A stretch of 55,350 bases of DNA from Gammaproteobacteria bacterium (GTDB lineage: Bacteria; Pseudomonadota; Gammaproteobacteria; Pseudomonadales; Azotimanducaceae): NCBI GenBank assembly GCA_020832055.1, contig JAFIFL010000002.1, forward strand, positions 1 through 55,350, given 5' to 3'. Of the stretch, positions 1 through 55,350 are shown in pieces; the stretch's first letter is position 1, and each line of letters starts with the position of its first letter. The notes under the pieces were generated by a model that saw nothing but the letters and a program-made list of their open reading frames with translations, searched no databases and was not told where the DNA came from. The translations under genes were made by a program, and so were the position numbers.

Positions 1-218
1 CCGCAGGCCAGCACCTGCTCAGCCGGAGTGGCGAAACTGATGCCGCAGAAGTCGGCCACGGTTTGCCAGAACGCTTCCGGTTCGGTCACCGACCAGCGCC
101 ACAGCGAGGGATAATCGTTGATGGCTGGATGGCCATCGGCCTGTCGTTGTCGCAGCAAGCGCTGCATGCTGCTGGCTGCGACCCGTTCAGGGTCCGGCTG
201 CCAGAGGATGTCGTTCAT
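1..218 (-). CDS. acetoacetate--CoA ligase (acetoacetyl-CoA synthetase), N-terminal fragment, runs off window start
   Basis: Reverse translation from ATG at 218: MNDILWQPDPERVAASSMQRLLRQRQADGHPAINDYPSLWRWSVTEPEAFWQTVADFCGISFATPAEQV; ACAS-N-like 'LWRWSVTEPEAFW'. Overlaps the preceding FGGY kinase stop by 4 nt (ATGA). Not in the ORF list because partial. Confidence 0.75.
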   Translation of the reverse strand, partial: MNDILWQPDPERVAASSMQRLLRQRQADGHPAINDYPSLWRWSVTEPEAFWQTVADFCGISFATPAEQVLAC

Positions 219-1654
219 GGCCCTTCCATTCTGTGGCCGAGGTGCGCCCGCCATGCCTCCCGGATGTCAGTGCGCTCATCCGCGCTGATTTGTGGCGAGA
301 TCTGCGCAGCCGCATTCGGCGGCGGCAGGGCCTCACCGTCCACGTCCGGGCAGCTCGATGCCAGAGCAGCCCCACCGCGAGCAGTGGATTCCAGCTCCGA
401 CGCAAGCAGTACGGTGGCCCCGGTGAGATCAGCCAGTCGCTGCAGCAGCCAGCGGCTGCGAGCGAGGCCGCCGTCCACGTGCAGGTACTCGCTCACATCC
501 AGGGTCGAGGCGAGGTCCGCACAGCGCTGGGCAATGCCATCGACCACGGCCCGGACGAGTTCGTTGCGGCCGGTCTCGAGGCCCAGGCCGCTGAAGCTGC
601 CGCGCACCTGATCCGCCATGTAGGGTGTGCCGAGCCCCGCCAGCGCCGGGACGAAGATCACGCCGGACCGCCCCGCTGCCGCCATGGCATCGAGTTCCGA
701 CACCGCTTCGAGCACCCCGATGCGCTGCAGCCACTCCACCGCAGCACCCGCAGTGATCACGGTGCCCTCGTGGCAGAACGCATCCTCCACGCCGCCGCTG
801 GCATGGGCCAGACGCCACAGCGGCAGGTCATAGGCCCCTGCCGGCGCTTCGGTGGATACCGCACCCGTGTGGCGGTCGAGCATGGCGGACGTGCCGAGGG
901 TGAGTTTGGCGTCGCCGACGTTCACCACGCCCTGGGCGAAACAGGCGGCCTGCTGATCGCCCGCCCGCGCTGCAATCGGCACTTCGCCACCGAACAGGCT
1001 GCGATCGGTGACACCGACCATGGCATTGCTGGCCACCACTTGCGGGTGCCAAGCAGGTTCCTGACCGAACAGTTCCATGGCCGCGTCGAACCAGCCGCCA
1101 CTGCCGGCATCGTAAAGACCGGTGGTGCCCGCATTGGACGGGTCGGTGACGAAGGCAGCGCCCCCGGTCAGCCAATGGGTGAGCCAGGCGTCAGGCGTTC
1201 CGAGCCGGAGCCGGCCACGGGATGCTGCACTGCGCACCGCGTCATGCCCGGCAGTGAGCCACTCGAACTTGGTGCAGCTGGCAAGGGTGTTCACAGGCAG
1301 CCCCATCGTGCGCAGCTCCTGCACCCGGGCCAGGGTGCGCCGGTCCTGCCAGCCGATCACCGGTGCCAGTGGCGCGCCCGTATCCGCATCCCAGGCCACC
1401 ACGCTGCTGCGCTGATTGACGATGCCCACCGCCCGCAGATCAGCGGCGCTGCAGCCTGCGTCCTTCAGGGCCGCGGAGATCACTTCAAGGCTGCTGCTGC
1501 AGAACTCGTTGGCATCCTGCTCGACGCGATCCGACGCAGGGAAAGCCACCGTCAGACGCTGGTAGGCCTGACCGAGCACCTGCCCGGCCGCATCGAACAC
1601 CACCGCCCGGACGCCGGTGGTGCCCAGATCCAGACTGAGAATGGGTCCGCTCAT
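215..1654 (-). CDS. FGGY-family carbohydrate kinase (glycerol kinase-like)
   Basis: N-term 'ILSLDLGTTGVRAVVFD', 'GWQDRRT', 'LTLGTSAMLD', C-term 'LHVDGGLARSRWLLQRLADLTG' typical of FGGY kinases. Confidence 0.88.
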   Translation of the reverse strand: MSGPILSLDLGTTGVRAVVFDAAGQVLGQAYQRLTVAFPASDRVEQDANEFCSSSLEVISAALKDAGCSAADLRAVGIVNQRSSVVAWDADTGAPLAPVIGWQDRRTLARVQELRTMGLPVNTLASCTKFEWLTAGHDAVRSAASRGRLRLGTPDAWLTHWLTGGAAFVTDPSNAGTTGLYDAGSGGWFDAAMELFGQEPAWHPQVVASNAMVGVTDRSLFGGEVPIAARAGDQQAACFAQGVVNVGDAKLTLGTSAMLDRHTGAVSTEAPAGAYDLPLWRLAHASGGVEDAFCHEGTVITAGAAVEWLQRIGVLEAVSELDAMAAAGRSGVIFVPALAGLGTPYMADQVRGSFSGLGLETGRNELVRAVVDGIAQRCADLASTLDVSEYLHVDGGLARSRWLLQRLADLTGATVLLASELESTARGGAALASSCPDVDGEALPPPNAAAQISPQISADERTDIREAWRAHLGHRMEGP

Positions 1655-1683
1655 GGCGTCAGCCTCCTGGCCTCATCGCGGGA

Positions 1684-3078
1684 TCAGCGCGGGATCAGGA
1701 CGCCCGGATTCATCAGGTCGCCCGGATCCAGCGCGCGCTTCACGCTGCGCAAAAGCTCCACGCCCGCGTCGCCGATTTCCGTGGCCAGCCAGTCGCGACG
1801 CACCCGACCGATGCCGTGGTGATGAGCGATGCCCGCACCGCATTCCGCTGCGGCTTCCATGGCACCGCGCCAACAGGCGTCGTAGGCCGCGACCATGGCG
1901 TCCCGTTCCGGCGCCAGGGCGAACGTGAAGTAGAGGTTGGCACCGGAGCGGTAGGCGTGGGAAGAGTGGGCGGACGCGGCCACCAGCCCCGGCACTGCCT
2001 CGAAGCGGGCCAGCGTGGCCTCGTAGAGGCTGTTCAGCCGCTTCCAGTCCGTCGCCACCTCGATGGTGTCCACCACCAGCCCCTGCTCGAACAGTTCGCG
2101 CCAGCTAGGCACCGTATTGCGATGGGCAAACCAGTCGTCCACGGTCTGCTTGTCCGCCGGCTCCCCGCCCCGCACGGCGCAGAGTTCCGCCACCGCCGAC
2201 GCTTCGACTTGGGTGTGGGCCTCGGGTCCCTCATGCAGGAAGATCAGCATGGCCCGACCCGCCGGGCAAGTGTGCCGGAAATGACGGCGGCTCTCCCGGG
2301 CATCGTAGAGCCGGACCACCGGCGGTCGCCAACCGCGCCGCAGGACTTCACGCATGGCCTCGATGCCGCGAGCGAAGTCGGCGAAGTGGAAGGCCTGACG
2401 GATGCCGCTTTCAGCCACGGGGCGCAGCGAGAACGTGACCTCTGTGACGACACCGAGGGTGCCCTCGCTGCCGAGCAGGAGCTGACGCAGATCCGGGCCG
2501 GCCGCCGCGCGCGGGGTGGCCCTGGAACGGAACAGGGAACCGTCCGGCAGCACCGCTTCGAGATCGTAGAGGAGGTCCTCGGTATTGCCGTAGGCCGTGG
2601 AGAACTGACCGGAGGCCCGGGTCGCCACCCAGCCGCCCACGGTGGACAGGGCGATGGACTGGGGCCAGTTGCCGATGGTGAAGCCTTTCGCGGCCACCGC
2701 GTTCTCGGCGTCGCTGCCCAGGGTGCCGGCGCCGAAGGTGGCGAGCATATTGTGATCGTCGAAGTTCACGAGGCCGGCCAGGCCGCGGGTGGACAGCACC
2801 ACCTGATCGCGGTCCGCCAGCACCCCGCCGCAGACACCGGAACCACCCCCGCGGGTGACCATGGCGGTGTCGTGAGCGCGACAAATGCGCACCGCTTCGG
2901 CCATGTCAGCACTGCTCTTCGGCGTCACCACCGCCAGCGGCAGCGGCTGCGGTTCACCCAGCCAGTCCAGCAATTCCGATCGGGCCCAGTAGTCCCGGCC
3001 GTGGGCTGTGAGGGTCGCGTCATCCGTGGCCACGGCATCGCCGAGTGCCGCGGTGAGGGCGGTCAGTACCTTACTCAA
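1684..3078 (-). CDS. FAD-binding oxidase, alkyldihydroxyacetonephosphate synthase (AGPS)-like
   Basis: FAD_binding_4-type 'VVTPKSSADMAEAVRICRAHDTAMVTRGGGSGVCGG', 'LLLGSEGTLGVVTEVTFSLRP'; C-term 'AGIAHHHGIGRVRRDWLA...LDPGDLMNPGVL' AGPS-like. Start chosen at TTG 3078 because GGGGAG RBS precedes it; the ORF track extends to 3225 into glpD. Confidence 0.8.
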   Translation of the reverse strand: MSKVLTALTAALGDAVATDDATLTAHGRDYWARSELLDWLGEPQPLPLAVVTPKSSADMAEAVRICRAHDTAMVTRGGGSGVCGGVLADRDQVVLSTRGLAGLVNFDDHNMLATFGAGTLGSDAENAVAAKGFTIGNWPQSIALSTVGGWVATRASGQFSTAYGNTEDLLYDLEAVLPDGSLFRSRATPRAAAGPDLRQLLLGSEGTLGVVTEVTFSLRPVAESGIRQAFHFADFARGIEAMREVLRRGWRPPVVRLYDARESRRHFRHTCPAGRAMLIFLHEGPEAHTQVEASAVAELCAVRGGEPADKQTVDDWFAHRNTVPSWRELFEQGLVVDTIEVATDWKRLNSLYEATLARFEAVPGLVAASAHSSHAYRSGANLYFTFALAPERDAMVAAYDACWRGAMEAAAECGAGIAHHHGIGRVRRDWLATEIGDAGVELLRSVKRALDPGDLMNPGVLIPR

Positions 3079-3100
3079 GTGCTCTCCCCTTCTTCGATGG

Positions 3101-4729
3101 TCAATGCTGAAACGACATCTCCTGACGGTAGCGCTGCCGCACTTGCTCGATCTGACGATGCTGCTCGGCTGCGTCCCAGCCGAGCAGCTCCGCCATGCGT
3201 GCAGCCGCCGGCGCCAGCAGCGCATCCCGCTCCGCCGGGCTGTACCAGGCCGCCCGCGTGCGACGGTAAATCAGGTCTTCGAGACTGTACGCCGCCTCCA
3301 TGTTCACCGCCCAGTCCACCTCACCCCGGAGGACTTCACCCTTCGTCACCAGCGGCTCCGCACCAGCTGCGAGAACGTCCCTGGCCTCCGTGCCGTAAAG
3401 GCGAACCAAGCGCTCAGCGCAGGACTGTCCAAGATTGCCCATTCCCGGCAGTGACTTGGCGAGATGTTCGAGGTCGCCGGCGAAATCGCCGCCGGGCAGG
3501 GGTTGCAGTTCGGGAGGCGGCGGCAGCGTTCGACCGAGTTGTTCGCCCACCTTGACCATGATGTCCTCGGCCATCTTGCGAAAGCCGGTGAGTTTACCGC
3601 CGGCAATGGTGACCATGCCGCCTGGGCCGATCCAGATCTCGTCCTTGCGCGACATCTCCTTGGCCTGCTTGCCGGGCTCGGCAATGAGGGGGCGCAATCC
3701 AGACCAGGCCGCGATGACGTCAGCCGCCGTCAGGTCGGCAACGTCGAAGTAGCGATTCACCGGCTCCAGCAGGTAGCGGACGTCTTCGGCGTCGATCTCG
3801 GGCCAGCGCCAGTCATCGCCCTGGTAGGTGGTGTCCGTGGTACCGAGATAGACCGTATCCCCGCGAGGAATGGCGAAGATGGAGCGCTTGTCCTCGGCGG
3901 TCATCACCACCAGATTGCGCACGGGCAGCCGACTGGCGGGCAAGACGATGTGCACGCCCTTGGAGAGGTGGAGGCGGGATCCTTCCCGCTTCGCTTCGAG
4001 CCCTGCCACGCGATCGGCCCAGGGTCCGGCAGCATTCACTACCACCCGGGCTCGAATTTCAGGCTCACTCGCGTCCTGCGCGCAGCGCCCACGTACGCCG
4101 ACCACTTGGCCGTCTTCCTGGCCGCCTTCTCTCAGGAGAGACACTGCTTCCAGGTGCGAGGCGATGACCGCGCCGGCACCCGCTGCTGCTCGCAGGGTGG
4201 CGAGCACCAGCCGGGAGTCGTCAGTGAGATACTCACGGTAAGCGCAGGCGTGGGGGTGCAGGCGCTGATCGAGCTTCGGTTCGTGGTAGGCGAGTTCCTC
4301 ACCGCTCCAGTTGCGATGCAGGTCGGCCTCGGCCACGGCGCCGAGCTTTTCGTAGGCGGTGATGCCGGTGCGGAATTTGAGCAGGCCCATGCGGGATTTG
4401 GCCGGTACCAGCATCCAGTAGGGTTCAGCAAGGTGAGGCGCAAGGCGATGCACGGCCTTGCGCTCCAGGGCCGTTTCCCGCACCAGGGCGATGTCGCCCA
4501 TGGCCAGATATCGCAGCCCGCCATGGATCAGCTTGGAGGACCGGCTCGAGGTGCCCACCGCGAAGTCATCGGCCTCGATCAACGCCACCGACAGGCCACG
4601 CAGGGCCGCGTCGCGGGCGATCCCGGCACCGGTGATGCCACCACCGATGATGAGCACATCGAAGGTCTCCGCTGTCAAACGGGCCAACGTTGCGGCCCGG
4701 CCTCCGGCGGACAAGGCGCTTGCAGTCAT
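3101..4729 (-). CDS. glpD: glycerol-3-phosphate dehydrogenase/oxidase
   Basis: 'FDVLIIGGGITGAGIARDAALRGLSVALIEADDFAVGTSSRSSKLIHGGLRYL' and 'VVNAAGPWADRVAG' are diagnostic of GlpD/GlpO. Start at ATG 4729. Confidence 0.92.
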   Translation of the reverse strand: MTASALSAGGRAATLARLTAETFDVLIIGGGITGAGIARDAALRGLSVALIEADDFAVGTSSRSSKLIHGGLRYLAMGDIALVRETALERKAVHRLAPHLAEPYWMLVPAKSRMGLLKFRTGITAYEKLGAVAEADLHRNWSGEELAYHEPKLDQRLHPHACAYREYLTDDSRLVLATLRAAAGAGAVIASHLEAVSLLREGGQEDGQVVGVRGRCAQDASEPEIRARVVVNAAGPWADRVAGLEAKREGSRLHLSKGVHIVLPASRLPVRNLVVMTAEDKRSIFAIPRGDTVYLGTTDTTYQGDDWRWPEIDAEDVRYLLEPVNRYFDVADLTAADVIAAWSGLRPLIAEPGKQAKEMSRKDEIWIGPGGMVTIAGGKLTGFRKMAEDIMVKVGEQLGRTLPPPPELQPLPGGDFAGDLEHLAKSLPGMGNLGQSCAERLVRLYGTEARDVLAAGAEPLVTKGEVLRGEVDWAVNMEAAYSLEDLIYRRTRAAWYSPAERDALLAPAAARMAELLGWDAAEQHRQIEQVRQRYRQEMSFQH

Positions 4730-4845
4730 GCTTGGCTTCCCAGCTGAGGCACAGCGCGCAGGGTCGCACATTTCGCCGAGCACGGGCAGTCGATAGGCCT
4801 GTGGTAGCCTGCCGCGATGTCCGGACCTGATGAGCGAACGCTGAC

Positions 4846-5235
4846 ATGAAACAGGTCGTCTGCGCCGTCGTCATGGACGGTGCGCAGATCCTGCTCGCAC
4901 GGCGCGCGGAGGGCGAGCATCTCGCCGGTCTCTGGGAACTGCCCGGCGGCAAGGTGGAGCCCGGCGAATCCTTGGCGGATGCCCTGACGCGGGAGCTGAT
5001 GGAGGAGCTCGGGGTGGGCGCGCGGGTGGGCGCGGAACTCACCCGCAGCATTCATCACTACGAACGCGGCAGCATCGAGCTCATTGCCCTGGCCACCCAG
5101 CTCGATGGCGGGATCACCCGCCTGAGCGTCCACGATGCCGTGCAGTGGTATTCCGCCGACGAACTCGCTGGTCTGCCCATTGCACCGGCGGACATTCCGC
5201 TGCTCGACGTCATTCTCGCCGGCGCGAGGGCCTGA
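4846..5235 (+). CDS. mutT: NUDIX hydrolase, MutT-like (8-oxo-dGTP diphosphatase)
   Basis: Nudix box '[24 protein letters not shown]'; small 129-aa protein beginning [20 protein letters not shown]. Confidence 0.88.
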
Positions 5236-5241
5236 AGGACA

Positions 5242-5886
5242 TCATTCGTCTGCCGGTTCCGGCGGCGATGCGTGCTGGGCGAGAAAGTCCTCGGTGGTGT
5301 TGGTCCGGGGAAAGTCGGTATCCGGCTGCGGGACTTCGAGGAACGCACACAGCGGACCCCAGCCCTCGGCGGCCTCGAAGACCAGCAGGCGATCCGCAGG
5401 TGCTTCGGCAATCACCGTCTCCACATGCCGTTCATAAGCAGCCAGCACATGGTCGCGGTCGTCCATGCGGCCATCGAAGATGCGGTTCCAGATGATTTCC
5501 TCCGCCCAGCGTCCGAACTGCCGCAGGCCCGGGTCGTCGCTGTTCGCCGCCGCCATGCTCGACGGATAGATGGTGTTCATCACGCTCTCGTACCAGCGCT
5601 CCGGATCGCGGGTGGACAGGATCACCTTCGCCTCCGGGAAGGCCGCCAGCTGTTCCCGCCAGAGGTTGCAGGCCGGCCAGTCCACCGCGGCCCGATAGCC
5701 CTGGTAGAGGGCATGCCAGTCGATGGCTTCGCCCCGATGGGCCGCGGCCCAGACCGGAATGTGCTGCGGATGCTCGAATACCTCGGTCATGTGATAACAC
5801 TTGTCGAATCCGAGCTGCTCCAGGGCCACCTTCAGCGACAGGGTGCCCGTCCGGCCGAAGCCGGCGCCGATGACCTGCAGTGACAT
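5242..5886 (-). CDS. sulfotransferase family protein
   Basis: 'QVIGAGFGRTGTLSLKVALEQLGFDKCYHMTEVFEHP' (5'-PSB-like loop) and 'KVILSTRDPERWYESV' (3'-PB-like). Confidence 0.82.
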   Translation of the reverse strand: MSLQVIGAGFGRTGTLSLKVALEQLGFDKCYHMTEVFEHPQHIPVWAAAHRGEAIDWHALYQGYRAAVDWPACNLWREQLAAFPEAKVILSTRDPERWYESVMNTIYPSSMAAANSDDPGLRQFGRWAEEIIWNRIFDGRMDDRDHVLAAYERHVETVIAEAPADRLLVFEAAEGWGPLCAFLEVPQPDTDFPRTNTTEDFLAQHASPPEPADE

Positions 5887-6017
5887 GACTTGCTTCCTCC
5901 CCAGGGAACGGCCGCCGACAATGGGCCATGATGAGACATCCTAACGCTTCGCGCATCGGTGAGACATGCGGGCTACAATCCCGCCCCTGGCCAGCGACTC
6001 AATCCAAGAGGTGAACG

Positions 6018-7154
6018 ATGAAGTCCAAAGTCTGCGACATGCTCGGGATCGAATTTCCCCTGTTTGCGTTCAGCCACTGCCGCGACGTGGTGGCGGCCGT
6101 CAGCAAGGCCGGCGGCTTCGGCGTGCTCGGTGCGGCCGGCCATCGCCCGGAAAGCCTCGAGGTGGAGCTGAAGTGGATCGACGAGCACGTGGACGGCAAG
6201 CCCTACGGCGTCGACCTGATCGTACCCACCAGCATGGCCAACAAGGATGGCAGCTTCTCAGCAGAGCAGATCGAGTCGGCCATTCCGCCCGAGCACAAGG
6301 CTTACGTGGAAGGCATCCTTGCCCAGCATGGGGTCGACACCAAGGGCCTGTGGGACCGCAAGCTCGACTCCAGCTTCGCTGCCGGCATGCGTGAGACCGG
6401 CGCCGCGGCCATTCTCGACGTGGCTTTCGCTCACCCCATTAAAATGATCGTCAACGCCCTCGGGGTACCGCCGAAGATCATGATGGATCGGGCCCGCGCC
6501 GAAGGTGTGGCGGTGGGCGCGCTGACCGGCGCCCCGGAGCATGCCATCAAGCATGCGGAGGCAGGCGTGGACATCCTCATCGTCTCCGGCACCGAGGCTG
6601 GCGGGCATTGCGGCGAGATTTCCACCCTCGTGCTCGTGCCCGAAGTGATCGAGGCCCTGAAGCCCTACGGCGACATTCCGGTCCTGGCCGCCGGCGGCAT
6701 CGTCACCGGCCGGCAGATGGCGGCATGCATGGCCATGGGCGCGGCCGGCGCCTGGACCGGGTCGGTCTGGCTGACCACAGCCGAGGCGGAAACCAATCCC
6801 GCGGTGAAAGAGAAGATGCTCGCGGCCAACTCCCGGCAGACCGTGCGGTCGCGGAGCCGGACCGGCAAGTACACCCGCCAGCTGCGCTCCGCCTGGACCG
6901 ATGCCTGGCAGGCCGACGAAGCCCCGGTGCCGCTGGCCATGCCCCTGCAGAGCCTCGTGTCCGAGCCGGCCCTGTCGCGCATCAACAAGCTGGCGGAGTC
7001 CGGCGATCCGGGCGCGAAGCAGCTCGCTACCTACTGGGTGGGCCAGGGCGTGGGCCTGATGAACTCGCCGCAGTCGGTACGAGCCGTGGTGCAGGACTTC
7101 ATGGAGGATTTTGCAGCGGCCGCCGAGCGTATGGCCGGGATCATGGAAGACTGA
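6018..7154 (+). CDS. nitronate monooxygenase / 2-nitropropane dioxygenase-family flavin oxidoreductase
   Basis: 'GIEFPLFAFSHCRDVVAAVSKAGGFGVLGAAGHRPE', 'IVSGTEAGGHCGEISTLVLVPEVI', 'PVLAAGGIVTGRQMAACMAMGAAGAWTGSVWL'. Confidence 0.87.
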   Translation: MKSKVCDMLGIEFPLFAFSHCRDVVAAVSKAGGFGVLGAAGHRPESLEVELKWIDEHVDGKPYGVDLIVPTSMANKDGSFSAEQIESAIPPEHKAYVEGILAQHGVDTKGLWDRKLDSSFAAGMRETGAAAILDVAFAHPIKMIVNALGVPPKIMMDRARAEGVAVGALTGAPEHAIKHAEAGVDILIVSGTEAGGHCGEISTLVLVPEVIEALKPYGDIPVLAAGGIVTGRQMAACMAMGAAGAWTGSVWLTTAEAETNPAVKEKMLAANSRQTVRSRSRTGKYTRQLRSAWTDAWQADEAPVPLAMPLQSLVSEPALSRINKLAESGDPGAKQLATYWVGQGVGLMNSPQSVRAVVQDFMEDFAAAAERMAGIMED

Positions 7155-7164
7155 TCACCCGACC

Positions 7165-7584
7165 GTGAGCCAGCCAGCCTTTGAACTGCACCCTCAGCTT
7201 GCCGCCGACACCTTCGTCGTCGGCGAGCTGCCGCTGTCCAGACTGCTGCTCATGAACGATGCCCGCTTTCCCTGGTGCATCCTCGTCCCCCGTCGCCAGC
7301 GACTACGGGATCTGCACGAGCTCGATGCAGCCGACAGTGGCGAACTCTTCGCCGAAATCCGTCAGCTGTCCCTGCGACTGCTCGCCCTCGGCGACGTGGA
7401 TAAGCTCAACGTCGCCGCCCTCGGCAACCGCGTCCCGCAGCTCCATGTTCACGTCATCGCCCGACGCACCACGGACGCCGCATGGCCCGACCCGGTCTGG
7501 GGCTGGGGGACGGCACAACCCTACCCTCGAATCCATGCTGAATCATGGCTTGACGAACTCCGCGCCGGCCTCGAACTGTCCTGA
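7165..7584 (+). CDS. HIT family protein
   Basis: 'LNVAALGNRVPQLHVHVIARR' HIT motif; GTG start at 7165 shortly after the previous stop. Confidence 0.85.
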   Translation: MSQPAFELHPQLAADTFVVGELPLSRLLLMNDARFPWCILVPRRQRLRDLHELDAADSGELFAEIRQLSLRLLALGDVDKLNVAALGNRVPQLHVHVIARRTTDAAWPDPVWGWGTAQPYPRIHAESWLDELRAGLELS

Positions 7585-7651
7585 GTACAGCTTGACCGCT
7601 CACCCTGGCTCAGGGAGATTGGAGGCCAGGAGAGAGCATGAGGCTGCCATC

Positions 7652-8437
7652 ATGAGTGCCAGCGCCCATCGGCGACTGCAGCGGGCCCTGAATGGGCTCG
7701 ACGCGGCGGAGGATCTGCTCTCGGCAGCGGCCCAGGTGAAAGCCATCGGCAGGGACCTCGGCCTGAGCCACCCGGCGGTGGTCGATGACTATTCCCAGCG
7801 CCGCCTGCTCACCGCCGAGAACGGCTGTGCCCTGGCCGAGCTGTTCGGCTGGGAGCCCGAGATCCAGGCGGAATGGGAAGACTACAGCCTGACGCGCATC
7901 TGCCCGGTCGGCGCCGTATGCCGGGTCACGACCCGGCCGTTCGCCTGGGATGCGGCCACCATGGCAGCGCTGGCGCGGGAAATCGCCGGTCGCTCCGGTC
8001 AGCGCTGGAACCTCACCCCTGAGCGCGGCATCGTCGGCGGCATCAGTGTCCCGATCCACCTGCCGCGCTGTGGCGTCGGCACGGTCGGCTGGATCAGTCG
8101 CGACCCGGATCTGGATCTCGACGCCATCCTGGCCGAGCACGGCCAGCTGCTGCGACTGGCAGCACTGCGGATGATGGACATCGTCTACGCCGGTCGCGAG
8201 GATGACGGCAGCGAGTCGCTGCCCACCGTGCTCAGTCAGCGCGAGATCGAGTGCCTGACCTGGGTCGCCCTTGGGCGTACGGATGCCGAGGTCGCCGGAC
8301 TCATCCATCGCTCCACCACCACCGCACGCTTCCACGTGGAAAACGCCATCAGCAAGCTGGGCGCCCGCAACCGGACCCAGGCCGTGGCCATCGCCTGCCA
8401 GCGGGGCCTGATCCAACCCACCTGCGACGATCACTGA
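7652..8437 (+). CDS. LuxR-type transcriptional regulator (autoinducer-binding-like domain + LuxR HTH)
   Basis: C-term 'LSQREIECLTWVALGRTDAEVAGLIHRSTTTARFHVENAISKLGARNRTQAVAIA' = LuxR HTH; N-domain 'WEDYSLTRICPVGAVCRVTTRPFAWD' resembles autoinducer-binding domain. Start MSASAHRR at 7652. Confidence 0.85.
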   Translation: MSASAHRRLQRALNGLDAAEDLLSAAAQVKAIGRDLGLSHPAVVDDYSQRRLLTAENGCALAELFGWEPEIQAEWEDYSLTRICPVGAVCRVTTRPFAWDAATMAALAREIAGRSGQRWNLTPERGIVGGISVPIHLPRCGVGTVGWISRDPDLDLDAILAEHGQLLRLAALRMMDIVYAGREDDGSESLPTVLSQREIECLTWVALGRTDAEVAGLIHRSTTTARFHVENAISKLGARNRTQAVAIACQRGLIQPTCDDH

Positions 8438-8548
8438 AGGCCCGCCTCCCAACAGTCCCGCGCCCGGAACTGCCCTGCCGACCCGGATGCCGGTAGCATG
8501 CGCTGCCCCCGTACGACCCAACCCGTCCGCCAGCCTTGAGAGCAGCAT

Positions 8549-8836
8549 GTGCCGCCCGAGTCCCGCCTTCATCCTTTGACACTCGACGCCCGCTGGCCCT
8601 TCGACGTCCGCCGCAGTCCCTTCTATTACGGCTGGACGATCTGGCTTCTGCCCACGCTGGGATTCCTGATGAGCGTGCCCGGCCAGACCATGGGCATGGC
8701 CGTGTTCACGGATCCCCTGATCGACGCCTTGGGCCTGTCGCGAACGGAACTGTCCACGGCCTACTTCTTCGGCACCGTTGCCAGTGCCCTGCTTCTCACC
8801 CGCGGCGGCCGCTGGTTCGACCGCTTCGGAGCCCTT
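8549..8836 (+). pseudogene. truncated MFS transporter (N-terminal ~95 aa only)
   Basis: 'SPFYYGWTIWLLPTLGFLMSVPGQTMGMAVFTDPLIDALGLSRTELSTAYFFGTVASALLLTRGGRWFDRFGA' is MFS-like (TM1-2 + GRxxDRFG loop), then homology-like content stops and the ORF continues into low-complexity/non-MFS sequence. Confidence 0.7.
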
Positions 8837-9058
8837 ACACAGCCAGCGCGCCAGCCGCGCCTCGACCATGTGAAAGCGGGTGCATGCCGCTGCTCACTTT
8901 GTGCGATACCGCACCGAAAATGTTGTCGAATGAGGAACACACTGCCCACGGATGCCTCCCCGGGCATCCAGAACCACGGGCATTCAGGCGCACAGTCGGC
9001 TGAAGCGCATCGTGATCGGCCCCCCACCGTCTCGGTCGAAGCCCGTGTCGCCCGGCCA

Positions 9059-9073
9059 CCCCCCCCCCCCCCC
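9059..9073. repeat. C15 homopolymer tract
   Basis: Fifteen consecutive C (…ggcca-CCCCCCCCCCCCCCC-gggcagg), followed by an 8-bp hairpin GGCAGGCA/TGCCTGCC (9075-9100). Confidence 0.9.
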
Positions 9074-9177
9074 GGGCAGGCACTCTCCCTGATGCCTGCC
9101 GGCACAGAAATTGGGAGCCTTCGAGCAGAGGAAAACAGCCAATCGAGCGGGCAACCAGGCACTGAACAGAATCGACG

Positions 9178-10179
9178 TCAGTATCGGCCCCGCAACGCGA
9201 ACTGGAAGCTGACGTCCGGCGCGCTGCCCGGACGCAGATCCTCATAGACCGCAAATTCCAGTGCCAGCCCGGGGCCGACCTGCCAGGCGCCGCCCAGCCC
9301 ACCCTGCAGACTCCAGCCACCGATCTGTTTGAGATCGGAACGCACCAGTTCGGTGTGGCCATCGAGCTGCGCCTTCAGCGTCAGCCGGGCCGTCACCGGC
9401 CAAACCAGGGTCCAGTGGCCGAAACCCGCAAGATCCCGCAGCCGATGCCCGACCAGATCCGTCCCGGCCGGGCGCAGGACACCGAGGGTGACATGGCTGC
9501 CGAGGCCCAGGCCGGAGAAGGCCGCCCGTTCGGTGACGTTCAACCCCAGGGCCACGTCCACCCCGCCGCTGCCGGTGAGACGGCTCGCGCGGCCCGTTGG
9601 CAGTTCCGCATCCAGGCGCAGGGCCACGTCCCTGGCCGCCGAACGATGCAGGCTGCGGGCGACGCCGACGCGAAGGTCACCCGGACCCGCGTGGCTGTCT
9701 TCGAGCAGCAGTCGGCGCTGGCCGTCGGCATCCCACACCATGCGCAGACGGTCCCTCGGCGCTGCATCGCGGCCACCGTCCGGCAGGCCGAACCAGTCGT
9801 GCCACTGGTCGATGAAAGCGTCGAGGAAGCCGCCGCCGTGACGCATGCCCACCAGTTCGAGACTGCCTGCCCAATGCTGGCCGAACCCCCGCTCGAAGCG
9901 CGCCACGACGGTGGTGGTTTCACCGTCGATGAGGACCGATTCCCGCGGCGACTGCGCGGAAGTGAAGTGACTCGCCAGTTCCACCAGCAGGTCCACATAC
10001 AGCTCGCCTGCAGCGGGCAGGTCGGCACTGCGCGCCCGCGGCAGGCCGAACAGGGTCGCCACCGGACCGCTGTTGCGCCAGAGAAAGGGCGCATCACCCG
10101 GCGCTTTAGCAGGTGAATCGGCGCGGGCGCCGGCAAGCAGCAGCACGCCTGCGAGCAGCAGTCCCGCCTGTCGCAGCAT
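9178..10179 (-). CDS. DUF3187-family outer-membrane/periplasmic protein
   Basis: Signal peptide MLRQAGLLLAGVLLLAGARA; 'APFLWRNSGPVATLFGLPRAR' typical DUF3187 start; 'GDLRVGVARSL', C-terminal beta-rich '...VSFQFALRGRY'. Confidence 0.72.
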   Translation of the reverse strand: MLRQAGLLLAGVLLLAGARADSPAKAPGDAPFLWRNSGPVATLFGLPRARSADLPAAGELYVDLLVELASHFTSAQSPRESVLIDGETTTVVARFERGFGQHWAGSLELVGMRHGGGFLDAFIDQWHDWFGLPDGGRDAAPRDRLRMVWDADGQRRLLLEDSHAGPGDLRVGVARSLHRSAARDVALRLDAELPTGRASRLTGSGGVDVALGLNVTERAAFSGLGLGSHVTLGVLRPAGTDLVGHRLRDLAGFGHWTLVWPVTARLTLKAQLDGHTELVRSDLKQIGGWSLQGGLGGAWQVGPGLALEFAVYEDLRPGSAPDVSFQFALRGRY

Positions 10180-10181
10180 GG

Positions 10182-11744
10182 TCAGTTCACGGCCCGCTGA
10201 CGGTCCTGCCAGAACGGCGCCCTGAGATCGGTCTTGAGAATCTTGCCGGCGCCGCTCTTGGGCAGTTCCCCTTCCTTGAAGTGGATGCTGCGGGGGCACT
10301 TGAAGCCGGCGATGCGCGCCTTGCAGTGCGTGATGAGGTCCGCCTCGGTGACGGCCATGCCGGCTTTCAGCACCACCTCCGCGTGCACCGCCTCGCCCCA
10401 CTGCTCGCTGGGGATGCCGATGACGGCGCACTCGGCCACCGCCGGATGGGCGTAGAGGGCATCCTCCACCTCGGCTGAATAGACGTTCTCGCCGCCGGTG
10501 ACGATCATGTCCTTGATGCGGTCGACCACGTAGAGAAAGCCGTGCTCGTCGATGTAGCCGCCGTCGCCGGTATGCATCCAGCCGTCGCGCAGCACTTCGG
10601 ACGTGAGTTGCGGCTGATTCCAGTACCCCTTCATGACCATGGGGCCACGCACACAGACCTCACCGATCTCACCCGGCGGCAGCGTGTTGCCGTCGGGATC
10701 GCGGATGGTCACCTCGGCGTTGTACACCGGCTGACCTGCCGAGGCCGTGAAGCCGGCCTTCTGACCCTCGAAGGTATGAAACTCCGGCAGCAGGACCGTA
10801 GCCACCGGCGACAGCTCGGTCATGCCGTAGCTCTGCAGGAACCGCACGCCGGGCAGGCGCTGCAGCGCCCGCTGCAGCAGCGCGGCGGGCATGGGCGACG
10901 CGCCATAGCTCAGCAGCTTCAGACTCGACAGATCGCGGCGTTCGAGATCCGGATGCTGCATCAGCCGGTTGAGCATGGTGGGGACGATGATGGTGATGTT
11001 GACCCGCTCGCGCTCGATGGTGGCCAGGAAGGGCTCGATGTCGAACTTGGGGATCACCACATGGGTCCCGCCGGCCAGCGTCACGGAAAACAGCCGCGCG
11101 CCGCCGGCCACGTGAAACATGGGCGAGACGTGCAGGTGCACCGTCCCGGCGCGGATGTCCATGTTGAGCATGGCGGTGAGCGAGTTGGTCACCAGATTGG
11201 CGTGGCTGAGCATCACGCCCTTGGAGCGGCCCGTGGTGCCCCCGGTGTAGAACAAACAGGCGATATCCTCGAAGCCGCGACCGGCATCCGCCGCCGCCGG
11301 CGACAGCGCCAGATCCTCCCAGTGCACCCAGGGCGCCGGAGCGGGCACTGCGCGATCCGCAGCCAGCACCAGTTGCGCGACCTCAGCCCCATCCGCCCGC
11401 TGGGCCTCCGCGGCGGGGGCATGGGCCGGATCGGCTATGAGGATGCGTGCGCCGCAGTCGTCCAGGGCGAAGCGCACTTCCGGCGCCGCCCAGCGGGTAT
11501 TGATGGGCACGGCGATGCCGCCGGCCCAGAACGTGGCAAAGAAGAACTCGACGTAACGATGGGAATTGTCCGCCAGCATGGCAACGCGATCACCGGGCTC
11601 GAGCCCGAGTTCGACGAGCCCGCCGGCGAGGCGCGCCACGCGCTCGGCAAACTGCCGCCAGGAATAGCGCACGTCACCTTCGATCAGCGCGGGCTGATCC
11701 GGATACAACAGCGCCGAACGGCGCACAGTCTGGGCGAGCTGCAT
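10182..11744 (-). CDS. long-chain fatty acid--CoA ligase / AMP-dependent acyl-CoA synthetase
   Basis: 'LFYTGGTTGRSKGVMLSHANLV', 'GWMHTGDGGYIDEHGFLYVVDRIKDMIVTGGENVYSAEVEDALYAHPAV'. Confidence 0.92.
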   Translation of the reverse strand: MQLAQTVRRSALLYPDQPALIEGDVRYSWRQFAERVARLAGGLVELGLEPGDRVAMLADNSHRYVEFFFATFWAGGIAVPINTRWAAPEVRFALDDCGARILIADPAHAPAAEAQRADGAEVAQLVLAADRAVPAPAPWVHWEDLALSPAAADAGRGFEDIACLFYTGGTTGRSKGVMLSHANLVTNSLTAMLNMDIRAGTVHLHVSPMFHVAGGARLFSVTLAGGTHVVIPKFDIEPFLATIERERVNITIIVPTMLNRLMQHPDLERRDLSSLKLLSYGASPMPAALLQRALQRLPGVRFLQSYGMTELSPVATVLLPEFHTFEGQKAGFTASAGQPVYNAEVTIRDPDGNTLPPGEIGEVCVRGPMVMKGYWNQPQLTSEVLRDGWMHTGDGGYIDEHGFLYVVDRIKDMIVTGGENVYSAEVEDALYAHPAVAECAVIGIPSEQWGEAVHAEVVLKAGMAVTEADLITHCKARIAGFKCPRSIHFKEGELPKSGAGKILKTDLRAPFWQDRQRAVN

Positions 11745-11771
11745 GATGGATCTACCTTCGAGGGGAACGAT

Positions 11772-12107
11772 TCAGTGGCCGAACAGGCGCAGGTCCGGAG
11801 GCGGCGGCGTGACTTCGTCGAGGCGGATGATGTCCACGTTGGCAGCATAGCGATCCTGCCATTCCCGCAGCGGCAGCCAGCAGGGTTCGCCCTGGGCGTC
11901 GCGGGTGATCCAGCCGTCGCTGGCATCACTGAGATCCCGCAGATCGTCGAGATGCTCCCGGGTGATTTCGAGCCTGCCGTAGCGCATGGGGCCCTGGATG
12001 CAGGCATGCCAGAGCACGTACTCGAGATGATCCGTCCACGGAAGCCCGTAGGCCAGACGGCAGAGCATCTTCATGTAGCGCTCGAGTTCCCGATGCTCGG
12101 GTTCCAT
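11772..12107 (-). CDS. hypothetical protein (111 aa)
   Basis: Tight downstream of an SDR gene and upstream of the acyl-CoA ligase, same strand; start MEPEHRELERYMKML chosen over the upstream 12233 ATG, which overlaps the SDR gene. Confidence 0.6.
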   Translation of the reverse strand: MEPEHRELERYMKMLCRLAYGLPWTDHLEYVLWHACIQGPMRYGRLEITREHLDDLRDLSDASDGWITRDAQGEPCWLPLREWQDRYAANVDIIRLDEVTPPPPDLRLFGH

Positions 12108-12207
12108 GCCTGCCACCTCACTGCAGCTGTTCGCTTCACCGGTTCGCTTCACCGGTGTTCTAAACCTGTCCCGCCGCACCCGGTCGCCGGGACCGTGCGC
12201 TGGAAAG

Positions 12208-12981
12208 TCATCGCGTGACCGAGTGACCGCCATCCACGGTCACGATGGTGCCGCTGACGTAGCTGGCCCTCGGCGAGGCCAGAAACACCACGACGTCGGC
12301 CACTTCCACCGGCTCCGCCGGACGATCGAAGGGCAGCCGGCCGAGCATGCGCGGCCACTGCTCCGGATCCCGGCCCGCCATGCGGGCGCGGGTGCGGGCC
12401 TGGTTTTCCATGCGATCGGTGCGGGTCAGTCCCGGATTCACGCCGACGACCCGAATGCCGTGCCGGGGACCTGCAGCCCCCACCGCCCGGGTGAAGGCCA
12501 TGAGCCCGGCATTGGCGGTGACGCCGGCAATGTAGCCCGGATCGTGGCGCTCGCCACCGGTGCCGATCACATTGACGATGACCCCGCCGCCGGCATCGCG
12601 CATGCGGGAGTACATGGCACGACAGAGATTGATGTAGGAGAACATCTTCAGATCCCAGCTCGCCCGCCAGGATTCCTCGTCGATGGCATTCAGCGGGCCG
12701 GCGGGTATGGCGCCGGCATTGTTCACCAGCAGGTCCATCGCTCCCACACGGCTGGCCAGGGCTTCGGCCCGTCCACGCTGGGAAAGGTCCATGGCATGCA
12801 CCTGAACCTGCACATCGTGCCGGTCCATCAGCTCCGATCGCGCCCGCTCCAGGTCCATGCGCGAACGCGCCACCAGATGCAGGTGCACCCCCTCCTCCGC
12901 CAGCCCCTCAGCCACGGCGCGGCCAATACCCCGGCTCGCACCGGTGATGAGTGCCTGCTTGCCGCGAAGATTCAATTCCAT
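12208..12981 (-). CDS. SDR family oxidoreductase
   Basis: 'LRGKQALITGASRGIGRAVAEGLAEEG', 'LLVNNAGAIPAG', 'YVSGTIVTVDGG'. Confidence 0.92.
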   Translation of the reverse strand: MELNLRGKQALITGASRGIGRAVAEGLAEEGVHLHLVARSRMDLERARSELMDRHDVQVQVHAMDLSQRGRAEALASRVGAMDLLVNNAGAIPAGPLNAIDEESWRASWDLKMFSYINLCRAMYSRMRDAGGGVIVNVIGTGGERHDPGYIAGVTANAGLMAFTRAVGAAGPRHGIRVVGVNPGLTRTDRMENQARTRARMAGRDPEQWPRMLGRLPFDRPAEPVEVADVVVFLASPRASYVSGTIVTVDGGHSVTR

Positions 12982-12994
12982 TGCACGTGTCCCA

Positions 12995-14194
12995 TCAGGC
13001 CTGTCGGCCGCCCATGAGTGACTCGACCTCCTGCCCGTCGAACCCGAGTTCGCCGAGCAGCGTTGCCGTATCGGCACCGAGTGCCGGTGCCGGTCCGCGA
13101 ATGTCCGCCGGCGTGGCCCCAAACCGGGCTGCCGGTCGCGGCTGGCGAATCAGGCCAGCCTGCGGGTGGGCATATTCTGCCAGCAGATCGTTCGCAAGGA
13201 TCTGTTCGTGGGTGAGAACTTCCGCACGGGACAGCACCGGCGCACAGGGCACGCCTGCCGCGTCGAGCTGCTCGAGCCACTGCGAGCTCGAACGGGTGGC
13301 CAGCACTTCGGCGGTCAGCGCCAGCCGTTCCGCCACGTTCGCCACCCTGTCCTGGGCCGTCCGGAAGCGCGGATCCTGCTGCCATTCCGGGTGTTCGAAG
13401 ACGCGACAGAGGCCGGCCCACTCCGCATCCGACACGGCCCCGACCGTGATCCATCCGTCCGTCGTCGCGAAGATCAGATCCTGGGCCAATTGCGAGCGGG
13501 CGGCTTGCACCTCATCGCCGACGAAGGTGTGGCCGGTCATGCCTTCCGGCCACAGGAACGCCACGACGGCATCGAGCATGGCGAGCTTCAGGTGCTGGCC
13601 CTGCCCGCTCCGCTCCCGGGCAAACAGCGCGGCCGTGATGGCCTGAGCTGCTGCCAGCGCCGTCACCTTGTCCGGCACGATGGTCCGCACCATCCGCGGC
13701 CTGCCGCTGTCGCGATCCGCCTGGATCGCGGCCAGCCCGGAGAGAGCCTGGATGACCGGATCGTAGACCCGCTTGTGGGCATAAGGACCGGTTTCGCCGA
13801 AGCCCGAGATCGATACGTAGATGAGGTCTTCCCGCTGCTCTCGCATGGCGGGCTCGCCGATGCCCATGCGCTCGGCGACCCCCGGCCTGAAGTTCTGGAC
13901 AAACACGTCGGCGCTTCGGACCAGCCGCTTGAGCGCCTCCATGCCCAGGTCGGTCTTCAAGTCGAGCACCAAGGAGCGCTTGGAGCGGTTCGACGACAGG
14001 AAGGTGGCCGACATGCCGCCGCGGGAGCTGCCCATCTGTCGCACCAGATCGCCGGCCGGGGGCTCCACCTTGATCACGTCGGCACCCTGGTCGGCCAGCA
14101 TCATGGTCGCCACCGGCCCGGATATCATGGCGGTGAGATCCACCACCCGGATGCCTGCGAGTGGACCCTCGGCTGGTGAGCCGGGAGTGTTCAT
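12995..14194 (-). CDS. CaiB/BaiF family (class III) CoA-transferase
   Basis: 'LAGIRVVDLTAMISGPVATMMLADQGADVIKVEPPAGD', 'SNRSKRSLVLDLKTDLG', 'FVQNFRPGVAERMGIG'. Confidence 0.93.
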   Translation of the reverse strand: MNTPGSPAEGPLAGIRVVDLTAMISGPVATMMLADQGADVIKVEPPAGDLVRQMGSSRGGMSATFLSSNRSKRSLVLDLKTDLGMEALKRLVRSADVFVQNFRPGVAERMGIGEPAMREQREDLIYVSISGFGETGPYAHKRVYDPVIQALSGLAAIQADRDSGRPRMVRTIVPDKVTALAAAQAITAALFARERSGQGQHLKLAMLDAVVAFLWPEGMTGHTFVGDEVQAARSQLAQDLIFATTDGWITVGAVSDAEWAGLCRVFEHPEWQQDPRFRTAQDRVANVAERLALTAEVLATRSSSQWLEQLDAAGVPCAPVLSRAEVLTHEQILANDLLAEYAHPQAGLIRQPRPAARFGATPADIRGPAPALGADTATLLGELGFDGQEVESLMGGRQA

Positions 14195-14964
14195 CCGAAG
14201 GATCTCACCTGACCCCCGTCCACCACCCAGGTCGCCCCGGTCACGAAGGACGCCCGCGGCGAGGTCAGAAAGGCCACCACATCGGCGATCTCACGCACCT
14301 CGCCGAAGCGTTTGAGCGCCACTTCCCGGTCGATCCAGCGCATCCAGGATTCCGGCCGGGCCTTGACGTTGCGATCCCAGGAGCCGCCCTCGAAGAGAAT
14401 GTTGCCTGGGGCCACGGCATTGATGCGAACGGCCGGGCCCACCAGTTTCGCCATGGCCGTGACGAAGTGATTGAGGGCGGCCTTGGCCATGCCGTAGGAC
14501 AGCGGCGTGCCCATGGCATCGACGCCGGCAATGGAGGAAATGACCGTGATGCTCGCGCCGCTGCGGCCTTCCAGGCGCCGCTGGGCCTCCCGGACGAGGC
14601 GCACGCTACCGGTCAGGTTGTGCTCCATGGCCACATCGAAATCCGCATCGGAGACGTCCCAGCCGGGCTTCAGGCCACCGCCGCCGACGTTGGCGATCAC
14701 CGCATCGAGCGCACCGAACTCGGCCACGGTGGCGTCGAGAGCACGCTCGATGTCCGCCGTGCAGGTCATGTCGCCGCAGACGCTGGCGGCTCGCCCGGCC
14801 ACATCGGGCGCCAGCGCATCGATCGTCGTCTGCAGGACATCCTCGCGACGACCGCTGAACATGACGTGGGCGCCCTCGGCCAGCAAGACTTCGGCAATGC
14901 CCCGGCCGATGCCGGCGCTGGCCCCCGCCACGAATACCGATTTGCCCGCCAGTTCCAGATCCAT
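14191..14964 (-). CDS. SDR family oxidoreductase
   Basis: 'LAGKSVFVAGASAGIGRGIAEVLLAEGA', 'VIANVGGGGLKPG', 'SYGMAKAALNHFV', 'FVTGATWVVDGGQ'. Confidence 0.92.
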   Translation of the reverse strand: MDLELAGKSVFVAGASAGIGRGIAEVLLAEGAHVMFSGRREDVLQTTIDALAPDVAGRAASVCGDMTCTADIERALDATVAEFGALDAVIANVGGGGLKPGWDVSDADFDVAMEHNLTGSVRLVREAQRRLEGRSGASITVISSIAGVDAMGTPLSYGMAKAALNHFVTAMAKLVGPAVRINAVAPGNILFEGGSWDRNVKARPESWMRWIDREVALKRFGEVREIADVVAFLTSPRASFVTGATWVVDGGQVRSFG

Positions 14965-15109
14965 CCTGCCCCCTGTCCAGCCATGCCCACGACCGCTGTT
15001 GCGCTGCCACCGGTTCACCGCCTATGGTCGCAGACTGCCCGCCGCGAAGCATCAAGCAGCGGCACTGACGCCCGCACTGACACCGTCACTGGCACCAGGA
15101 CCGACACGC

Positions 15110-15472
15110 ATGACCTCACCCCTGACGGATACGGAACTGCTGACGACCCTGCTGGGACGCAGAGTACTCTCGGTGGAGGAAGAATCGGCCATGGGGATGC
15201 GGCGCGTGGTGGCTCTGGGCTTCGAGAACGGCGTGCATTTCCCGCTGCCCGCCGGCAACGCCCTGCGATCGGCAGGTGAAGTGGCAGAGATCCGCGCGCT
15301 GATCGAAGGGCTCTCGCGTCAGCTGGCTGCTGTGATCCGCCGCCAGGTGGGGCCGGGAGACCCGGTCCTCGCGGCAGACGTCATCGATGCGCAGATCATG
15401 GCGGCCCTGGCGGACCCTGACGCGCTCAGCGACGGGCAGCATCCGGCCAGCTTTCCGCTGGCCGGACCTTGA
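15110..15472 (+). CDS. hypothetical protein (~120 aa)
   Basis: MTSPLTDTELLTTLLGRRVLSVEEESAMGMRRVVALGFENGVHFPLPAGNALRSAGEVAEIRALIEGLSRQLAAVI...; plausible globular composition, convergent with next gene. Confidence 0.5.
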   Translation: MTSPLTDTELLTTLLGRRVLSVEEESAMGMRRVVALGFENGVHFPLPAGNALRSAGEVAEIRALIEGLSRQLAAVIRRQVGPGDPVLAADVIDAQIMAALADPDALSDGQHPASFPLAGP

Positions 15473-15499
15473 CCCGCAAGTCTCACCGATGCGGGCTCA

Positions 15500-15991
15500 T
15501 CACCAGTCCGGCTGACCCTGGCCCGGCTGCGGTCCCTGCTGCTGCTGGTACTGCTGCCGCATCATCTCTTCCTGCATCTGGCGCTGACGCTGCGCCTGCA
15601 TTTCGAGTTCCGCCCGCTGCTCCGAGGTGAACACCGCCTGCACCTTGCTCTGCAGCAACAGCGACAGCGCCGTCATCTCGCCGGTGATTTCGCCGAGTCG
15701 GGCTGCGCCGGACCGGATGGCCGATTCGTCGTACTCGTGTCCAACCTTGTCGGCCAATTCCATCTGCACGCGCTGGGCCTGCTCCTGCAGCGCCTCGATC
15801 TGGGGCCCGAGGTCATCGATGACCGCGCGGACCTCGTTCTGCTGCTCCGCAGAGAGGCCGAGGGCCTCTGCAAGCTGTTCCACCTGATCGCCACCGGCAG
15901 GCTGCTGGGCCGTGGCCCCAAGCGCAAAGCTCAGGCCCGTGACGAGGGCCAGCAACATCAGGATTCGATTGGGTACGCTCAATGCATTCAC
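15500..15991 (-). CDS. periplasmic Spy/CpxP-like (LTxxQ-type) hypothetical protein
   Basis: Signal peptide (MNALSVPNRILMLLALVTGLSFALGATAQ), helical 'LGLSAEQQNEVRAVIDDLGPQIEAL...FTSEQRAELEMQ', Gln-rich tail. Confidence 0.6.
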   Translation of the reverse strand: MNALSVPNRILMLLALVTGLSFALGATAQQPAGGDQVEQLAEALGLSAEQQNEVRAVIDDLGPQIEALQEQAQRVQMELADKVGHEYDESAIRSGAARLGEITGEMTALSLLLQSKVQAVFTSEQRAELEMQAQRQRQMQEEMMRQQYQQQQGPQPGQGQPDW

Positions 15992-16112
15992 CTCTGAAAG
16001 TAGTCGTGGGTAGGTCGTGGGAAAGTCATCGTGGAGAAAAAACGATGCTGCAAAGCCGGCACCTTAACGCGATGACGGCAGCGTTGCATCCCGGCCCTCG
16101 CCACCCGGGCCC

Positions 16113-17747
16113 CTATGCCACGACGCGAGTCAGGTTGGCCTCTGCGGTCGCCCTGGCCCATTTGTAGTCGGCCTTGCCGTTGGCTGCACGCAGCACCTGC
16201 GGGACCCGCACGATGTCCCGGGGCAGCTTGTAACCGGCGATGTAGCCGCGCATGAACGTTCTGAGCGCCTCGTCGCCGGGATCGGCGTCGGTTTCGAGCG
16301 CCAGCACAGCCACCACCCGCTCACCGAAGCGGTCGTCAGGCATACCCACCACGAGACAGTCCGCCACGTCCGGATGGCGTTTGGCGGCTTCCTCCACTTC
16401 CTCCGGAAACACCTTCTCACCGCCGGTATTGATGCACTGCGAACCCCGCCCGAGGAGGGTGATGGTGCCGTCGGACTCGACCTTGGCGAAGTCGCCCGGG
16501 AACGAGTAGCGCACGCCACCCACTTCCCGGAACGTGCGCGCGGACTTCTCCGGATCCTTGTAGTAGCCGATGGGCACGTTGCCGGCGGTGGCGACCAGAC
16601 CGATCTCCTCGGACCCGGGGGCCACTTCGCGGCCATCTTCCGTGAAGACCTTGACCCCGGGACTGAGGGCGAAGCGGGCCGTCTGCGGCGGCGTGGTCCG
16701 GTTGCTCATGGCCATGCCCATGCTGCCCTCACTGGAACCCATGGCATCGAGCAGCATCATGTCGTGGTGTTCGAGCAGCCGCTGCTTGGTCTCGGCAGAC
16801 CACATCACGCCGGAAGACACGATCTGCTGCAGGCTGGTCAGATCAAAGGGTCGGCCCTGCTCCCGGGCGCCGTCGAGGGACTGAAGCAGGGGCTTGGCGA
16901 AGGCATCGCCGATGATGGTCATGTCCGTCACCCGATGTTCGGCCACCGCCTGCCAGATGGCGTCAGGGTCGAGACTGCTCTGCCGGACCGTAACCACGGT
17001 GCCGCCCATGAGATGGGGCACCATGGTGCCGATCCACATGCCGACCCCGTGCATCTGCGGCGATGCTGCCAGCGTCGTCGGCGCCAGTCCGGCGGCGTGG
17101 ACCTGCTTCACCAGCTCCGGGATGTCCTCGACCTTGGCCGGTGGTTCGAGACCGCGCATGGCGAAGCCGGCACACATGCCCACACAGAACTGGCCGGCGT
17201 GATACATCACCCCCTTGGGCATGCCTGTCGTGCCGCCGGTGTAGAGCATGTAGATGTCATCGAAGGGGCGCTCGATGCGCGGCATGGGCACAGCCGCTGC
17301 GATGGCCGCCTCGTAGTCCAGCGCCCCATCGAGCAGGGCCTCGCCGCTGTCGTCGGCCACCTGAATCAGGCAGCTAAGCTTCGGCAGACGCCTGCGGGCC
17401 GCCTCCATCAACGGCGCGTAGCGGGCCTCGAACACCACCGCTTCGGCATCGGCGTTGTCGAACAGGTAGACGAGTTCCTCGACGCCATAACGGTAGTTCA
17501 CGTTGATCGGTACGCCGCGCATCTTGAAGCTGCCGAAATGCGCCTCCGCATACTCGTTGCAGTTGCGCAGGTACAGGCCGATCTTCGAGTCCGGCTTCAG
17601 CCCGTGTTCGCCGAGCACGGCAGCGATCCGTGCCGCACGATCCTCGTATTCCCGCCAGGTCCGCTGCTGCTCACCGCAGATCAGCGCCAGGCGGTCAGGC
17701 ACGACATCCGCAATGAGCTCCCAGGCATTGGCAAAGTGGAAATCCAA
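16113..17747 (-). CDS. acyl-CoA synthetase (AMP-forming)
   Basis: 'DIYMLYTGGTTGMPKGVMYHAGQF', 'GRGSQCINTGGEKVFPEEVEEAAKRHPDVADCLVVGMPDDRFGERVVAVL'. Confidence 0.92.
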   Translation of the reverse strand: MDFHFANAWELIADVVPDRLALICGEQQRTWREYEDRAARIAAVLGEHGLKPDSKIGLYLRNCNEYAEAHFGSFKMRGVPINVNYRYGVEELVYLFDNADAEAVVFEARYAPLMEAARRRLPKLSCLIQVADDSGEALLDGALDYEAAIAAAVPMPRIERPFDDIYMLYTGGTTGMPKGVMYHAGQFCVGMCAGFAMRGLEPPAKVEDIPELVKQVHAAGLAPTTLAASPQMHGVGMWIGTMVPHLMGGTVVTVRQSSLDPDAIWQAVAEHRVTDMTIIGDAFAKPLLQSLDGAREQGRPFDLTSLQQIVSSGVMWSAETKQRLLEHHDMMLLDAMGSSEGSMGMAMSNRTTPPQTARFALSPGVKVFTEDGREVAPGSEEIGLVATAGNVPIGYYKDPEKSARTFREVGGVRYSFPGDFAKVESDGTITLLGRGSQCINTGGEKVFPEEVEEAAKRHPDVADCLVVGMPDDRFGERVVAVLALETDADPGDEALRTFMRGYIAGYKLPRDIVRVPQVLRAANGKADYKWARATAEANLTRVVA

Positions 17748-17939
17748 GGGTCATCCTCCATTACCTTCATCAGTGAACGCTGGACGATACCCATGGGTAC
17801 TCACCAGCTCAAGTGCGACTGCCAGCGTGCGTGCATGCAGCAAGAATCCACCGAGCGTGGCTGAGTACAGCGGATTCCTGATGCCCCCTGCTGCACAAAG
17901 CCCTACCATGAAAAGGTGACCGTCAGCGGAGACACAGGC

Positions 17940-19427
17940 ATGTTCGAAACGGCGGAACTCGGCCGCAGCATCAGTCGCAAGGCATTCGCCGCAGAGGAGC
18001 CTGCCCTGCACAAGGCGCTGCTCAAGGCCCAGTTCGCCCTGAGAGATGCCGGAGTGCCCGTCATCGTAATCGTTTCCGGGGTGGAGGGCGCCGGCAAGGG
18101 CATGGTCGTCAATCGCCTCAACAAGTGGCTCGACACCCGGGGCGTCGAAACCCACGCCCTCTGGGACGAGACCCAGGACGAGCGGGAACGCCCATTCTTC
18201 TGGCGCTTCTGGCGGCTCATGCCGCCACGGGGCACCATCGCCGTGCTGTTCGGGTCCTGGTACACCAAGCCCATCGTGGATCACGCCCTCGAACTCACCG
18301 ATGTCGACGCCTACGAGCGTGCCCTGCACAGAAACCTGCAACTCGAGCAGCTGCTGGTGGATGACGGCGCCCTGATCGTCAAATTCTGGTTCCACCTCTC
18401 CCGCAAGCAGCAGCAGACACGCCTGGACGCGGACCTCGAGGCGAAAACCGCCTCACCCCAGCTCGAAACCTACGCGCGCCAGTACAAGCACTTCTCCAGC
18501 GTCTCGGAGCGGGCCATCCGCGTGACGGACCGCAGTCATGCACCCTGGCACATCCTCGAAGCGGCAGACGAGTATTACCGGGACCTCACCACCGGGCGCC
18601 TGCTGCTTGCGGCCATGCAGGATCATCTGGCCTCGATTCCGGATTGCGCCGGAAGCGGCAATGCCGACGCGTCCCTCACGCCGCGGGAAAGCCCGAGCGT
18701 TGGCCCCGCAGAGCCGACTGTTCTCGAGCAGGTGGACCTGAGCGCCAGGTATTCAGGCAAGGACTACGATAAGCGCCTCGAGCAGCGCCAATCCGAGCTG
18801 CGCCAGCTCTCCTGGAAGGCCAAGCACAAGGGCCGCAACACGGTCATGGTCTTCGAAGGCTGGGATGCGGCCGGCAAAGGCGGTGCCATACGCAGGGTCA
18901 CCGCCGGCATGGACCCGCGCCTGTATCGCGTGATCTCAGTGGGCGCGCCCACCGACGAGGAACGCGCCCATCACTATCTGTGGCGTTTCTGGCGCCACAT
19001 TCCCCGGGCCGGGCATATGACGATCTACGACCGGTCCTGGTACGGCCGGGTCCTGGTGGAGCGGGTGGAAGGTTTCGCCAGGCATGACGAATGGGACCGG
19101 GCCTATCAGGAGATCAACGACTTCGAAGAACAACTGATCGATCACGGCGTGATTCTGCTCAAGTTCTGGCTTCACATCAGCCAGGAGGAGCAGCTCGCGC
19201 GCTTCGAGGCGAGGCAACAGGACGAGCGCAAGCAGTACAAGATCACCGACGAAGACTGGCGCAACCGCAAGCGCTGGGACGACTATCGCGCCGCGGTGCA
19301 TGACATGGTCGGCCACTGCAGCACCGGCTACGCCCCCTGGACGCTGATCGGCGCCAACGACAAGAAGACGGCACGCATCGAGGTGCTCGACACCCTCTGC
19401 GAGCGACTCGCCAAAGCGCTGGACTGA
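17940..19427 (+). CDS. pap: polyphosphate:AMP phosphotransferase (tandem PPK2 domains)
   Basis: MFETAELGRSISRKAF...; two PPK2 modules: 'VIVIVSGVEGAGKGMVVNRLNKWLDTRG' and 'TVMVFEGWDAAGKGGAIRRVTAGMDPRLYRVI...WRFWRHIPRAGHMTIYDRSWYGRVLVERV'. Confidence 0.9.
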   Translation: MFETAELGRSISRKAFAAEEPALHKALLKAQFALRDAGVPVIVIVSGVEGAGKGMVVNRLNKWLDTRGVETHALWDETQDERERPFFWRFWRLMPPRGTIAVLFGSWYTKPIVDHALELTDVDAYERALHRNLQLEQLLVDDGALIVKFWFHLSRKQQQTRLDADLEAKTASPQLETYARQYKHFSSVSERAIRVTDRSHAPWHILEAADEYYRDLTTGRLLLAAMQDHLASIPDCAGSGNADASLTPRESPSVGPAEPTVLEQVDLSARYSGKDYDKRLEQRQSELRQLSWKAKHKGRNTVMVFEGWDAAGKGGAIRRVTAGMDPRLYRVISVGAPTDEERAHHYLWRFWRHIPRAGHMTIYDRSWYGRVLVERVEGFARHDEWDRAYQEINDFEEQLIDHGVILLKFWLHISQEEQLARFEARQQDERKQYKITDEDWRNRKRWDDYRAAVHDMVGHCSTGYAPWTLIGANDKKTARIEVLDTLCERLAKALD

Positions 19428-19433
19428 CCGCCC

Positions 19434-22400
19434 TCAGCGGATCTTTCTGAGCAGTTCCGCGTTGCCGCCCGAGGCCGTCGTGTTGACGGTGAACGTCCGC
19501 TCCGTGGCGAAGCGCAGCAGGTAGTGGGGGCCGCCGGCCTTCGGGCCCGTTCCCGACAGCCCCTGACCGCCAAAGGGCTGCGAACCCACGATGGCTCCGA
19601 TCATGTTGCGGTTCACGTACATGTTCCCGGCCGGCACGGCGCGGAACAGTTGCCTGGCCCGGCGCTCGATGCGCGAATGCAGACCGAAGGTCAGCCCGTA
19701 GCCCGCCTCCGCCACCTCCGCCAGACAGGCGTCGAGCTGCGATTCCCGGAAGCGCCGGACGTGCAGGATGGGTCCGAACTTCTCGCCACCGATATCACGG
19801 ATGTGATCGATACCGAACAGCATGGGTGCCACGTAGGTGCCCCGCGCGTCGATGACATCCGGGACCTGCAGCCGGTGCTTGACCTTCGCTTTGCCGGCCA
19901 GCGTCCCGGCGTGATCGAGCAGCATGCGCCGGGCATTGCCGTCGATCACCGGACCCACATCTGTGGCCGGATCGCGCGGATCACCGATCACGAGCGCATC
20001 CATGGCGCCTTGGATCATCGCGAGGAGGTCGTTCTCGATGGCCTCCTGAACGTACAGCACGCGCAAGGCCGAACAGCGCTGACCGGCACTGCCGAAAGCA
20101 CTCGTCAGGACATCGTCCGTGACCTGCTCGGGCAATGCGCTGGCATCCACGAACATGGCGTTCAGGCCGCCGGTCTCCGCGATCAGCGGTATCAGCGGAC
20201 CCGGGCGCTCGGCGAGACGCTGGGCAATGCGCCGGGCCGTCGCCTCGGATCCGGTGAAGGCCACGCCGGCAATCCCGGGATGCCTGACCAGCGGCTCACC
20301 CACTTGCGTACCGCTGCCGGGAAGCAGGTGCAGCACCTCCACCGGCACCCCTGCCTTGTGCATGAGCATCACCGCGCGAGACGCGATCAGCGGCGTCTGG
20401 TCAGCCGGCTTGGCCACCACGGCATTGCCGGCTGCCAGAGCCCCCGCCACCTGACCGGTGAAGATCGCCAACGGGAAATTCCATGGGCTGATGCAGGCGA
20501 AGACGCCACGTCCGTGCAGGCTGAGCTCATTGCGCTCGCCGGTCGGACCAGGCAGCTGCTGACTGCCTTCGAACTGGCTGCGGGCGAGGTGGGCGTAATA
20601 GCGCAGGAAATCCACCGCCTCACGCACCTCAGCGAGGGCGTCAGGAATGGTCTTGCCGGCTTCGATGACCGCGAGATGCATGAGCTGGAGAAGATGCTCT
20701 TCGTAGGCGTCGGCGACCCGTTCCAAAATCTCGGCGCGTCCGGCCCCGCCCCGGGCATCCCAGGCCGCCTGGGCAGCCCGACCGCTGACCACGGCCGCAT
20801 CCACGTCCTCGGCGCGGGCCTCGATGACCTTCCCGGCGGGTTCGTCGAGCCGCGCCGGGTTGTGCACTTCAACAGGGCTGCCTTCGCCGGGGCGACCGGC
20901 GATCAGCGGCACGGCGACACGGCTCTGGGGGTCGTAGCCTTCGAACGCCATGGCAATCTGATCGAGGACACGAGGATCGTCGAGGTCCAGGGATAGCGAG
21001 TTGCGGCGCGGCGCGAACAGGGCCGAAGGCAGCGCAATGTCCGGATGCCGGGCCGCGTCGAGACCGCGGACCTCCACGAAGGAATCCGTGACCACTTCGT
21101 CCACCGGATAACGCTCGTTGAGGAAGCGGTTGACAAAGGAGGAATTGGCACCGTTCTCCAGCAGCCGCCGGACCAGGTAGGACACCAGCTCCTCGTGACC
21201 GCCAACGGGCGCGTAGGTGCGCACCGTGGGGAACTCCGGATACTGTTCCCGCGCTACCCGATACAGCAGTTCACCCATGCCGTGCAGGCGTTGGAACTCG
21301 AATTCCGCCCCCTTCCCAGCCATGGCCATGACGCTGGCCACGGAGTGGGCATTGTGGGTGGCAAACTGGGGCGAGAGCCAGCCATCGCTGTCGAGCAGTG
21401 CCGAGGCACAGACCAGCCAGGAAAGATCGGTGCTGGACTTGCGGGTGAAGACGGGAAAGTCCGCAAGTCCCGCCACCTGGGCATGCTTGATCTCCGCGTC
21501 CCAGTAGGCGCCCTTGACCAGCCGGACCGGAAAGCGACGGCCGCTGTCCCGGGCCAGCGCTTCGAGCCACCCGATCAGGTCACGGGCGCGCTTGCCGTAG
21601 GCCTGCACCACGAAACCGGCGCCGTCCCAGCCATCGAGGTCCGGATCCCGGGCCAGCCGCTCGAACAGGTCCATGGAGGGCAGCAACCTTGCCGCCTCCT
21701 CGGCATCGATGGAGAGACCGATGCCCCCCGCAGCGGCCCGCAGGGCCAGCGCCTTGAGCCGCTGGTAGATGGCATCGCGGACGCCCTCGAAGTGCATGGG
21801 TTCATAGCGCGGATGCAGCGCGGAGAGCTTGACCGAGACCCCGGGGCGGGCCTCGGGCGCACCGGCCCCTGCGGCCACCACATGATCAATGGCCAGGGCA
21901 TAAGACTCGCCATAGGCCGCCGCATCCGCCTCCGTCCGCGCGCCTTCGCCGAGCATGTCGAAGGAGAACAGTGCCTCGTCGCCGTACTCCTTGCGCCCCC
22001 GGCGAGTGGCCTCTTCGATGCTTTCACCAAGCACGAACTCCCGGCCGAGGATGCGCATGGCGCCGTAGAGGGCGTTGCGGATCACCGGTTCGCCGGTCCG
22101 CGACACCAGTCCCCGCAACCACGCGGCCGGACCGGTGCGAAAATCTGCAGTGGGCTTGATGACCCGACCGGTGAGCATCAGCGCCCAGGTCGAAGCGTTC
22201 ACCAGCAGTGCATCCGATCCACCCAGGTGAGTCGCCCAGTCTGCGGAGAGCAACTTGTCGGAAATGAGTTCGTCTGCGGTGGTGTCGTCGGGAATGCGCA
22301 ACAGCGCTTCCGCGAGACACATCAGGGCCACCCCTTCCTCATTGGACAGGCCGTACTCCTCCAGGAAGGCGTCGAGCCGACTGCGGTCGGCACGATGTTC

Positions 22401-22583
22401 GCGGGCGCGCCGGACCAGTTCCCGGCCCTCCTCAAGTGCCCGGCGCCGCATGACGCTGCCCATGGGGAAAGCCTCGACGAGGTCGTTGACGACGGCTTCC
22501 TCATCGCGCAGCTTCATCTGCGCAATCCGCTCGAAGAAGTCGGCGCCAGTCAGGCCAGGCAGGTCTGGTCGACGATTCCGCAC
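19434..22583 (-). CDS. putA: bifunctional proline dehydrogenase / L-glutamate gamma-semialdehyde dehydrogenase
   Basis: PRODH 'VSVKLSALHPRYE…VRLVKGAYWDAEIKHAQ…FATHNAHSVASV'; P5CDH 'ISPWNFPLAIFTGQVAGALAAGNAVVAKPADQTPLIA…GSAGQRCSALRVLYVQ…NMYVNRNMIGAIVGSQPFGGQGLSGTGPKAGGPHYL'. GTG start at 22583; the ORF track over-extends to 23084. Confidence 0.93.
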   Translation of the reverse strand: MRNRRPDLPGLTGADFFERIAQMKLRDEEAVVNDLVEAFPMGSVMRRRALEEGRELVRRAREHRADRSRLDAFLEEYGLSNEEGVALMCLAEALLRIPDDTTADELISDKLLSADWATHLGGSDALLVNASTWALMLTGRVIKPTADFRTGPAAWLRGLVSRTGEPVIRNALYGAMRILGREFVLGESIEEATRRGRKEYGDEALFSFDMLGEGARTEADAAAYGESYALAIDHVVAAGAGAPEARPGVSVKLSALHPRYEPMHFEGVRDAIYQRLKALALRAAAGGIGLSIDAEEAARLLPSMDLFERLARDPDLDGWDGAGFVVQAYGKRARDLIGWLEALARDSGRRFPVRLVKGAYWDAEIKHAQVAGLADFPVFTRKSSTDLSWLVCASALLDSDGWLSPQFATHNAHSVASVMAMAGKGAEFEFQRLHGMGELLYRVAREQYPEFPTVRTYAPVGGHEELVSYLVRRLLENGANSSFVNRFLNERYPVDEVVTDSFVEVRGLDAARHPDIALPSALFAPRRNSLSLDLDDPRVLDQIAMAFEGYDPQSRVAVPLIAGRPGEGSPVEVHNPARLDEPAGKVIEARAEDVDAAVVSGRAAQAAWDARGGAGRAEILERVADAYEEHLLQLMHLAVIEAGKTIPDALAEVREAVDFLRYYAHLARSQFEGSQQLPGPTGERNELSLHGRGVFACISPWNFPLAIFTGQVAGALAAGNAVVAKPADQTPLIASRAVMLMHKAGVPVEVLHLLPGSGTQVGEPLVRHPGIAGVAFTGSEATARRIAQRLAERPGPLIPLIAETGGLNAMFVDASALPEQVTDDVLTSAFGSAGQRCSALRVLYVQEAIENDLLAMIQGAMDALVIGDPRDPATDVGPVIDGNARRMLLDHAGTLAGKAKVKHRLQVPDVIDARGTYVAPMLFGIDHIRDIGGEKFGPILHVRRFRESQLDACLAEVAEAGYGLTFGLHSRIERRARQLFRAVPAGNMYVNRNMIGAIVGSQPFGGQGLSGTGPKAGGPHYLLRFATERTFTVNTTASGGNAELLRKIR

Positions 22584-22621
22584 GGCATGCCTCCAGGTTG
22601 TCGCCCTCAGCGCCGCACAGT

Positions 22622-23425
22622 CTACGCCGGTTGGGCCAGCACCGTCTGCGTCACCCGTGCCACCAGACCGTCGGCCTGCCAGCACTCCGCCGAGACCACG
22701 CCGCGGCCGGCGGGGCTGTGCTGGTTGCGGGATACCAGGCCCACCGCTCCGGGCGCCGGGATGCGCAGCACGTGCAGCGAGATGTCGGCATTGATGAAGC
22801 CGATGCGCCCCTCCGGCTCTTCGAGCCGCCGCTGGGAGACGCCATTGGCGAAATCCGCCAGCGCCGCCAGCTGGACCATCGGCATCAAGGCAATACCGGG
22901 CGCCAGATCCAGCGGCAGGCGCAGCCAGCCACCGCCTGCGCCGCCGCCATCGAGCCCCGAATCCCGGCGCACCAGCAGGCGCAGATGGAGTCCGTCCTTT
23001 TCCGCCAGATCGCGCCCACTCTGGGTCCGCACCACATCGGCGAGACTCGCCTCCGGCAGCATGTCCTCTGGTGGCAGCGGACACTTCGCCGGCGCCACTT
23101 CGGCGCTGACCGCCATGGCGCCGGTATGGAGGCTGGTCGCGCGCACCAATTCCTTGCCGCCGCTGCTGAGCACCGCCTCATGGACGCAAAGTCTGCGCCC
23201 CTGGCGAAGTGAGCGAACACTCACTTCAAGCGGGGCGCAGGGCACCGGGCGGAACAGGTCCAGGGACAGGCGGGCCAACTGGAACTCCGGCGCCACCGCT
23301 TCCCCGAGGACGTGGCACAGCAGTGCAGCCGGAGCGCCGCCGTGGAGCGTGTCGCCCCAGGGCCCCATGGCTGCCGAGGTCGGCATCCAGGTGCTGCCCT
23401 CGCGGGTGAAAATGACGTCGGTCAT
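22622..23425 (-). CDS. thioesterase family protein
   Basis: 'WMPTSAAMGPWGDTLHGGAPAALLCHVLGEAVAPEFQLARLSLDLFRPVPCAPLEVSVRSLRQGRRL' typical acyl-CoA thioesterase (4HBT_3-like). Confidence 0.75.
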   Translation of the reverse strand: MTDVIFTREGSTWMPTSAAMGPWGDTLHGGAPAALLCHVLGEAVAPEFQLARLSLDLFRPVPCAPLEVSVRSLRQGRRLCVHEAVLSSGGKELVRATSLHTGAMAVSAEVAPAKCPLPPEDMLPEASLADVVRTQSGRDLAEKDGLHLRLLVRRDSGLDGGGAGGGWLRLPLDLAPGIALMPMVQLAALADFANGVSQRRLEEPEGRIGFINADISLHVLRIPAPGAVGLVSRNQHSPAGRGVVSAECWQADGLVARVTQTVLAQPA

Positions 23426-23550
23426 CTGGACTCCTCGTTGGTCATGATTGGTCATGGGCAGCCATCCCCCATAACAGGTCGCGGTCGGGATAGCGCTAAT
23501 CGATTCGAATTAATACACTGGCAGGAACACTGTTGCGCTCAGAGGATGCC

Positions 23551-24792
23551 ATGGATTTCAACGACAGCCCCACCGAAGCCGCCTTTCGCCAGGAAGTGCG
23601 CGCCTTCCTCGACCAGCATGCACGACTGCGGCGTGAGCCCAACGAGAGCGCCTTCGACAGTGCGAAGACCGACGCCGACAGGCTCGCCATCGCCAAGCGC
23701 TGGCAGCAGACCTTAGCCGATGCCGGCTGGGCCTGCCTGAGCTGGCCGAAAACCTACGGCGGGCGGGACGCCACGCCCATCGAGCAGGTGATCTGGAACC
23801 AGGAGGTGAAGCGCTACGTGACGCCTGATGGGCTGTTCATCATCGGCCAGGGCATGTGCGCTCCCACCCTGATGGCCTACGCCAACGAGCAGCAGAAAGC
23901 CCACCACCTGCCGCGCATCGCCAGTGGTGCCGAGGTCTGGTGTCAACTGTTCTCCGAACCGGTGGCCGGCTCGGATCTGGCCGGCATCAAGACCCGGGCG
24001 ATCAAGGATGGGGACGAATGGGTGGTCAACGGCCAGAAGGTCTGGACCTCCGGCGCCCACTATTCCGACTGGGGCATCCTCATCACCCGCACCGACCCCG
24101 GCGTACCCAAACACAAAGGCCTGACCATGTTCTTCCTGGACATGAAGACGCCGGGGGTGGAGGTGCGGCCCATCAAGCAGATCAACGGCAACAAGGACTT
24201 CAATGAGGTCTATTTCACCGACGTCCGCATCCCCGACAGCCAGCGCCTCGGCAAGCCGGGTGAAGGCTGGAAGGTCGCGCTGGTGACCCTGATGAACGAG
24301 CGCATGGCCGTGGGCAGCGGCCTGTCCAACACCGTCATGGACGTGTTCCGCGCCGCCCAGACCGTGGAACTCGACGACGAGCCTGCCATCCGCAATCCCG
24401 CCGTCCGCGATCAGCTCGCCGACTGGTACTGCCGGGAGATGGGCCTGAAGTACACCACCTACCGCATGATCACCGCCCTGTCCCGCGGCCAGGACCCGGG
24501 GCCGGAGGCGTCCATCAGCAAGGTGGTGGTGGGTGCCAACAACAATCAGTCCGCCAGCTATGCGCTGGATCTTCAGGATATGGGCGGCATCCTCGACGAC
24601 GACGAGCTGTCCGGCTTCGGCAATCAGTTCCAACGCCAGTTCATGCGCTCACCGGCCAACCGCATCGAGGGCGGCAGTGACGAGATTCTGCGCAACATCA
24701 TCGCCGAACGCGTCCTCGGCATGCCCCCGGACATTCGGCCGGACAAGAACGTACCGTTCAACGAGGTTCCTGGAGCGAACAGCAAGAGCTGA
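23551..24792 (+). CDS. acyl-CoA dehydrogenase family protein
   Basis: 'CQLFSEPVAGSDLAGIKTRAIKDGDEWVVNGQKVWTSGAHYSDWGILITRTDP', 'QFMRSPANRIEGGSDEILRNIIAERVLGMP'. Confidence 0.93.
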   Translation: MDFNDSPTEAAFRQEVRAFLDQHARLRREPNESAFDSAKTDADRLAIAKRWQQTLADAGWACLSWPKTYGGRDATPIEQVIWNQEVKRYVTPDGLFIIGQGMCAPTLMAYANEQQKAHHLPRIASGAEVWCQLFSEPVAGSDLAGIKTRAIKDGDEWVVNGQKVWTSGAHYSDWGILITRTDPGVPKHKGLTMFFLDMKTPGVEVRPIKQINGNKDFNEVYFTDVRIPDSQRLGKPGEGWKVALVTLMNERMAVGSGLSNTVMDVFRAAQTVELDDEPAIRNPAVRDQLADWYCREMGLKYTTYRMITALSRGQDPGPEASISKVVVGANNNQSASYALDLQDMGGILDDDELSGFGNQFQRQFMRSPANRIEGGSDEILRNIIAERVLGMPPDIRPDKNVPFNEVPGANSKS

Positions 24793-24805
24793 AGTGCAGC
24801 GCCGT

Positions 24806-25024
24806 TCAGCCTTCGCGCTGCTTCCCGCACAGTTCTGACAGCGACATCAGCCCGGCCTTGAGCCGGGCGTGCTCGTCGGCGTCGATGGCACCTTCCTCCA
24901 ATGCCCGTGCGAGGTCCATCAGCTGCTGGCCGATCGACACATCCCCCATGCGGACGTTCGTGGCCACATTCTCGTTCCAGCAACCTGCCAGCAGCAGCAG
25001 CATGCCTGTCGTTATGAGTTTCAA
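24806..25024 (-). CDS. small lipoprotein with SHOCT-like C-terminus
   Basis: TTG start at 25024 preceded by GGGGGGAG RBS; LKLITTGMLLLLAGCWNE (lipobox LLAGC); 'LMDLARALEEGAIDADEHARLKAGLMSL' resembles SHOCT. Confidence 0.55.
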   Translation of the reverse strand: MKLITTGMLLLLAGCWNENVATNVRMGDVSIGQQLMDLARALEEGAIDADEHARLKAGLMSLSELCGKQREG

Positions 25025-25233
25025 GGCTCTCCCCCCTTTGGCGTGAATGCAGCGCAAGTTTCGAACATTTCCGCGCTCCCTGCGAGAGCTCCGAGGACTT
25101 TGTTCCGGAGCTCCTTCGCGGTTGGTCAAACTCGCCACTGTCGTGCGAATCCGACCACATTGCATCCCAACTCTCTCGGAGCGATCTTTCAGATATCCTT
25201 AAAAAACAGCAATTTAAGACCTCAAAATCCGGT

Positions 25234-25249
25234 TGGCACGAAGTGTGTA
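25234..25249 (+). promoter_or_regulatory. putative sigma54 (-24/-12) promoter for the PspC-domain operon
   Basis: TGGCAC-GAAGT-GTGTA vs consensus TGGCAC-N5-TTGCA: -24 element perfect, -12 element 3/5; located ~60 bp upstream of 25309 ORF. Confidence 0.4.
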
Positions 25250-25308
25250 TAACCCGAGATGTCAGCGAGCCCCGCAGCAAGCCGGGGAAAGTTCACGGAG
25301 GGAGTACC

Positions 25309-25527
25309 ATGCTTTCACTTCAACGCCTCAGCCGCCTGCGTCAGCCCCGCAGCAACCGCGCATCGACCGCACTGTTGATCGTCACGTTCAGCGTCTTCGC
25401 GGTCCTCGGGCACATGGCCATCGAGCAGCAGCGTGGCGGCGCCCAGTGGGCCGGGGAGTCGACGCCGGCATCAGCCAAGTCCGATCAGCTCGATCTCTGG
25501 TCGCTGTTCCACCATCTTCGATTCTGA
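25309..25527 (+). CDS. small single-TM hypothetical protein (72 aa)
   Basis: GGAGGGAG RBS then MLSLQRLSRLRQPRSNRASTALLIVTFSVFAVLGHMAIEQQ...; 13 nt upstream of the PspC gene. Confidence 0.6.
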   Translation: MLSLQRLSRLRQPRSNRASTALLIVTFSVFAVLGHMAIEQQRGGAQWAGESTPASAKSDQLDLWSLFHHLRF

Positions 25528-25540
25528 GGAAGCCATCATC

Positions 25541-25762
25541 ATGAGCATGCATCACGAACGCCCGCCGCGCTTTCTGCGCGATACCCACGAGGCCTACCTG
25601 GGCGGCGTCTGTGCCGGAGTCGCCCGCGGCCTGAAAGTCAGAGCCCTCGGCGTGAGGGTGGTGGTGGCCGTCGCAGCGGTGTTGTTCACCACGCCGACCC
25701 TGATCGCCTACGCGGCCGCCTGGCTGCTGATGGACTCCCGCGAGGAGTATCGCCTGCCCTGA
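25541..25762 (+). CDS. PspC domain-containing protein
   Basis: 'RFLRDTHEAYLGGVCAGVARGLKVRALGVRVVVAVAAVLFTTPTLIAYAAAWLLMD' PspC domain pattern (GGVCAGVA + TM). Confidence 0.82.
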   Translation: MSMHHERPPRFLRDTHEAYLGGVCAGVARGLKVRALGVRVVVAVAAVLFTTPTLIAYAAAWLLMDSREEYRLP

Positions 25763-25790
25763 GCGGCGTGGGCCCGCAGGGGCCCCGCCG

Positions 25791-26708
25791 CTATCTTGGC
25801 AGGACGATGTAACCGGCCCGCGGGAAGTGCACCACCACTTCGCCGAGGGCCGCGTCACGGCGCAGCAGGGCGATCTCGTCGGCACTGATCAGCAGCAGCT
25901 CGCCGGCCACCAGATCGCGACCATAATCGTCGGGCGCCACTTCCACCTTCATGCCGGGACGTAGACCATTGGGCTCGTCGGGGTCGCCAGCCGGCAGCGT
26001 CTCAGGTGTTTGTGCAGCTGCCAGATCCAGCGCCTCCCGGGCGCCGAGCTCGAAGCGTTCACCCTGGCCGATGGCCGTCATGCGGGCCTCCCAGGCCGTG
26101 ATGCGCGGGAACCGGTCGAGCAGACCGGCCTCATCCGGGCAGACCTGCCGCAAAAACCAGACCACATGCCAGGGGTGAAGATCGAGCATGCCCGGCGCCG
26201 ACCCGGCCAGAAACGGCCGGCCGTCCCGCAGCTGCCGGTCGAGGAAATCGAGGTGAGCCCGGTACTGCTCACGCATCACCGGCACCGCCGCCCGCATGCG
26301 CGCCACGTCGAAGCGGGTCCCCGACATCTGGGCCCGGTCATCGATGAAGGCCTGGGACACGGCATGACCGATGCTGCCGAAGATCAGCTGCACCGCGACC
26401 ATGAAGAAGCTGCGATCTGCCCAGAAGCCCAGCGCATCCGCCAGGCCGTCGATACCGCCGGGATAGAGCGTCGGCTGCGGGAAGCGCCGCTCGAGTTCCC
26501 GCAGGATCATGGCGCTGTCGCACCACACTTCGGCACCGATCTGCATGGAAGGGGTGCGTCGATAGCCTCCCGTCAACGGCAGGTAGTCCGGCTTCGGCAT
26601 CATGTTCGGGATCAGGACACTGTGCCAGCGGATGCCCTTGATGCCCATGGCTACCCGGACCTTCTCGGAGAACGGGGAGCCGTCGTAGTGGTGAAGAATC
26701 GGTTCCAT
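25791..26708 (-). CDS. glutathione S-transferase family protein
   Basis: 'MEPILHHYDGSPFSEKVRVAMGIKGIRWHSV', 'PSMQIGAEVWCDSAMILRELERRFPQPTLYP'. Confidence 0.82.
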   Translation of the reverse strand: MEPILHHYDGSPFSEKVRVAMGIKGIRWHSVLIPNMMPKPDYLPLTGGYRRTPSMQIGAEVWCDSAMILRELERRFPQPTLYPGGIDGLADALGFWADRSFFMVAVQLIFGSIGHAVSQAFIDDRAQMSGTRFDVARMRAAVPVMREQYRAHLDFLDRQLRDGRPFLAGSAPGMLDLHPWHVVWFLRQVCPDEAGLLDRFPRITAWEARMTAIGQGERFELGAREALDLAAAQTPETLPAGDPDEPNGLRPGMKVEVAPDDYGRDLVAGELLLISADEIALLRRDAALGEVVVHFPRAGYIVLPR

Positions 26709-26751
26709 CGGATTCACAGGCGCCTCCAGCGCTTTCGAAAAGACGCCGTCA

Positions 26752-27669
26752 CTACCGGGCGCTCGGAGCGGGGCCGGCCGACTCGGGAGCGGACCGACTG
26801 CTGGCCGCCAGCGCCTCGAAATCCCGGATCAGACTGCTCAGGCGACCGGAGAGGCGGCGCTTCTGCTCCGGTTCCAGCATGTTGATCAGATCGACGGCGA
26901 ACTGTCGATAGAGCGGCTGACGCCGGTCGAGGACCTCCTGATACTCCGGCGAGTACCAGCGCTCGCGATGGAGCAGGAGTTCGACGACGCGCTCCTCGAA
27001 CTCATCCATCTGCTTGCGCCGATCGAGGGCATCGAGAAGATCGGCCTGCCACTGCCGCCGGAACGCCACCCACTCGCTGTTGTCCGGCTCGAGCGATTCA
27101 CTCACGGCCACGAGCAGGGTTTCCTGCTCCGGCGTAAGGCGACCGATCCAGCGATCGAGACTGTCGCGGGTTTTCTGGCGCCACACCGATCGCTGCTCCG
27201 CGACCGGCAGGTCCTCGTAATCGGCATTGAGATCCTCGTTGGAGGCCTCGAGCGCCGCCGCAAACCCACGTATCTGGGCGTCACTGAAGCCGGCCATCAG
27301 ATCCACCGTCAGCGGCGCCGCCCGTTCGAGCATGACCGTGATCAGCTCCTCGGCCCGCTCCTCGAAGGCCATGAGCTGCTCGGGGTCGACCCCTGCCTGC
27401 ACCGCGGTGTCGAAGTCCTCCAGCAGACTGGCCCACTGCGGCAGCTGCTCGTGGCGGTGCCAGTGCAGGTACACCCGGGCTTCCTGCCGCAGCCAGCTGC
27501 GCTGGGCACGATCGAGATCCACGTAATCGGTGGCACGCCAGACCACCGCCCGATCCAGATTGGAGTAGACCAGCCGCAGGCTGCTGCAGCCACTGTGCAG
27601 CCCCAATGCCATCAGCAGCAGCAGGCAGCGCAGAATGTGTGTCTTGCTGCGGTCAAAGCAGGCCGGCAT
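26752..27669 (-). CDS. DUF6279-like lipoprotein
   Basis: Lipobox 'LMALGLHSGCSSLRLVYSNLDRAVVWRATDYVDLDRAQRSWLRQEARVYLHWHRHEQLPQWASLL'; pattern of DUF6279 lipoproteins. Confidence 0.7.
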   Translation of the reverse strand: MPACFDRSKTHILRCLLLLMALGLHSGCSSLRLVYSNLDRAVVWRATDYVDLDRAQRSWLRQEARVYLHWHRHEQLPQWASLLEDFDTAVQAGVDPEQLMAFEERAEELITVMLERAAPLTVDLMAGFSDAQIRGFAAALEASNEDLNADYEDLPVAEQRSVWRQKTRDSLDRWIGRLTPEQETLLVAVSESLEPDNSEWVAFRRQWQADLLDALDRRKQMDEFEERVVELLLHRERWYSPEYQEVLDRRQPLYRQFAVDLINMLEPEQKRRLSGRLSSLIRDFEALAASSRSAPESAGPAPSAR

Positions 27670-28747
27670 GGGCACAATCTCCTTGCAGGTCATCGATCCA
27701 GGCAGCGACCAGCGCGACCCCTTCGTCATCCACCAGACTGCGCCCGAGCTCCGGCATCATCACCGCCGGATCGCTGTGGCCCAGGCGATAGTGCAGGATG
27801 GACGCCTCCGGGCGACCGGGCCAGACGCCCACCCGGAGCCCGCCGGCACCTCGCCCTGCCGCCACCGGCGGCTTGCAGACACCGAGGTCCCAGGGCCGCG
27901 TCGTCCCATACCGGAGATCGAGGCCCGAACTGGCAGCGCTGCCCGCGCCGTTGTGGCAATGGGCGCAGTTGATGTCCAGATAGGCCCGCGCCTCCGGCTG
28001 TTCGGGCCAGGCCACCACGTCAGCCTCGTCCTTCACCCAGCCGGCCGCCTGCCACACAGCATACTGGTTCATGGACTGTGACAATCCGACCGCGGCAAGA
28101 TTCGCCGGAATCGGACCGATGGGCGCCAGCGCCTGCTGCTGACGACCACGACCATGACAGGCCGCACACTGGTTGCGGTCCGGGACCAGGTAGTCGAAGG
28201 CCGACCCGTCCTCGGCGACGAGGGCCAGCAGGGCCCCGGTATCGGCTCGATAGGCGTCCCCTCCGGCCTCGTCCCAAAGGTAGGACACGGCTTCCCAGCC
28301 CGAGGACCCATGGCGCAGGATCCGGGTTTCCAGCAGCCGCACATCCGTGAGCGGGAGACTTGCGGCCTCACCCCAGACCGCATCCAGCACTTCCAGGCGC
28401 ACGCGCCCCGCTGCCGCGTGGGGATAGACGAAGGTCTTGGTGATGATCGTGCCCACCGGAAACGCCAGCACCGCCAGGGAATCCGCTGCAGGCTGGCGCT
28501 CGGCGGCCGTTCCTCGCGGCAGGTGGACGCTGCGGTACTTCGAGGCGTGATCGGAAAACAGCTGATGACCGAGGGTGTAGACGAACCCGTCACGCACGAC
28601 GAGTGCCTCACGTTGTTGCTGAAGCAGACCCAACTCGGAAAGCCGATCGGGCAAGGACTCGGCCAGCGGCCAGGGCTGCGGCGCCGGTTCGCAGGCCAGC
28701 AGCAGCCAGCCCGCCAGGAGCGCGAGCGCTCCCCGCTTCACAGCCAT
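27653..28747 (-). CDS. SO_2930/HNE_0200 (TIGR03806)-like diheme c-type cytochrome lipoprotein
   Basis: Two CXXCH (CAACH, CAHCH); lipoprotein signal [21 protein letters not shown]; 'FPVGTIITKTFVYP', 'LDINCAHCHNGAGSAASSGLDLRY'; 4-nt overlap with beta-helix partner. Confidence 0.78.
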   Translation of the reverse strand: MAVKRGALALLAGWLLLACEPAPQPWPLAESLPDRLSELGLLQQQREALVVRDGFVYTLGHQLFSDHASKYRSVHLPRGTAAERQPAADSLAVLAFPVGTIITKTFVYPHAAAGRVRLEVLDAVWGEAASLPLTDVRLLETRILRHGSSGWEAVSYLWDEAGGDAYRADTGALLALVAEDGSAFDYLVPDRNQCAACHGRGRQQQALAPIGPIPANLAAVGLSQSMNQYAVWQAAGWVKDEADVVAWPEQPEARAYLDINCAHCHNGAGSAASSGLDLRYGTTRPWDLGVCKPPVAAGRGAGGLRVGVWPGRPEASILHYRLGHSDPAVMMPELGRSLVDDEGVALVAAWIDDLQGDCAHAGLL

Positions 28748-30012
28748 CACTCCCAGGGCACGGCGACGCCCGCCCCGGCCTCGCTGACTCCGGACAGTGA
28801 GGGGAGACTGCAGGCGAAGGCATCCGCCGCGAATGCAGGCGCCTCGAAACCTCCGGGGGCATCGAGACTGACCGAAGTGGGATCCGAATTGCCATGGGCA
28901 CACACGACCGGTGCGTCGGTGTCACCGGTAAAGCCGTCCCAGAGCAGCGGCGGCAGATCGCGACCCGTAGCCTCCCGCAGCATGGCCAACGGCTCGGCGT
29001 CAGGAGCATGGCCACTGCGTCCGAAGGCATTGCCGTAAACGTGTATCCGCAGCGGGTAAGGGTCGTAATCCGCATCCTCGAAGGGGCGGCCGGTGATGAG
29101 GTAGCTCATCACGAACACCGCCGCCGTGCCGTGGTCGTCCATGTCGTTGGCAAAGATCTCGACGTCGCGGTTGGCGCTCACCAGGATGCCGGTACCCGCC
29201 GGGACCGTCGCGACGATGTTGCCCTCGGGGGCGAAGTTCGGTGTGTTGTTGCCCACCACCCGGTTGCGGAACACCCGCACCTCGCCACCGCCCTGCATCG
29301 GCAGCCCCGGCAGATCGAACACGAGGATACCGCCGGTATTATGTTGCACGTCGTTGGCATAGACGTCGGCGCGCACGGAGTTCTCGATCTCGATTCCGGC
29401 CACGTTGTAGGAAGCCTGATTGCGGCGGACGATGATGTCGGTCGACTGGCCGACGTAGATGCCCGCATCGGAGGCGCCGATGGCAACGGAATCCTCGATG
29501 AGCACGCCCTCGCACTGCACCGGGTAGAGACCATAGGCGCCGTTCTCGGAACTCGGACCACCGGTCCACTCCGCCCGCAGGTCACGCATGACGATGTTGC
29601 GGCAGCCGCTGACCTTGATGGCATCGCCGCGGGCATTCTCGACGGCGAAACCTTCGAGGGTGACGTCATCGGCGGTCACGAGCAGACCATCCGCACCGCT
29701 GCGCTGATTGTCGAAGGCCAGCACGCTGCGATCCCGGCCTGCACCCCGGATCGTCACCCCGGAGACGCTCAGGGAGAGACCGCGATCCACCTCGAACCGC
29801 CCTTCGGGAATCTCCACCACGCCGCCGGGTTCGACGTCCATCAGGGCCTGCCGCAGGCTGCTCACCGGATCGGCAGGCAGCACCGGTGCCGCGACCTCCT
29901 CGGGTGTGCCGCAGGCCGACAGCACGAGGCAACAGCACAGCAGCAGCCCCCACGCAGGGCGGCGCCCCACCCCCTGCCTGCGCGGGTCGTCCTTCGATCT
30001 CATCGAGCTCAT
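28747..30012 (-). CDS. parallel beta-helix repeat lipoprotein (TIGR03805-like)
   Basis: Lipobox '[15 protein letters not shown]'; '[61 protein letters not shown]', '[41 protein letters not shown]' repeated beta-helix. Confidence 0.82.
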
Positions 30013-30794
30013 GCGCCCTCCCTCCTCTGCCCGGCAACCGGCGCAGCACCCTGCCAGCTCAGGAAAGCCAGCATCCATTGGCCCACCAGCTCGGGCTGAA
30101 TGGGCACCTGCAGCGACTCCACGCCCCGCTGATAGACCGTCTCACCAAGCAGCTCGCGGCGGAAGGCCATGAGGTCCGCCGAGTAGGGTTTGGCAAACTC
30201 GGGATGGCCCTGAATGGCCAGGATGTGATCCCCAATGGTGAAGGCCGCGTTCGGGCAGAAGTCGTTCTCTGCCAGCAGGGCCGCGCCCTGCGGCAGACGC
30301 ATCACCTGGTCCTTGTGGCTGGACAGCAGCGCGAACTGTTCACTGTGCGGACGCATCCAGCCCGGTGCGGCGATCACCCGGCTGGCGTGCACGCCCACGG
30401 CCCAACCCACGTCAGCGGCGCGGGTTTCGCCGCCGAGGGCCTGGGCAATGAGCTGGTGGCCGAAACAGATGCCGATCAGCTTGTGACGCCGCTGATGCAG
30501 TGCGAGGACGAAGCCGCTGAGTTCCGCGATCCACGGGAGGTCGTCGTAGACCGAATCCCGGGAGCCGGTGATCACGTAGCCATCGCACTCGGCGGGATCC
30601 GCCGGATACTGGCCGTGCTGGACGTCGAAGTCACGGAACACCGGCGTCGGCACGCCAGCCGCCCGCGCAGCACCGAGCAGCAGCTGGCGGAACATGTCCG
30701 GATAATCGCCGTGGCGTTCGACGAATTCCTCCCGGACACGGTCCGTCTGGAGAACGCCGATGTGCAGGGAGCGGGCGTTGGTGTTCAAGGGCAT
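30009..30794 (-). CDS. class I glutamine amidotransferase (GATase-like, type-1)
   Basis: 'LIGICFGHQLIAQALGGE' (nucleophile Cys), 'ILAIQGHPEFAKPYSADLMAFRRELLG' (HxE). Start at ATG 30794; ORF track start 31085 lies inside the upstream gene. Confidence 0.85.
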   Translation of the reverse strand: MPLNTNARSLHIGVLQTDRVREEFVERHGDYPDMFRQLLLGAARAAGVPTPVFRDFDVQHGQYPADPAECDGYVITGSRDSVYDDLPWIAELSGFVLALHQRRHKLIGICFGHQLIAQALGGETRAADVGWAVGVHASRVIAAPGWMRPHSEQFALLSSHKDQVMRLPQGAALLAENDFCPNAAFTIGDHILAIQGHPEFAKPYSADLMAFRRELLGETVYQRGVESLQVPIQPELVGQWMLAFLSWQGAAPVAGQRREGA

Positions 30795-30837
30795 GGGTTC
30801 CCATGGCAGGCCAGGGCGGCGAACCCGGACGAAGATA

Positions 30838-32292
30838 TCAGATGATCTCGAAGTAACGTGCAAGCTGCCAGTCATTGACATGACGCTCGTACTCCCGCGC
30901 CTCCCACTCGCGGGTCGCACAGAAGTGGTCCACGAAGGCATCCCCGAACCAGTCCCGGGCCAGGCGGGAACCCCGCAACAGGACCGCCGCCTCGCGCAGA
31001 TGGGTCGGCAGACGCAGCGCATCCGGGAGCTGATCTTCAATGGCATAGGCATTGCCGGTGACCGGCGCAGCGGGCTCGATGCCATCGACGATGCCCTGAA
31101 CGCCGGCGGCGATCACAGCCGCTGCCGCCAGATAGGGATTGGCGTCGGCACCGCTGGCGCGGAACTCCAGGCGCTGGCTCTGCGCGCTGCCGGGGATGAT
31201 CCGCAGCGCGCAGGTACGGTTTTCCACCCCCCAGGTCGCCGCCGTCGGTGCCCAGGCTCCCGGAACCAGTCGGGTGAACGCATTCACGGTGGGCGCGAAC
31301 AGGGCGGTGAGCTCACGCATATGGGCCTGGACGCCGCCGAGGAAATGACGCTGAGCGTCGGCCATGCGGTGCTCTGCCGAGGGATCGTGAAACAGCGGAG
31401 CGCCATCCGCTGTGCACAATGACACGTGCAGATGACCACTCTGCCCCGGATAGGCCATGGACCACTTGGCCATGAAGGTCGCCATCAGATCGCGTTGCTG
31501 AAAAAAGACCTTGGTGAACGTCTTGAAAAGACTGGCCCGATCCGCCGCTTCCAGGCCATCGGCCACGGCCAGCGCGGCCTCCCAGACTCCGGGGCCGGTC
31601 TCACAATGGAGCCCCTCGATGGGTATGCCGAAGTCGTCCATGTAGCTCATCAGGTCCGTGAACAGCTCGGCCTCGGCGGAGGCACGGAGTACGGAATAGC
31701 CGAAGTTGTCAGGGGTCAGCGGTTCGAGATCCCGAAATCCCTTGTCGCGCAGGGACTTGGGCGTCTCCCGGAAGACGAAGAACTCGTACTCGAAGCCGAG
31801 CCGGGGCCGAAAGCCCAGGCCGGCAGCCCTGGCCAGCACGCTCCGCAACCGCCCCCGCGGACAGGCCGGATGGCGCCGCACGCCCCCGCCACTGTCGCGA
31901 TCGCTATCGGGATCGAATCCCCCCTCAGCCACCACAAAATCCCCAAGCAGAAACGGCGTCCCCTCACCCGGGATCCGGCGTGCACTGCCTGCGTCGAGGC
32001 GAAAACGGGCGTCGGGGAACCCGGTGTGCCAGCCGGTGAGAGTGACGTTGTCGTAGAGCTGGTCGGCGACGTCCCAGCCGAGGACGCAATCACAGAAACC
32101 CGGGTCACTGTCCAGGGTGGCCGCGAACTTTTCGAGGGAGATGTACTTGCCGCGCAGGACACCATCGACGTCCACCAGGCCGAGCTTCACCCGCCGGTCA
32201 CCCGCCTGCTGCCAGCCAGCGAGGGCCACGCCGAGGTCAGCGGCATTGGCGCTGCGCTGCTCGGCGGGAATGCGTTCCGGATCGATGGCCAT
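30838..32292 (-). CDS. glutamine synthetase family protein (gamma-glutamylpolyamine synthetase-like)
   Basis: 'VKLGLVDVDGVLRGKYISLEKF', 'LGFEYEFFVFRETP', 'PGQSGHLHVSLC', 'ENRTCALRIIPG…RLEFRASGADANPYLAAAAVIAAG'. Confidence 0.88.
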   Translation of the reverse strand: MAIDPERIPAEQRSANAADLGVALAGWQQAGDRRVKLGLVDVDGVLRGKYISLEKFAATLDSDPGFCDCVLGWDVADQLYDNVTLTGWHTGFPDARFRLDAGSARRIPGEGTPFLLGDFVVAEGGFDPDSDRDSGGGVRRHPACPRGRLRSVLARAAGLGFRPRLGFEYEFFVFRETPKSLRDKGFRDLEPLTPDNFGYSVLRASAEAELFTDLMSYMDDFGIPIEGLHCETGPGVWEAALAVADGLEAADRASLFKTFTKVFFQQRDLMATFMAKWSMAYPGQSGHLHVSLCTADGAPLFHDPSAEHRMADAQRHFLGGVQAHMRELTALFAPTVNAFTRLVPGAWAPTAATWGVENRTCALRIIPGSAQSQRLEFRASGADANPYLAAAAVIAAGVQGIVDGIEPAAPVTGNAYAIEDQLPDALRLPTHLREAAVLLRGSRLARDWFGDAFVDHFCATREWEAREYERHVNDWQLARYFEII

Positions 32293-32356
32293 GCTCCATC
32301 CTGTCTGCTGCTGGCGCGCCGGTTCGGCGACGCACCGGGTCAACTTTCGATCTGAG

Positions 32357-32391
32357 TTGTCCACGATATCTGTGGATAACTCTCTGGATAA
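32357..32391. promoter_or_regulatory. cluster of DnaA-box-like 9-mers
   Basis: TTGTCCACG (32357-32365), TGTGGATAA (32371-32379, perfect reverse complement of TTATCCACA), TCTGGATAA (32383-32391, one mismatch); ~50 bp away is an AT-rich stretch (32440-32500). Confidence 0.4.
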
Positions 32392-32682
32392 CTCCTGCCA
32401 GCTGCCGCCGAGGTCAGGTACCGCCTGGAGCGACATGAACTGGTCATTTCTCAATCAAAGCCAACAAAATATTTAAAATCAATGAGTTAAAGAAACCTCG
32501 TGACCCTCTGCCTGAAGGAAACGCCACATCTTCAAGTCCTTGCGGAAACCTCTTCGGTGTGTGAATAACTTTGCCGACACCGTCGTGAGTACCCACTCAC
32601 CGCAGGGGGTTGGGGCCACGGCAGCTTCAGTGTCCGCCCCTGCATTATCTCGCGCCTCATGGAGGTTGTTGTATCGCGACGG

Positions 32683-34113
32683 TCAGCGCGGTGTCCGCAC
32701 CACCATCAAGCGGATCTCCGTCATGTCCTCGATGGCAAAGCGGATGCCCTCACGCCCGAGACCGCTCTCCTTGACGCCACCATAGGGCATGTTGTCCACG
32801 CGGTAGGAGGGTACGTCGCCGATGACCACGCCGCCCACCTCCAGACGATCCCAGGCCAGTTGCGCCTTGTACAGGTCACGGGTGAACACCCCGGCCTGCA
32901 GTCCGAACTGGCTGTCGTTGACCATGTCGAGGGCCTGCTCGAAGTCGGCGAAGCGGAACAGGTTGGCCACGGGCCCGAACGCCTCCTCGCAGTTGACGTC
33001 CGCATCGGACGGCACATTCTCGAGCAGGGTGGCGTCGAGCATGGCGCCATCGCGCTCGCCGCCGCAAAGCAGGGTGGCACCGGCGGCCACGGCCTGCTGC
33101 ACCCAACCCTGCAGTCGCTGCGCCTCCTTCTCCGAGATCATCGGTCCGATGAAGGTGCCGCGATCCTTGGGGTCACCCTTCTTCAGCTGCTTCGTGGCCG
33201 CCACCAGCCGGTCACGGAAATCCTCATAGATCGCTTCATGCACCATGATCCGCTGCACGCCGATGCAGCTCTGGCCGGACTGATAGAACGCACCGAAGAT
33301 GATGCGGTCCACGGCATCCTCGAGGTCGGCGTCCTCGTCCACGATCACCGCTGCGTTGCCGCCAAGCTCCAGCACCACCGGCTTCTTGCCGGCCTTGGCC
33401 TTCAGCTCCCAGCCGACGCCGGGCGAGCCGGTGAAGGACAGGAGCTTGAGCCGTTCGTCCGTGGTGAACAGGTCCGCTCCTTCACGCCGGCAGGGCAGAA
33501 TCGAGAACGCCCCCTTGGGCAGATCGGTTTCCGCAAGCACCTCGCCGATGATCAGGGCACCGATGGGCGTCAGGCTCGCCGGCTTGAGCACGAACGGGCA
33601 ACCCGCCGCCAATGCCGGTGCCACCTTGTGGGCGGCGAGATTGAGCGGGAAGTTGAACGGGCTGATGAAGGAGCAAGGGCCGATGGGCACGCGCTTGAAG
33701 TAGCCCCGGTAGCCGTGAGCCCGCGGTGAGATGTCCAGGGGCAGTACCTCGCCGCCGATACGTACGCTTTCCTCGGCCGCGATCACGAAGGTATCGATGA
33801 GCCGGGTCACCTCACCTTCGGCATCCCGGATGGGCTTGCCCGCCTCGATACACAGGCTCATGGCCAGTTCGTCAAAGCGCTCGCGGAAGCGCCGCACGCA
33901 GTGCTCGATGACCGCCTTGCGCGCATAGGCCGGCAGCTCGGCCATGGGCCGCGCTGCATCCACGCAGGCGGTAATGGCCCGATCAATGTCATCAGCCGAA
34001 GCCATCGCCACCCGAGTGGCCACCCTACCGGTGTACTTGTCCATCACCTCGAGGTCCGCGTTCGGTGCCTCAGGCTCGTTCGCCAGATAGAAGGGATAGC
34101 TGTTCTCGAGCAT
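32683..34113 (-). CDS. NAD(P)-dependent aldehyde dehydrogenase family protein
   Basis: 'PIGPCSFISPFNFPLNLAAHKVAPALAAGCPFVLKPASLTP', 'VLELGGNAAVIVDEDAD', 'FYQSGQSCIGVQRIMV'. Confidence 0.92.
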   Translation of the reverse strand: MLENSYPFYLANEPEAPNADLEVMDKYTGRVATRVAMASADDIDRAITACVDAARPMAELPAYARKAVIEHCVRRFRERFDELAMSLCIEAGKPIRDAEGEVTRLIDTFVIAAEESVRIGGEVLPLDISPRAHGYRGYFKRVPIGPCSFISPFNFPLNLAAHKVAPALAAGCPFVLKPASLTPIGALIIGEVLAETDLPKGAFSILPCRREGADLFTTDERLKLLSFTGSPGVGWELKAKAGKKPVVLELGGNAAVIVDEDADLEDAVDRIIFGAFYQSGQSCIGVQRIMVHEAIYEDFRDRLVAATKQLKKGDPKDRGTFIGPMISEKEAQRLQGWVQQAVAAGATLLCGGERDGAMLDATLLENVPSDADVNCEEAFGPVANLFRFADFEQALDMVNDSQFGLQAGVFTRDLYKAQLAWDRLEVGGVVIGDVPSYRVDNMPYGGVKESGLGREGIRFAIEDMTEIRLMVVRTPR

Positions 34114-34168
34114 GAGAGGTCTCCTCGGCGCCGGGCTCACTCGCTGAATCCTTCAGGATCCGGCAGGG

Positions 34169-35821
34169 CTAGATCGGGCATTGAATGTTGCCCAGGCGCT
34201 GGGTGAGCAGGGCATTCTCCCGATAGTCTATGGGCACGACCACCAGACTCGGGCCGGGCTCGGCGAACGATGCTGCAAGCGTTTCGGCCACGTCCCGGCT
34301 GCGGGTGACATGATGGCCGTTCCAGCCGAAGGCATCCGCCAGCTTCATCCAGTCCGGGTTGCCGAAATCCAGGTCCGTGTGACGGCCGAAGTGGTTGTGC
34401 TGCTTCCACTTGATCAACCCATAGCCATGGTCCTCCCAGACCATGACCGTGAAGTTGAGGTTCAGGCGGCGAGCCGTCTCCATCTCCTGCACATTCATCA
34501 GGAAGCCAGCATCGCCGCAGATGGCGAGAATGCGGCGGTCCGGATGCACCAGCGCTGCAGCCACCGCACCGGGCAGCGCAAAGCCCATGGAGCAGAAGCC
34601 GTTGGGGATGAGGCAGGTGTTCGGCTCGTGGCACTGGTAGTGGCGGGCGACCCACATCTTGTGGGCACCGACATCGGATAGCAGCACGTCATTGGGCCCC
34701 ATCACCTGACGCGCATCCCACAGCACTTTCTGGGGCCGAATCAGGCCGTCGGTGTCGTCGTCTTTGTACTGTTCGAGTTCCAGCTTCATGTCACGCCGGG
34801 CCGCGGCCTGATTCGGCAGATCGAACTTCAGCCCTCCCATGGCATCGACGCGCTCGTTGAGCATCCACAGCGCATGGGCCAGATCGCCGACCACCTCCAC
34901 CTCCGGATGGTAGTGCTCGTCGATCTCAGCCGGCAGGAAGTCGAGGTGGACGATGCGCTTGTCCTTCTGGTCGTTCCACAGCATCGGGTGGTACTCGACC
35001 ATGTCGTAGCCGAGCGTGACCACCACGTCCGCCGCGTCGATGGCGCAGGAGACGACGTCCTTGGCCTGCAGACCCACGGTATAGAGGCAGTAGGGGGCAT
35101 CCATGTCGACGCAGCCCTTGGCCATGAAGGTGCTCGCCACGCCGATGCCCGTCTTCTCGCAGAAGATCCGCAGCTGCTTGGCGGCCCGCTTGCGAATGGC
35201 ACCATTGCCCGCGAGGATCACCGGCCGTTTGGCGTTCTTGATCAGGTCGAAAGCGAGATTGACGATCTTGTCGGCCGGAACCGGACGACGGAACCGGCGC
35301 GGAATCATGGGGGTTGCCGTGGTGTCGAGTTCGGCGATGTCCTCGGGCAGTTCGATGTGCGTCGCGCCCGGCTTCTCCGTTCGCGACAGGCGCACAGCCT
35401 TGCGGACGATCTCGGGGATGTTGTTCGGATGGATGACCTGCACCGCCCACTTGGTGACCGGTTCGAACATGTGCACCACATCCATGACCTGGTGCGATTC
35501 CTTGTGCAGCCGCGTCGAAGCCCCCTGCCCGGTGAGCACCAGCATCGGTGCGCGGTCCATGTTGGCGTCAGCGACTCCGGTGATGAGATTGGTCGCGCCC
35601 GGACCGAGGGTGCCCAGACACCCCGCCGGCTCGCCGGTGAGACGGCCGTAGATCTCCGCCATGAAGGCGGCGCCCTGCTCGTGACGACACAGCACGAAAC
35701 GGATCTTGTCCGAGGCCTCCAGGGACATCATGAAATCCGCATTTTCCTCTCCGGGCACGCCGAAGATGTACTCGATCCCTTCTTCCTCCAAGCACTTCAC
35801 GAACAGGTCTGATGCCTTCAT
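34169..35821 (-). CDS. acetolactate synthase large subunit-like ThDP-dependent enzyme
   Basis: 'MKASDLFVKCLEEEGIEYIFGVPGEENADFMMSL', 'EQGAAFMAEIYGRLTGEPAGCLGTLGPGATNLITGVADANMDRAPMLVLTGQ', ThDP motif 'ICGDAGFLMNVQEMETARRLNLNFTVMVWED'. Confidence 0.88.
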   Translation of the reverse strand: MKASDLFVKCLEEEGIEYIFGVPGEENADFMMSLEASDKIRFVLCRHEQGAAFMAEIYGRLTGEPAGCLGTLGPGATNLITGVADANMDRAPMLVLTGQGASTRLHKESHQVMDVVHMFEPVTKWAVQVIHPNNIPEIVRKAVRLSRTEKPGATHIELPEDIAELDTTATPMIPRRFRRPVPADKIVNLAFDLIKNAKRPVILAGNGAIRKRAAKQLRIFCEKTGIGVASTFMAKGCVDMDAPYCLYTVGLQAKDVVSCAIDAADVVVTLGYDMVEYHPMLWNDQKDKRIVHLDFLPAEIDEHYHPEVEVVGDLAHALWMLNERVDAMGGLKFDLPNQAAARRDMKLELEQYKDDDTDGLIRPQKVLWDARQVMGPNDVLLSDVGAHKMWVARHYQCHEPNTCLIPNGFCSMGFALPGAVAAALVHPDRRILAICGDAGFLMNVQEMETARRLNLNFTVMVWEDHGYGLIKWKQHNHFGRHTDLDFGNPDWMKLADAFGWNGHHVTRSRDVAETLAASFAEPGPSLVVVPIDYRENALLTQRLGNIQCPI

Positions 35822-36064
35822 GACTCCGTCTCCCGGAACGCTGTGCATCTGTACGCGCATCTGGACCCGGGTCTGAGCGATGTCTGGGCAAGCCCGAATG
35901 TCGTTCAGAGCAGAGCCTCGGCCTGCCTGCCGGACTGGCTCCAACGAGAAGTCTGCGCCGCGTTGTCGGGAGCCGGAGAGGCAAACTCCATCGAGTCTAC
36001 GCCCGGCAGACAGCGAGCGCTACGAAGCACAAGCGGTGTCCTCGACGCGGCTCGCGGGCCCCGT

Positions 36065-36478
36065 TCAGGAGAGGGTGAACAGGACAATGACGCCGAGAAC
36101 GAGAAGCACAGCACCTGCAATCAACGCCACACGCGGGAGGGACGACGCATCCATGGGCCGGGCGGCCTCGATGGGGGCGTCGGGATTGACCTCGGTATCG
36201 TCGCCTTCAGCGCCAGTCCTGTCGCCGACTGCCGTGATGTCGTGATCCTCGGCATCATGCGGGGACGCCGTGGTGTCGGCAGCGTCCGGGGCGCCGTTGG
36301 CGAATTCGCCATTGAGCATGCCTTCAATGGTGAGCGCACGAATCGTTCGATAGTCGTCAATGCTCACTTCGCCGGCCGCCCAACTGCGGGCAAGGGCCCG
36401 TACGTGAGCGCTCTGCTCGCTGAGCGTCAGCACGTGCACGCGGGTCCCGCCACGCTTGTTTGAAGGCGCATCAGCCAT
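36065..36478 (-). CDS. hypothetical C-terminally anchored (tail-anchored) membrane protein
   Basis: MADAPSNKRGGTRVHVLTLSEQ…acidic linker…'LPRVALIAGAVLLVLGVIVLFTLS' ends in one TM; starts 2 nt after the PP2C stop. Confidence 0.7.
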   Translation of the reverse strand: MADAPSNKRGGTRVHVLTLSEQSAHVRALARSWAAGEVSIDDYRTIRALTIEGMLNGEFANGAPDAADTTASPHDAEDHDITAVGDRTGAEGDDTEVNPDAPIEAARPMDASSLPRVALIAGAVLLVLGVIVLFTLS

Positions 36479-36480
36479 CG

Positions 36481-37212
36481 TCACGCCTCCTCGCATGCGG
36501 CAACGATAATGCTCACATTGTCCCGCGCGCCCCGCTCGAGTGCGACGCCGAGCAGGGTCTGGACCCGCTCGTGTATGGGATCTTCTCCGAGCAGGATGTC
36601 GCGCATTTCGTCTCGCTCGACCTCACGGTAGAGCCCATCGCTGCAGAGCAGGTAAACATCACCCGGTTCGATGTCGAACAGGATGCAGTCGAGACACAGG
36701 TCCGGCTGGCCGCCGACCGCGCGGGTAATGACGCTGGAATCCGGGTGGTCGTCGGCCTCTTCAGGAGTGAGGACGCCGCGCTCCACGAGTTCCTCGAGCG
36801 GATCGTGGTCGCGGGAGATCTGGGTAAAGATACCGTCCCGCAGCTGATAGAGACGGGAATCGCCTGCCCACATGCAGACCCCGACCCGATCCGAAGTCAG
36901 CATGGCGACCACGGTACAGCCCATGGTCTTGCCGCCGAAGTTCTCGTCGGCATGGCTGCGAATGTCCTTGTTGATCCGGATCAGGGCATCGTCGACGCGG
37001 TCGACGAACTCCGGGAAGCTTCCCCCGGTGTCGAGCTCGCCGAGGGTTTCCGTGAGCATGCGGCTCGCAACGTCGCCGGCCGCATGGCCTCCCATGCCAT
37101 CCGCGACCACCCACATGCACGCCTTCGGACGCGCCAGGATCGCATCCTCGTTATGGGCGCGGCGCTTTCCGGTATCGGTCAGACCGGCCGATTCCCACGT
37201 GAGCTCAGCCAC
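36481..37212 (-). CDS. PP2C-family Ser/Thr protein phosphatase
   Basis: 'AGLTDTGKRRAHNEDAILARPKACMWVVADGMGGHAAGDVAS', 'VCMWAGDSRLYQLRDG', 'LLCSDGLYREV', 'ALERGARDNVSIIVA' canonical PP2C motifs. Confidence 0.92.
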   Translation of the reverse strand: MAELTWESAGLTDTGKRRAHNEDAILARPKACMWVVADGMGGHAAGDVASRMLTETLGELDTGGSFPEFVDRVDDALIRINKDIRSHADENFGGKTMGCTVVAMLTSDRVGVCMWAGDSRLYQLRDGIFTQISRDHDPLEELVERGVLTPEEADDHPDSSVITRAVGGQPDLCLDCILFDIEPGDVYLLCSDGLYREVERDEMRDILLGEDPIHERVQTLLGVALERGARDNVSIIVAACEEA

Positions 37213-37309
37213 GCCTCGCTCCCGGCAGCTCAGCCGTCACGGCCGAAGTTCCTTCATCAACTCGCCCATACTGTCTTCCCCGCTTCCCGTCCTCCGGCCC
37301 GATATCGAC

Positions 37310-38200
37310 TCAGGGACAAGTGAAGTGCACCAGATGCTGATTGGCTTCAGACACGTCTTCCCCAAGACCAATGCAACCACTGCCCCATATCAGCAGCTCC
37401 TCCCGGCGCAGGTAGACATTCTCGCCGTCCGCCGTCCGCACGAATGTGCCATTCGTGCTCTGATCGACGACAACGAATTTGCCGCGCCGCGACTCGAAGC
37501 GGCAATGCACCCTGGACGCCAGCGGTGCCGGGATGACCATGTCCGCCTGGGATCCCCGCCCCAGGGTGATTACGGGTCGCTCGACGCTCCCGACTTTCAC
37601 TTCCTGACCCTCATAGCGCAGGATCAGCAGACCTTGTTCACCGGCAGGCCTGACTGCCGACGGCACATTCATGGTCGTGACGTCGTCGGCCTCCCAGAGA
37701 ATTTCGCAGATGCGCAATTCGACCGACTTGCCTTTGACCGTCGTGCGATCGAACTCCCGGGCCATGTCAGCCAGCTCGGTATCGAGCAGGGCCACCGTAT
37801 CGCCCGTCGTGATCACCTGGGTCGCCTTGGCGATTCCCGCCATGCGGGCCGCGACATTCACGGCGTCGCCGAAGACGTCCCCGTCATCGAGAATCGCCGG
37901 TCCGTGATGCAACCCCGCGCGCAATGCGATGCGGTGGCCGGCGTACTGCCGCCCGGATTCGTTCTCTTCCTGGATCTCGCAGGCGGCCCGGACGGCCTGA
38001 TTCGCGTCATCGAAGCGAACCATGATTTCGTCGCCGATGGTCTTGACCAGGGTGCCGCCGTGCTGCTCCACGATCTCCAGCATGAATGCAATGCATTCTC
38101 CGATGACCTGCTGGGCACGCTGATCGCCCAGCGTTTCGTACAGACGCGTACTACCGCAGACATCGGCGAAGAGAATCGACGTGTTGACATTCTCCGCCAT
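37310..38200 (-). CDS. class III adenylate/guanylate cyclase with C-terminal FHA domain
   Basis: Cyclase 'TSILFADVCGSTRLYETLGD…GGTLVKTIGDEIMVRF…DDGDVFGDAVNVAARMAG'; FHA 'ITLGRGSQADMVIPAPLASRVHCRFESRRGKFVVVDQSTNGTFV'. Confidence 0.92.
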   Translation of the reverse strand: MAENVNTSILFADVCGSTRLYETLGDQRAQQVIGECIAFMLEIVEQHGGTLVKTIGDEIMVRFDDANQAVRAACEIQEENESGRQYAGHRIALRAGLHHGPAILDDGDVFGDAVNVAARMAGIAKATQVITTGDTVALLDTELADMAREFDRTTVKGKSVELRICEILWEADDVTTMNVPSAVRPAGEQGLLILRYEGQEVKVGSVERPVITLGRGSQADMVIPAPLASRVHCRFESRRGKFVVVDQSTNGTFVRTADGENVYLRREELLIWGSGCIGLGEDVSEANQHLVHFTCP

Positions 38201-38292
38201 CGTTGAGCAGCTTCCTTCTCGAGTTCTTTCAGGAGATTACCTGACTGCAGCGACCGGCGCGAGTCTCCTGCCATCGCCGTTCCGGCACGACC

Positions 38293-39627
38293 TTACAGTG
38301 CCCGCCGCAGCCGGTCAGCCGCAGCGGCGAAGCTCGCCGGACGATAGGCTTCGTCGTTCTCCACGGTGGCGAAAACGGCATCCATGCTCTCCCTGACATC
38401 CTCCCAGCGTTCGATGGAGATCAGCAGCACATCCATCGCCATGGCCGCCTGCTCGGCCGCGACGTAGTCCCTGTAGTCTCCCCTGGCTGCGCGATTCAGC
38501 ACGCCTCGGAGGATCTGTTGTCGGGCCGCCTGATCCGCGCCGGCGGCGAGGGCCGATTCCAGCTCATCCACCAGGGACGCCAAATGACGGCTTGCCGCCG
38601 CAACGGCATCCCGGCTGCGCGCAACGGACTGGTTCAATTCGCGAATGCGCTGCAGCATCCGATCATGCAGCGTTCCGGCCAGCACCTCCGCCAGCGGCAG
38701 CAGCAGGACGAAATTCGCATCATTGATGCGGATGGCCCCCGGCTCGAGCCCCTCTGTGAGCACGGTGGGCTGCCAGTCCAGGCTGCTCATGGGCTGATGG
38801 CAGGAATGGCAATCGAACAGCGCGATTTCCGGAAACATGCCACTGCCGTGCAGCAGGGGTCCCTGCAGCAGCGCGATGCTCTCCCGCGCCGCCACCATCA
38901 GGCCACCGGTCCAGGTGTCGAATTCACTGACGATGCCCTTGCGTTGATCGTAGTCGGCATCGAAGGCCCAATGGGGTGGCTGCAGGGCACTGAAGGTGCT
39001 GAGCTCGAACGCCAGACGCGGATGCCCCGCACCCATGATGCGGTGGGTGGCGAACTTGTCTTCGGTGCCGAGGTGACAGGAGAGGCAGAGCTGCGCCCGG
39101 GCCTCGACGCTCGAAGTCGGGTACAGCCCCCGATCGAGATTGTCCTGATGACTGGCTCCGGGAGCGGTGTGGCTCGACAGCCAGTTCTCCGCACCCCCGT
39201 GGCAGGCCTCGCAGCCCACCCCGTCACTGATCTGGAAGTCTGCGCCCCGTTGCTCAGCCGGCACGTTGTCGGCATGGCAATCGAGACAGATCGCCGCCTC
39301 ATGGGCATTGGGAAGGCCCAGGTTGCGCGCCATCCGCTGCGACTCCTCCGTCAGCAGCGTCCGGTAGGCCTGGGCATGCCTGTCGAGTCGCGTCCACGTC
39401 ACGTACTCGTTCTGCAGCACGTTGGTGGAACTGCGCTCAGTGGCCGAGCCATGGCAGACACCCGAGGCGCAGGAAGCCACCCCCTGGTGCACGTAGCCGT
39501 CGTACTGTGGCAATTCCGCCGCCGTCGCTCCCTGCAGAACTGCGGCCAGCAGGCAGACGGCCCCGAAAACGGCCCTTGCCACCCGCCTATTCGCCACCGC
39601 TGTGCTTCCGCGGTTGTGCGCTGTCAT
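38293..39627 (-). CDS. cytochrome c554-like multiheme c-type cytochrome
   Basis: Signal peptide; heme motifs CASGVCH (CX4CH), CLDCH, CEACH, CLSCH, CHSCH. Confidence 0.82.
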   Translation of the reverse strand: MTAHNRGSTAVANRRVARAVFGAVCLLAAVLQGATAAELPQYDGYVHQGVASCASGVCHGSATERSSTNVLQNEYVTWTRLDRHAQAYRTLLTEESQRMARNLGLPNAHEAAICLDCHADNVPAEQRGADFQISDGVGCEACHGGAENWLSSHTAPGASHQDNLDRGLYPTSSVEARAQLCLSCHLGTEDKFATHRIMGAGHPRLAFELSTFSALQPPHWAFDADYDQRKGIVSEFDTWTGGLMVAARESIALLQGPLLHGSGMFPEIALFDCHSCHQPMSSLDWQPTVLTEGLEPGAIRINDANFVLLLPLAEVLAGTLHDRMLQRIRELNQSVARSRDAVAAASRHLASLVDELESALAAGADQAARQQILRGVLNRAARGDYRDYVAAEQAAMAMDVLLISIERWEDVRESMDAVFATVENDEAYRPASFAAAADRLRRAL

Positions 39628-42600
39628 CGTCCTGCTCCCCTGCCGCCCGCATCTGCGGTGCATCCTGTGCCAACGCGCGCTCTGATTCCTTCGCGGGATC
39701 ATCCTGTACGGTCCAGAGCGAACCGTCCTCATTCATGTACATCCGCCGCACCACATCGATTTCCAGCGGCCCGGATCCACGTCGGCCAAACACCGCAATC
39801 TGGTGCCCGGTCTCATCCATGAAACGATCCCGCTCCAGGGCCCGGGTCAGGGCCAGTGCCGGCGATCGGGTCGGGTAGCTGGCGATCAACTCCGGTTTCG
39901 GGTCCGGACTGAAGCCATAAAAACCCGGGACCGTATCGGGCGCCGTCAGCTGCAGCACTTTCAAGCCTCCCGTTCCGTCCGCCACATAGGCGAACAACGA
40001 GGCATTGGTATGGGCGATGGATACGTCCCGGGCGTCGACGATGCCCTGCTCCGGCGTGACCCGGTCGTACTCGAACATGCGCTCGGGCCGCTCGACATCG
40101 ACGATGACCAGGCCTTCGTTGGCCGCCGCCACGTAGGCGAAAGTGCGCGTGACGAAGACGCCCCGGGCATCCGCCAGGGGAATGGTGTTGTCTGCGACCA
40201 GACGCGGCGCCTCCGGATTGGTGACGTCAACCGCTTTCAGCCCTTCCGCATCCGTCACGAAGAGGTAGCGGAACTGCAGTGCCGAGGCCCTCGCATCGTC
40301 CAAGGGCAGCACCGCGGCCAGCCGTGGTTCGTGGGGCACGTCGAGGTCCACGACCACCAGACCGGCATCGGCGATGATGTAGGCCCAGGTACCGCCCATG
40401 GTGACGTGGCGGGCACCGTCGAGAATGCCATTCTCGTTCCAGGTCACCACACGGGTGAAGAAATTGTTGCGCGGCTCCCCATCGTTGAGAGTCTCGATGT
40501 CGACCAGATACAGCCCTTCTTCCGAATCGGTGACGATGGCGTAGTAATAGATGGGGTGATGCGGGCGCTCTTCGTTGTCGATGCGCATGAGGTCACCGAC
40601 GTTGCGTGATGGGGAAATCGGCTGCGTGGTGGACACCGAGACGCAGGTGGCGTTGGCACTGGGTACGTGCGTGCGGTGTCCGAGCGGGCTGAAGGGTCCC
40701 GTGAGGATGCGATAGCTGACGCCCTTGTTCGCAATGCTGGCAATGTCGTAGGCACGGAATCCATCGCTGCCACCGGCCGTGAACAGGTACTCCCCACGAT
40801 GCTGCAGACAGGTGATGGCATCCTTGGATCGATTGGCGTGATGCTGCGTTTTCAGAACCCGATCGTTGTCCTGGTGCGCGCTGTACCAGTCCGGATAGGC
40901 ATAGCGATGCAGGTAACTGCCGATCACCGCCTGCGGCTCCTCCCACTCGGTGACCTGGACGGCCTCCACAGCCCGCTCGGTACCGAAGTAGGCCATGTAG
41001 CCCAAGAAATCGATGTACTTCGTTCCCAGGCCCAGGGTCTGCGCCACGATGGCGTTGTTGTCGCCATCGGCTGATAGGTGACAATCGCTGCAGGTCTTGG
41101 TTTCCGTCTTGCGCACCGTATGGGCGAAGTGCGGATTCATGGCCTGGGAAGAGTAGCCGCTGGCCGCAATGGGCGGCTGCTGAATATAGATCTTCTCCCG
41201 GTTGGCGTTGGTGGACGACAGCACCAGAGCCGAACTCGAACGGATGGGCGCAATCTTGCCCCCCTTCACCTGACCCCGGCGGCCGATCATGAAGATCTCG
41301 TCGCGCACGACCTGTGGATTGTAGGTGGCATAGTTGCGCGAGATGCCGCCCTCGTAGTGATACCTTTCAGTCTTCCAGTTGGCTTCGATGGGAAGATGAC
41401 AGCCACCGCAACTGGTGGTCCAGGCGGTGTGGCAGGTGTAGCACTCCATCTCCGAATAGTCGTGGGCGCGATCCGCTGCAGCCACGTCCAGCCCCCAATT
41501 CTGGCTTTCCGTATCCCGGCTCATGAGCTTGGCGCGGGCCGCCTTTTCGTTGAAATCCCGATGGCCACCGGTGACGGAATCCTTCACCAGGCTGACCTCC
41601 CACTCCATGCCCGGGTTGACCAGGCTGCGCTGGATCAGTCTGTCTCCCACCCACTCGAAGCGCGGCTTGCCGTCCGGGTTGCGGATCAGGCGCAGATCGT
41701 GACCACCCGGCGGTGCGGCAGGGCCTGAAGTAAAGAGCGTCGGATAGTTGTCAGCTGTGCCGTGACAGTCCGCGCAATCGATCTCGATGGCATGGGCCAC
41801 CTCACCGTAGAGGTAGCCGTCGCCATGACTGTCCTGGGCGAAGTGACAGTCGACGCAGTGCATGCCCACATCGAGGTGGATGTCTGCCATGTGCACCGAT
41901 TTGTCGAAGCGGTCAGGGTCGTCGAATTCGACGATGTCGCCGTCAGCATCGAGCAGATTACCCTTGCGGTCGCGCTTGTAGATGGCGCGGAAATTCCACC
42001 CGTGGCCGTGATAGTCGGCAAACTGGGTGTGCTCCATCTCGTCGTTGCGCTCCCAGACCGAGCGCAGGAAATCCACATCGCCCCATTTGCCCCGAGCCGC
42101 GGCCCCTTCGGGATTGCGGGCATTGATCTCGCGGATCTCCGAACTGGTGGGGTAACGCTGCTCCTCGGGCCACATGCGTGGCGCATCAGACTCGTAATCC
42201 CACATGGTGTAGCCGAGATAGCTGTTCACGAACACGTTCGGCTGGTGCATGTGGCAGGACATGCACTGGCTGCTGGGAATGGCCCTCGTGAATTCGTGGC
42301 GTATGGGGTGTCCGGGTTCGTCACGGGGGATGGTGGGATCCACACTGGCCGTTTCGCCCATGTGCCCGTACTTGGCCCAGGGGCCGGAGTGGCGTGGATC
42401 ACGGTCGTTGGCATAGGGAACGTGACAGGCTCCGCAGCCGGAGGTGCGGAAGTCGCCAGGCTGCTCATTGGTGCCGAGGAACCACATCAACGGATCGTTG
42501 AGTCGGGTCTTGGTGATGTTGATCAGCGGCACGGAGATGCTCTGCCCGGTACCGGGGCCCCGATTCGACTGGCGGATATCGGGGCGTCCAGGCTCCTCCA

Positions 42601-43435
42601 GCCGCTGAATCAGGCCAAGCACGTTGGGAACGCCCGTTTCCGGGAACAGGTTGATGATGTTGCGGCCGCCACGCTCGAAGACCCGGAAGATGTCGCCGGG
42701 CTTGACGGTCTCCCAGGCCGGGAGCGGCGCGAGCTGAGGGAGGATGCCGTGCTCGCGCATGGCCCGCTCCGGATCATCCAGGGGTGGCCCTTCGATCAAC
42801 GCACCCACACCGTCCCGGGTATAGGCCTCGCCCAGGATGTAATTCTTGTAGGGCAGGATCCCATTGTTGTAGGCAGCACCGCCCCAGAGCATGGCAGTGG
42901 TGGCCATCAGGCTGCGCTTGGCGGCCTGGATGATCGGCAGGTGGCAGGCACCACAGGCCTCCTCCGCCACCCGGTAATCGGAAGGATTCTTGAAGCGGAC
43001 GAATTCCGGGCTCTCTCTGTTGAGCAGCGTGTAGCTGCGCACCGGATTGCGTGACTTCGGATAGTCCCAATCGTCCGGGAACAGAGGCAGGACGTGGGCG
43101 GACTCCATGAGCGCGTAGTAGCCGGGGTCTGATCGCTCGAGGCCCTGCTCATTGAAGACAGCAGGGTCGCCGCCGTGGCAATCCACGCAGCCGAGCACCA
43201 CGCCAGGATTTCTGTGCATGGTCTTGGAGTCGGTAGCCGTGTGGCAGCTCATGCAGCCTGCCGACTTGGCCTCGGCCTCCTCCGGGTGCTGGCCAGCAGG
43301 TGCCGGCGGGTAGTCCGGGTAGTTGCGTTCAACCGGTTTGGGAGCGGCGGCTGCGTAACCGAGCAGCGGCAGGAGCAACAGGAGGCTCAGCAGCCCGCTG
43401 CGCGCGTCAAACCTTGGGGATGCGGATGCATTCAT
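39587..43435 (-). CDS. large decaheme c-type cytochrome with C-terminal LVIVD-type beta-propeller repeats (1282 aa)
   Basis: Signal peptide; ten CXXCH (CMSCH, CVDCH, CGACH, CGACH, CMSCH, CVDCH, CADCH, CYTCH, CGGCH, CSDCH); C-term repeats 'AYIIADAGLVVVDLDVPHEPRLAA', 'LFVTDAEGLKAVDVTNPEAPRLVA', 'AYVAAANEGLVIVDVERPERM'. Confidence 0.88.
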   Translation of the reverse strand: MNASASPRFDARSGLLSLLLLLPLLGYAAAAPKPVERNYPDYPPAPAGQHPEEAEAKSAGCMSCHTATDSKTMHRNPGVVLGCVDCHGGDPAVFNEQGLERSDPGYYALMESAHVLPLFPDDWDYPKSRNPVRSYTLLNRESPEFVRFKNPSDYRVAEEACGACHLPIIQAAKRSLMATTAMLWGGAAYNNGILPYKNYILGEAYTRDGVGALIEGPPLDDPERAMREHGILPQLAPLPAWETVKPGDIFRVFERGGRNIINLFPETGVPNVLGLIQRLEEPGRPDIRQSNRGPGTGQSISVPLINITKTRLNDPLMWFLGTNEQPGDFRTSGCGACHVPYANDRDPRHSGPWAKYGHMGETASVDPTIPRDEPGHPIRHEFTRAIPSSQCMSCHMHQPNVFVNSYLGYTMWDYESDAPRMWPEEQRYPTSSEIREINARNPEGAAARGKWGDVDFLRSVWERNDEMEHTQFADYHGHGWNFRAIYKRDRKGNLLDADGDIVEFDDPDRFDKSVHMADIHLDVGMHCVDCHFAQDSHGDGYLYGEVAHAIEIDCADCHGTADNYPTLFTSGPAAPPGGHDLRLIRNPDGKPRFEWVGDRLIQRSLVNPGMEWEVSLVKDSVTGGHRDFNEKAARAKLMSRDTESQNWGLDVAAADRAHDYSEMECYTCHTAWTTSCGGCHLPIEANWKTERYHYEGGISRNYATYNPQVVRDEIFMIGRRGQVKGGKIAPIRSSSALVLSSTNANREKIYIQQPPIAASGYSSQAMNPHFAHTVRKTETKTCSDCHLSADGDNNAIVAQTLGLGTKYIDFLGYMAYFGTERAVEAVQVTEWEEPQAVIGSYLHRYAYPDWYSAHQDNDRVLKTQHHANRSKDAITCLQHRGEYLFTAGGSDGFRAYDIASIANKGVSYRILTGPFSPLGHRTHVPSANATCVSVSTTQPISPSRNVGDLMRIDNEERPHHPIYYYAIVTDSEEGLYLVDIETLNDGEPRNNFFTRVVTWNENGILDGARHVTMGGTWAYIIADAGLVVVDLDVPHEPRLAAVLPLDDARASALQFRYLFVTDAEGLKAVDVTNPEAPRLVADNTIPLADARGVFVTRTFAYVAAANEGLVIVDVERPERMFEYDRVTPEQGIVDARDVSIAHTNASLFAYVADGTGGLKVLQLTAPDTVPGFYGFSPDPKPELIASYPTRSPALALTRALERDRFMDETGHQIAVFGRRGSGPLEIDVVRRMYMNEDGSLWTVQDDPAKESERALAQDAPQMRAAGEQDDDSAQPRKHSGGE

Positions 43436-43446
43436 GGTGTCCGCCT

Positions 43447-45351
43447 TCAGTACATCAATACGAGGTTGGCGAGAATCGAATACGGCGTCTGCTGGTCCTG
43501 TCCGAACAGATCATCGAAGCCGCTGCCCGCACGCAGGGTCGCCGCCGACAACCGGAACACCACATTCTGGGACATGAATGGGCGCCAGATCATGGCCACC
43601 GACAGATCCATGCCGATGTTGCGGCTGATGTTGCCCTGCTGCCGTACCGACTCGAGCACCGCCGTGTGGTCGAACCAGAGCTGGTTGGCGTTGAAGCTCA
43701 CGCGCAACTCCGGCGTGATATCGAAATCCGCCCCGACTCCCAGCAACCGCGTCCCGGGGTTGATGAAGTTCGACTGGCCGAGCTCCTTGCTGGAGCGCAG
43801 GTTGTTGAGAATGCCGTTGCGCTGGGAAAGGTTGACGATACCGCCGCCGATGAGCGGCACCGGCTGCCGAATCCAGAAGCTGGTGTCGGCACCAGCGAAC
43901 AGCGGATTCTCGAAGATGGCGTCGAAGCCCCTGGCCTTGCCGTCGAAGGGATCATCGTCACCGCTGGCCCACAGCGCCGACAACCGCCAGCGCGTCCAGT
44001 CCCAGTCCCGGGAGACCTCCGCCGCCAGGAAGTGGGCGCGGATCTTGTCGGTGGTATCCGGGAACTGGTCGTTGGTCTGCTTGCCGAAAGCGTAATACGC
44101 CGATGCCGTCAGGTTGATCAGACCGATACGGCCGTCGCCGTTGAGCCCGAGATAGGTCACGTCGTAGTCCCGGGAGAAGCGCTCGGCGAACAGCGACGAG
44201 GGTCTGGCGATGAAGCCGTTGTCGTCGAACTTGAACGAGCCTTTCTCCCGATTGCGGTTGTGCACCACGGTGCCCTGGGAGAAGAAACCCTTCACCGGGA
44301 AATCCTGCCAGTAGAGATTGGCGATGAAGACATCATCATCGCGCAGTCTCGCCGAGAGGTTGTTCAGGCCCGTGTTGGTGTCCTTCTCGAGGCGGCGGAA
44401 CCAGGCCAGGTTGTACTGGAAAATGTTGTTGTCGCGGGTACCGAACAGGCGGATACCGAGCTGCTGATCCTGGAACAGAAAACCGCGCCAGTCGGTGGTG
44501 AAAGGCTGGATGCCGATGCGGATGGAGTCGAAGTCGTAGCGATCGGACACGTTCCAGAGATGCTTGTCGACGAACAGGCCCTGGACGCCCAAATGGGCTT
44601 CATGACGGCGTCGACCCGACTGCGCCTGCCCGTCACCCGTGGGCTCTACCCGCAGCACCGCGCGTTCGTCGAAGAAGGCCACATTGTAGTTCACCACCGG
44701 AATGAAGCGGAATTCCCAGTCCGGCGGCCGGAACGTGGTGTCGCCCTGGTAGACCACGAACTCCGTCAACAGGGTCTGGGCGAAGACGTAGCCATCACCG
44801 TCGGACACCAGATCGAGTCCGTCCGGCCGCACCGTGGTCGCGTTGCCCACCGGAATCGGGAAGGTGCGCGGCTCGACGATGGTGTCGGAGATGGCGGTGA
44901 TCGAGAAGAACCAGTCCTCGCCAAACACGGGCAGATCGCCCTTGAGGGGATTGTGTCCCGCATAGGGATCGAGGATCTGCTCCTGATATCCGAGGGCCTG
45001 AACGATACGCCAGCGATCCGGAACGGCCGGCCCGAGTTCGATCCGCTTGGTCCAGGGCTCGATGCGATCCGGGTCACAGGGCGGCAACTCATAGGCCAGT
45101 ACCGGACCGGTTCCACCCGGACGACGTCGCTGAGTGGCGAGCGCCTCGGGCGAGGCGCACAAAGCCGTCGCCGGCGGCATGCGCGGTGCGTCGACCTCAT
45201 CCTCGTTGGCAGGCTTGCTGCTGGCATCGTCTGCCGCCGCGCCGGCAGCGAACACGACCAGCGCAGCGATGCAGCAACCATGCAGCAGGCCACTGCGCAG
45301 GCGGGCCCGCTTGCATCCGTCGCTGCCGACCATGGGCTCCATGACAGTCAC
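43447..45351 (-). CDS. outer-membrane beta-barrel / porin-like protein
   Basis: N-terminal signal; repeating amphipathic aromatic strands ('FQYNLAWFRRLEKDTNTGLNNLSARLRDDDVFIANLYWQDF', 'GLINLTASAYYAFGKQTNDQ', 'WRLSALWASGDDDPFDGKARGFDAIFENPLFAG', ending '…SILANLVLMY' with aromatic C-terminus). Confidence 0.68.
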   Translation of the reverse strand: MTVMEPMVGSDGCKRARLRSGLLHGCCIAALVVFAAGAAADDASSKPANEDEVDAPRMPPATALCASPEALATQRRRPGGTGPVLAYELPPCDPDRIEPWTKRIELGPAVPDRWRIVQALGYQEQILDPYAGHNPLKGDLPVFGEDWFFSITAISDTIVEPRTFPIPVGNATTVRPDGLDLVSDGDGYVFAQTLLTEFVVYQGDTTFRPPDWEFRFIPVVNYNVAFFDERAVLRVEPTGDGQAQSGRRRHEAHLGVQGLFVDKHLWNVSDRYDFDSIRIGIQPFTTDWRGFLFQDQQLGIRLFGTRDNNIFQYNLAWFRRLEKDTNTGLNNLSARLRDDDVFIANLYWQDFPVKGFFSQGTVVHNRNREKGSFKFDDNGFIARPSSLFAERFSRDYDVTYLGLNGDGRIGLINLTASAYYAFGKQTNDQFPDTTDKIRAHFLAAEVSRDWDWTRWRLSALWASGDDDPFDGKARGFDAIFENPLFAGADTSFWIRQPVPLIGGGIVNLSQRNGILNNLRSSKELGQSNFINPGTRLLGVGADFDITPELRVSFNANQLWFDHTAVLESVRQQGNISRNIGMDLSVAMIWRPFMSQNVVFRLSAATLRAGSGFDDLFGQDQQTPYSILANLVLMY

Positions 45352-47600
45352 TGAACTTCTCCGTCCGCCCGTTCACAGACACCATCTTCACTGCTGTCGT
45401 TGAACGGTGCCTGCGGGCAGTTGACATAACGCAGGCGCTCCTGGTTGGGCGCGCCCACCGGCTCGATGCGATCCGAACGAATGGCACGGGGTGCATTGCC
45501 GATGCCCGTGCCCAGGGCCTGCCCGGCATTGTGGGTACCGAGGAAGGCCACCATGTCGTCCTGATCGATTCCGTCGCCTGAGACGCCGAAGCCTCCCACC
45601 AGCAGATCGCCCCGATAGATCGGCACGCTGCCAGGAAAAATCTGAATGCCATTGGCAATGGCCGTGACCGGCACCGGCGTCTCGAACAGGGCACCGGGAT
45701 TGAACCCCGTATTGCCCACGCAGGTGGTCGGTGCATCGTTGATGTTCAGGACCACGCCGGCGCCCGTGTCGATGACAGGCGGCAGGGCCACGAAGGCGAC
45801 GTGATTGATGATGGCGTTGTAGACCAGATCGAGCTGCAGGCCGACGCTGAAAATGCTCCAGTCGTTGCGCGCCTTGCTCAACGGCCCCGGTGGAGAGCCC
45901 TCGACGCCGTCCGGATAGAACGGCCGATGCAGGTTGCCCACCGCGCGATTGCTCATCGCCACAGGGGCCCCGTTGGCGGTGAGCAGGTTCGCTTCGCCAG
46001 TGAAAGTCTGCAATGCCTGCAGGTATTCGGGAATGGAGGGGGTGGGCATGGCGCCGATGGCATCGAGCAACGCCTCGACCAGGTCGAAACCGGGGTTGAC
46101 CGCGAACCGGCCCGGATTCTCGATCGCTGCCAGATAGCGAGGCCTTGGCGCCGTCATCAGGGCCTGCGCCGGTGCCGGATCACCCACCCGGCCCGTGCCC
46201 GAGAAGAAGGCCGCGGTCCGCGCCTTCTGCAGGGAGACGTCGGCGCCGAACACCGGGCCGTCGCGGGTACGCGCGACACCCAGGATTTCGCCATTGCCGT
46301 CGACGATGCTGATGGTGACCCGGGCCGGGGTGCCAGTGGGGCGGCGAATCTGGGCGCGGGCACGATTGGCGATCGCCAACCCCTCCGCAAGCAGCTGCCG
46401 GACTTCCGCCGCCGTGAGCGCATTGGCCGCATCGCCCCCTGGCGCGTCGGTACCGTCGGTGGGCGGGAAACGATTGACGTTGCTTGCATCGACGAAAACG
46501 AAGGCATCGAGATCGTTGCCTTCGGCATCCACGAATTCACCGGGCGCCGCCGGCCTGATGCCCGAGGCCGGATGGCCGAACGGGGTGCCGCTCAGCACCG
46601 CCTGACCTTCGTAGTAGCCGTTGACCGGCCGCAAGCTCCCGGCACCGCTGCTGATGAGTGAATCGAAGGACGGCGCCGTTTCGGGATCGCTCAACAGCTG
46701 GGTAAAGGCCACGTCGGTGTAACGGAGGGTCTTGCCGACCACGGTAATGACGTCGGCCTTGCGGTTGGGATTGGGAGCGAATCCGAAGGTACCCGCCAGG
46801 GCCGAGATCTCATCGAGACTGAACTCGAAACCTTCCGGACCGTCGGTGGTGGGAGAAAGCTTGTCGAGACTGTAGGTGCCATCACCGATGACGCCGATAC
46901 CCCCCACTGCCGTCCCGCGCTTGTACAGGGGCAGGCCGCCGGCATCTGCCGCCAGTCCGAGCGGCGAGCGATGAGGGCCCTGGGTCGGACCGACACCAGG
47001 CTCGAACCGCGCCATGAAGTCCCCACAGGGCAACTGGCTGAACTGCACACCGAACAGGGGACCCGCTGGCTGGTTGCGCTCACCGGGATTGAAGTTCTCC
47101 TGAACGATCTGGCTGGCCGTTCGGGTGGTGAAGGCGTTGCCTTCCGTGGACAGGTAGGCGCCGGTGATGGCCTTGGCGATGGCGGCCAGTTCCGCCGGAA
47201 TGATGTTCACGCCTTCCAGGCCACCGCTGACCGGCGCTCCGACCACGTCCGTGGAAGTGATGGTCACCTGCCGCGGCGCTCCCGCCATGCGGTAAACCGC
47301 AAGGACGTTGCCGACCCGGTCCACCACGGCAATGGTCGCCGGCGCGTTGTGGGCCGCGGCCTCGGTGGCCGCCTGAGCAATCACCCGCTGGACATCGTCA
47401 GCAGTGAGGATGGTCGGCGTATCGGCACAGGATCCGGCACAGTTGCTGCCCGCGGTACCTTCGGGCACCGGCGTCGTTCCCCCACCTTCCTGGGCCCGAT
47501 CGTCAGCGGCCCGAGCGTCTGATGTGCCTCCACCACCACAGCCGGCAACGAGCAGCAGCGCAAGCCCGAGCGCAGCCAGCAGGTGGTAGATTCGAATCAT
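45348..47600 (-). CDS. lipoprotein with two GlcG/HbpS-like (DUF336-type) domains
   Basis: Lipobox 'LALLLVAGCGGGG'; 'ILTADDVQRVIAQAATEAAAHNAPATIAVVDRVGNVLAVYRMAGA' and 'LTAAEVRQLLAEGLAIANRARAQIRRPTGTPARVTISIVDGNGEILGVARTRDGPVFGADVSLQKARTAAFFS'; 'GLPLYKRGTAVGGIGVIGDG' and 'VPIYRGDLLVGGFGVSGDGIDQDD'. Confidence 0.78.
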   Translation of the reverse strand: MIRIYHLLAALGLALLLVAGCGGGGTSDARAADDRAQEGGGTTPVPEGTAGSNCAGSCADTPTILTADDVQRVIAQAATEAAAHNAPATIAVVDRVGNVLAVYRMAGAPRQVTITSTDVVGAPVSGGLEGVNIIPAELAAIAKAITGAYLSTEGNAFTTRTASQIVQENFNPGERNQPAGPLFGVQFSQLPCGDFMARFEPGVGPTQGPHRSPLGLAADAGGLPLYKRGTAVGGIGVIGDGTYSLDKLSPTTDGPEGFEFSLDEISALAGTFGFAPNPNRKADVITVVGKTLRYTDVAFTQLLSDPETAPSFDSLISSGAGSLRPVNGYYEGQAVLSGTPFGHPASGIRPAAPGEFVDAEGNDLDAFVFVDASNVNRFPPTDGTDAPGGDAANALTAAEVRQLLAEGLAIANRARAQIRRPTGTPARVTISIVDGNGEILGVARTRDGPVFGADVSLQKARTAAFFSGTGRVGDPAPAQALMTAPRPRYLAAIENPGRFAVNPGFDLVEALLDAIGAMPTPSIPEYLQALQTFTGEANLLTANGAPVAMSNRAVGNLHRPFYPDGVEGSPPGPLSKARNDWSIFSVGLQLDLVYNAIINHVAFVALPPVIDTGAGVVLNINDAPTTCVGNTGFNPGALFETPVPVTAIANGIQIFPGSVPIYRGDLLVGGFGVSGDGIDQDDMVAFLGTHNAGQALGTGIGNAPRAIRSDRIEPVGAPNQERLRYVNCPQAPFNDSSEDGVCERADGEVQ

Positions 47601-47651
47601 CGTGCGTGCTCCTGATCCAGCGTGTGCGTCAGTCCCATCTGCCCGTCCCCG

Positions 47652-49430
47652 TCACGGCCGCGCTTTCACCGGGGTCATCTTGAAGACCCGGTCCCCCCGG
47701 ACCTCGTCGAGGTCGGACCAGATCGGGCGGAGACTTGCGCCGGGCTCGTCCGGCCGCATCAATCCAGTGTCCTTGAGATGGAAGACGTGGCAGTCGACAC
47801 ATTCCGAAGCCAGTTTGTTGCGCGCATTGCCGCCCCCATGGCACTCCCGGCAGGACGCGATATCGGGCATCAGCACGTCCGCGGCAGAACTCGACGTTTC
47901 TGCTTCGTGGCAGGAAGCGCAATCCATCGTGCGATGAGAGCTGTGGTCGAACCAGCCCTTGGGCATCCAGACGTGGGCGAGCCGCACCGGAAGCACCTGC
48001 CAGGGGGAGTCACGGTCAGCGTCATCGACCCGCTCCACCTCATGACAGATGGCACAGGTGGTGCGCTCGAAGATCGTTTCGGCAACGTCATGGGCCTGCT
48101 GCTTTGCGCGGTCAATGGCGGCCGTTCGCTCTTCCGCCGTCATGGCGCTGCTCTGGCCCGGTCGCCGCGCCTCACGCACCGAACGCGAGGTGGCCGCGGG
48201 TTCACCGCCCAGCAGCACTTCCCGGGAATAGAACTCCTCGAGCAGGCGCACGACCATGTCCGGCTGCCCATGGGGCAGCACCCGATCCGGGACTGCGGGG
48301 TCGAACGTCAGCAGATGGCAGTCCGCGCAGTGGCTCTCCATGGTGACGGGCTGCATGTAGGCCCCGCCTGCCTCCGGACGATGGCAGTCGCTGCAGACCA
48401 TCTGCACCTTGCCCGCGGGCCCTTCGATTCCGGCTGCATCGAGGTGAACATCGTGGGGGAACTTCAGGTTGGACTGCTCGACGAGCCCGGGATCGTTCAC
48501 GGGTCGGCGTTCGACTTCCCAGGTCATGTCCAGCGCCCCGCCGGATGGCACCAGCATCGACAGCTTGAACTCGGGGTGGTGGTGTTCGAAGTCGGATGCG
48601 TCGTCGACGCTGATCGGTGAACTGCTGCTGGCTCTGAGATCACCATGGCAATCGCCGCAGAGGCCCTGGTCGTTGCGCACCAGGACCGAAGGCTCCTTGT
48701 GCTCCTTGTGGCAGGTGGCACAACGGGTTTCCTCCAGCTCGGCGAACTGGTGCACGAGGGGGTCGACGTGATGGGTGACCGAGACGTGACAGGCGATACA
48801 TTCCTGGTCGCGCACCCGCACGAAGGGCTCCACGTGGCAGGCGTTGCAATTGTCACCCATGAAGCGGTGCGCCGAATGCATGGGCCCGGACAACCACAGG
48901 CCGTCATCAGGCACCGGCAGCCGCCGCAGTTCCGCCGCGATGTCATGATCGAACAACCCGATCCCGGGAATGACCAGGAACAGGACCAACACCACGAGCG
49001 ACAGCCCCCAGGACAGCTGGCGCTTCGACCAGGCCGTCTGATCCAGGCTCTGACGGAAACCGGCCCCGAAAACGGCCTCTTCGTGGCTGAGTTCGCCGGC
49101 TTCGACATCAAGGGCGAAATCGTAGTCGCCCGGACCCTGGCGCACCGTGATCCGATAGACCCCGATGTCGATTTCATCGCCGGGCGCGACCCGAGCTGCC
49201 CGTGTGCGCTTGCCGTTGACGAAGAGTTGCTGGTCACCCTGGGCGCGGAGCGACAGGTTGCGGCCGGACTGACGCAGCTCGGAGTGGGACAGGGCGAGCT
49301 GGCGGTCCTGCAGCTGCAACCCCTGATCGGTGGCCCGACCGATGGTGAGGACATCACCTTCGAAGGTCGAGTCGGCATGCTCGAAGCTATCGCCGGCGGT
49401 GCGTCGTATTTCTCTGATCAGAACTCGCAT
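47652..49430 (-). CDS. FHA domain - transmembrane - decaheme c-type cytochrome fusion
   Basis: N-term FHA-like 'LTIGRATDQGLQLQDRQLALSHSELRQSGRNLSLRAQGDQQLFVNGKRTRAARVAPGDEIDIGVYRITV'; TM 'LSWGLSLVVLVLFLVIPGIGLF'; ten CXXCH (CNACH, CIACH, CATCH, CGDCH, CSDCH, CADCH, CAICH, CASCH, CRECH, CVDCH). Confidence 0.88.
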   Translation of the reverse strand: MRVLIREIRRTAGDSFEHADSTFEGDVLTIGRATDQGLQLQDRQLALSHSELRQSGRNLSLRAQGDQQLFVNGKRTRAARVAPGDEIDIGVYRITVRQGPGDYDFALDVEAGELSHEEAVFGAGFRQSLDQTAWSKRQLSWGLSLVVLVLFLVIPGIGLFDHDIAAELRRLPVPDDGLWLSGPMHSAHRFMGDNCNACHVEPFVRVRDQECIACHVSVTHHVDPLVHQFAELEETRCATCHKEHKEPSVLVRNDQGLCGDCHGDLRASSSSPISVDDASDFEHHHPEFKLSMLVPSGGALDMTWEVERRPVNDPGLVEQSNLKFPHDVHLDAAGIEGPAGKVQMVCSDCHRPEAGGAYMQPVTMESHCADCHLLTFDPAVPDRVLPHGQPDMVVRLLEEFYSREVLLGGEPAATSRSVREARRPGQSSAMTAEERTAAIDRAKQQAHDVAETIFERTTCAICHEVERVDDADRDSPWQVLPVRLAHVWMPKGWFDHSSHRTMDCASCHEAETSSSAADVLMPDIASCRECHGGGNARNKLASECVDCHVFHLKDTGLMRPDEPGASLRPIWSDLDEVRGDRVFKMTPVKARP

Positions 49431-49437
49431 GGCGCCG

Positions 49438-50307
49438 TCACCAGTACACGAACACGGAGATCACGTGCACCAGCAGCGCCGCCACGCAGGCGAACGCCAG
49501 GGGTACGTGAAAGTAGAGCCAGACCCGCAGGAGACCCTGAATCTGCACATCACGCCTGATTCTCTGCAGCAGGCGCGCCCGGGCGCCGATCAGGTTCGAC
49601 ATCTCGCGCAGGATGGCCGCCTGCTCCCGGTGACTGGTCTGGGACAGCTGTTCCACGACGAGGTCGAGGATGGGCTTCTGCTCGCTGTTGGCCACCAGCC
49701 CCTGCCCGGGCAGCACCACCCGCGAGTCGTCGCGGGCCCTCAGCTGTGCGATCACCCCGCCACCGATCTGGGTGCGTTCCACGGAACTGGCCACCGCAGT
49801 CTCCATCTCGGCACCGAGCGGCGCAGCCTGACGCAGCAGCTGCTTGTCGATTTCGGCCACTTCCCGGAACAGGTCATCACGGGTCTTGCCACCGGTATTG
49901 TCGGTGAGGATCTCCGGGTAGCGCAGATACGCCCAGACCCCAAAGAATCCGCTCAGGATCACCAGCAGCATCAGCACGTAGGCGAGGGTGTGGACATTCC
50001 AGCCGAACTGGAAGCCGGCATGCAGTGTGGCAATGATGATCAGGGACGTACCGAGGTAGACGTGGGCCGACGTCCAGCCCTGAACGGAACCGAGGTTGGA
50101 AGCGTAATTGCGCTTGCGACGACCGAGGTAGGTCAGCCAGAGAATCAGCAGGGCACCAATGGTGCCCAGGGTGTAGCCCAGCCAAGTGCCGCCGCCGGGG
50201 GGCTGCGGCAGGTCGTGCCAGACGTAAAGGCCAATGGACACTGCGCAGAGCAGCAGCGCTACCCAGAACCAGCGGCCACCACGATAGGTGATGAAGGACT
50301 GATACAT
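49438..50307 (-). CDS. multi-TM b-type cytochrome-like membrane protein
   Basis: Several TMs with His in/near helices ('GWTSAHVYLGTSLIIIATLHAGFQFGWNVHTLAYVLMLLVILSGFFGVWAYL', 'LLRVWLYFHVPLAFACVAALLVHVISVFVYW'); 7 nt upstream of the FHA-cytochrome start. Confidence 0.65.
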   Translation of the reverse strand: MYQSFITYRGGRWFWVALLLCAVSIGLYVWHDLPQPPGGGTWLGYTLGTIGALLILWLTYLGRRKRNYASNLGSVQGWTSAHVYLGTSLIIIATLHAGFQFGWNVHTLAYVLMLLVILSGFFGVWAYLRYPEILTDNTGGKTRDDLFREVAEIDKQLLRQAAPLGAEMETAVASSVERTQIGGGVIAQLRARDDSRVVLPGQGLVANSEQKPILDLVVEQLSQTSHREQAAILREMSNLIGARARLLQRIRRDVQIQGLLRVWLYFHVPLAFACVAALLVHVISVFVYW

Positions 50308-50485
50308 GTCCGAACGGTTTCCCCGACCCCCAATGACTGCGCGGACAACCTGCCGCGCACCTTGCCGACCATCACTGACCTGGGAGAGCACCTCCCCTCA
50401 TGCTGTCAGCCACTCCACCCGTCGGGCCTGCATGCCGTGATCGTGACGACATCAAGACCGGGTGTCACCCCACTCGCAGCAATCA

Positions 50486-52888
50486 TCAACGACTGCTGAC
50501 GAGATCGACGAAAGCCTCCGGCGACAACCGCAGGGCCGCTCCGGTGGGACAGGCCCGCACACAGGCAGGCCCCCCCGCAAGGTCCTTGCACATGTCGCAC
50601 TTGACGGCCTTCTTCTGCTCGTCAGGCCCCCGCGGCACTTCACCCTTGTCGTAGGCCTGACCCGGTCCGGGCCCTGCTCCAAACAGCAGCCAGCTCCAGA
50701 TACCCGGCTTCTTCGGCGGGCGATAGGACATCTGAATCACCCCGTAGGGGCAGTTCTGCTCACAATTGCCGCAGCCGATGCAGTTGTCCTGGATGAACAC
50801 TTCGCCGCCCGGACTGCGCTTGATCGCATCCGGTGGGCAATCCTTCATGCAGTGCGGGTCTTCGCAGTGCCGACAAGATGTCGGAACGTGAATGTGAGCG
50901 AAGACCGCCCCCGCGCTTCGATTGAGCCGCGAGGTTCCATGGTGGGTCTCGGCGCAGGCCACCTCGCAATTGTCGCAACCGACGCAGAGTTCCTTGTCGA
51001 TGAGGAGGACGTCTGTGGCTTCCCCGAGACCCTGCTGCATCAGGAAGGACAGCATGTCTCCAGCCGAGGCATCGGCCTGCAGCCGAACGTTCTGCTGCGT
51101 CCTAAGCTTCACGTCGTCACGCATGCGCTCCAGCAGCTCCGGCGACTTCTGCAGAAGATCGAGAAAGGTCGCGCTGTCGAGCGAGATACTCTCCGTCTTG
51201 ACCGTAGCCCGCACGGTGGCAGACCGGTCGCTGTTGCCGAGCAGCCCCATTTCACCGACGTAATTGCCTGCGGCCACGTAGGCCATGGGGATCTCGCGAT
51301 TGTCGAAGGTCTTGGCCACCGTCACCGACCCGGAGCGGATCAGATGCAGGGCATCCGCCTTGTCACCTTCCTCGAAGATCACTTCCCCTGGCCGGAACTG
51401 GTTCATCTTGGCGGCCTTGGCGATGGGCCGCAGCTCCTCGAGCGGGACACCCGGCGCAAATCGCTGCTGGATCGTTCGCAGGATGAAGGTCTCGTCGAGC
51501 ACGCGCTTCACCGCGTCGACCGAGTTGACCAGCTTGTTCATGGTTCGCCGCGGGGTCTCGATCAACACGCAGAATGGGCCCGCACGGACGGTTGCCGATC
51601 GACGCCGCCCCGACAAGAGGCTCATTTCACCGAAGAAATTGCCCTGACCAGACTCGATGACGAGATCCTCACTGACCTCGATTTCGACGCTGCCGTCGAG
51701 GATCGTGAAGAAGGTGTTGGTGTAGTCGTTCTTGGTGAAGATCACTTCCCCGGGTTCTGGAACCACGACGTTGGAATCGAGCATCAATTCCCTGAACACC
51801 AGCGGGTTGACCTGGGAGAAGATCGGAATCCGCTCCTGCAGCAGTTCGAGGACTTCATCCACCTCGAGGGCATAGGGCAGCACTTCGAACTTGGCTTCGA
51901 GCAACGGGTGATCGGCCGGCTTGATGCTGTTGCCGAGAATATACTCGACGACCTCATAGCCCTGGTTCATGGCCTGCTTGATCAGCGGATAGCCGCCCAG
52001 CGCGCCAATGACGTACATGCCTTCGACGTTGGATTCATAGCGGGTGCTCAGAACCGGCAGGGCATTGGGGTCGGCGTTGGGGAACTCGATCCCGAATGAC
52101 TCCACCAGATCCCGCTGGGGAATGGCGCCGAGCCGGCAGATGATCCGGTCCACCGCGACCTCAGCCTCGCCGGAAGGCGTGGCCAGGACGATCCGGCCCG
52201 GCTTGCCGTCGAAATCACCTTCATCCACACGCACCACATTGGTGCTGTAGAAACACTGCACCTCACCGCCACTGATGGCCGAGCTGATGGCCGCAAGGTT
52301 GCCTTCCTTGGCCCGGGCGAATTCATCCCGCCGATTGACGATGTGCACCTGGTTGTTGCGCGCCAGCGCCAGCACGTTCTCGATGGCAGCATCACCGGCG
52401 CCGACCACGACGATGGTTTCACCCTTGAATTCGTCCGGGTCATCGAGCTGATACTGGATGAAAGGCGCTTCGTCGCCGTCGACGCCGAGTTTGCGTGGAT
52501 TGCCCTGGACGCCGATGCCGAGAATCACATGCTCAGCGGCAACCTGCTCCCCGTTCGCCAGGGTCAGCGTGAAGTCACCCTTGCTGCCAGTGATGGCCTG
52601 GACCCGGGCCTGATAGCGGACGTTCACCTGATGCTGCGAGAGCGAATGCTCCCAGGCGTCGAGAATGGCTTCCCGTGTGCCCTGCTCGAAAGGCACCGGA
52701 CTGCGCAGCGGCAGCACGTTGGGCTCCGCCATGACGTGCTTGCCCTTCTGGTACTTCTGAATCGTGTCGGAATGCTTGGGAGTGGCCTCGAGCAGGACGT
52801 GGGGCACGCCGAGCTCAGCCGCATGGGCCGCGGCGCTGATCCCCCCTGGACCGGACCCGACGACCGCGATTTTGATCTTGTCGCTCAT
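50486..52888 (-). CDS. FAD/NAD(P)-dependent oxidoreductase + two cyclic-nucleotide-binding domains + ferredoxin-type 4x[4Fe-4S] domain (800 aa)
   Basis: 'KIAVVGSGPGGISAAAHAAELG', 'IVVVGAGDAAIENVLALA'; two CNB PBC motifs 'GNFFGEMSLLSGRRRSATVRA' and 'GNYVGEMGLLGNSDRSATVRA'; FeS 'CVGCDNCEVAC', 'CRHCEDPHCMKDCPP', 'CIGCGNCEQNCPYG', 'CDMCKDLAGGPACVRACPTGA'. Confidence 0.92.
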   Translation of the reverse strand: MSDKIKIAVVGSGPGGISAAAHAAELGVPHVLLEATPKHSDTIQKYQKGKHVMAEPNVLPLRSPVPFEQGTREAILDAWEHSLSQHQVNVRYQARVQAITGSKGDFTLTLANGEQVAAEHVILGIGVQGNPRKLGVDGDEAPFIQYQLDDPDEFKGETIVVVGAGDAAIENVLALARNNQVHIVNRRDEFARAKEGNLAAISSAISGGEVQCFYSTNVVRVDEGDFDGKPGRIVLATPSGEAEVAVDRIICRLGAIPQRDLVESFGIEFPNADPNALPVLSTRYESNVEGMYVIGALGGYPLIKQAMNQGYEVVEYILGNSIKPADHPLLEAKFEVLPYALEVDEVLELLQERIPIFSQVNPLVFRELMLDSNVVVPEPGEVIFTKNDYTNTFFTILDGSVEIEVSEDLVIESGQGNFFGEMSLLSGRRRSATVRAGPFCVLIETPRRTMNKLVNSVDAVKRVLDETFILRTIQQRFAPGVPLEELRPIAKAAKMNQFRPGEVIFEEGDKADALHLIRSGSVTVAKTFDNREIPMAYVAAGNYVGEMGLLGNSDRSATVRATVKTESISLDSATFLDLLQKSPELLERMRDDVKLRTQQNVRLQADASAGDMLSFLMQQGLGEATDVLLIDKELCVGCDNCEVACAETHHGTSRLNRSAGAVFAHIHVPTSCRHCEDPHCMKDCPPDAIKRSPGGEVFIQDNCIGCGNCEQNCPYGVIQMSYRPPKKPGIWSWLLFGAGPGPGQAYDKGEVPRGPDEQKKAVKCDMCKDLAGGPACVRACPTGAALRLSPEAFVDLVSSR

Positions 52889-53091
52889 GAGTCAGCCGGT
52901 CCCCTGTAACGAATCCGTGGATTCCCCCCTCGCTTGGCCATGTCCGATGCACCAAGAGGGCAGGCGGAACCCCTCTCCCACACTCAATCTAACCACCCCA
53001 TCCCGGCGTTGTGAAGCGCCGCGAACGCCCCTGAGGGGCGATATCTTCCCGATCATGAAAATTGAGCAGAGTGTCGCATTCAAGGGGACCC

Positions 53092-53128
53092 AAAACGCCA
53101 AGGGCCCCAGAGGGGCCCTTGGCGTTTT
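53092..53128 (-). terminator. strong hairpin terminator downstream of tRNA-Ser
   Basis: AAAACGCCAAGGGCCCC-AGA-GGGGCCCTTGGCGTTTT perfect inverted repeat immediately 3' of the tRNA on the minus strand. Confidence 0.8.
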
Positions 53129-53205
<77 letters not shown>

Positions 53206-53218
<13 letters not shown>

Positions 53219-53302
53219 GTTGACTCGTAAAGCTGGTCTGCAATCCGATCCCACTCTCATGGGATTTCAGCCGCTGAAAGGCCGTCGTTCCACTGTTCGG
53301 GG
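53206..53302. repeat. direct repeat copy 1 (tRNA 5' end + upstream flank)
   Basis: CCGGCACCTCTCCGTTGACTCGTAAAGCTGGTCTGCAATCCGATCCCACTCTCATGGGATTTCAGCC… repeated at offset +186. Confidence 0.9.
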
Positions 53303-53391
53303 GCCCTCCATGGCCCCCGACCTGACGCCTGAAGTCGTCAGGCGCGGTCACTATCGTTCCCGCGACCCGATTCGGCTTCCTGCCGATCGGG

Positions 53392-53488
53392 CCGGCACCT
53401 CTCCGTTGACTCGTAAAGCTGGTCTGCAATCCGATCCCACTCTCATGGGATTTCAGCCCCTGAAGGGCCGTCGCGCCACTGTCCGGGG
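53392..53488. repeat. direct repeat copy 2 (same unit, includes ~13 nt of tRNA-Ser 5' end)
   Basis: Near-identical to 53206-53302 including CCGGCACCTCTCCG of the tRNA. Confidence 0.9.
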
Positions 53489-53739
53489 ACTGGGCGCGCA
53501 TGATAACCGTGCGACTCGGCGATGGCTAACCTCTTTCCACGACTCTGGCGAAGACTCCTGCAACGACGCCATGCCAGCCGAGGTGGCCTTTGGGAACGCG
53601 ACGGGGCGCGCAAACCCGGCAAGACAGGGTTCACAATCTGGGGATCCGGCGTCAGGAAAGTGACGTAAACTATCGCCACAGCGAGCATAATCTGGATCCA
53701 CGTTGCCGAGACGCCGGTCCGGAGCGCAGGAGCAGAACG

Positions 53740-55038
53740 ATGTCAGGCCCAGCCTTGTCACGTCTGAGCGCGACCCCTGTCAGGCACCATTGCGATTCAC
53801 TGCGGCGCCTGCTGGCAGTGGCCTGCCTGCTGCTGGCGGCGGGCACCGTTCACGCAGACCGCATCGTCCTGCTGGTGGACAATTCCGGCAGCATGCGCAT
53901 CAATGATGTCGAGCGGTTGGTTCCCGCTGGCGTCAACCGCTTCATTCAGTCGCTGCCTCCCGACACCCTGGTCGCCGTCGTGTCCTTCGACGTTCGCGGG
54001 AGGCTGATTCAGCCACTGACACCCGCCGGTCAGTTCGATCCGGTCATTCTCGATCAGCTCAATTATCGCGGCCCCTGGACCGACCTCGCACTGGCCGTGG
54101 AGCGCGGCATCTACGAACTGCGCAGCCCGGCGCCCGGCCGGCGCGATGCGGTACTCATGATCACGGATGGCATCATGGACACCGGATCGCCCGAGGGCGA
54201 TCTCCGCGCCGAGTCCTGGCTGGCCAATGACCTTTCGACGCAGATGGTCAACCGCGACATCTCGATGTGGGTCGTGGCGCTGAGCGAGGAGGCGGATTTC
54301 AGGATTCTCGACCCGATCACCCGCGTCACCGGCGGCAACTATCACCGCGCCATGACCGCGGAGGATGTGGGCACTGCCATGGAACGGATCCGCGACGCCA
54401 TTCTCGGCGACGACCCGATGGCAGCACCGGCTCCTGTGGAGAGGACGCAAACCGTACCCGCGACCGCCCCCGAAGCGGCTCCGGAAAGCATCCCGTCTCC
54501 GCCGCCACGAGCGGAAGCTCCCGCCGCGACGCCCATAGCGACCGAACGGTCTGTGCGCGGCTGGCTGGCGGCCACGCTGATCCTGCTGGGCGTCTCCCTG
54601 CTGGGCTGGGCCATCTGGCGAGCCATGCAGCTGCGCCGCCCCCTGCCAACCCCGGCCATCACGCCGTTGGAGTACTTCCCGGACTGCTACCTGGTCGACA
54701 TCCATGGTGTCACCCACCAGTCGACCCATCCGCTGCCCGCCAAGTACAACATGATCACCCGCCTGCGGCAGCCGCCGGACGACGGCATTCATTACCTTCA
54801 GATATTCCGGCGCCAGATCGGCCGCCGCCACGCCCTGATCGAGTACCGGGACTTTTCCTTCTGGATCATCGATCAGCAGTCGGTCAACGGCACTTTCCTC
54901 AATGACCAGCGGGTCACGTCCGAAACCCGACTCAAGCACGGTGACCGGCTGCGGTTCTACAAATACGAATTCGAATACTGCGTATCCGAACTCGAACTCT
55001 CCAATGAGACGCTGATCGCGGACAGCACACGGACCTAG
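53740..55038 (+). CDS. signal peptide - VWA domain - TM - C-terminal FHA-like domain protein
   Basis: 'RIVLLVDNSGSMRINDVERLVPAGVNRFIQSL' (MIDAS DxSxS), 'VLMITDGIMDTG'; TM 'GWLAATLILLGVSLLGWAIWRAM'; FHA-like 'FRRQIGRRHALIEYRDFSFWIIDQQSVNGTFLNDQRV'. Confidence 0.87.
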   Translation: MSGPALSRLSATPVRHHCDSLRRLLAVACLLLAAGTVHADRIVLLVDNSGSMRINDVERLVPAGVNRFIQSLPPDTLVAVVSFDVRGRLIQPLTPAGQFDPVILDQLNYRGPWTDLALAVERGIYELRSPAPGRRDAVLMITDGIMDTGSPEGDLRAESWLANDLSTQMVNRDISMWVVALSEEADFRILDPITRVTGGNYHRAMTAEDVGTAMERIRDAILGDDPMAAPAPVERTQTVPATAPEAAPESIPSPPPRAEAPAATPIATERSVRGWLAATLILLGVSLLGWAIWRAMQLRRPLPTPAITPLEYFPDCYLVDIHGVTHQSTHPLPAKYNMITRLRQPPDDGIHYLQIFRRQIGRRHALIEYRDFSFWIIDQQSVNGTFLNDQRVTSETRLKHGDRLRFYKYEFEYCVSELELSNETLIADSTRT

Positions 55039-55043
55039 CGCAT

Positions 55044-55350
55044 CGAGATCGGCCCAATCGCTTTGCGATTAGGGCCTTCCCACAAAGAGGGCAGCGCCCC
55101 ACTTGTGGGAGTGCGCTATTTCGCACAGCGAAATGCGCCGATCGGAATGAGCTTCAGCGAAGGCAGTGACGTCAGCTCCGGCAGGCCGCCTCGAGATCGG
55201 CCCAATCGCTTTGCGATTAGGGCCTTCCCACAGAGAGGGCAGCGCCCCACTGTGGGAGTGCGCTATTTCGCACAGCGAAATGCGCCGATCTCGATGCCGT
55301 TCAGCGAAGGCAGTGACATCAGCTCCGGCAAAACGCCTTAAGATCGGCCC
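55044..55350. repeat. tandem array of ~148-bp structured repeat units (2 complete + start of a third), runs off window end
   Basis: Unit 1 55044-55191, unit 2 55192-~55339, unit 3 begins AGATCGGCCC at 55341; each unit holds three successive inverted repeats. Confidence 0.92.

Follow-up and report, generated by a model that had tools for sequence, protein, structure and literature searches.

Comparison across genomes resolves a ten-gene minus-strand cluster of a gammaproteobacterium (Azotimanducaceae; the window analysed is 55,350 nucleotides of contig JAFIFL010000002.1) into two tiers, namely a core of seven genes, g1 to g7, conserved across Alpha-, Beta- and Gammaproteobacteria, and a variable set of signalling genes. 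The core looks like a widespread, undescribed bacterial system. We lean towards the view that it is an NADPH-fed, outward trans-envelope conduit to a surface acceptor, with cyclic nucleotide controlling g1.

All ten open reading frames that a sequence-only reading had described are present (Table 1), and the domains detected by Pfam and NCBIfam are essentially those it had assigned, with details of g5 and g7 amended. The true start of g7 is probably 39627 rather than 39732. The same-strand array goes on past 36065 with a TPP enzyme and an aldehyde dehydrogenase, so the ten-gene boundary is not a natural one. Only two promoter-like sites were found, both upstream of g1, and none inside the cluster; CRP-like sites near g1 were below chance expectation within the window.

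Table 1. Genes of the cluster, with window positions and basis of assignment
Gene	Position	Strand	Product	Basis
g1	50486..52888	-	NAD(P)H-FAD domain, tandem CNB, 4x[4Fe-4S]	Pfam, PKA-R alignment, conserved Arg/Cys
g2	49438..50391	-	putative membrane cytochrome b	weak Ni_hydr_CYTB match, invariant His
g3	47652..49430	-	cytoplasmic FHA-like domain, TM, periplasmic decaheme c	Pfam, motifs
g4	45348..47600	-	HbpS/GlcG-repeat lipoprotein	Pfam HbpS-like, consensus lipobox
g5	43447..45351	-	predicted 18-strand outer-membrane beta-barrel, AlgE-like	AlphaFold, Foldseek
g6	39587..43435	-	exported decaheme cytochrome, C-terminal LVIVD beta-propeller	Pfam, motif conservation
g7	38293..39627	-	periplasmic pentaheme c554-like cytochrome	Pfam, conserved motifs, PDB relative
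g8	37310..38200	-	class III nucleotidyl cyclase + canonical FHA, lineage-specific	Pfam, catalytic motifs
g9	36481..37212	-	PP2C (Stp1-like) Ser/Thr phosphatase	Pfam/NCBIfam
g10	36065..36496	-	small tail-anchored protein, TM 123-141	ORF + TM only

Conservation and spread of the core

A gene-neighbourhood search, which the sequence-only reading had proposed as a check, found g1 to g7 conserved and the downstream signalling genes variable. Relatives of g6 number at least 579. In most of the 92 loci compared for synteny, g1 to g7 are collinear and closely packed (median gaps of -20 to +6 nt), and because order and strand are kept in dozens of genomes, the arrangement is not due to chance. Among 398 Pseudomonadota genomes sampled for co-occurrence, the 15 that carry g1 are precisely the 15 that carry g3, while g6 is present in 11 of these and in no other Pseudomonadota genome of that set. 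The conserved core supports the earlier proposal of a chain from NAD(P)H to the outside. Four sampled genomes carry g1 to g3 (module A) without g6, one of them (G332) having g4 and then the contig end; module A may therefore feed other acceptors.

Genes for cytochrome c maturation (ccm) adjoin the cluster in about nine loci, with CcmA and CcmI named by reading the sequence rather than by family search, and type II secretion (T2SS) genes do so in six alphaproteobacterial loci. T2SS has been implicated in moving MtrC and OmcA to the surface of Shewanella (PMC1974784), and its presence here is no more than suggestive of surface export of g6.

Electrons could also run inwards, with an extracellular donor, for example Fe(II), supplying g6, g7 and g3, and with g1 reducing NADP+ or feeding the quinone pool. 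A relative is present in a biocathode MAG (L042), and of 87 Gallionellaceae iron oxidisers, 27 are listed with a decaheme 'forkhead-associated protein' that may correspond to g3 (PMC10734462, Table 1). That entry was the sole trace in literature searched for FHA, CNB or LVIVD domains with multiheme cytochromes, which yielded no account of the system. However, reduction of NADP+ from high-potential donors needs energy, the cluster contains no ion-pumping subunit and many hosts are heterotrophs; we regard uptake as very improbable. PCC3 and Uet of iron oxidisers are, like the conduit we favour, predicted porin-multiheme surface complexes in Proteobacteria, but they appear distinct, with heme counts of 10-35 and 11, PPIase/NHL subunits (Uet) and no CNB entry enzyme reported (PMC10734462).

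The entry enzyme and the membrane cytochrome

Pfam identified Pyr_redox, two cNMP_binding and Fer4 domains in g1, and its 16 conserved Cys residues match four [4Fe-4S] clusters. The FAD domain is YpdA/FNR/TrxR-like and carries an NADPH-type motif, VNRRDEFARAK. Assignment as a thioredoxin reductase or YpdA was rejected, since g1 scored 106 bits against the YpdA equivalog (cut-off 340) and no CXXC was seen on reading residues 1-330. The phosphate-binding cassette (Gly, Glu, Arg) is present in both CNB domains: among 71 homologues, Gly and Arg are invariant in each (71/71), and Glu is found in 70 for CNB1 and 54 for CNB2. The tandem aligns collinearly with both CNBs of the PKA regulatory subunit and, as in PKA and PKG, retains the phosphate-binding Arg; unlike in those proteins, the domains sit between flavin and Fe-S modules, with no kinase. 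The invariant Arg thus supports the prediction, also made in the earlier reading, that g1 is a cyclic-nucleotide-binding entry enzyme.

The g2 protein is cytochrome b561-like, just under the Pfam cut-off, and a PDB profile search with it returned no solved relative. Two invariant His pairs with 14-residue spacing, H110/H124 and H295/H309, suggest that it holds two b hemes. Together, g1 and g2 would be functional analogues of NADPH oxidases and ferric reductases, in which cytoplasmic NADPH-FAD and two transmembrane b hemes export electrons under regulatory input; the cluster departs from these in that its flavo-Fe-S part is a subunit of its own and a chain of multiheme cytochromes would continue over a second membrane.

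Periplasmic and outer-membrane components

The g3 protein combines an FHA domain, one transmembrane segment (142-160) and a cytochrome c7/c3 region with 10 CXXCH motifs, and g7, a Pfam C554 member whose PDB relative is cytochrome c554 (1bvb), has four CXXCH motifs plus a CX4CH as its fifth heme site, kept in 95% or more of sequences. Every heme motif of g3, g6 and g7 is conserved among homologues. The lipoprotein g4 is HbpS/EfgA-like (Pfam HbpS-like, E 2.9e-21), with the lipobox in the consensus. No Pfam match was found for g5; its AlphaFold model (pLDDT 79) predicts an 18-strand barrel with AlgE as the best Foldseek match (2.6e-16).

The cluster resembles MtrCAB/MtoAB and Geobacter Pcc systems in placing an inner-membrane entry, periplasmic multiheme cytochromes, an outer-membrane barrel and a large multiheme cytochrome in one operon. 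However, the MtrB barrel has about 26-28 strands, and g3 and g7 scored only about 21 bits against the DmsE family of MtrA-type periplasmic decahemes (cut-off 192). Entry in those systems is through quinol-oxidising CymA/NapC, as opposed to an NAD(P)H flavo-Fe-S enzyme with a di-heme b here, and the LVIVD propeller and built-in CNB and FHA-like domains also distinguish the cluster. A canonical MtrCAB-type conduit, in line with the porin-cytochrome set first suggested, was rejected because the predicted g5 barrel is AlgE-like with 18 strands.

The most conserved component is g6, which matches an alphaproteobacterial sequence at 61% and, across 86 sequences, has 400 positions conserved at 95% or above. 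It is a protein of 1282 aa with a signal peptide, 10 CXXCH motifs and an LVIVD domain. A PDB profile search with it returned no solved relative. Its AlphaFold model (mean pLDDT 57.7) was unusable across the heme region and gave no heme geometry, and the Foldseek matches concern the propeller only.

Such conservation, unlike that of a generic wire, would fit a detoxification or assimilation reductase for a defined soluble substrate (a selenite/tellurite-like oxyanion, Fe(III) or heme iron), with g5 letting the substrate in, g6 and g7 catalytic in or at the outer membrane, the propeller a platform for binding and not for contact with minerals, and g1 to g3 merely the NADPH electron supply. Non-respiratory reduction fits the NADPH source, AlgE is a substrate channel, and the likeness of g4 to HbpS/EfgA points the same way. 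So does a weak match of g6 to ExtM, which belongs to the selenite/tellurite cluster of Geobacter; at 70 bits it is far under the curated NCBIfam cut-off of 800. That cluster, extHIJKLMNOPQS, likewise has a non-MtrB porin, 5-heme and 10-12-heme cytochromes and a cytochrome b, but it includes a Rieske protein and a rhodanese and lists neither an NAD(P)H-CNB-FeS enzyme nor an FHA-like decaheme nor an HbpS protein; ExtM is listed with 12 hemes in 68 kDa, compared with 10 hemes plus a propeller in g6 (PMC5877670). No substrate-specific neighbour gene was recognised, and the T2SS neighbourhood argues for surface export. We consider a reductase of this kind rather unlikely.

Signalling genes and the proposed mechanism

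The catalytic motifs of g8 (FAD13, K53TIGD57 and DVFGDAVNVAAR), aligned to 3mr7, provide the two metal-binding Asp, the Lys/Asp substrate and the Asn/Arg transition-state residues of a class III cyclase. The FHA motifs GR, S-x-x-H and NG are present in g8 and in 13 of 13 neighbour proteins of family F8. The cyclase-FHA fusion, however, is found only in the closest relatives (L037/L038), to which g10, with its C-terminal TM as sole feature, is also confined. Locally made cyclic nucleotide, as first envisaged, is therefore not a general feature, and a cyclase as universal component was rejected by the synteny test. Signalling genes do travel with the cytochromes in many lineages, as had been suggested. 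Of 42 informative loci, 18 have a PP2C and/or canonical FHA gene after g7 (g9 relatives in 16), eight alphaproteobacterial loci have a phosphodiesterase-like gene beside the core, and cyclases lie near it in a few lineages, adjacent in a minority of loci. Cyclase enrichment was judged by a rough yardstick, the density in the genome that holds the window (7 matching stretches in 4.29 Mb). Ser/Thr kinase neighbours (4/92 loci) are too few for enrichment to be claimed.

The g3 FHA domain has R32, A46, H49 and N72 at its pThr-binding positions, and all four canonical residues (Arg, Ser, His, Asn) occur in 2 of 67 homologues. With these residues lost in most members, phospho-gating through g3 is unlikely and was rejected. 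This degeneracy, and the lineages without the cyclase-FHA fusion, would agree with CNB and FHA domains acting as structural docking modules beside an unrelated downstream operon of cyclase and PP2C. That interpretation seems to us unlikely, given the invariant CNB Arg, a PP2C start within about 0-45 nt of the g7 match in the majority of loci with PP2C as the next gene, and the phosphodiesterase and cyclase genes beside the core in other lineages.

In the outward electron order that we infer, g1 would oxidise NAD(P)H at its FAD and pass electrons through four [4Fe-4S] clusters to the two stacked hemes of the transmembrane cytochrome b, g2, and thence to g3, an inner-membrane-anchored periplasmic decaheme. 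Pentaheme g7 would relay them to g6, a putative decaheme/propeller terminal reductase placed beside barrel g5 and lipoprotein g4 at the outer membrane. A 3',5'-cyclic nucleotide on the PKA-R-like tandem CNB of g1 would switch the flux, and accessory genes varying by lineage (cyclase, phosphodiesterase, PP2C, canonical FHA, sometimes Ser/Thr kinase) may determine the signal or alter the complex.

Some hosts, Sphingobium and Steroidobacter among them, are aerobic heterotrophs in which extracellular respiration is not obvious, which counts against a conduit.

Control of trans-envelope electron conduits known so far is largely transcriptional. We tentatively propose, as a possibility somewhat short of probable, that a second messenger directly and post-translationally switches a widespread conduit through a PKA-like cyclic-nucleotide gate on an NADPH-to-surface wire, and that Ser/Thr phosphorylation adds another, lineage-specific level of control. 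If so, a conserved flavo-Fe-S entry enzyme with CNB domains would make an electron wire that is opened or closed in seconds, in a system whose carriers among the Alpha-, Beta- and Gammaproteobacteria number in the hundreds. We know of no extracellular electron transfer in Parahaliea, Steroidobacter, Sphingobium, Duganella or Limnobacter; cultivable isolates of these genera carry the system, which makes it testable now. It would also point to a probable function for proteins whose sole annotation is 'cyclic nucleotide-binding domain-containing protein' or 'cytochrome c3 family protein'.

Distribution and modularity of the core genes

All ten open reading frames of the cluster (g1-g10) were found on the minus strand, and searches with Pfam and NCBIfam bore out the domains that the sequence-only reading had assigned to them. 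The cytochrome g7 carries an extra, fifth heme motif (CX4CH). A consensus scan gave two candidate promoter-like sites, both upstream of g1, and none within the cluster. Beyond 36065 the same-strand array goes on with genes for an aldehyde dehydrogenase and a TPP enzyme; since one or both have relatives close to the cluster in seven loci, these enzymes may be its metabolic partners in Pseudomonadales.

Features in the window and in loci of relatives (L-numbers)
Feature	Location	Remark
Cluster g1-g10	window 36065-52888 (-)	
Start of g7	window 39627	probable
TPP-dependent enzyme and aldehyde dehydrogenase	window 32683-35944 (-)	after g10
Relatives of these enzymes	L028, L030, L038, L039, L044, L052, L075	one or both, near cluster
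Glutamine synthetase-like, class I GATase, NosD-like beta-helix, DUF6279, GST and weakly cytochrome c-like proteins	window 25794-32454 (-)	further downstream
T2SS genes: prepilin peptidase, GspE, F, G, K, M	L080 15421-23729	domain-typed in L080
CcmA/CcmI-type genes	L029, L055, L060, L072, L087, L091, L098, L102, L106, L115	
Insert protein between g3 and g4, about 150-160 aa	L066-L068, L071, L077, L080, L096, L105, L112, L113	

A search with g3 matched 14 of 195 genomes of the order, and the order g1-g7 was unchanged around these matches. Scanning 84,980 species genomes confirmed at least 579 relatives of g6, of which the best 80 came from Alpha-, Beta- and Gammaproteobacteria, isolates among them. 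Across 92 loci, g1 was present in 74, g2 in 74, g3 in 75, g4 in 78, g5 in 88, g6 in 90 and g7 in 79, absences being due partly to contig ends; median gaps between core neighbours were -20 to +6 nt. In Betaproteobacteria g1 lies at the opposite end of the cluster, 3' of g7. Matches to g1 fall in two or more separate pieces (frame breaks or inserts) in L031, L034 and L029, and g6 is also split in L028. The insert protein of Alphaproteobacteria is apparently exported and had no Pfam match.

Among 398 Pseudomonadota genomes, g1 occurred in 15 and g3 in the identical 15, while g6 was found in 11 of these and in no other. With the window's own genome excluded, an identical set of 14 genomes out of 397 would arise by chance with a probability of about 5e-26 if genomes were independent, which these are not (seven of the 14 belong to one family; seven families are represented). 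Because the remaining four genomes carry g1 and g3 without g6, the cluster is modular: module A (g1-g2-g3) belongs to the inner membrane and the cytoplasm, module B (g7-g4-g5-g6) to the envelope. The two modules co-occur in sphingomonads too, although there they are divergent or separated by hundreds of kb. Loci L132-L135 (genomes G226, G331 and G195) have g1 with g3, or g1 alone in L135, and no g6 anywhere in the genome; g3 of L132 and L133 has nine heme motifs. Plasmid pMSHV of Sphingobium herbicidovorans (L117) and 12 other plasmid records carry g6; the Sphingobium and Sphingopyxis megaplasmids hold, where checked, the entire cluster or its g7-g4-g5-g6 half.

No description of the gene set was found in a literature search that took in few subscription journals, and an earlier one may exist elsewhere. 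The sole trace found is a ten-heme 'forkhead-associated protein', placed under 'Other', in 27 of 87 Gallionellaceae genomes (PMC10734462). Public annotation of the parts of one Sphingobium copy reads 'hypothetical', 'multiheme c-type cytochrome', 'heme-binding protein', 'cytochrome c3 family protein' and 'cyclic nucleotide-binding domain-containing protein'.

Proteins of the two modules

The FAD domain of g1 is YpdA/FNR/TrxR-like, scoring under the YpdA cut-off; it has an NADPH motif of the TrxR-like type and lacks CXXC. Sixteen Fe-S cysteines of g1 are conserved, and its C-terminal module resembles HycB/FdhB-type polyferredoxins. The tandem cyclic-nucleotide-binding domains align collinearly with PKA regulatory subunits, and the phosphate-binding Arg is kept in both domains of all 71 g1 homologues. 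Putative gating of g1 by cyclic nucleotide is the most economical reading of these invariant sites.

The membrane protein g2 has invariant His pairs (H110/H124 and H295/H309), 14 residues apart within each, which together with established cytochrome b architecture predict two stacked transmembrane hemes. All ten heme motifs are kept in g3. In its FHA domain the pThr-binding Arg is present in 41 of 67 homologues, the Ser is mostly Ala or Pro, and all four binding residues occur together in only two; by contrast, canonical FHA domains are found in g8 and in 13/13 accessory FHA proteins. The g3 domain is therefore better read as a putative docking domain.

The most constrained protein is g6, in which 400 positions reach 95% conservation or more across 86 sequences; it weakly resembles ExtM, a protein from the selenite/tellurite cluster of Geobacter (PMC5877670). 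The predicted fold of g5, from a 54-sequence alignment, is an 18-strand barrel, matching AlgE best in the PDB (E 2.6e-16), then OprD/Occ-family channels. Cytochrome c554 is a distant relative of g7, as are HbpS/EfgA of g4.

Signalling neighbours

The proposal that the signalling genes are conserved with the cytochromes held in part. Forty-two loci were informative (g7 after g6, at least 3 kb beyond), and same-strand genes within 6 kb were counted. PP2C was present in 16 and a canonical FHA gene in 16, usually directly adjacent, and one or both in 18. However, cyclase-FHA matched in only 6 of the 92 loci, four of these being weak and cyclase only; PP2C matched in 22 and g10 in 2. The window's cyclase-FHA fusion, with PP2C next to it, may represent a local form of the common PP2C and FHA add-on. 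Class III cyclases occur no more than 1.5 kb away in L037, L038, L092, L102 and L111, and Ser/Thr kinases lie near the cluster in four loci. In eight alphaproteobacterial loci a gene for a SpdA/CpdA/Rv0805-like phosphodiesterase is found at most 300 nt from g3 or g6; the four typed all scored under curated cut-offs, so cyclic-nucleotide hydrolysis is a prediction.

Proposed electron path and surface export

Several Beta- and Gammaproteobacteria have putative cytochrome c maturation genes (CcmA/CcmI-type) next to the cluster or in its vicinity. T2SS genes adjoin it in six alphaproteobacterial loci (L080, L096, L097, L100, L103 and L113) and, given the role of T2SS for MtrC/OmcA (PMC1974784), this suggests that g6 may be exported to the surface. 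In the proposed mechanism, electrons would pass from NADPH to the FAD and four [4Fe-4S] clusters of g1, through the two b hemes of g2 to the decaheme g3, and then through the pentaheme g7, finally reaching g6, which would sit together with g4 and g5 at the outer membrane. Since the flavoprotein is of the NADPH type and an energy-coupling subunit is absent, electron flow would be outward.
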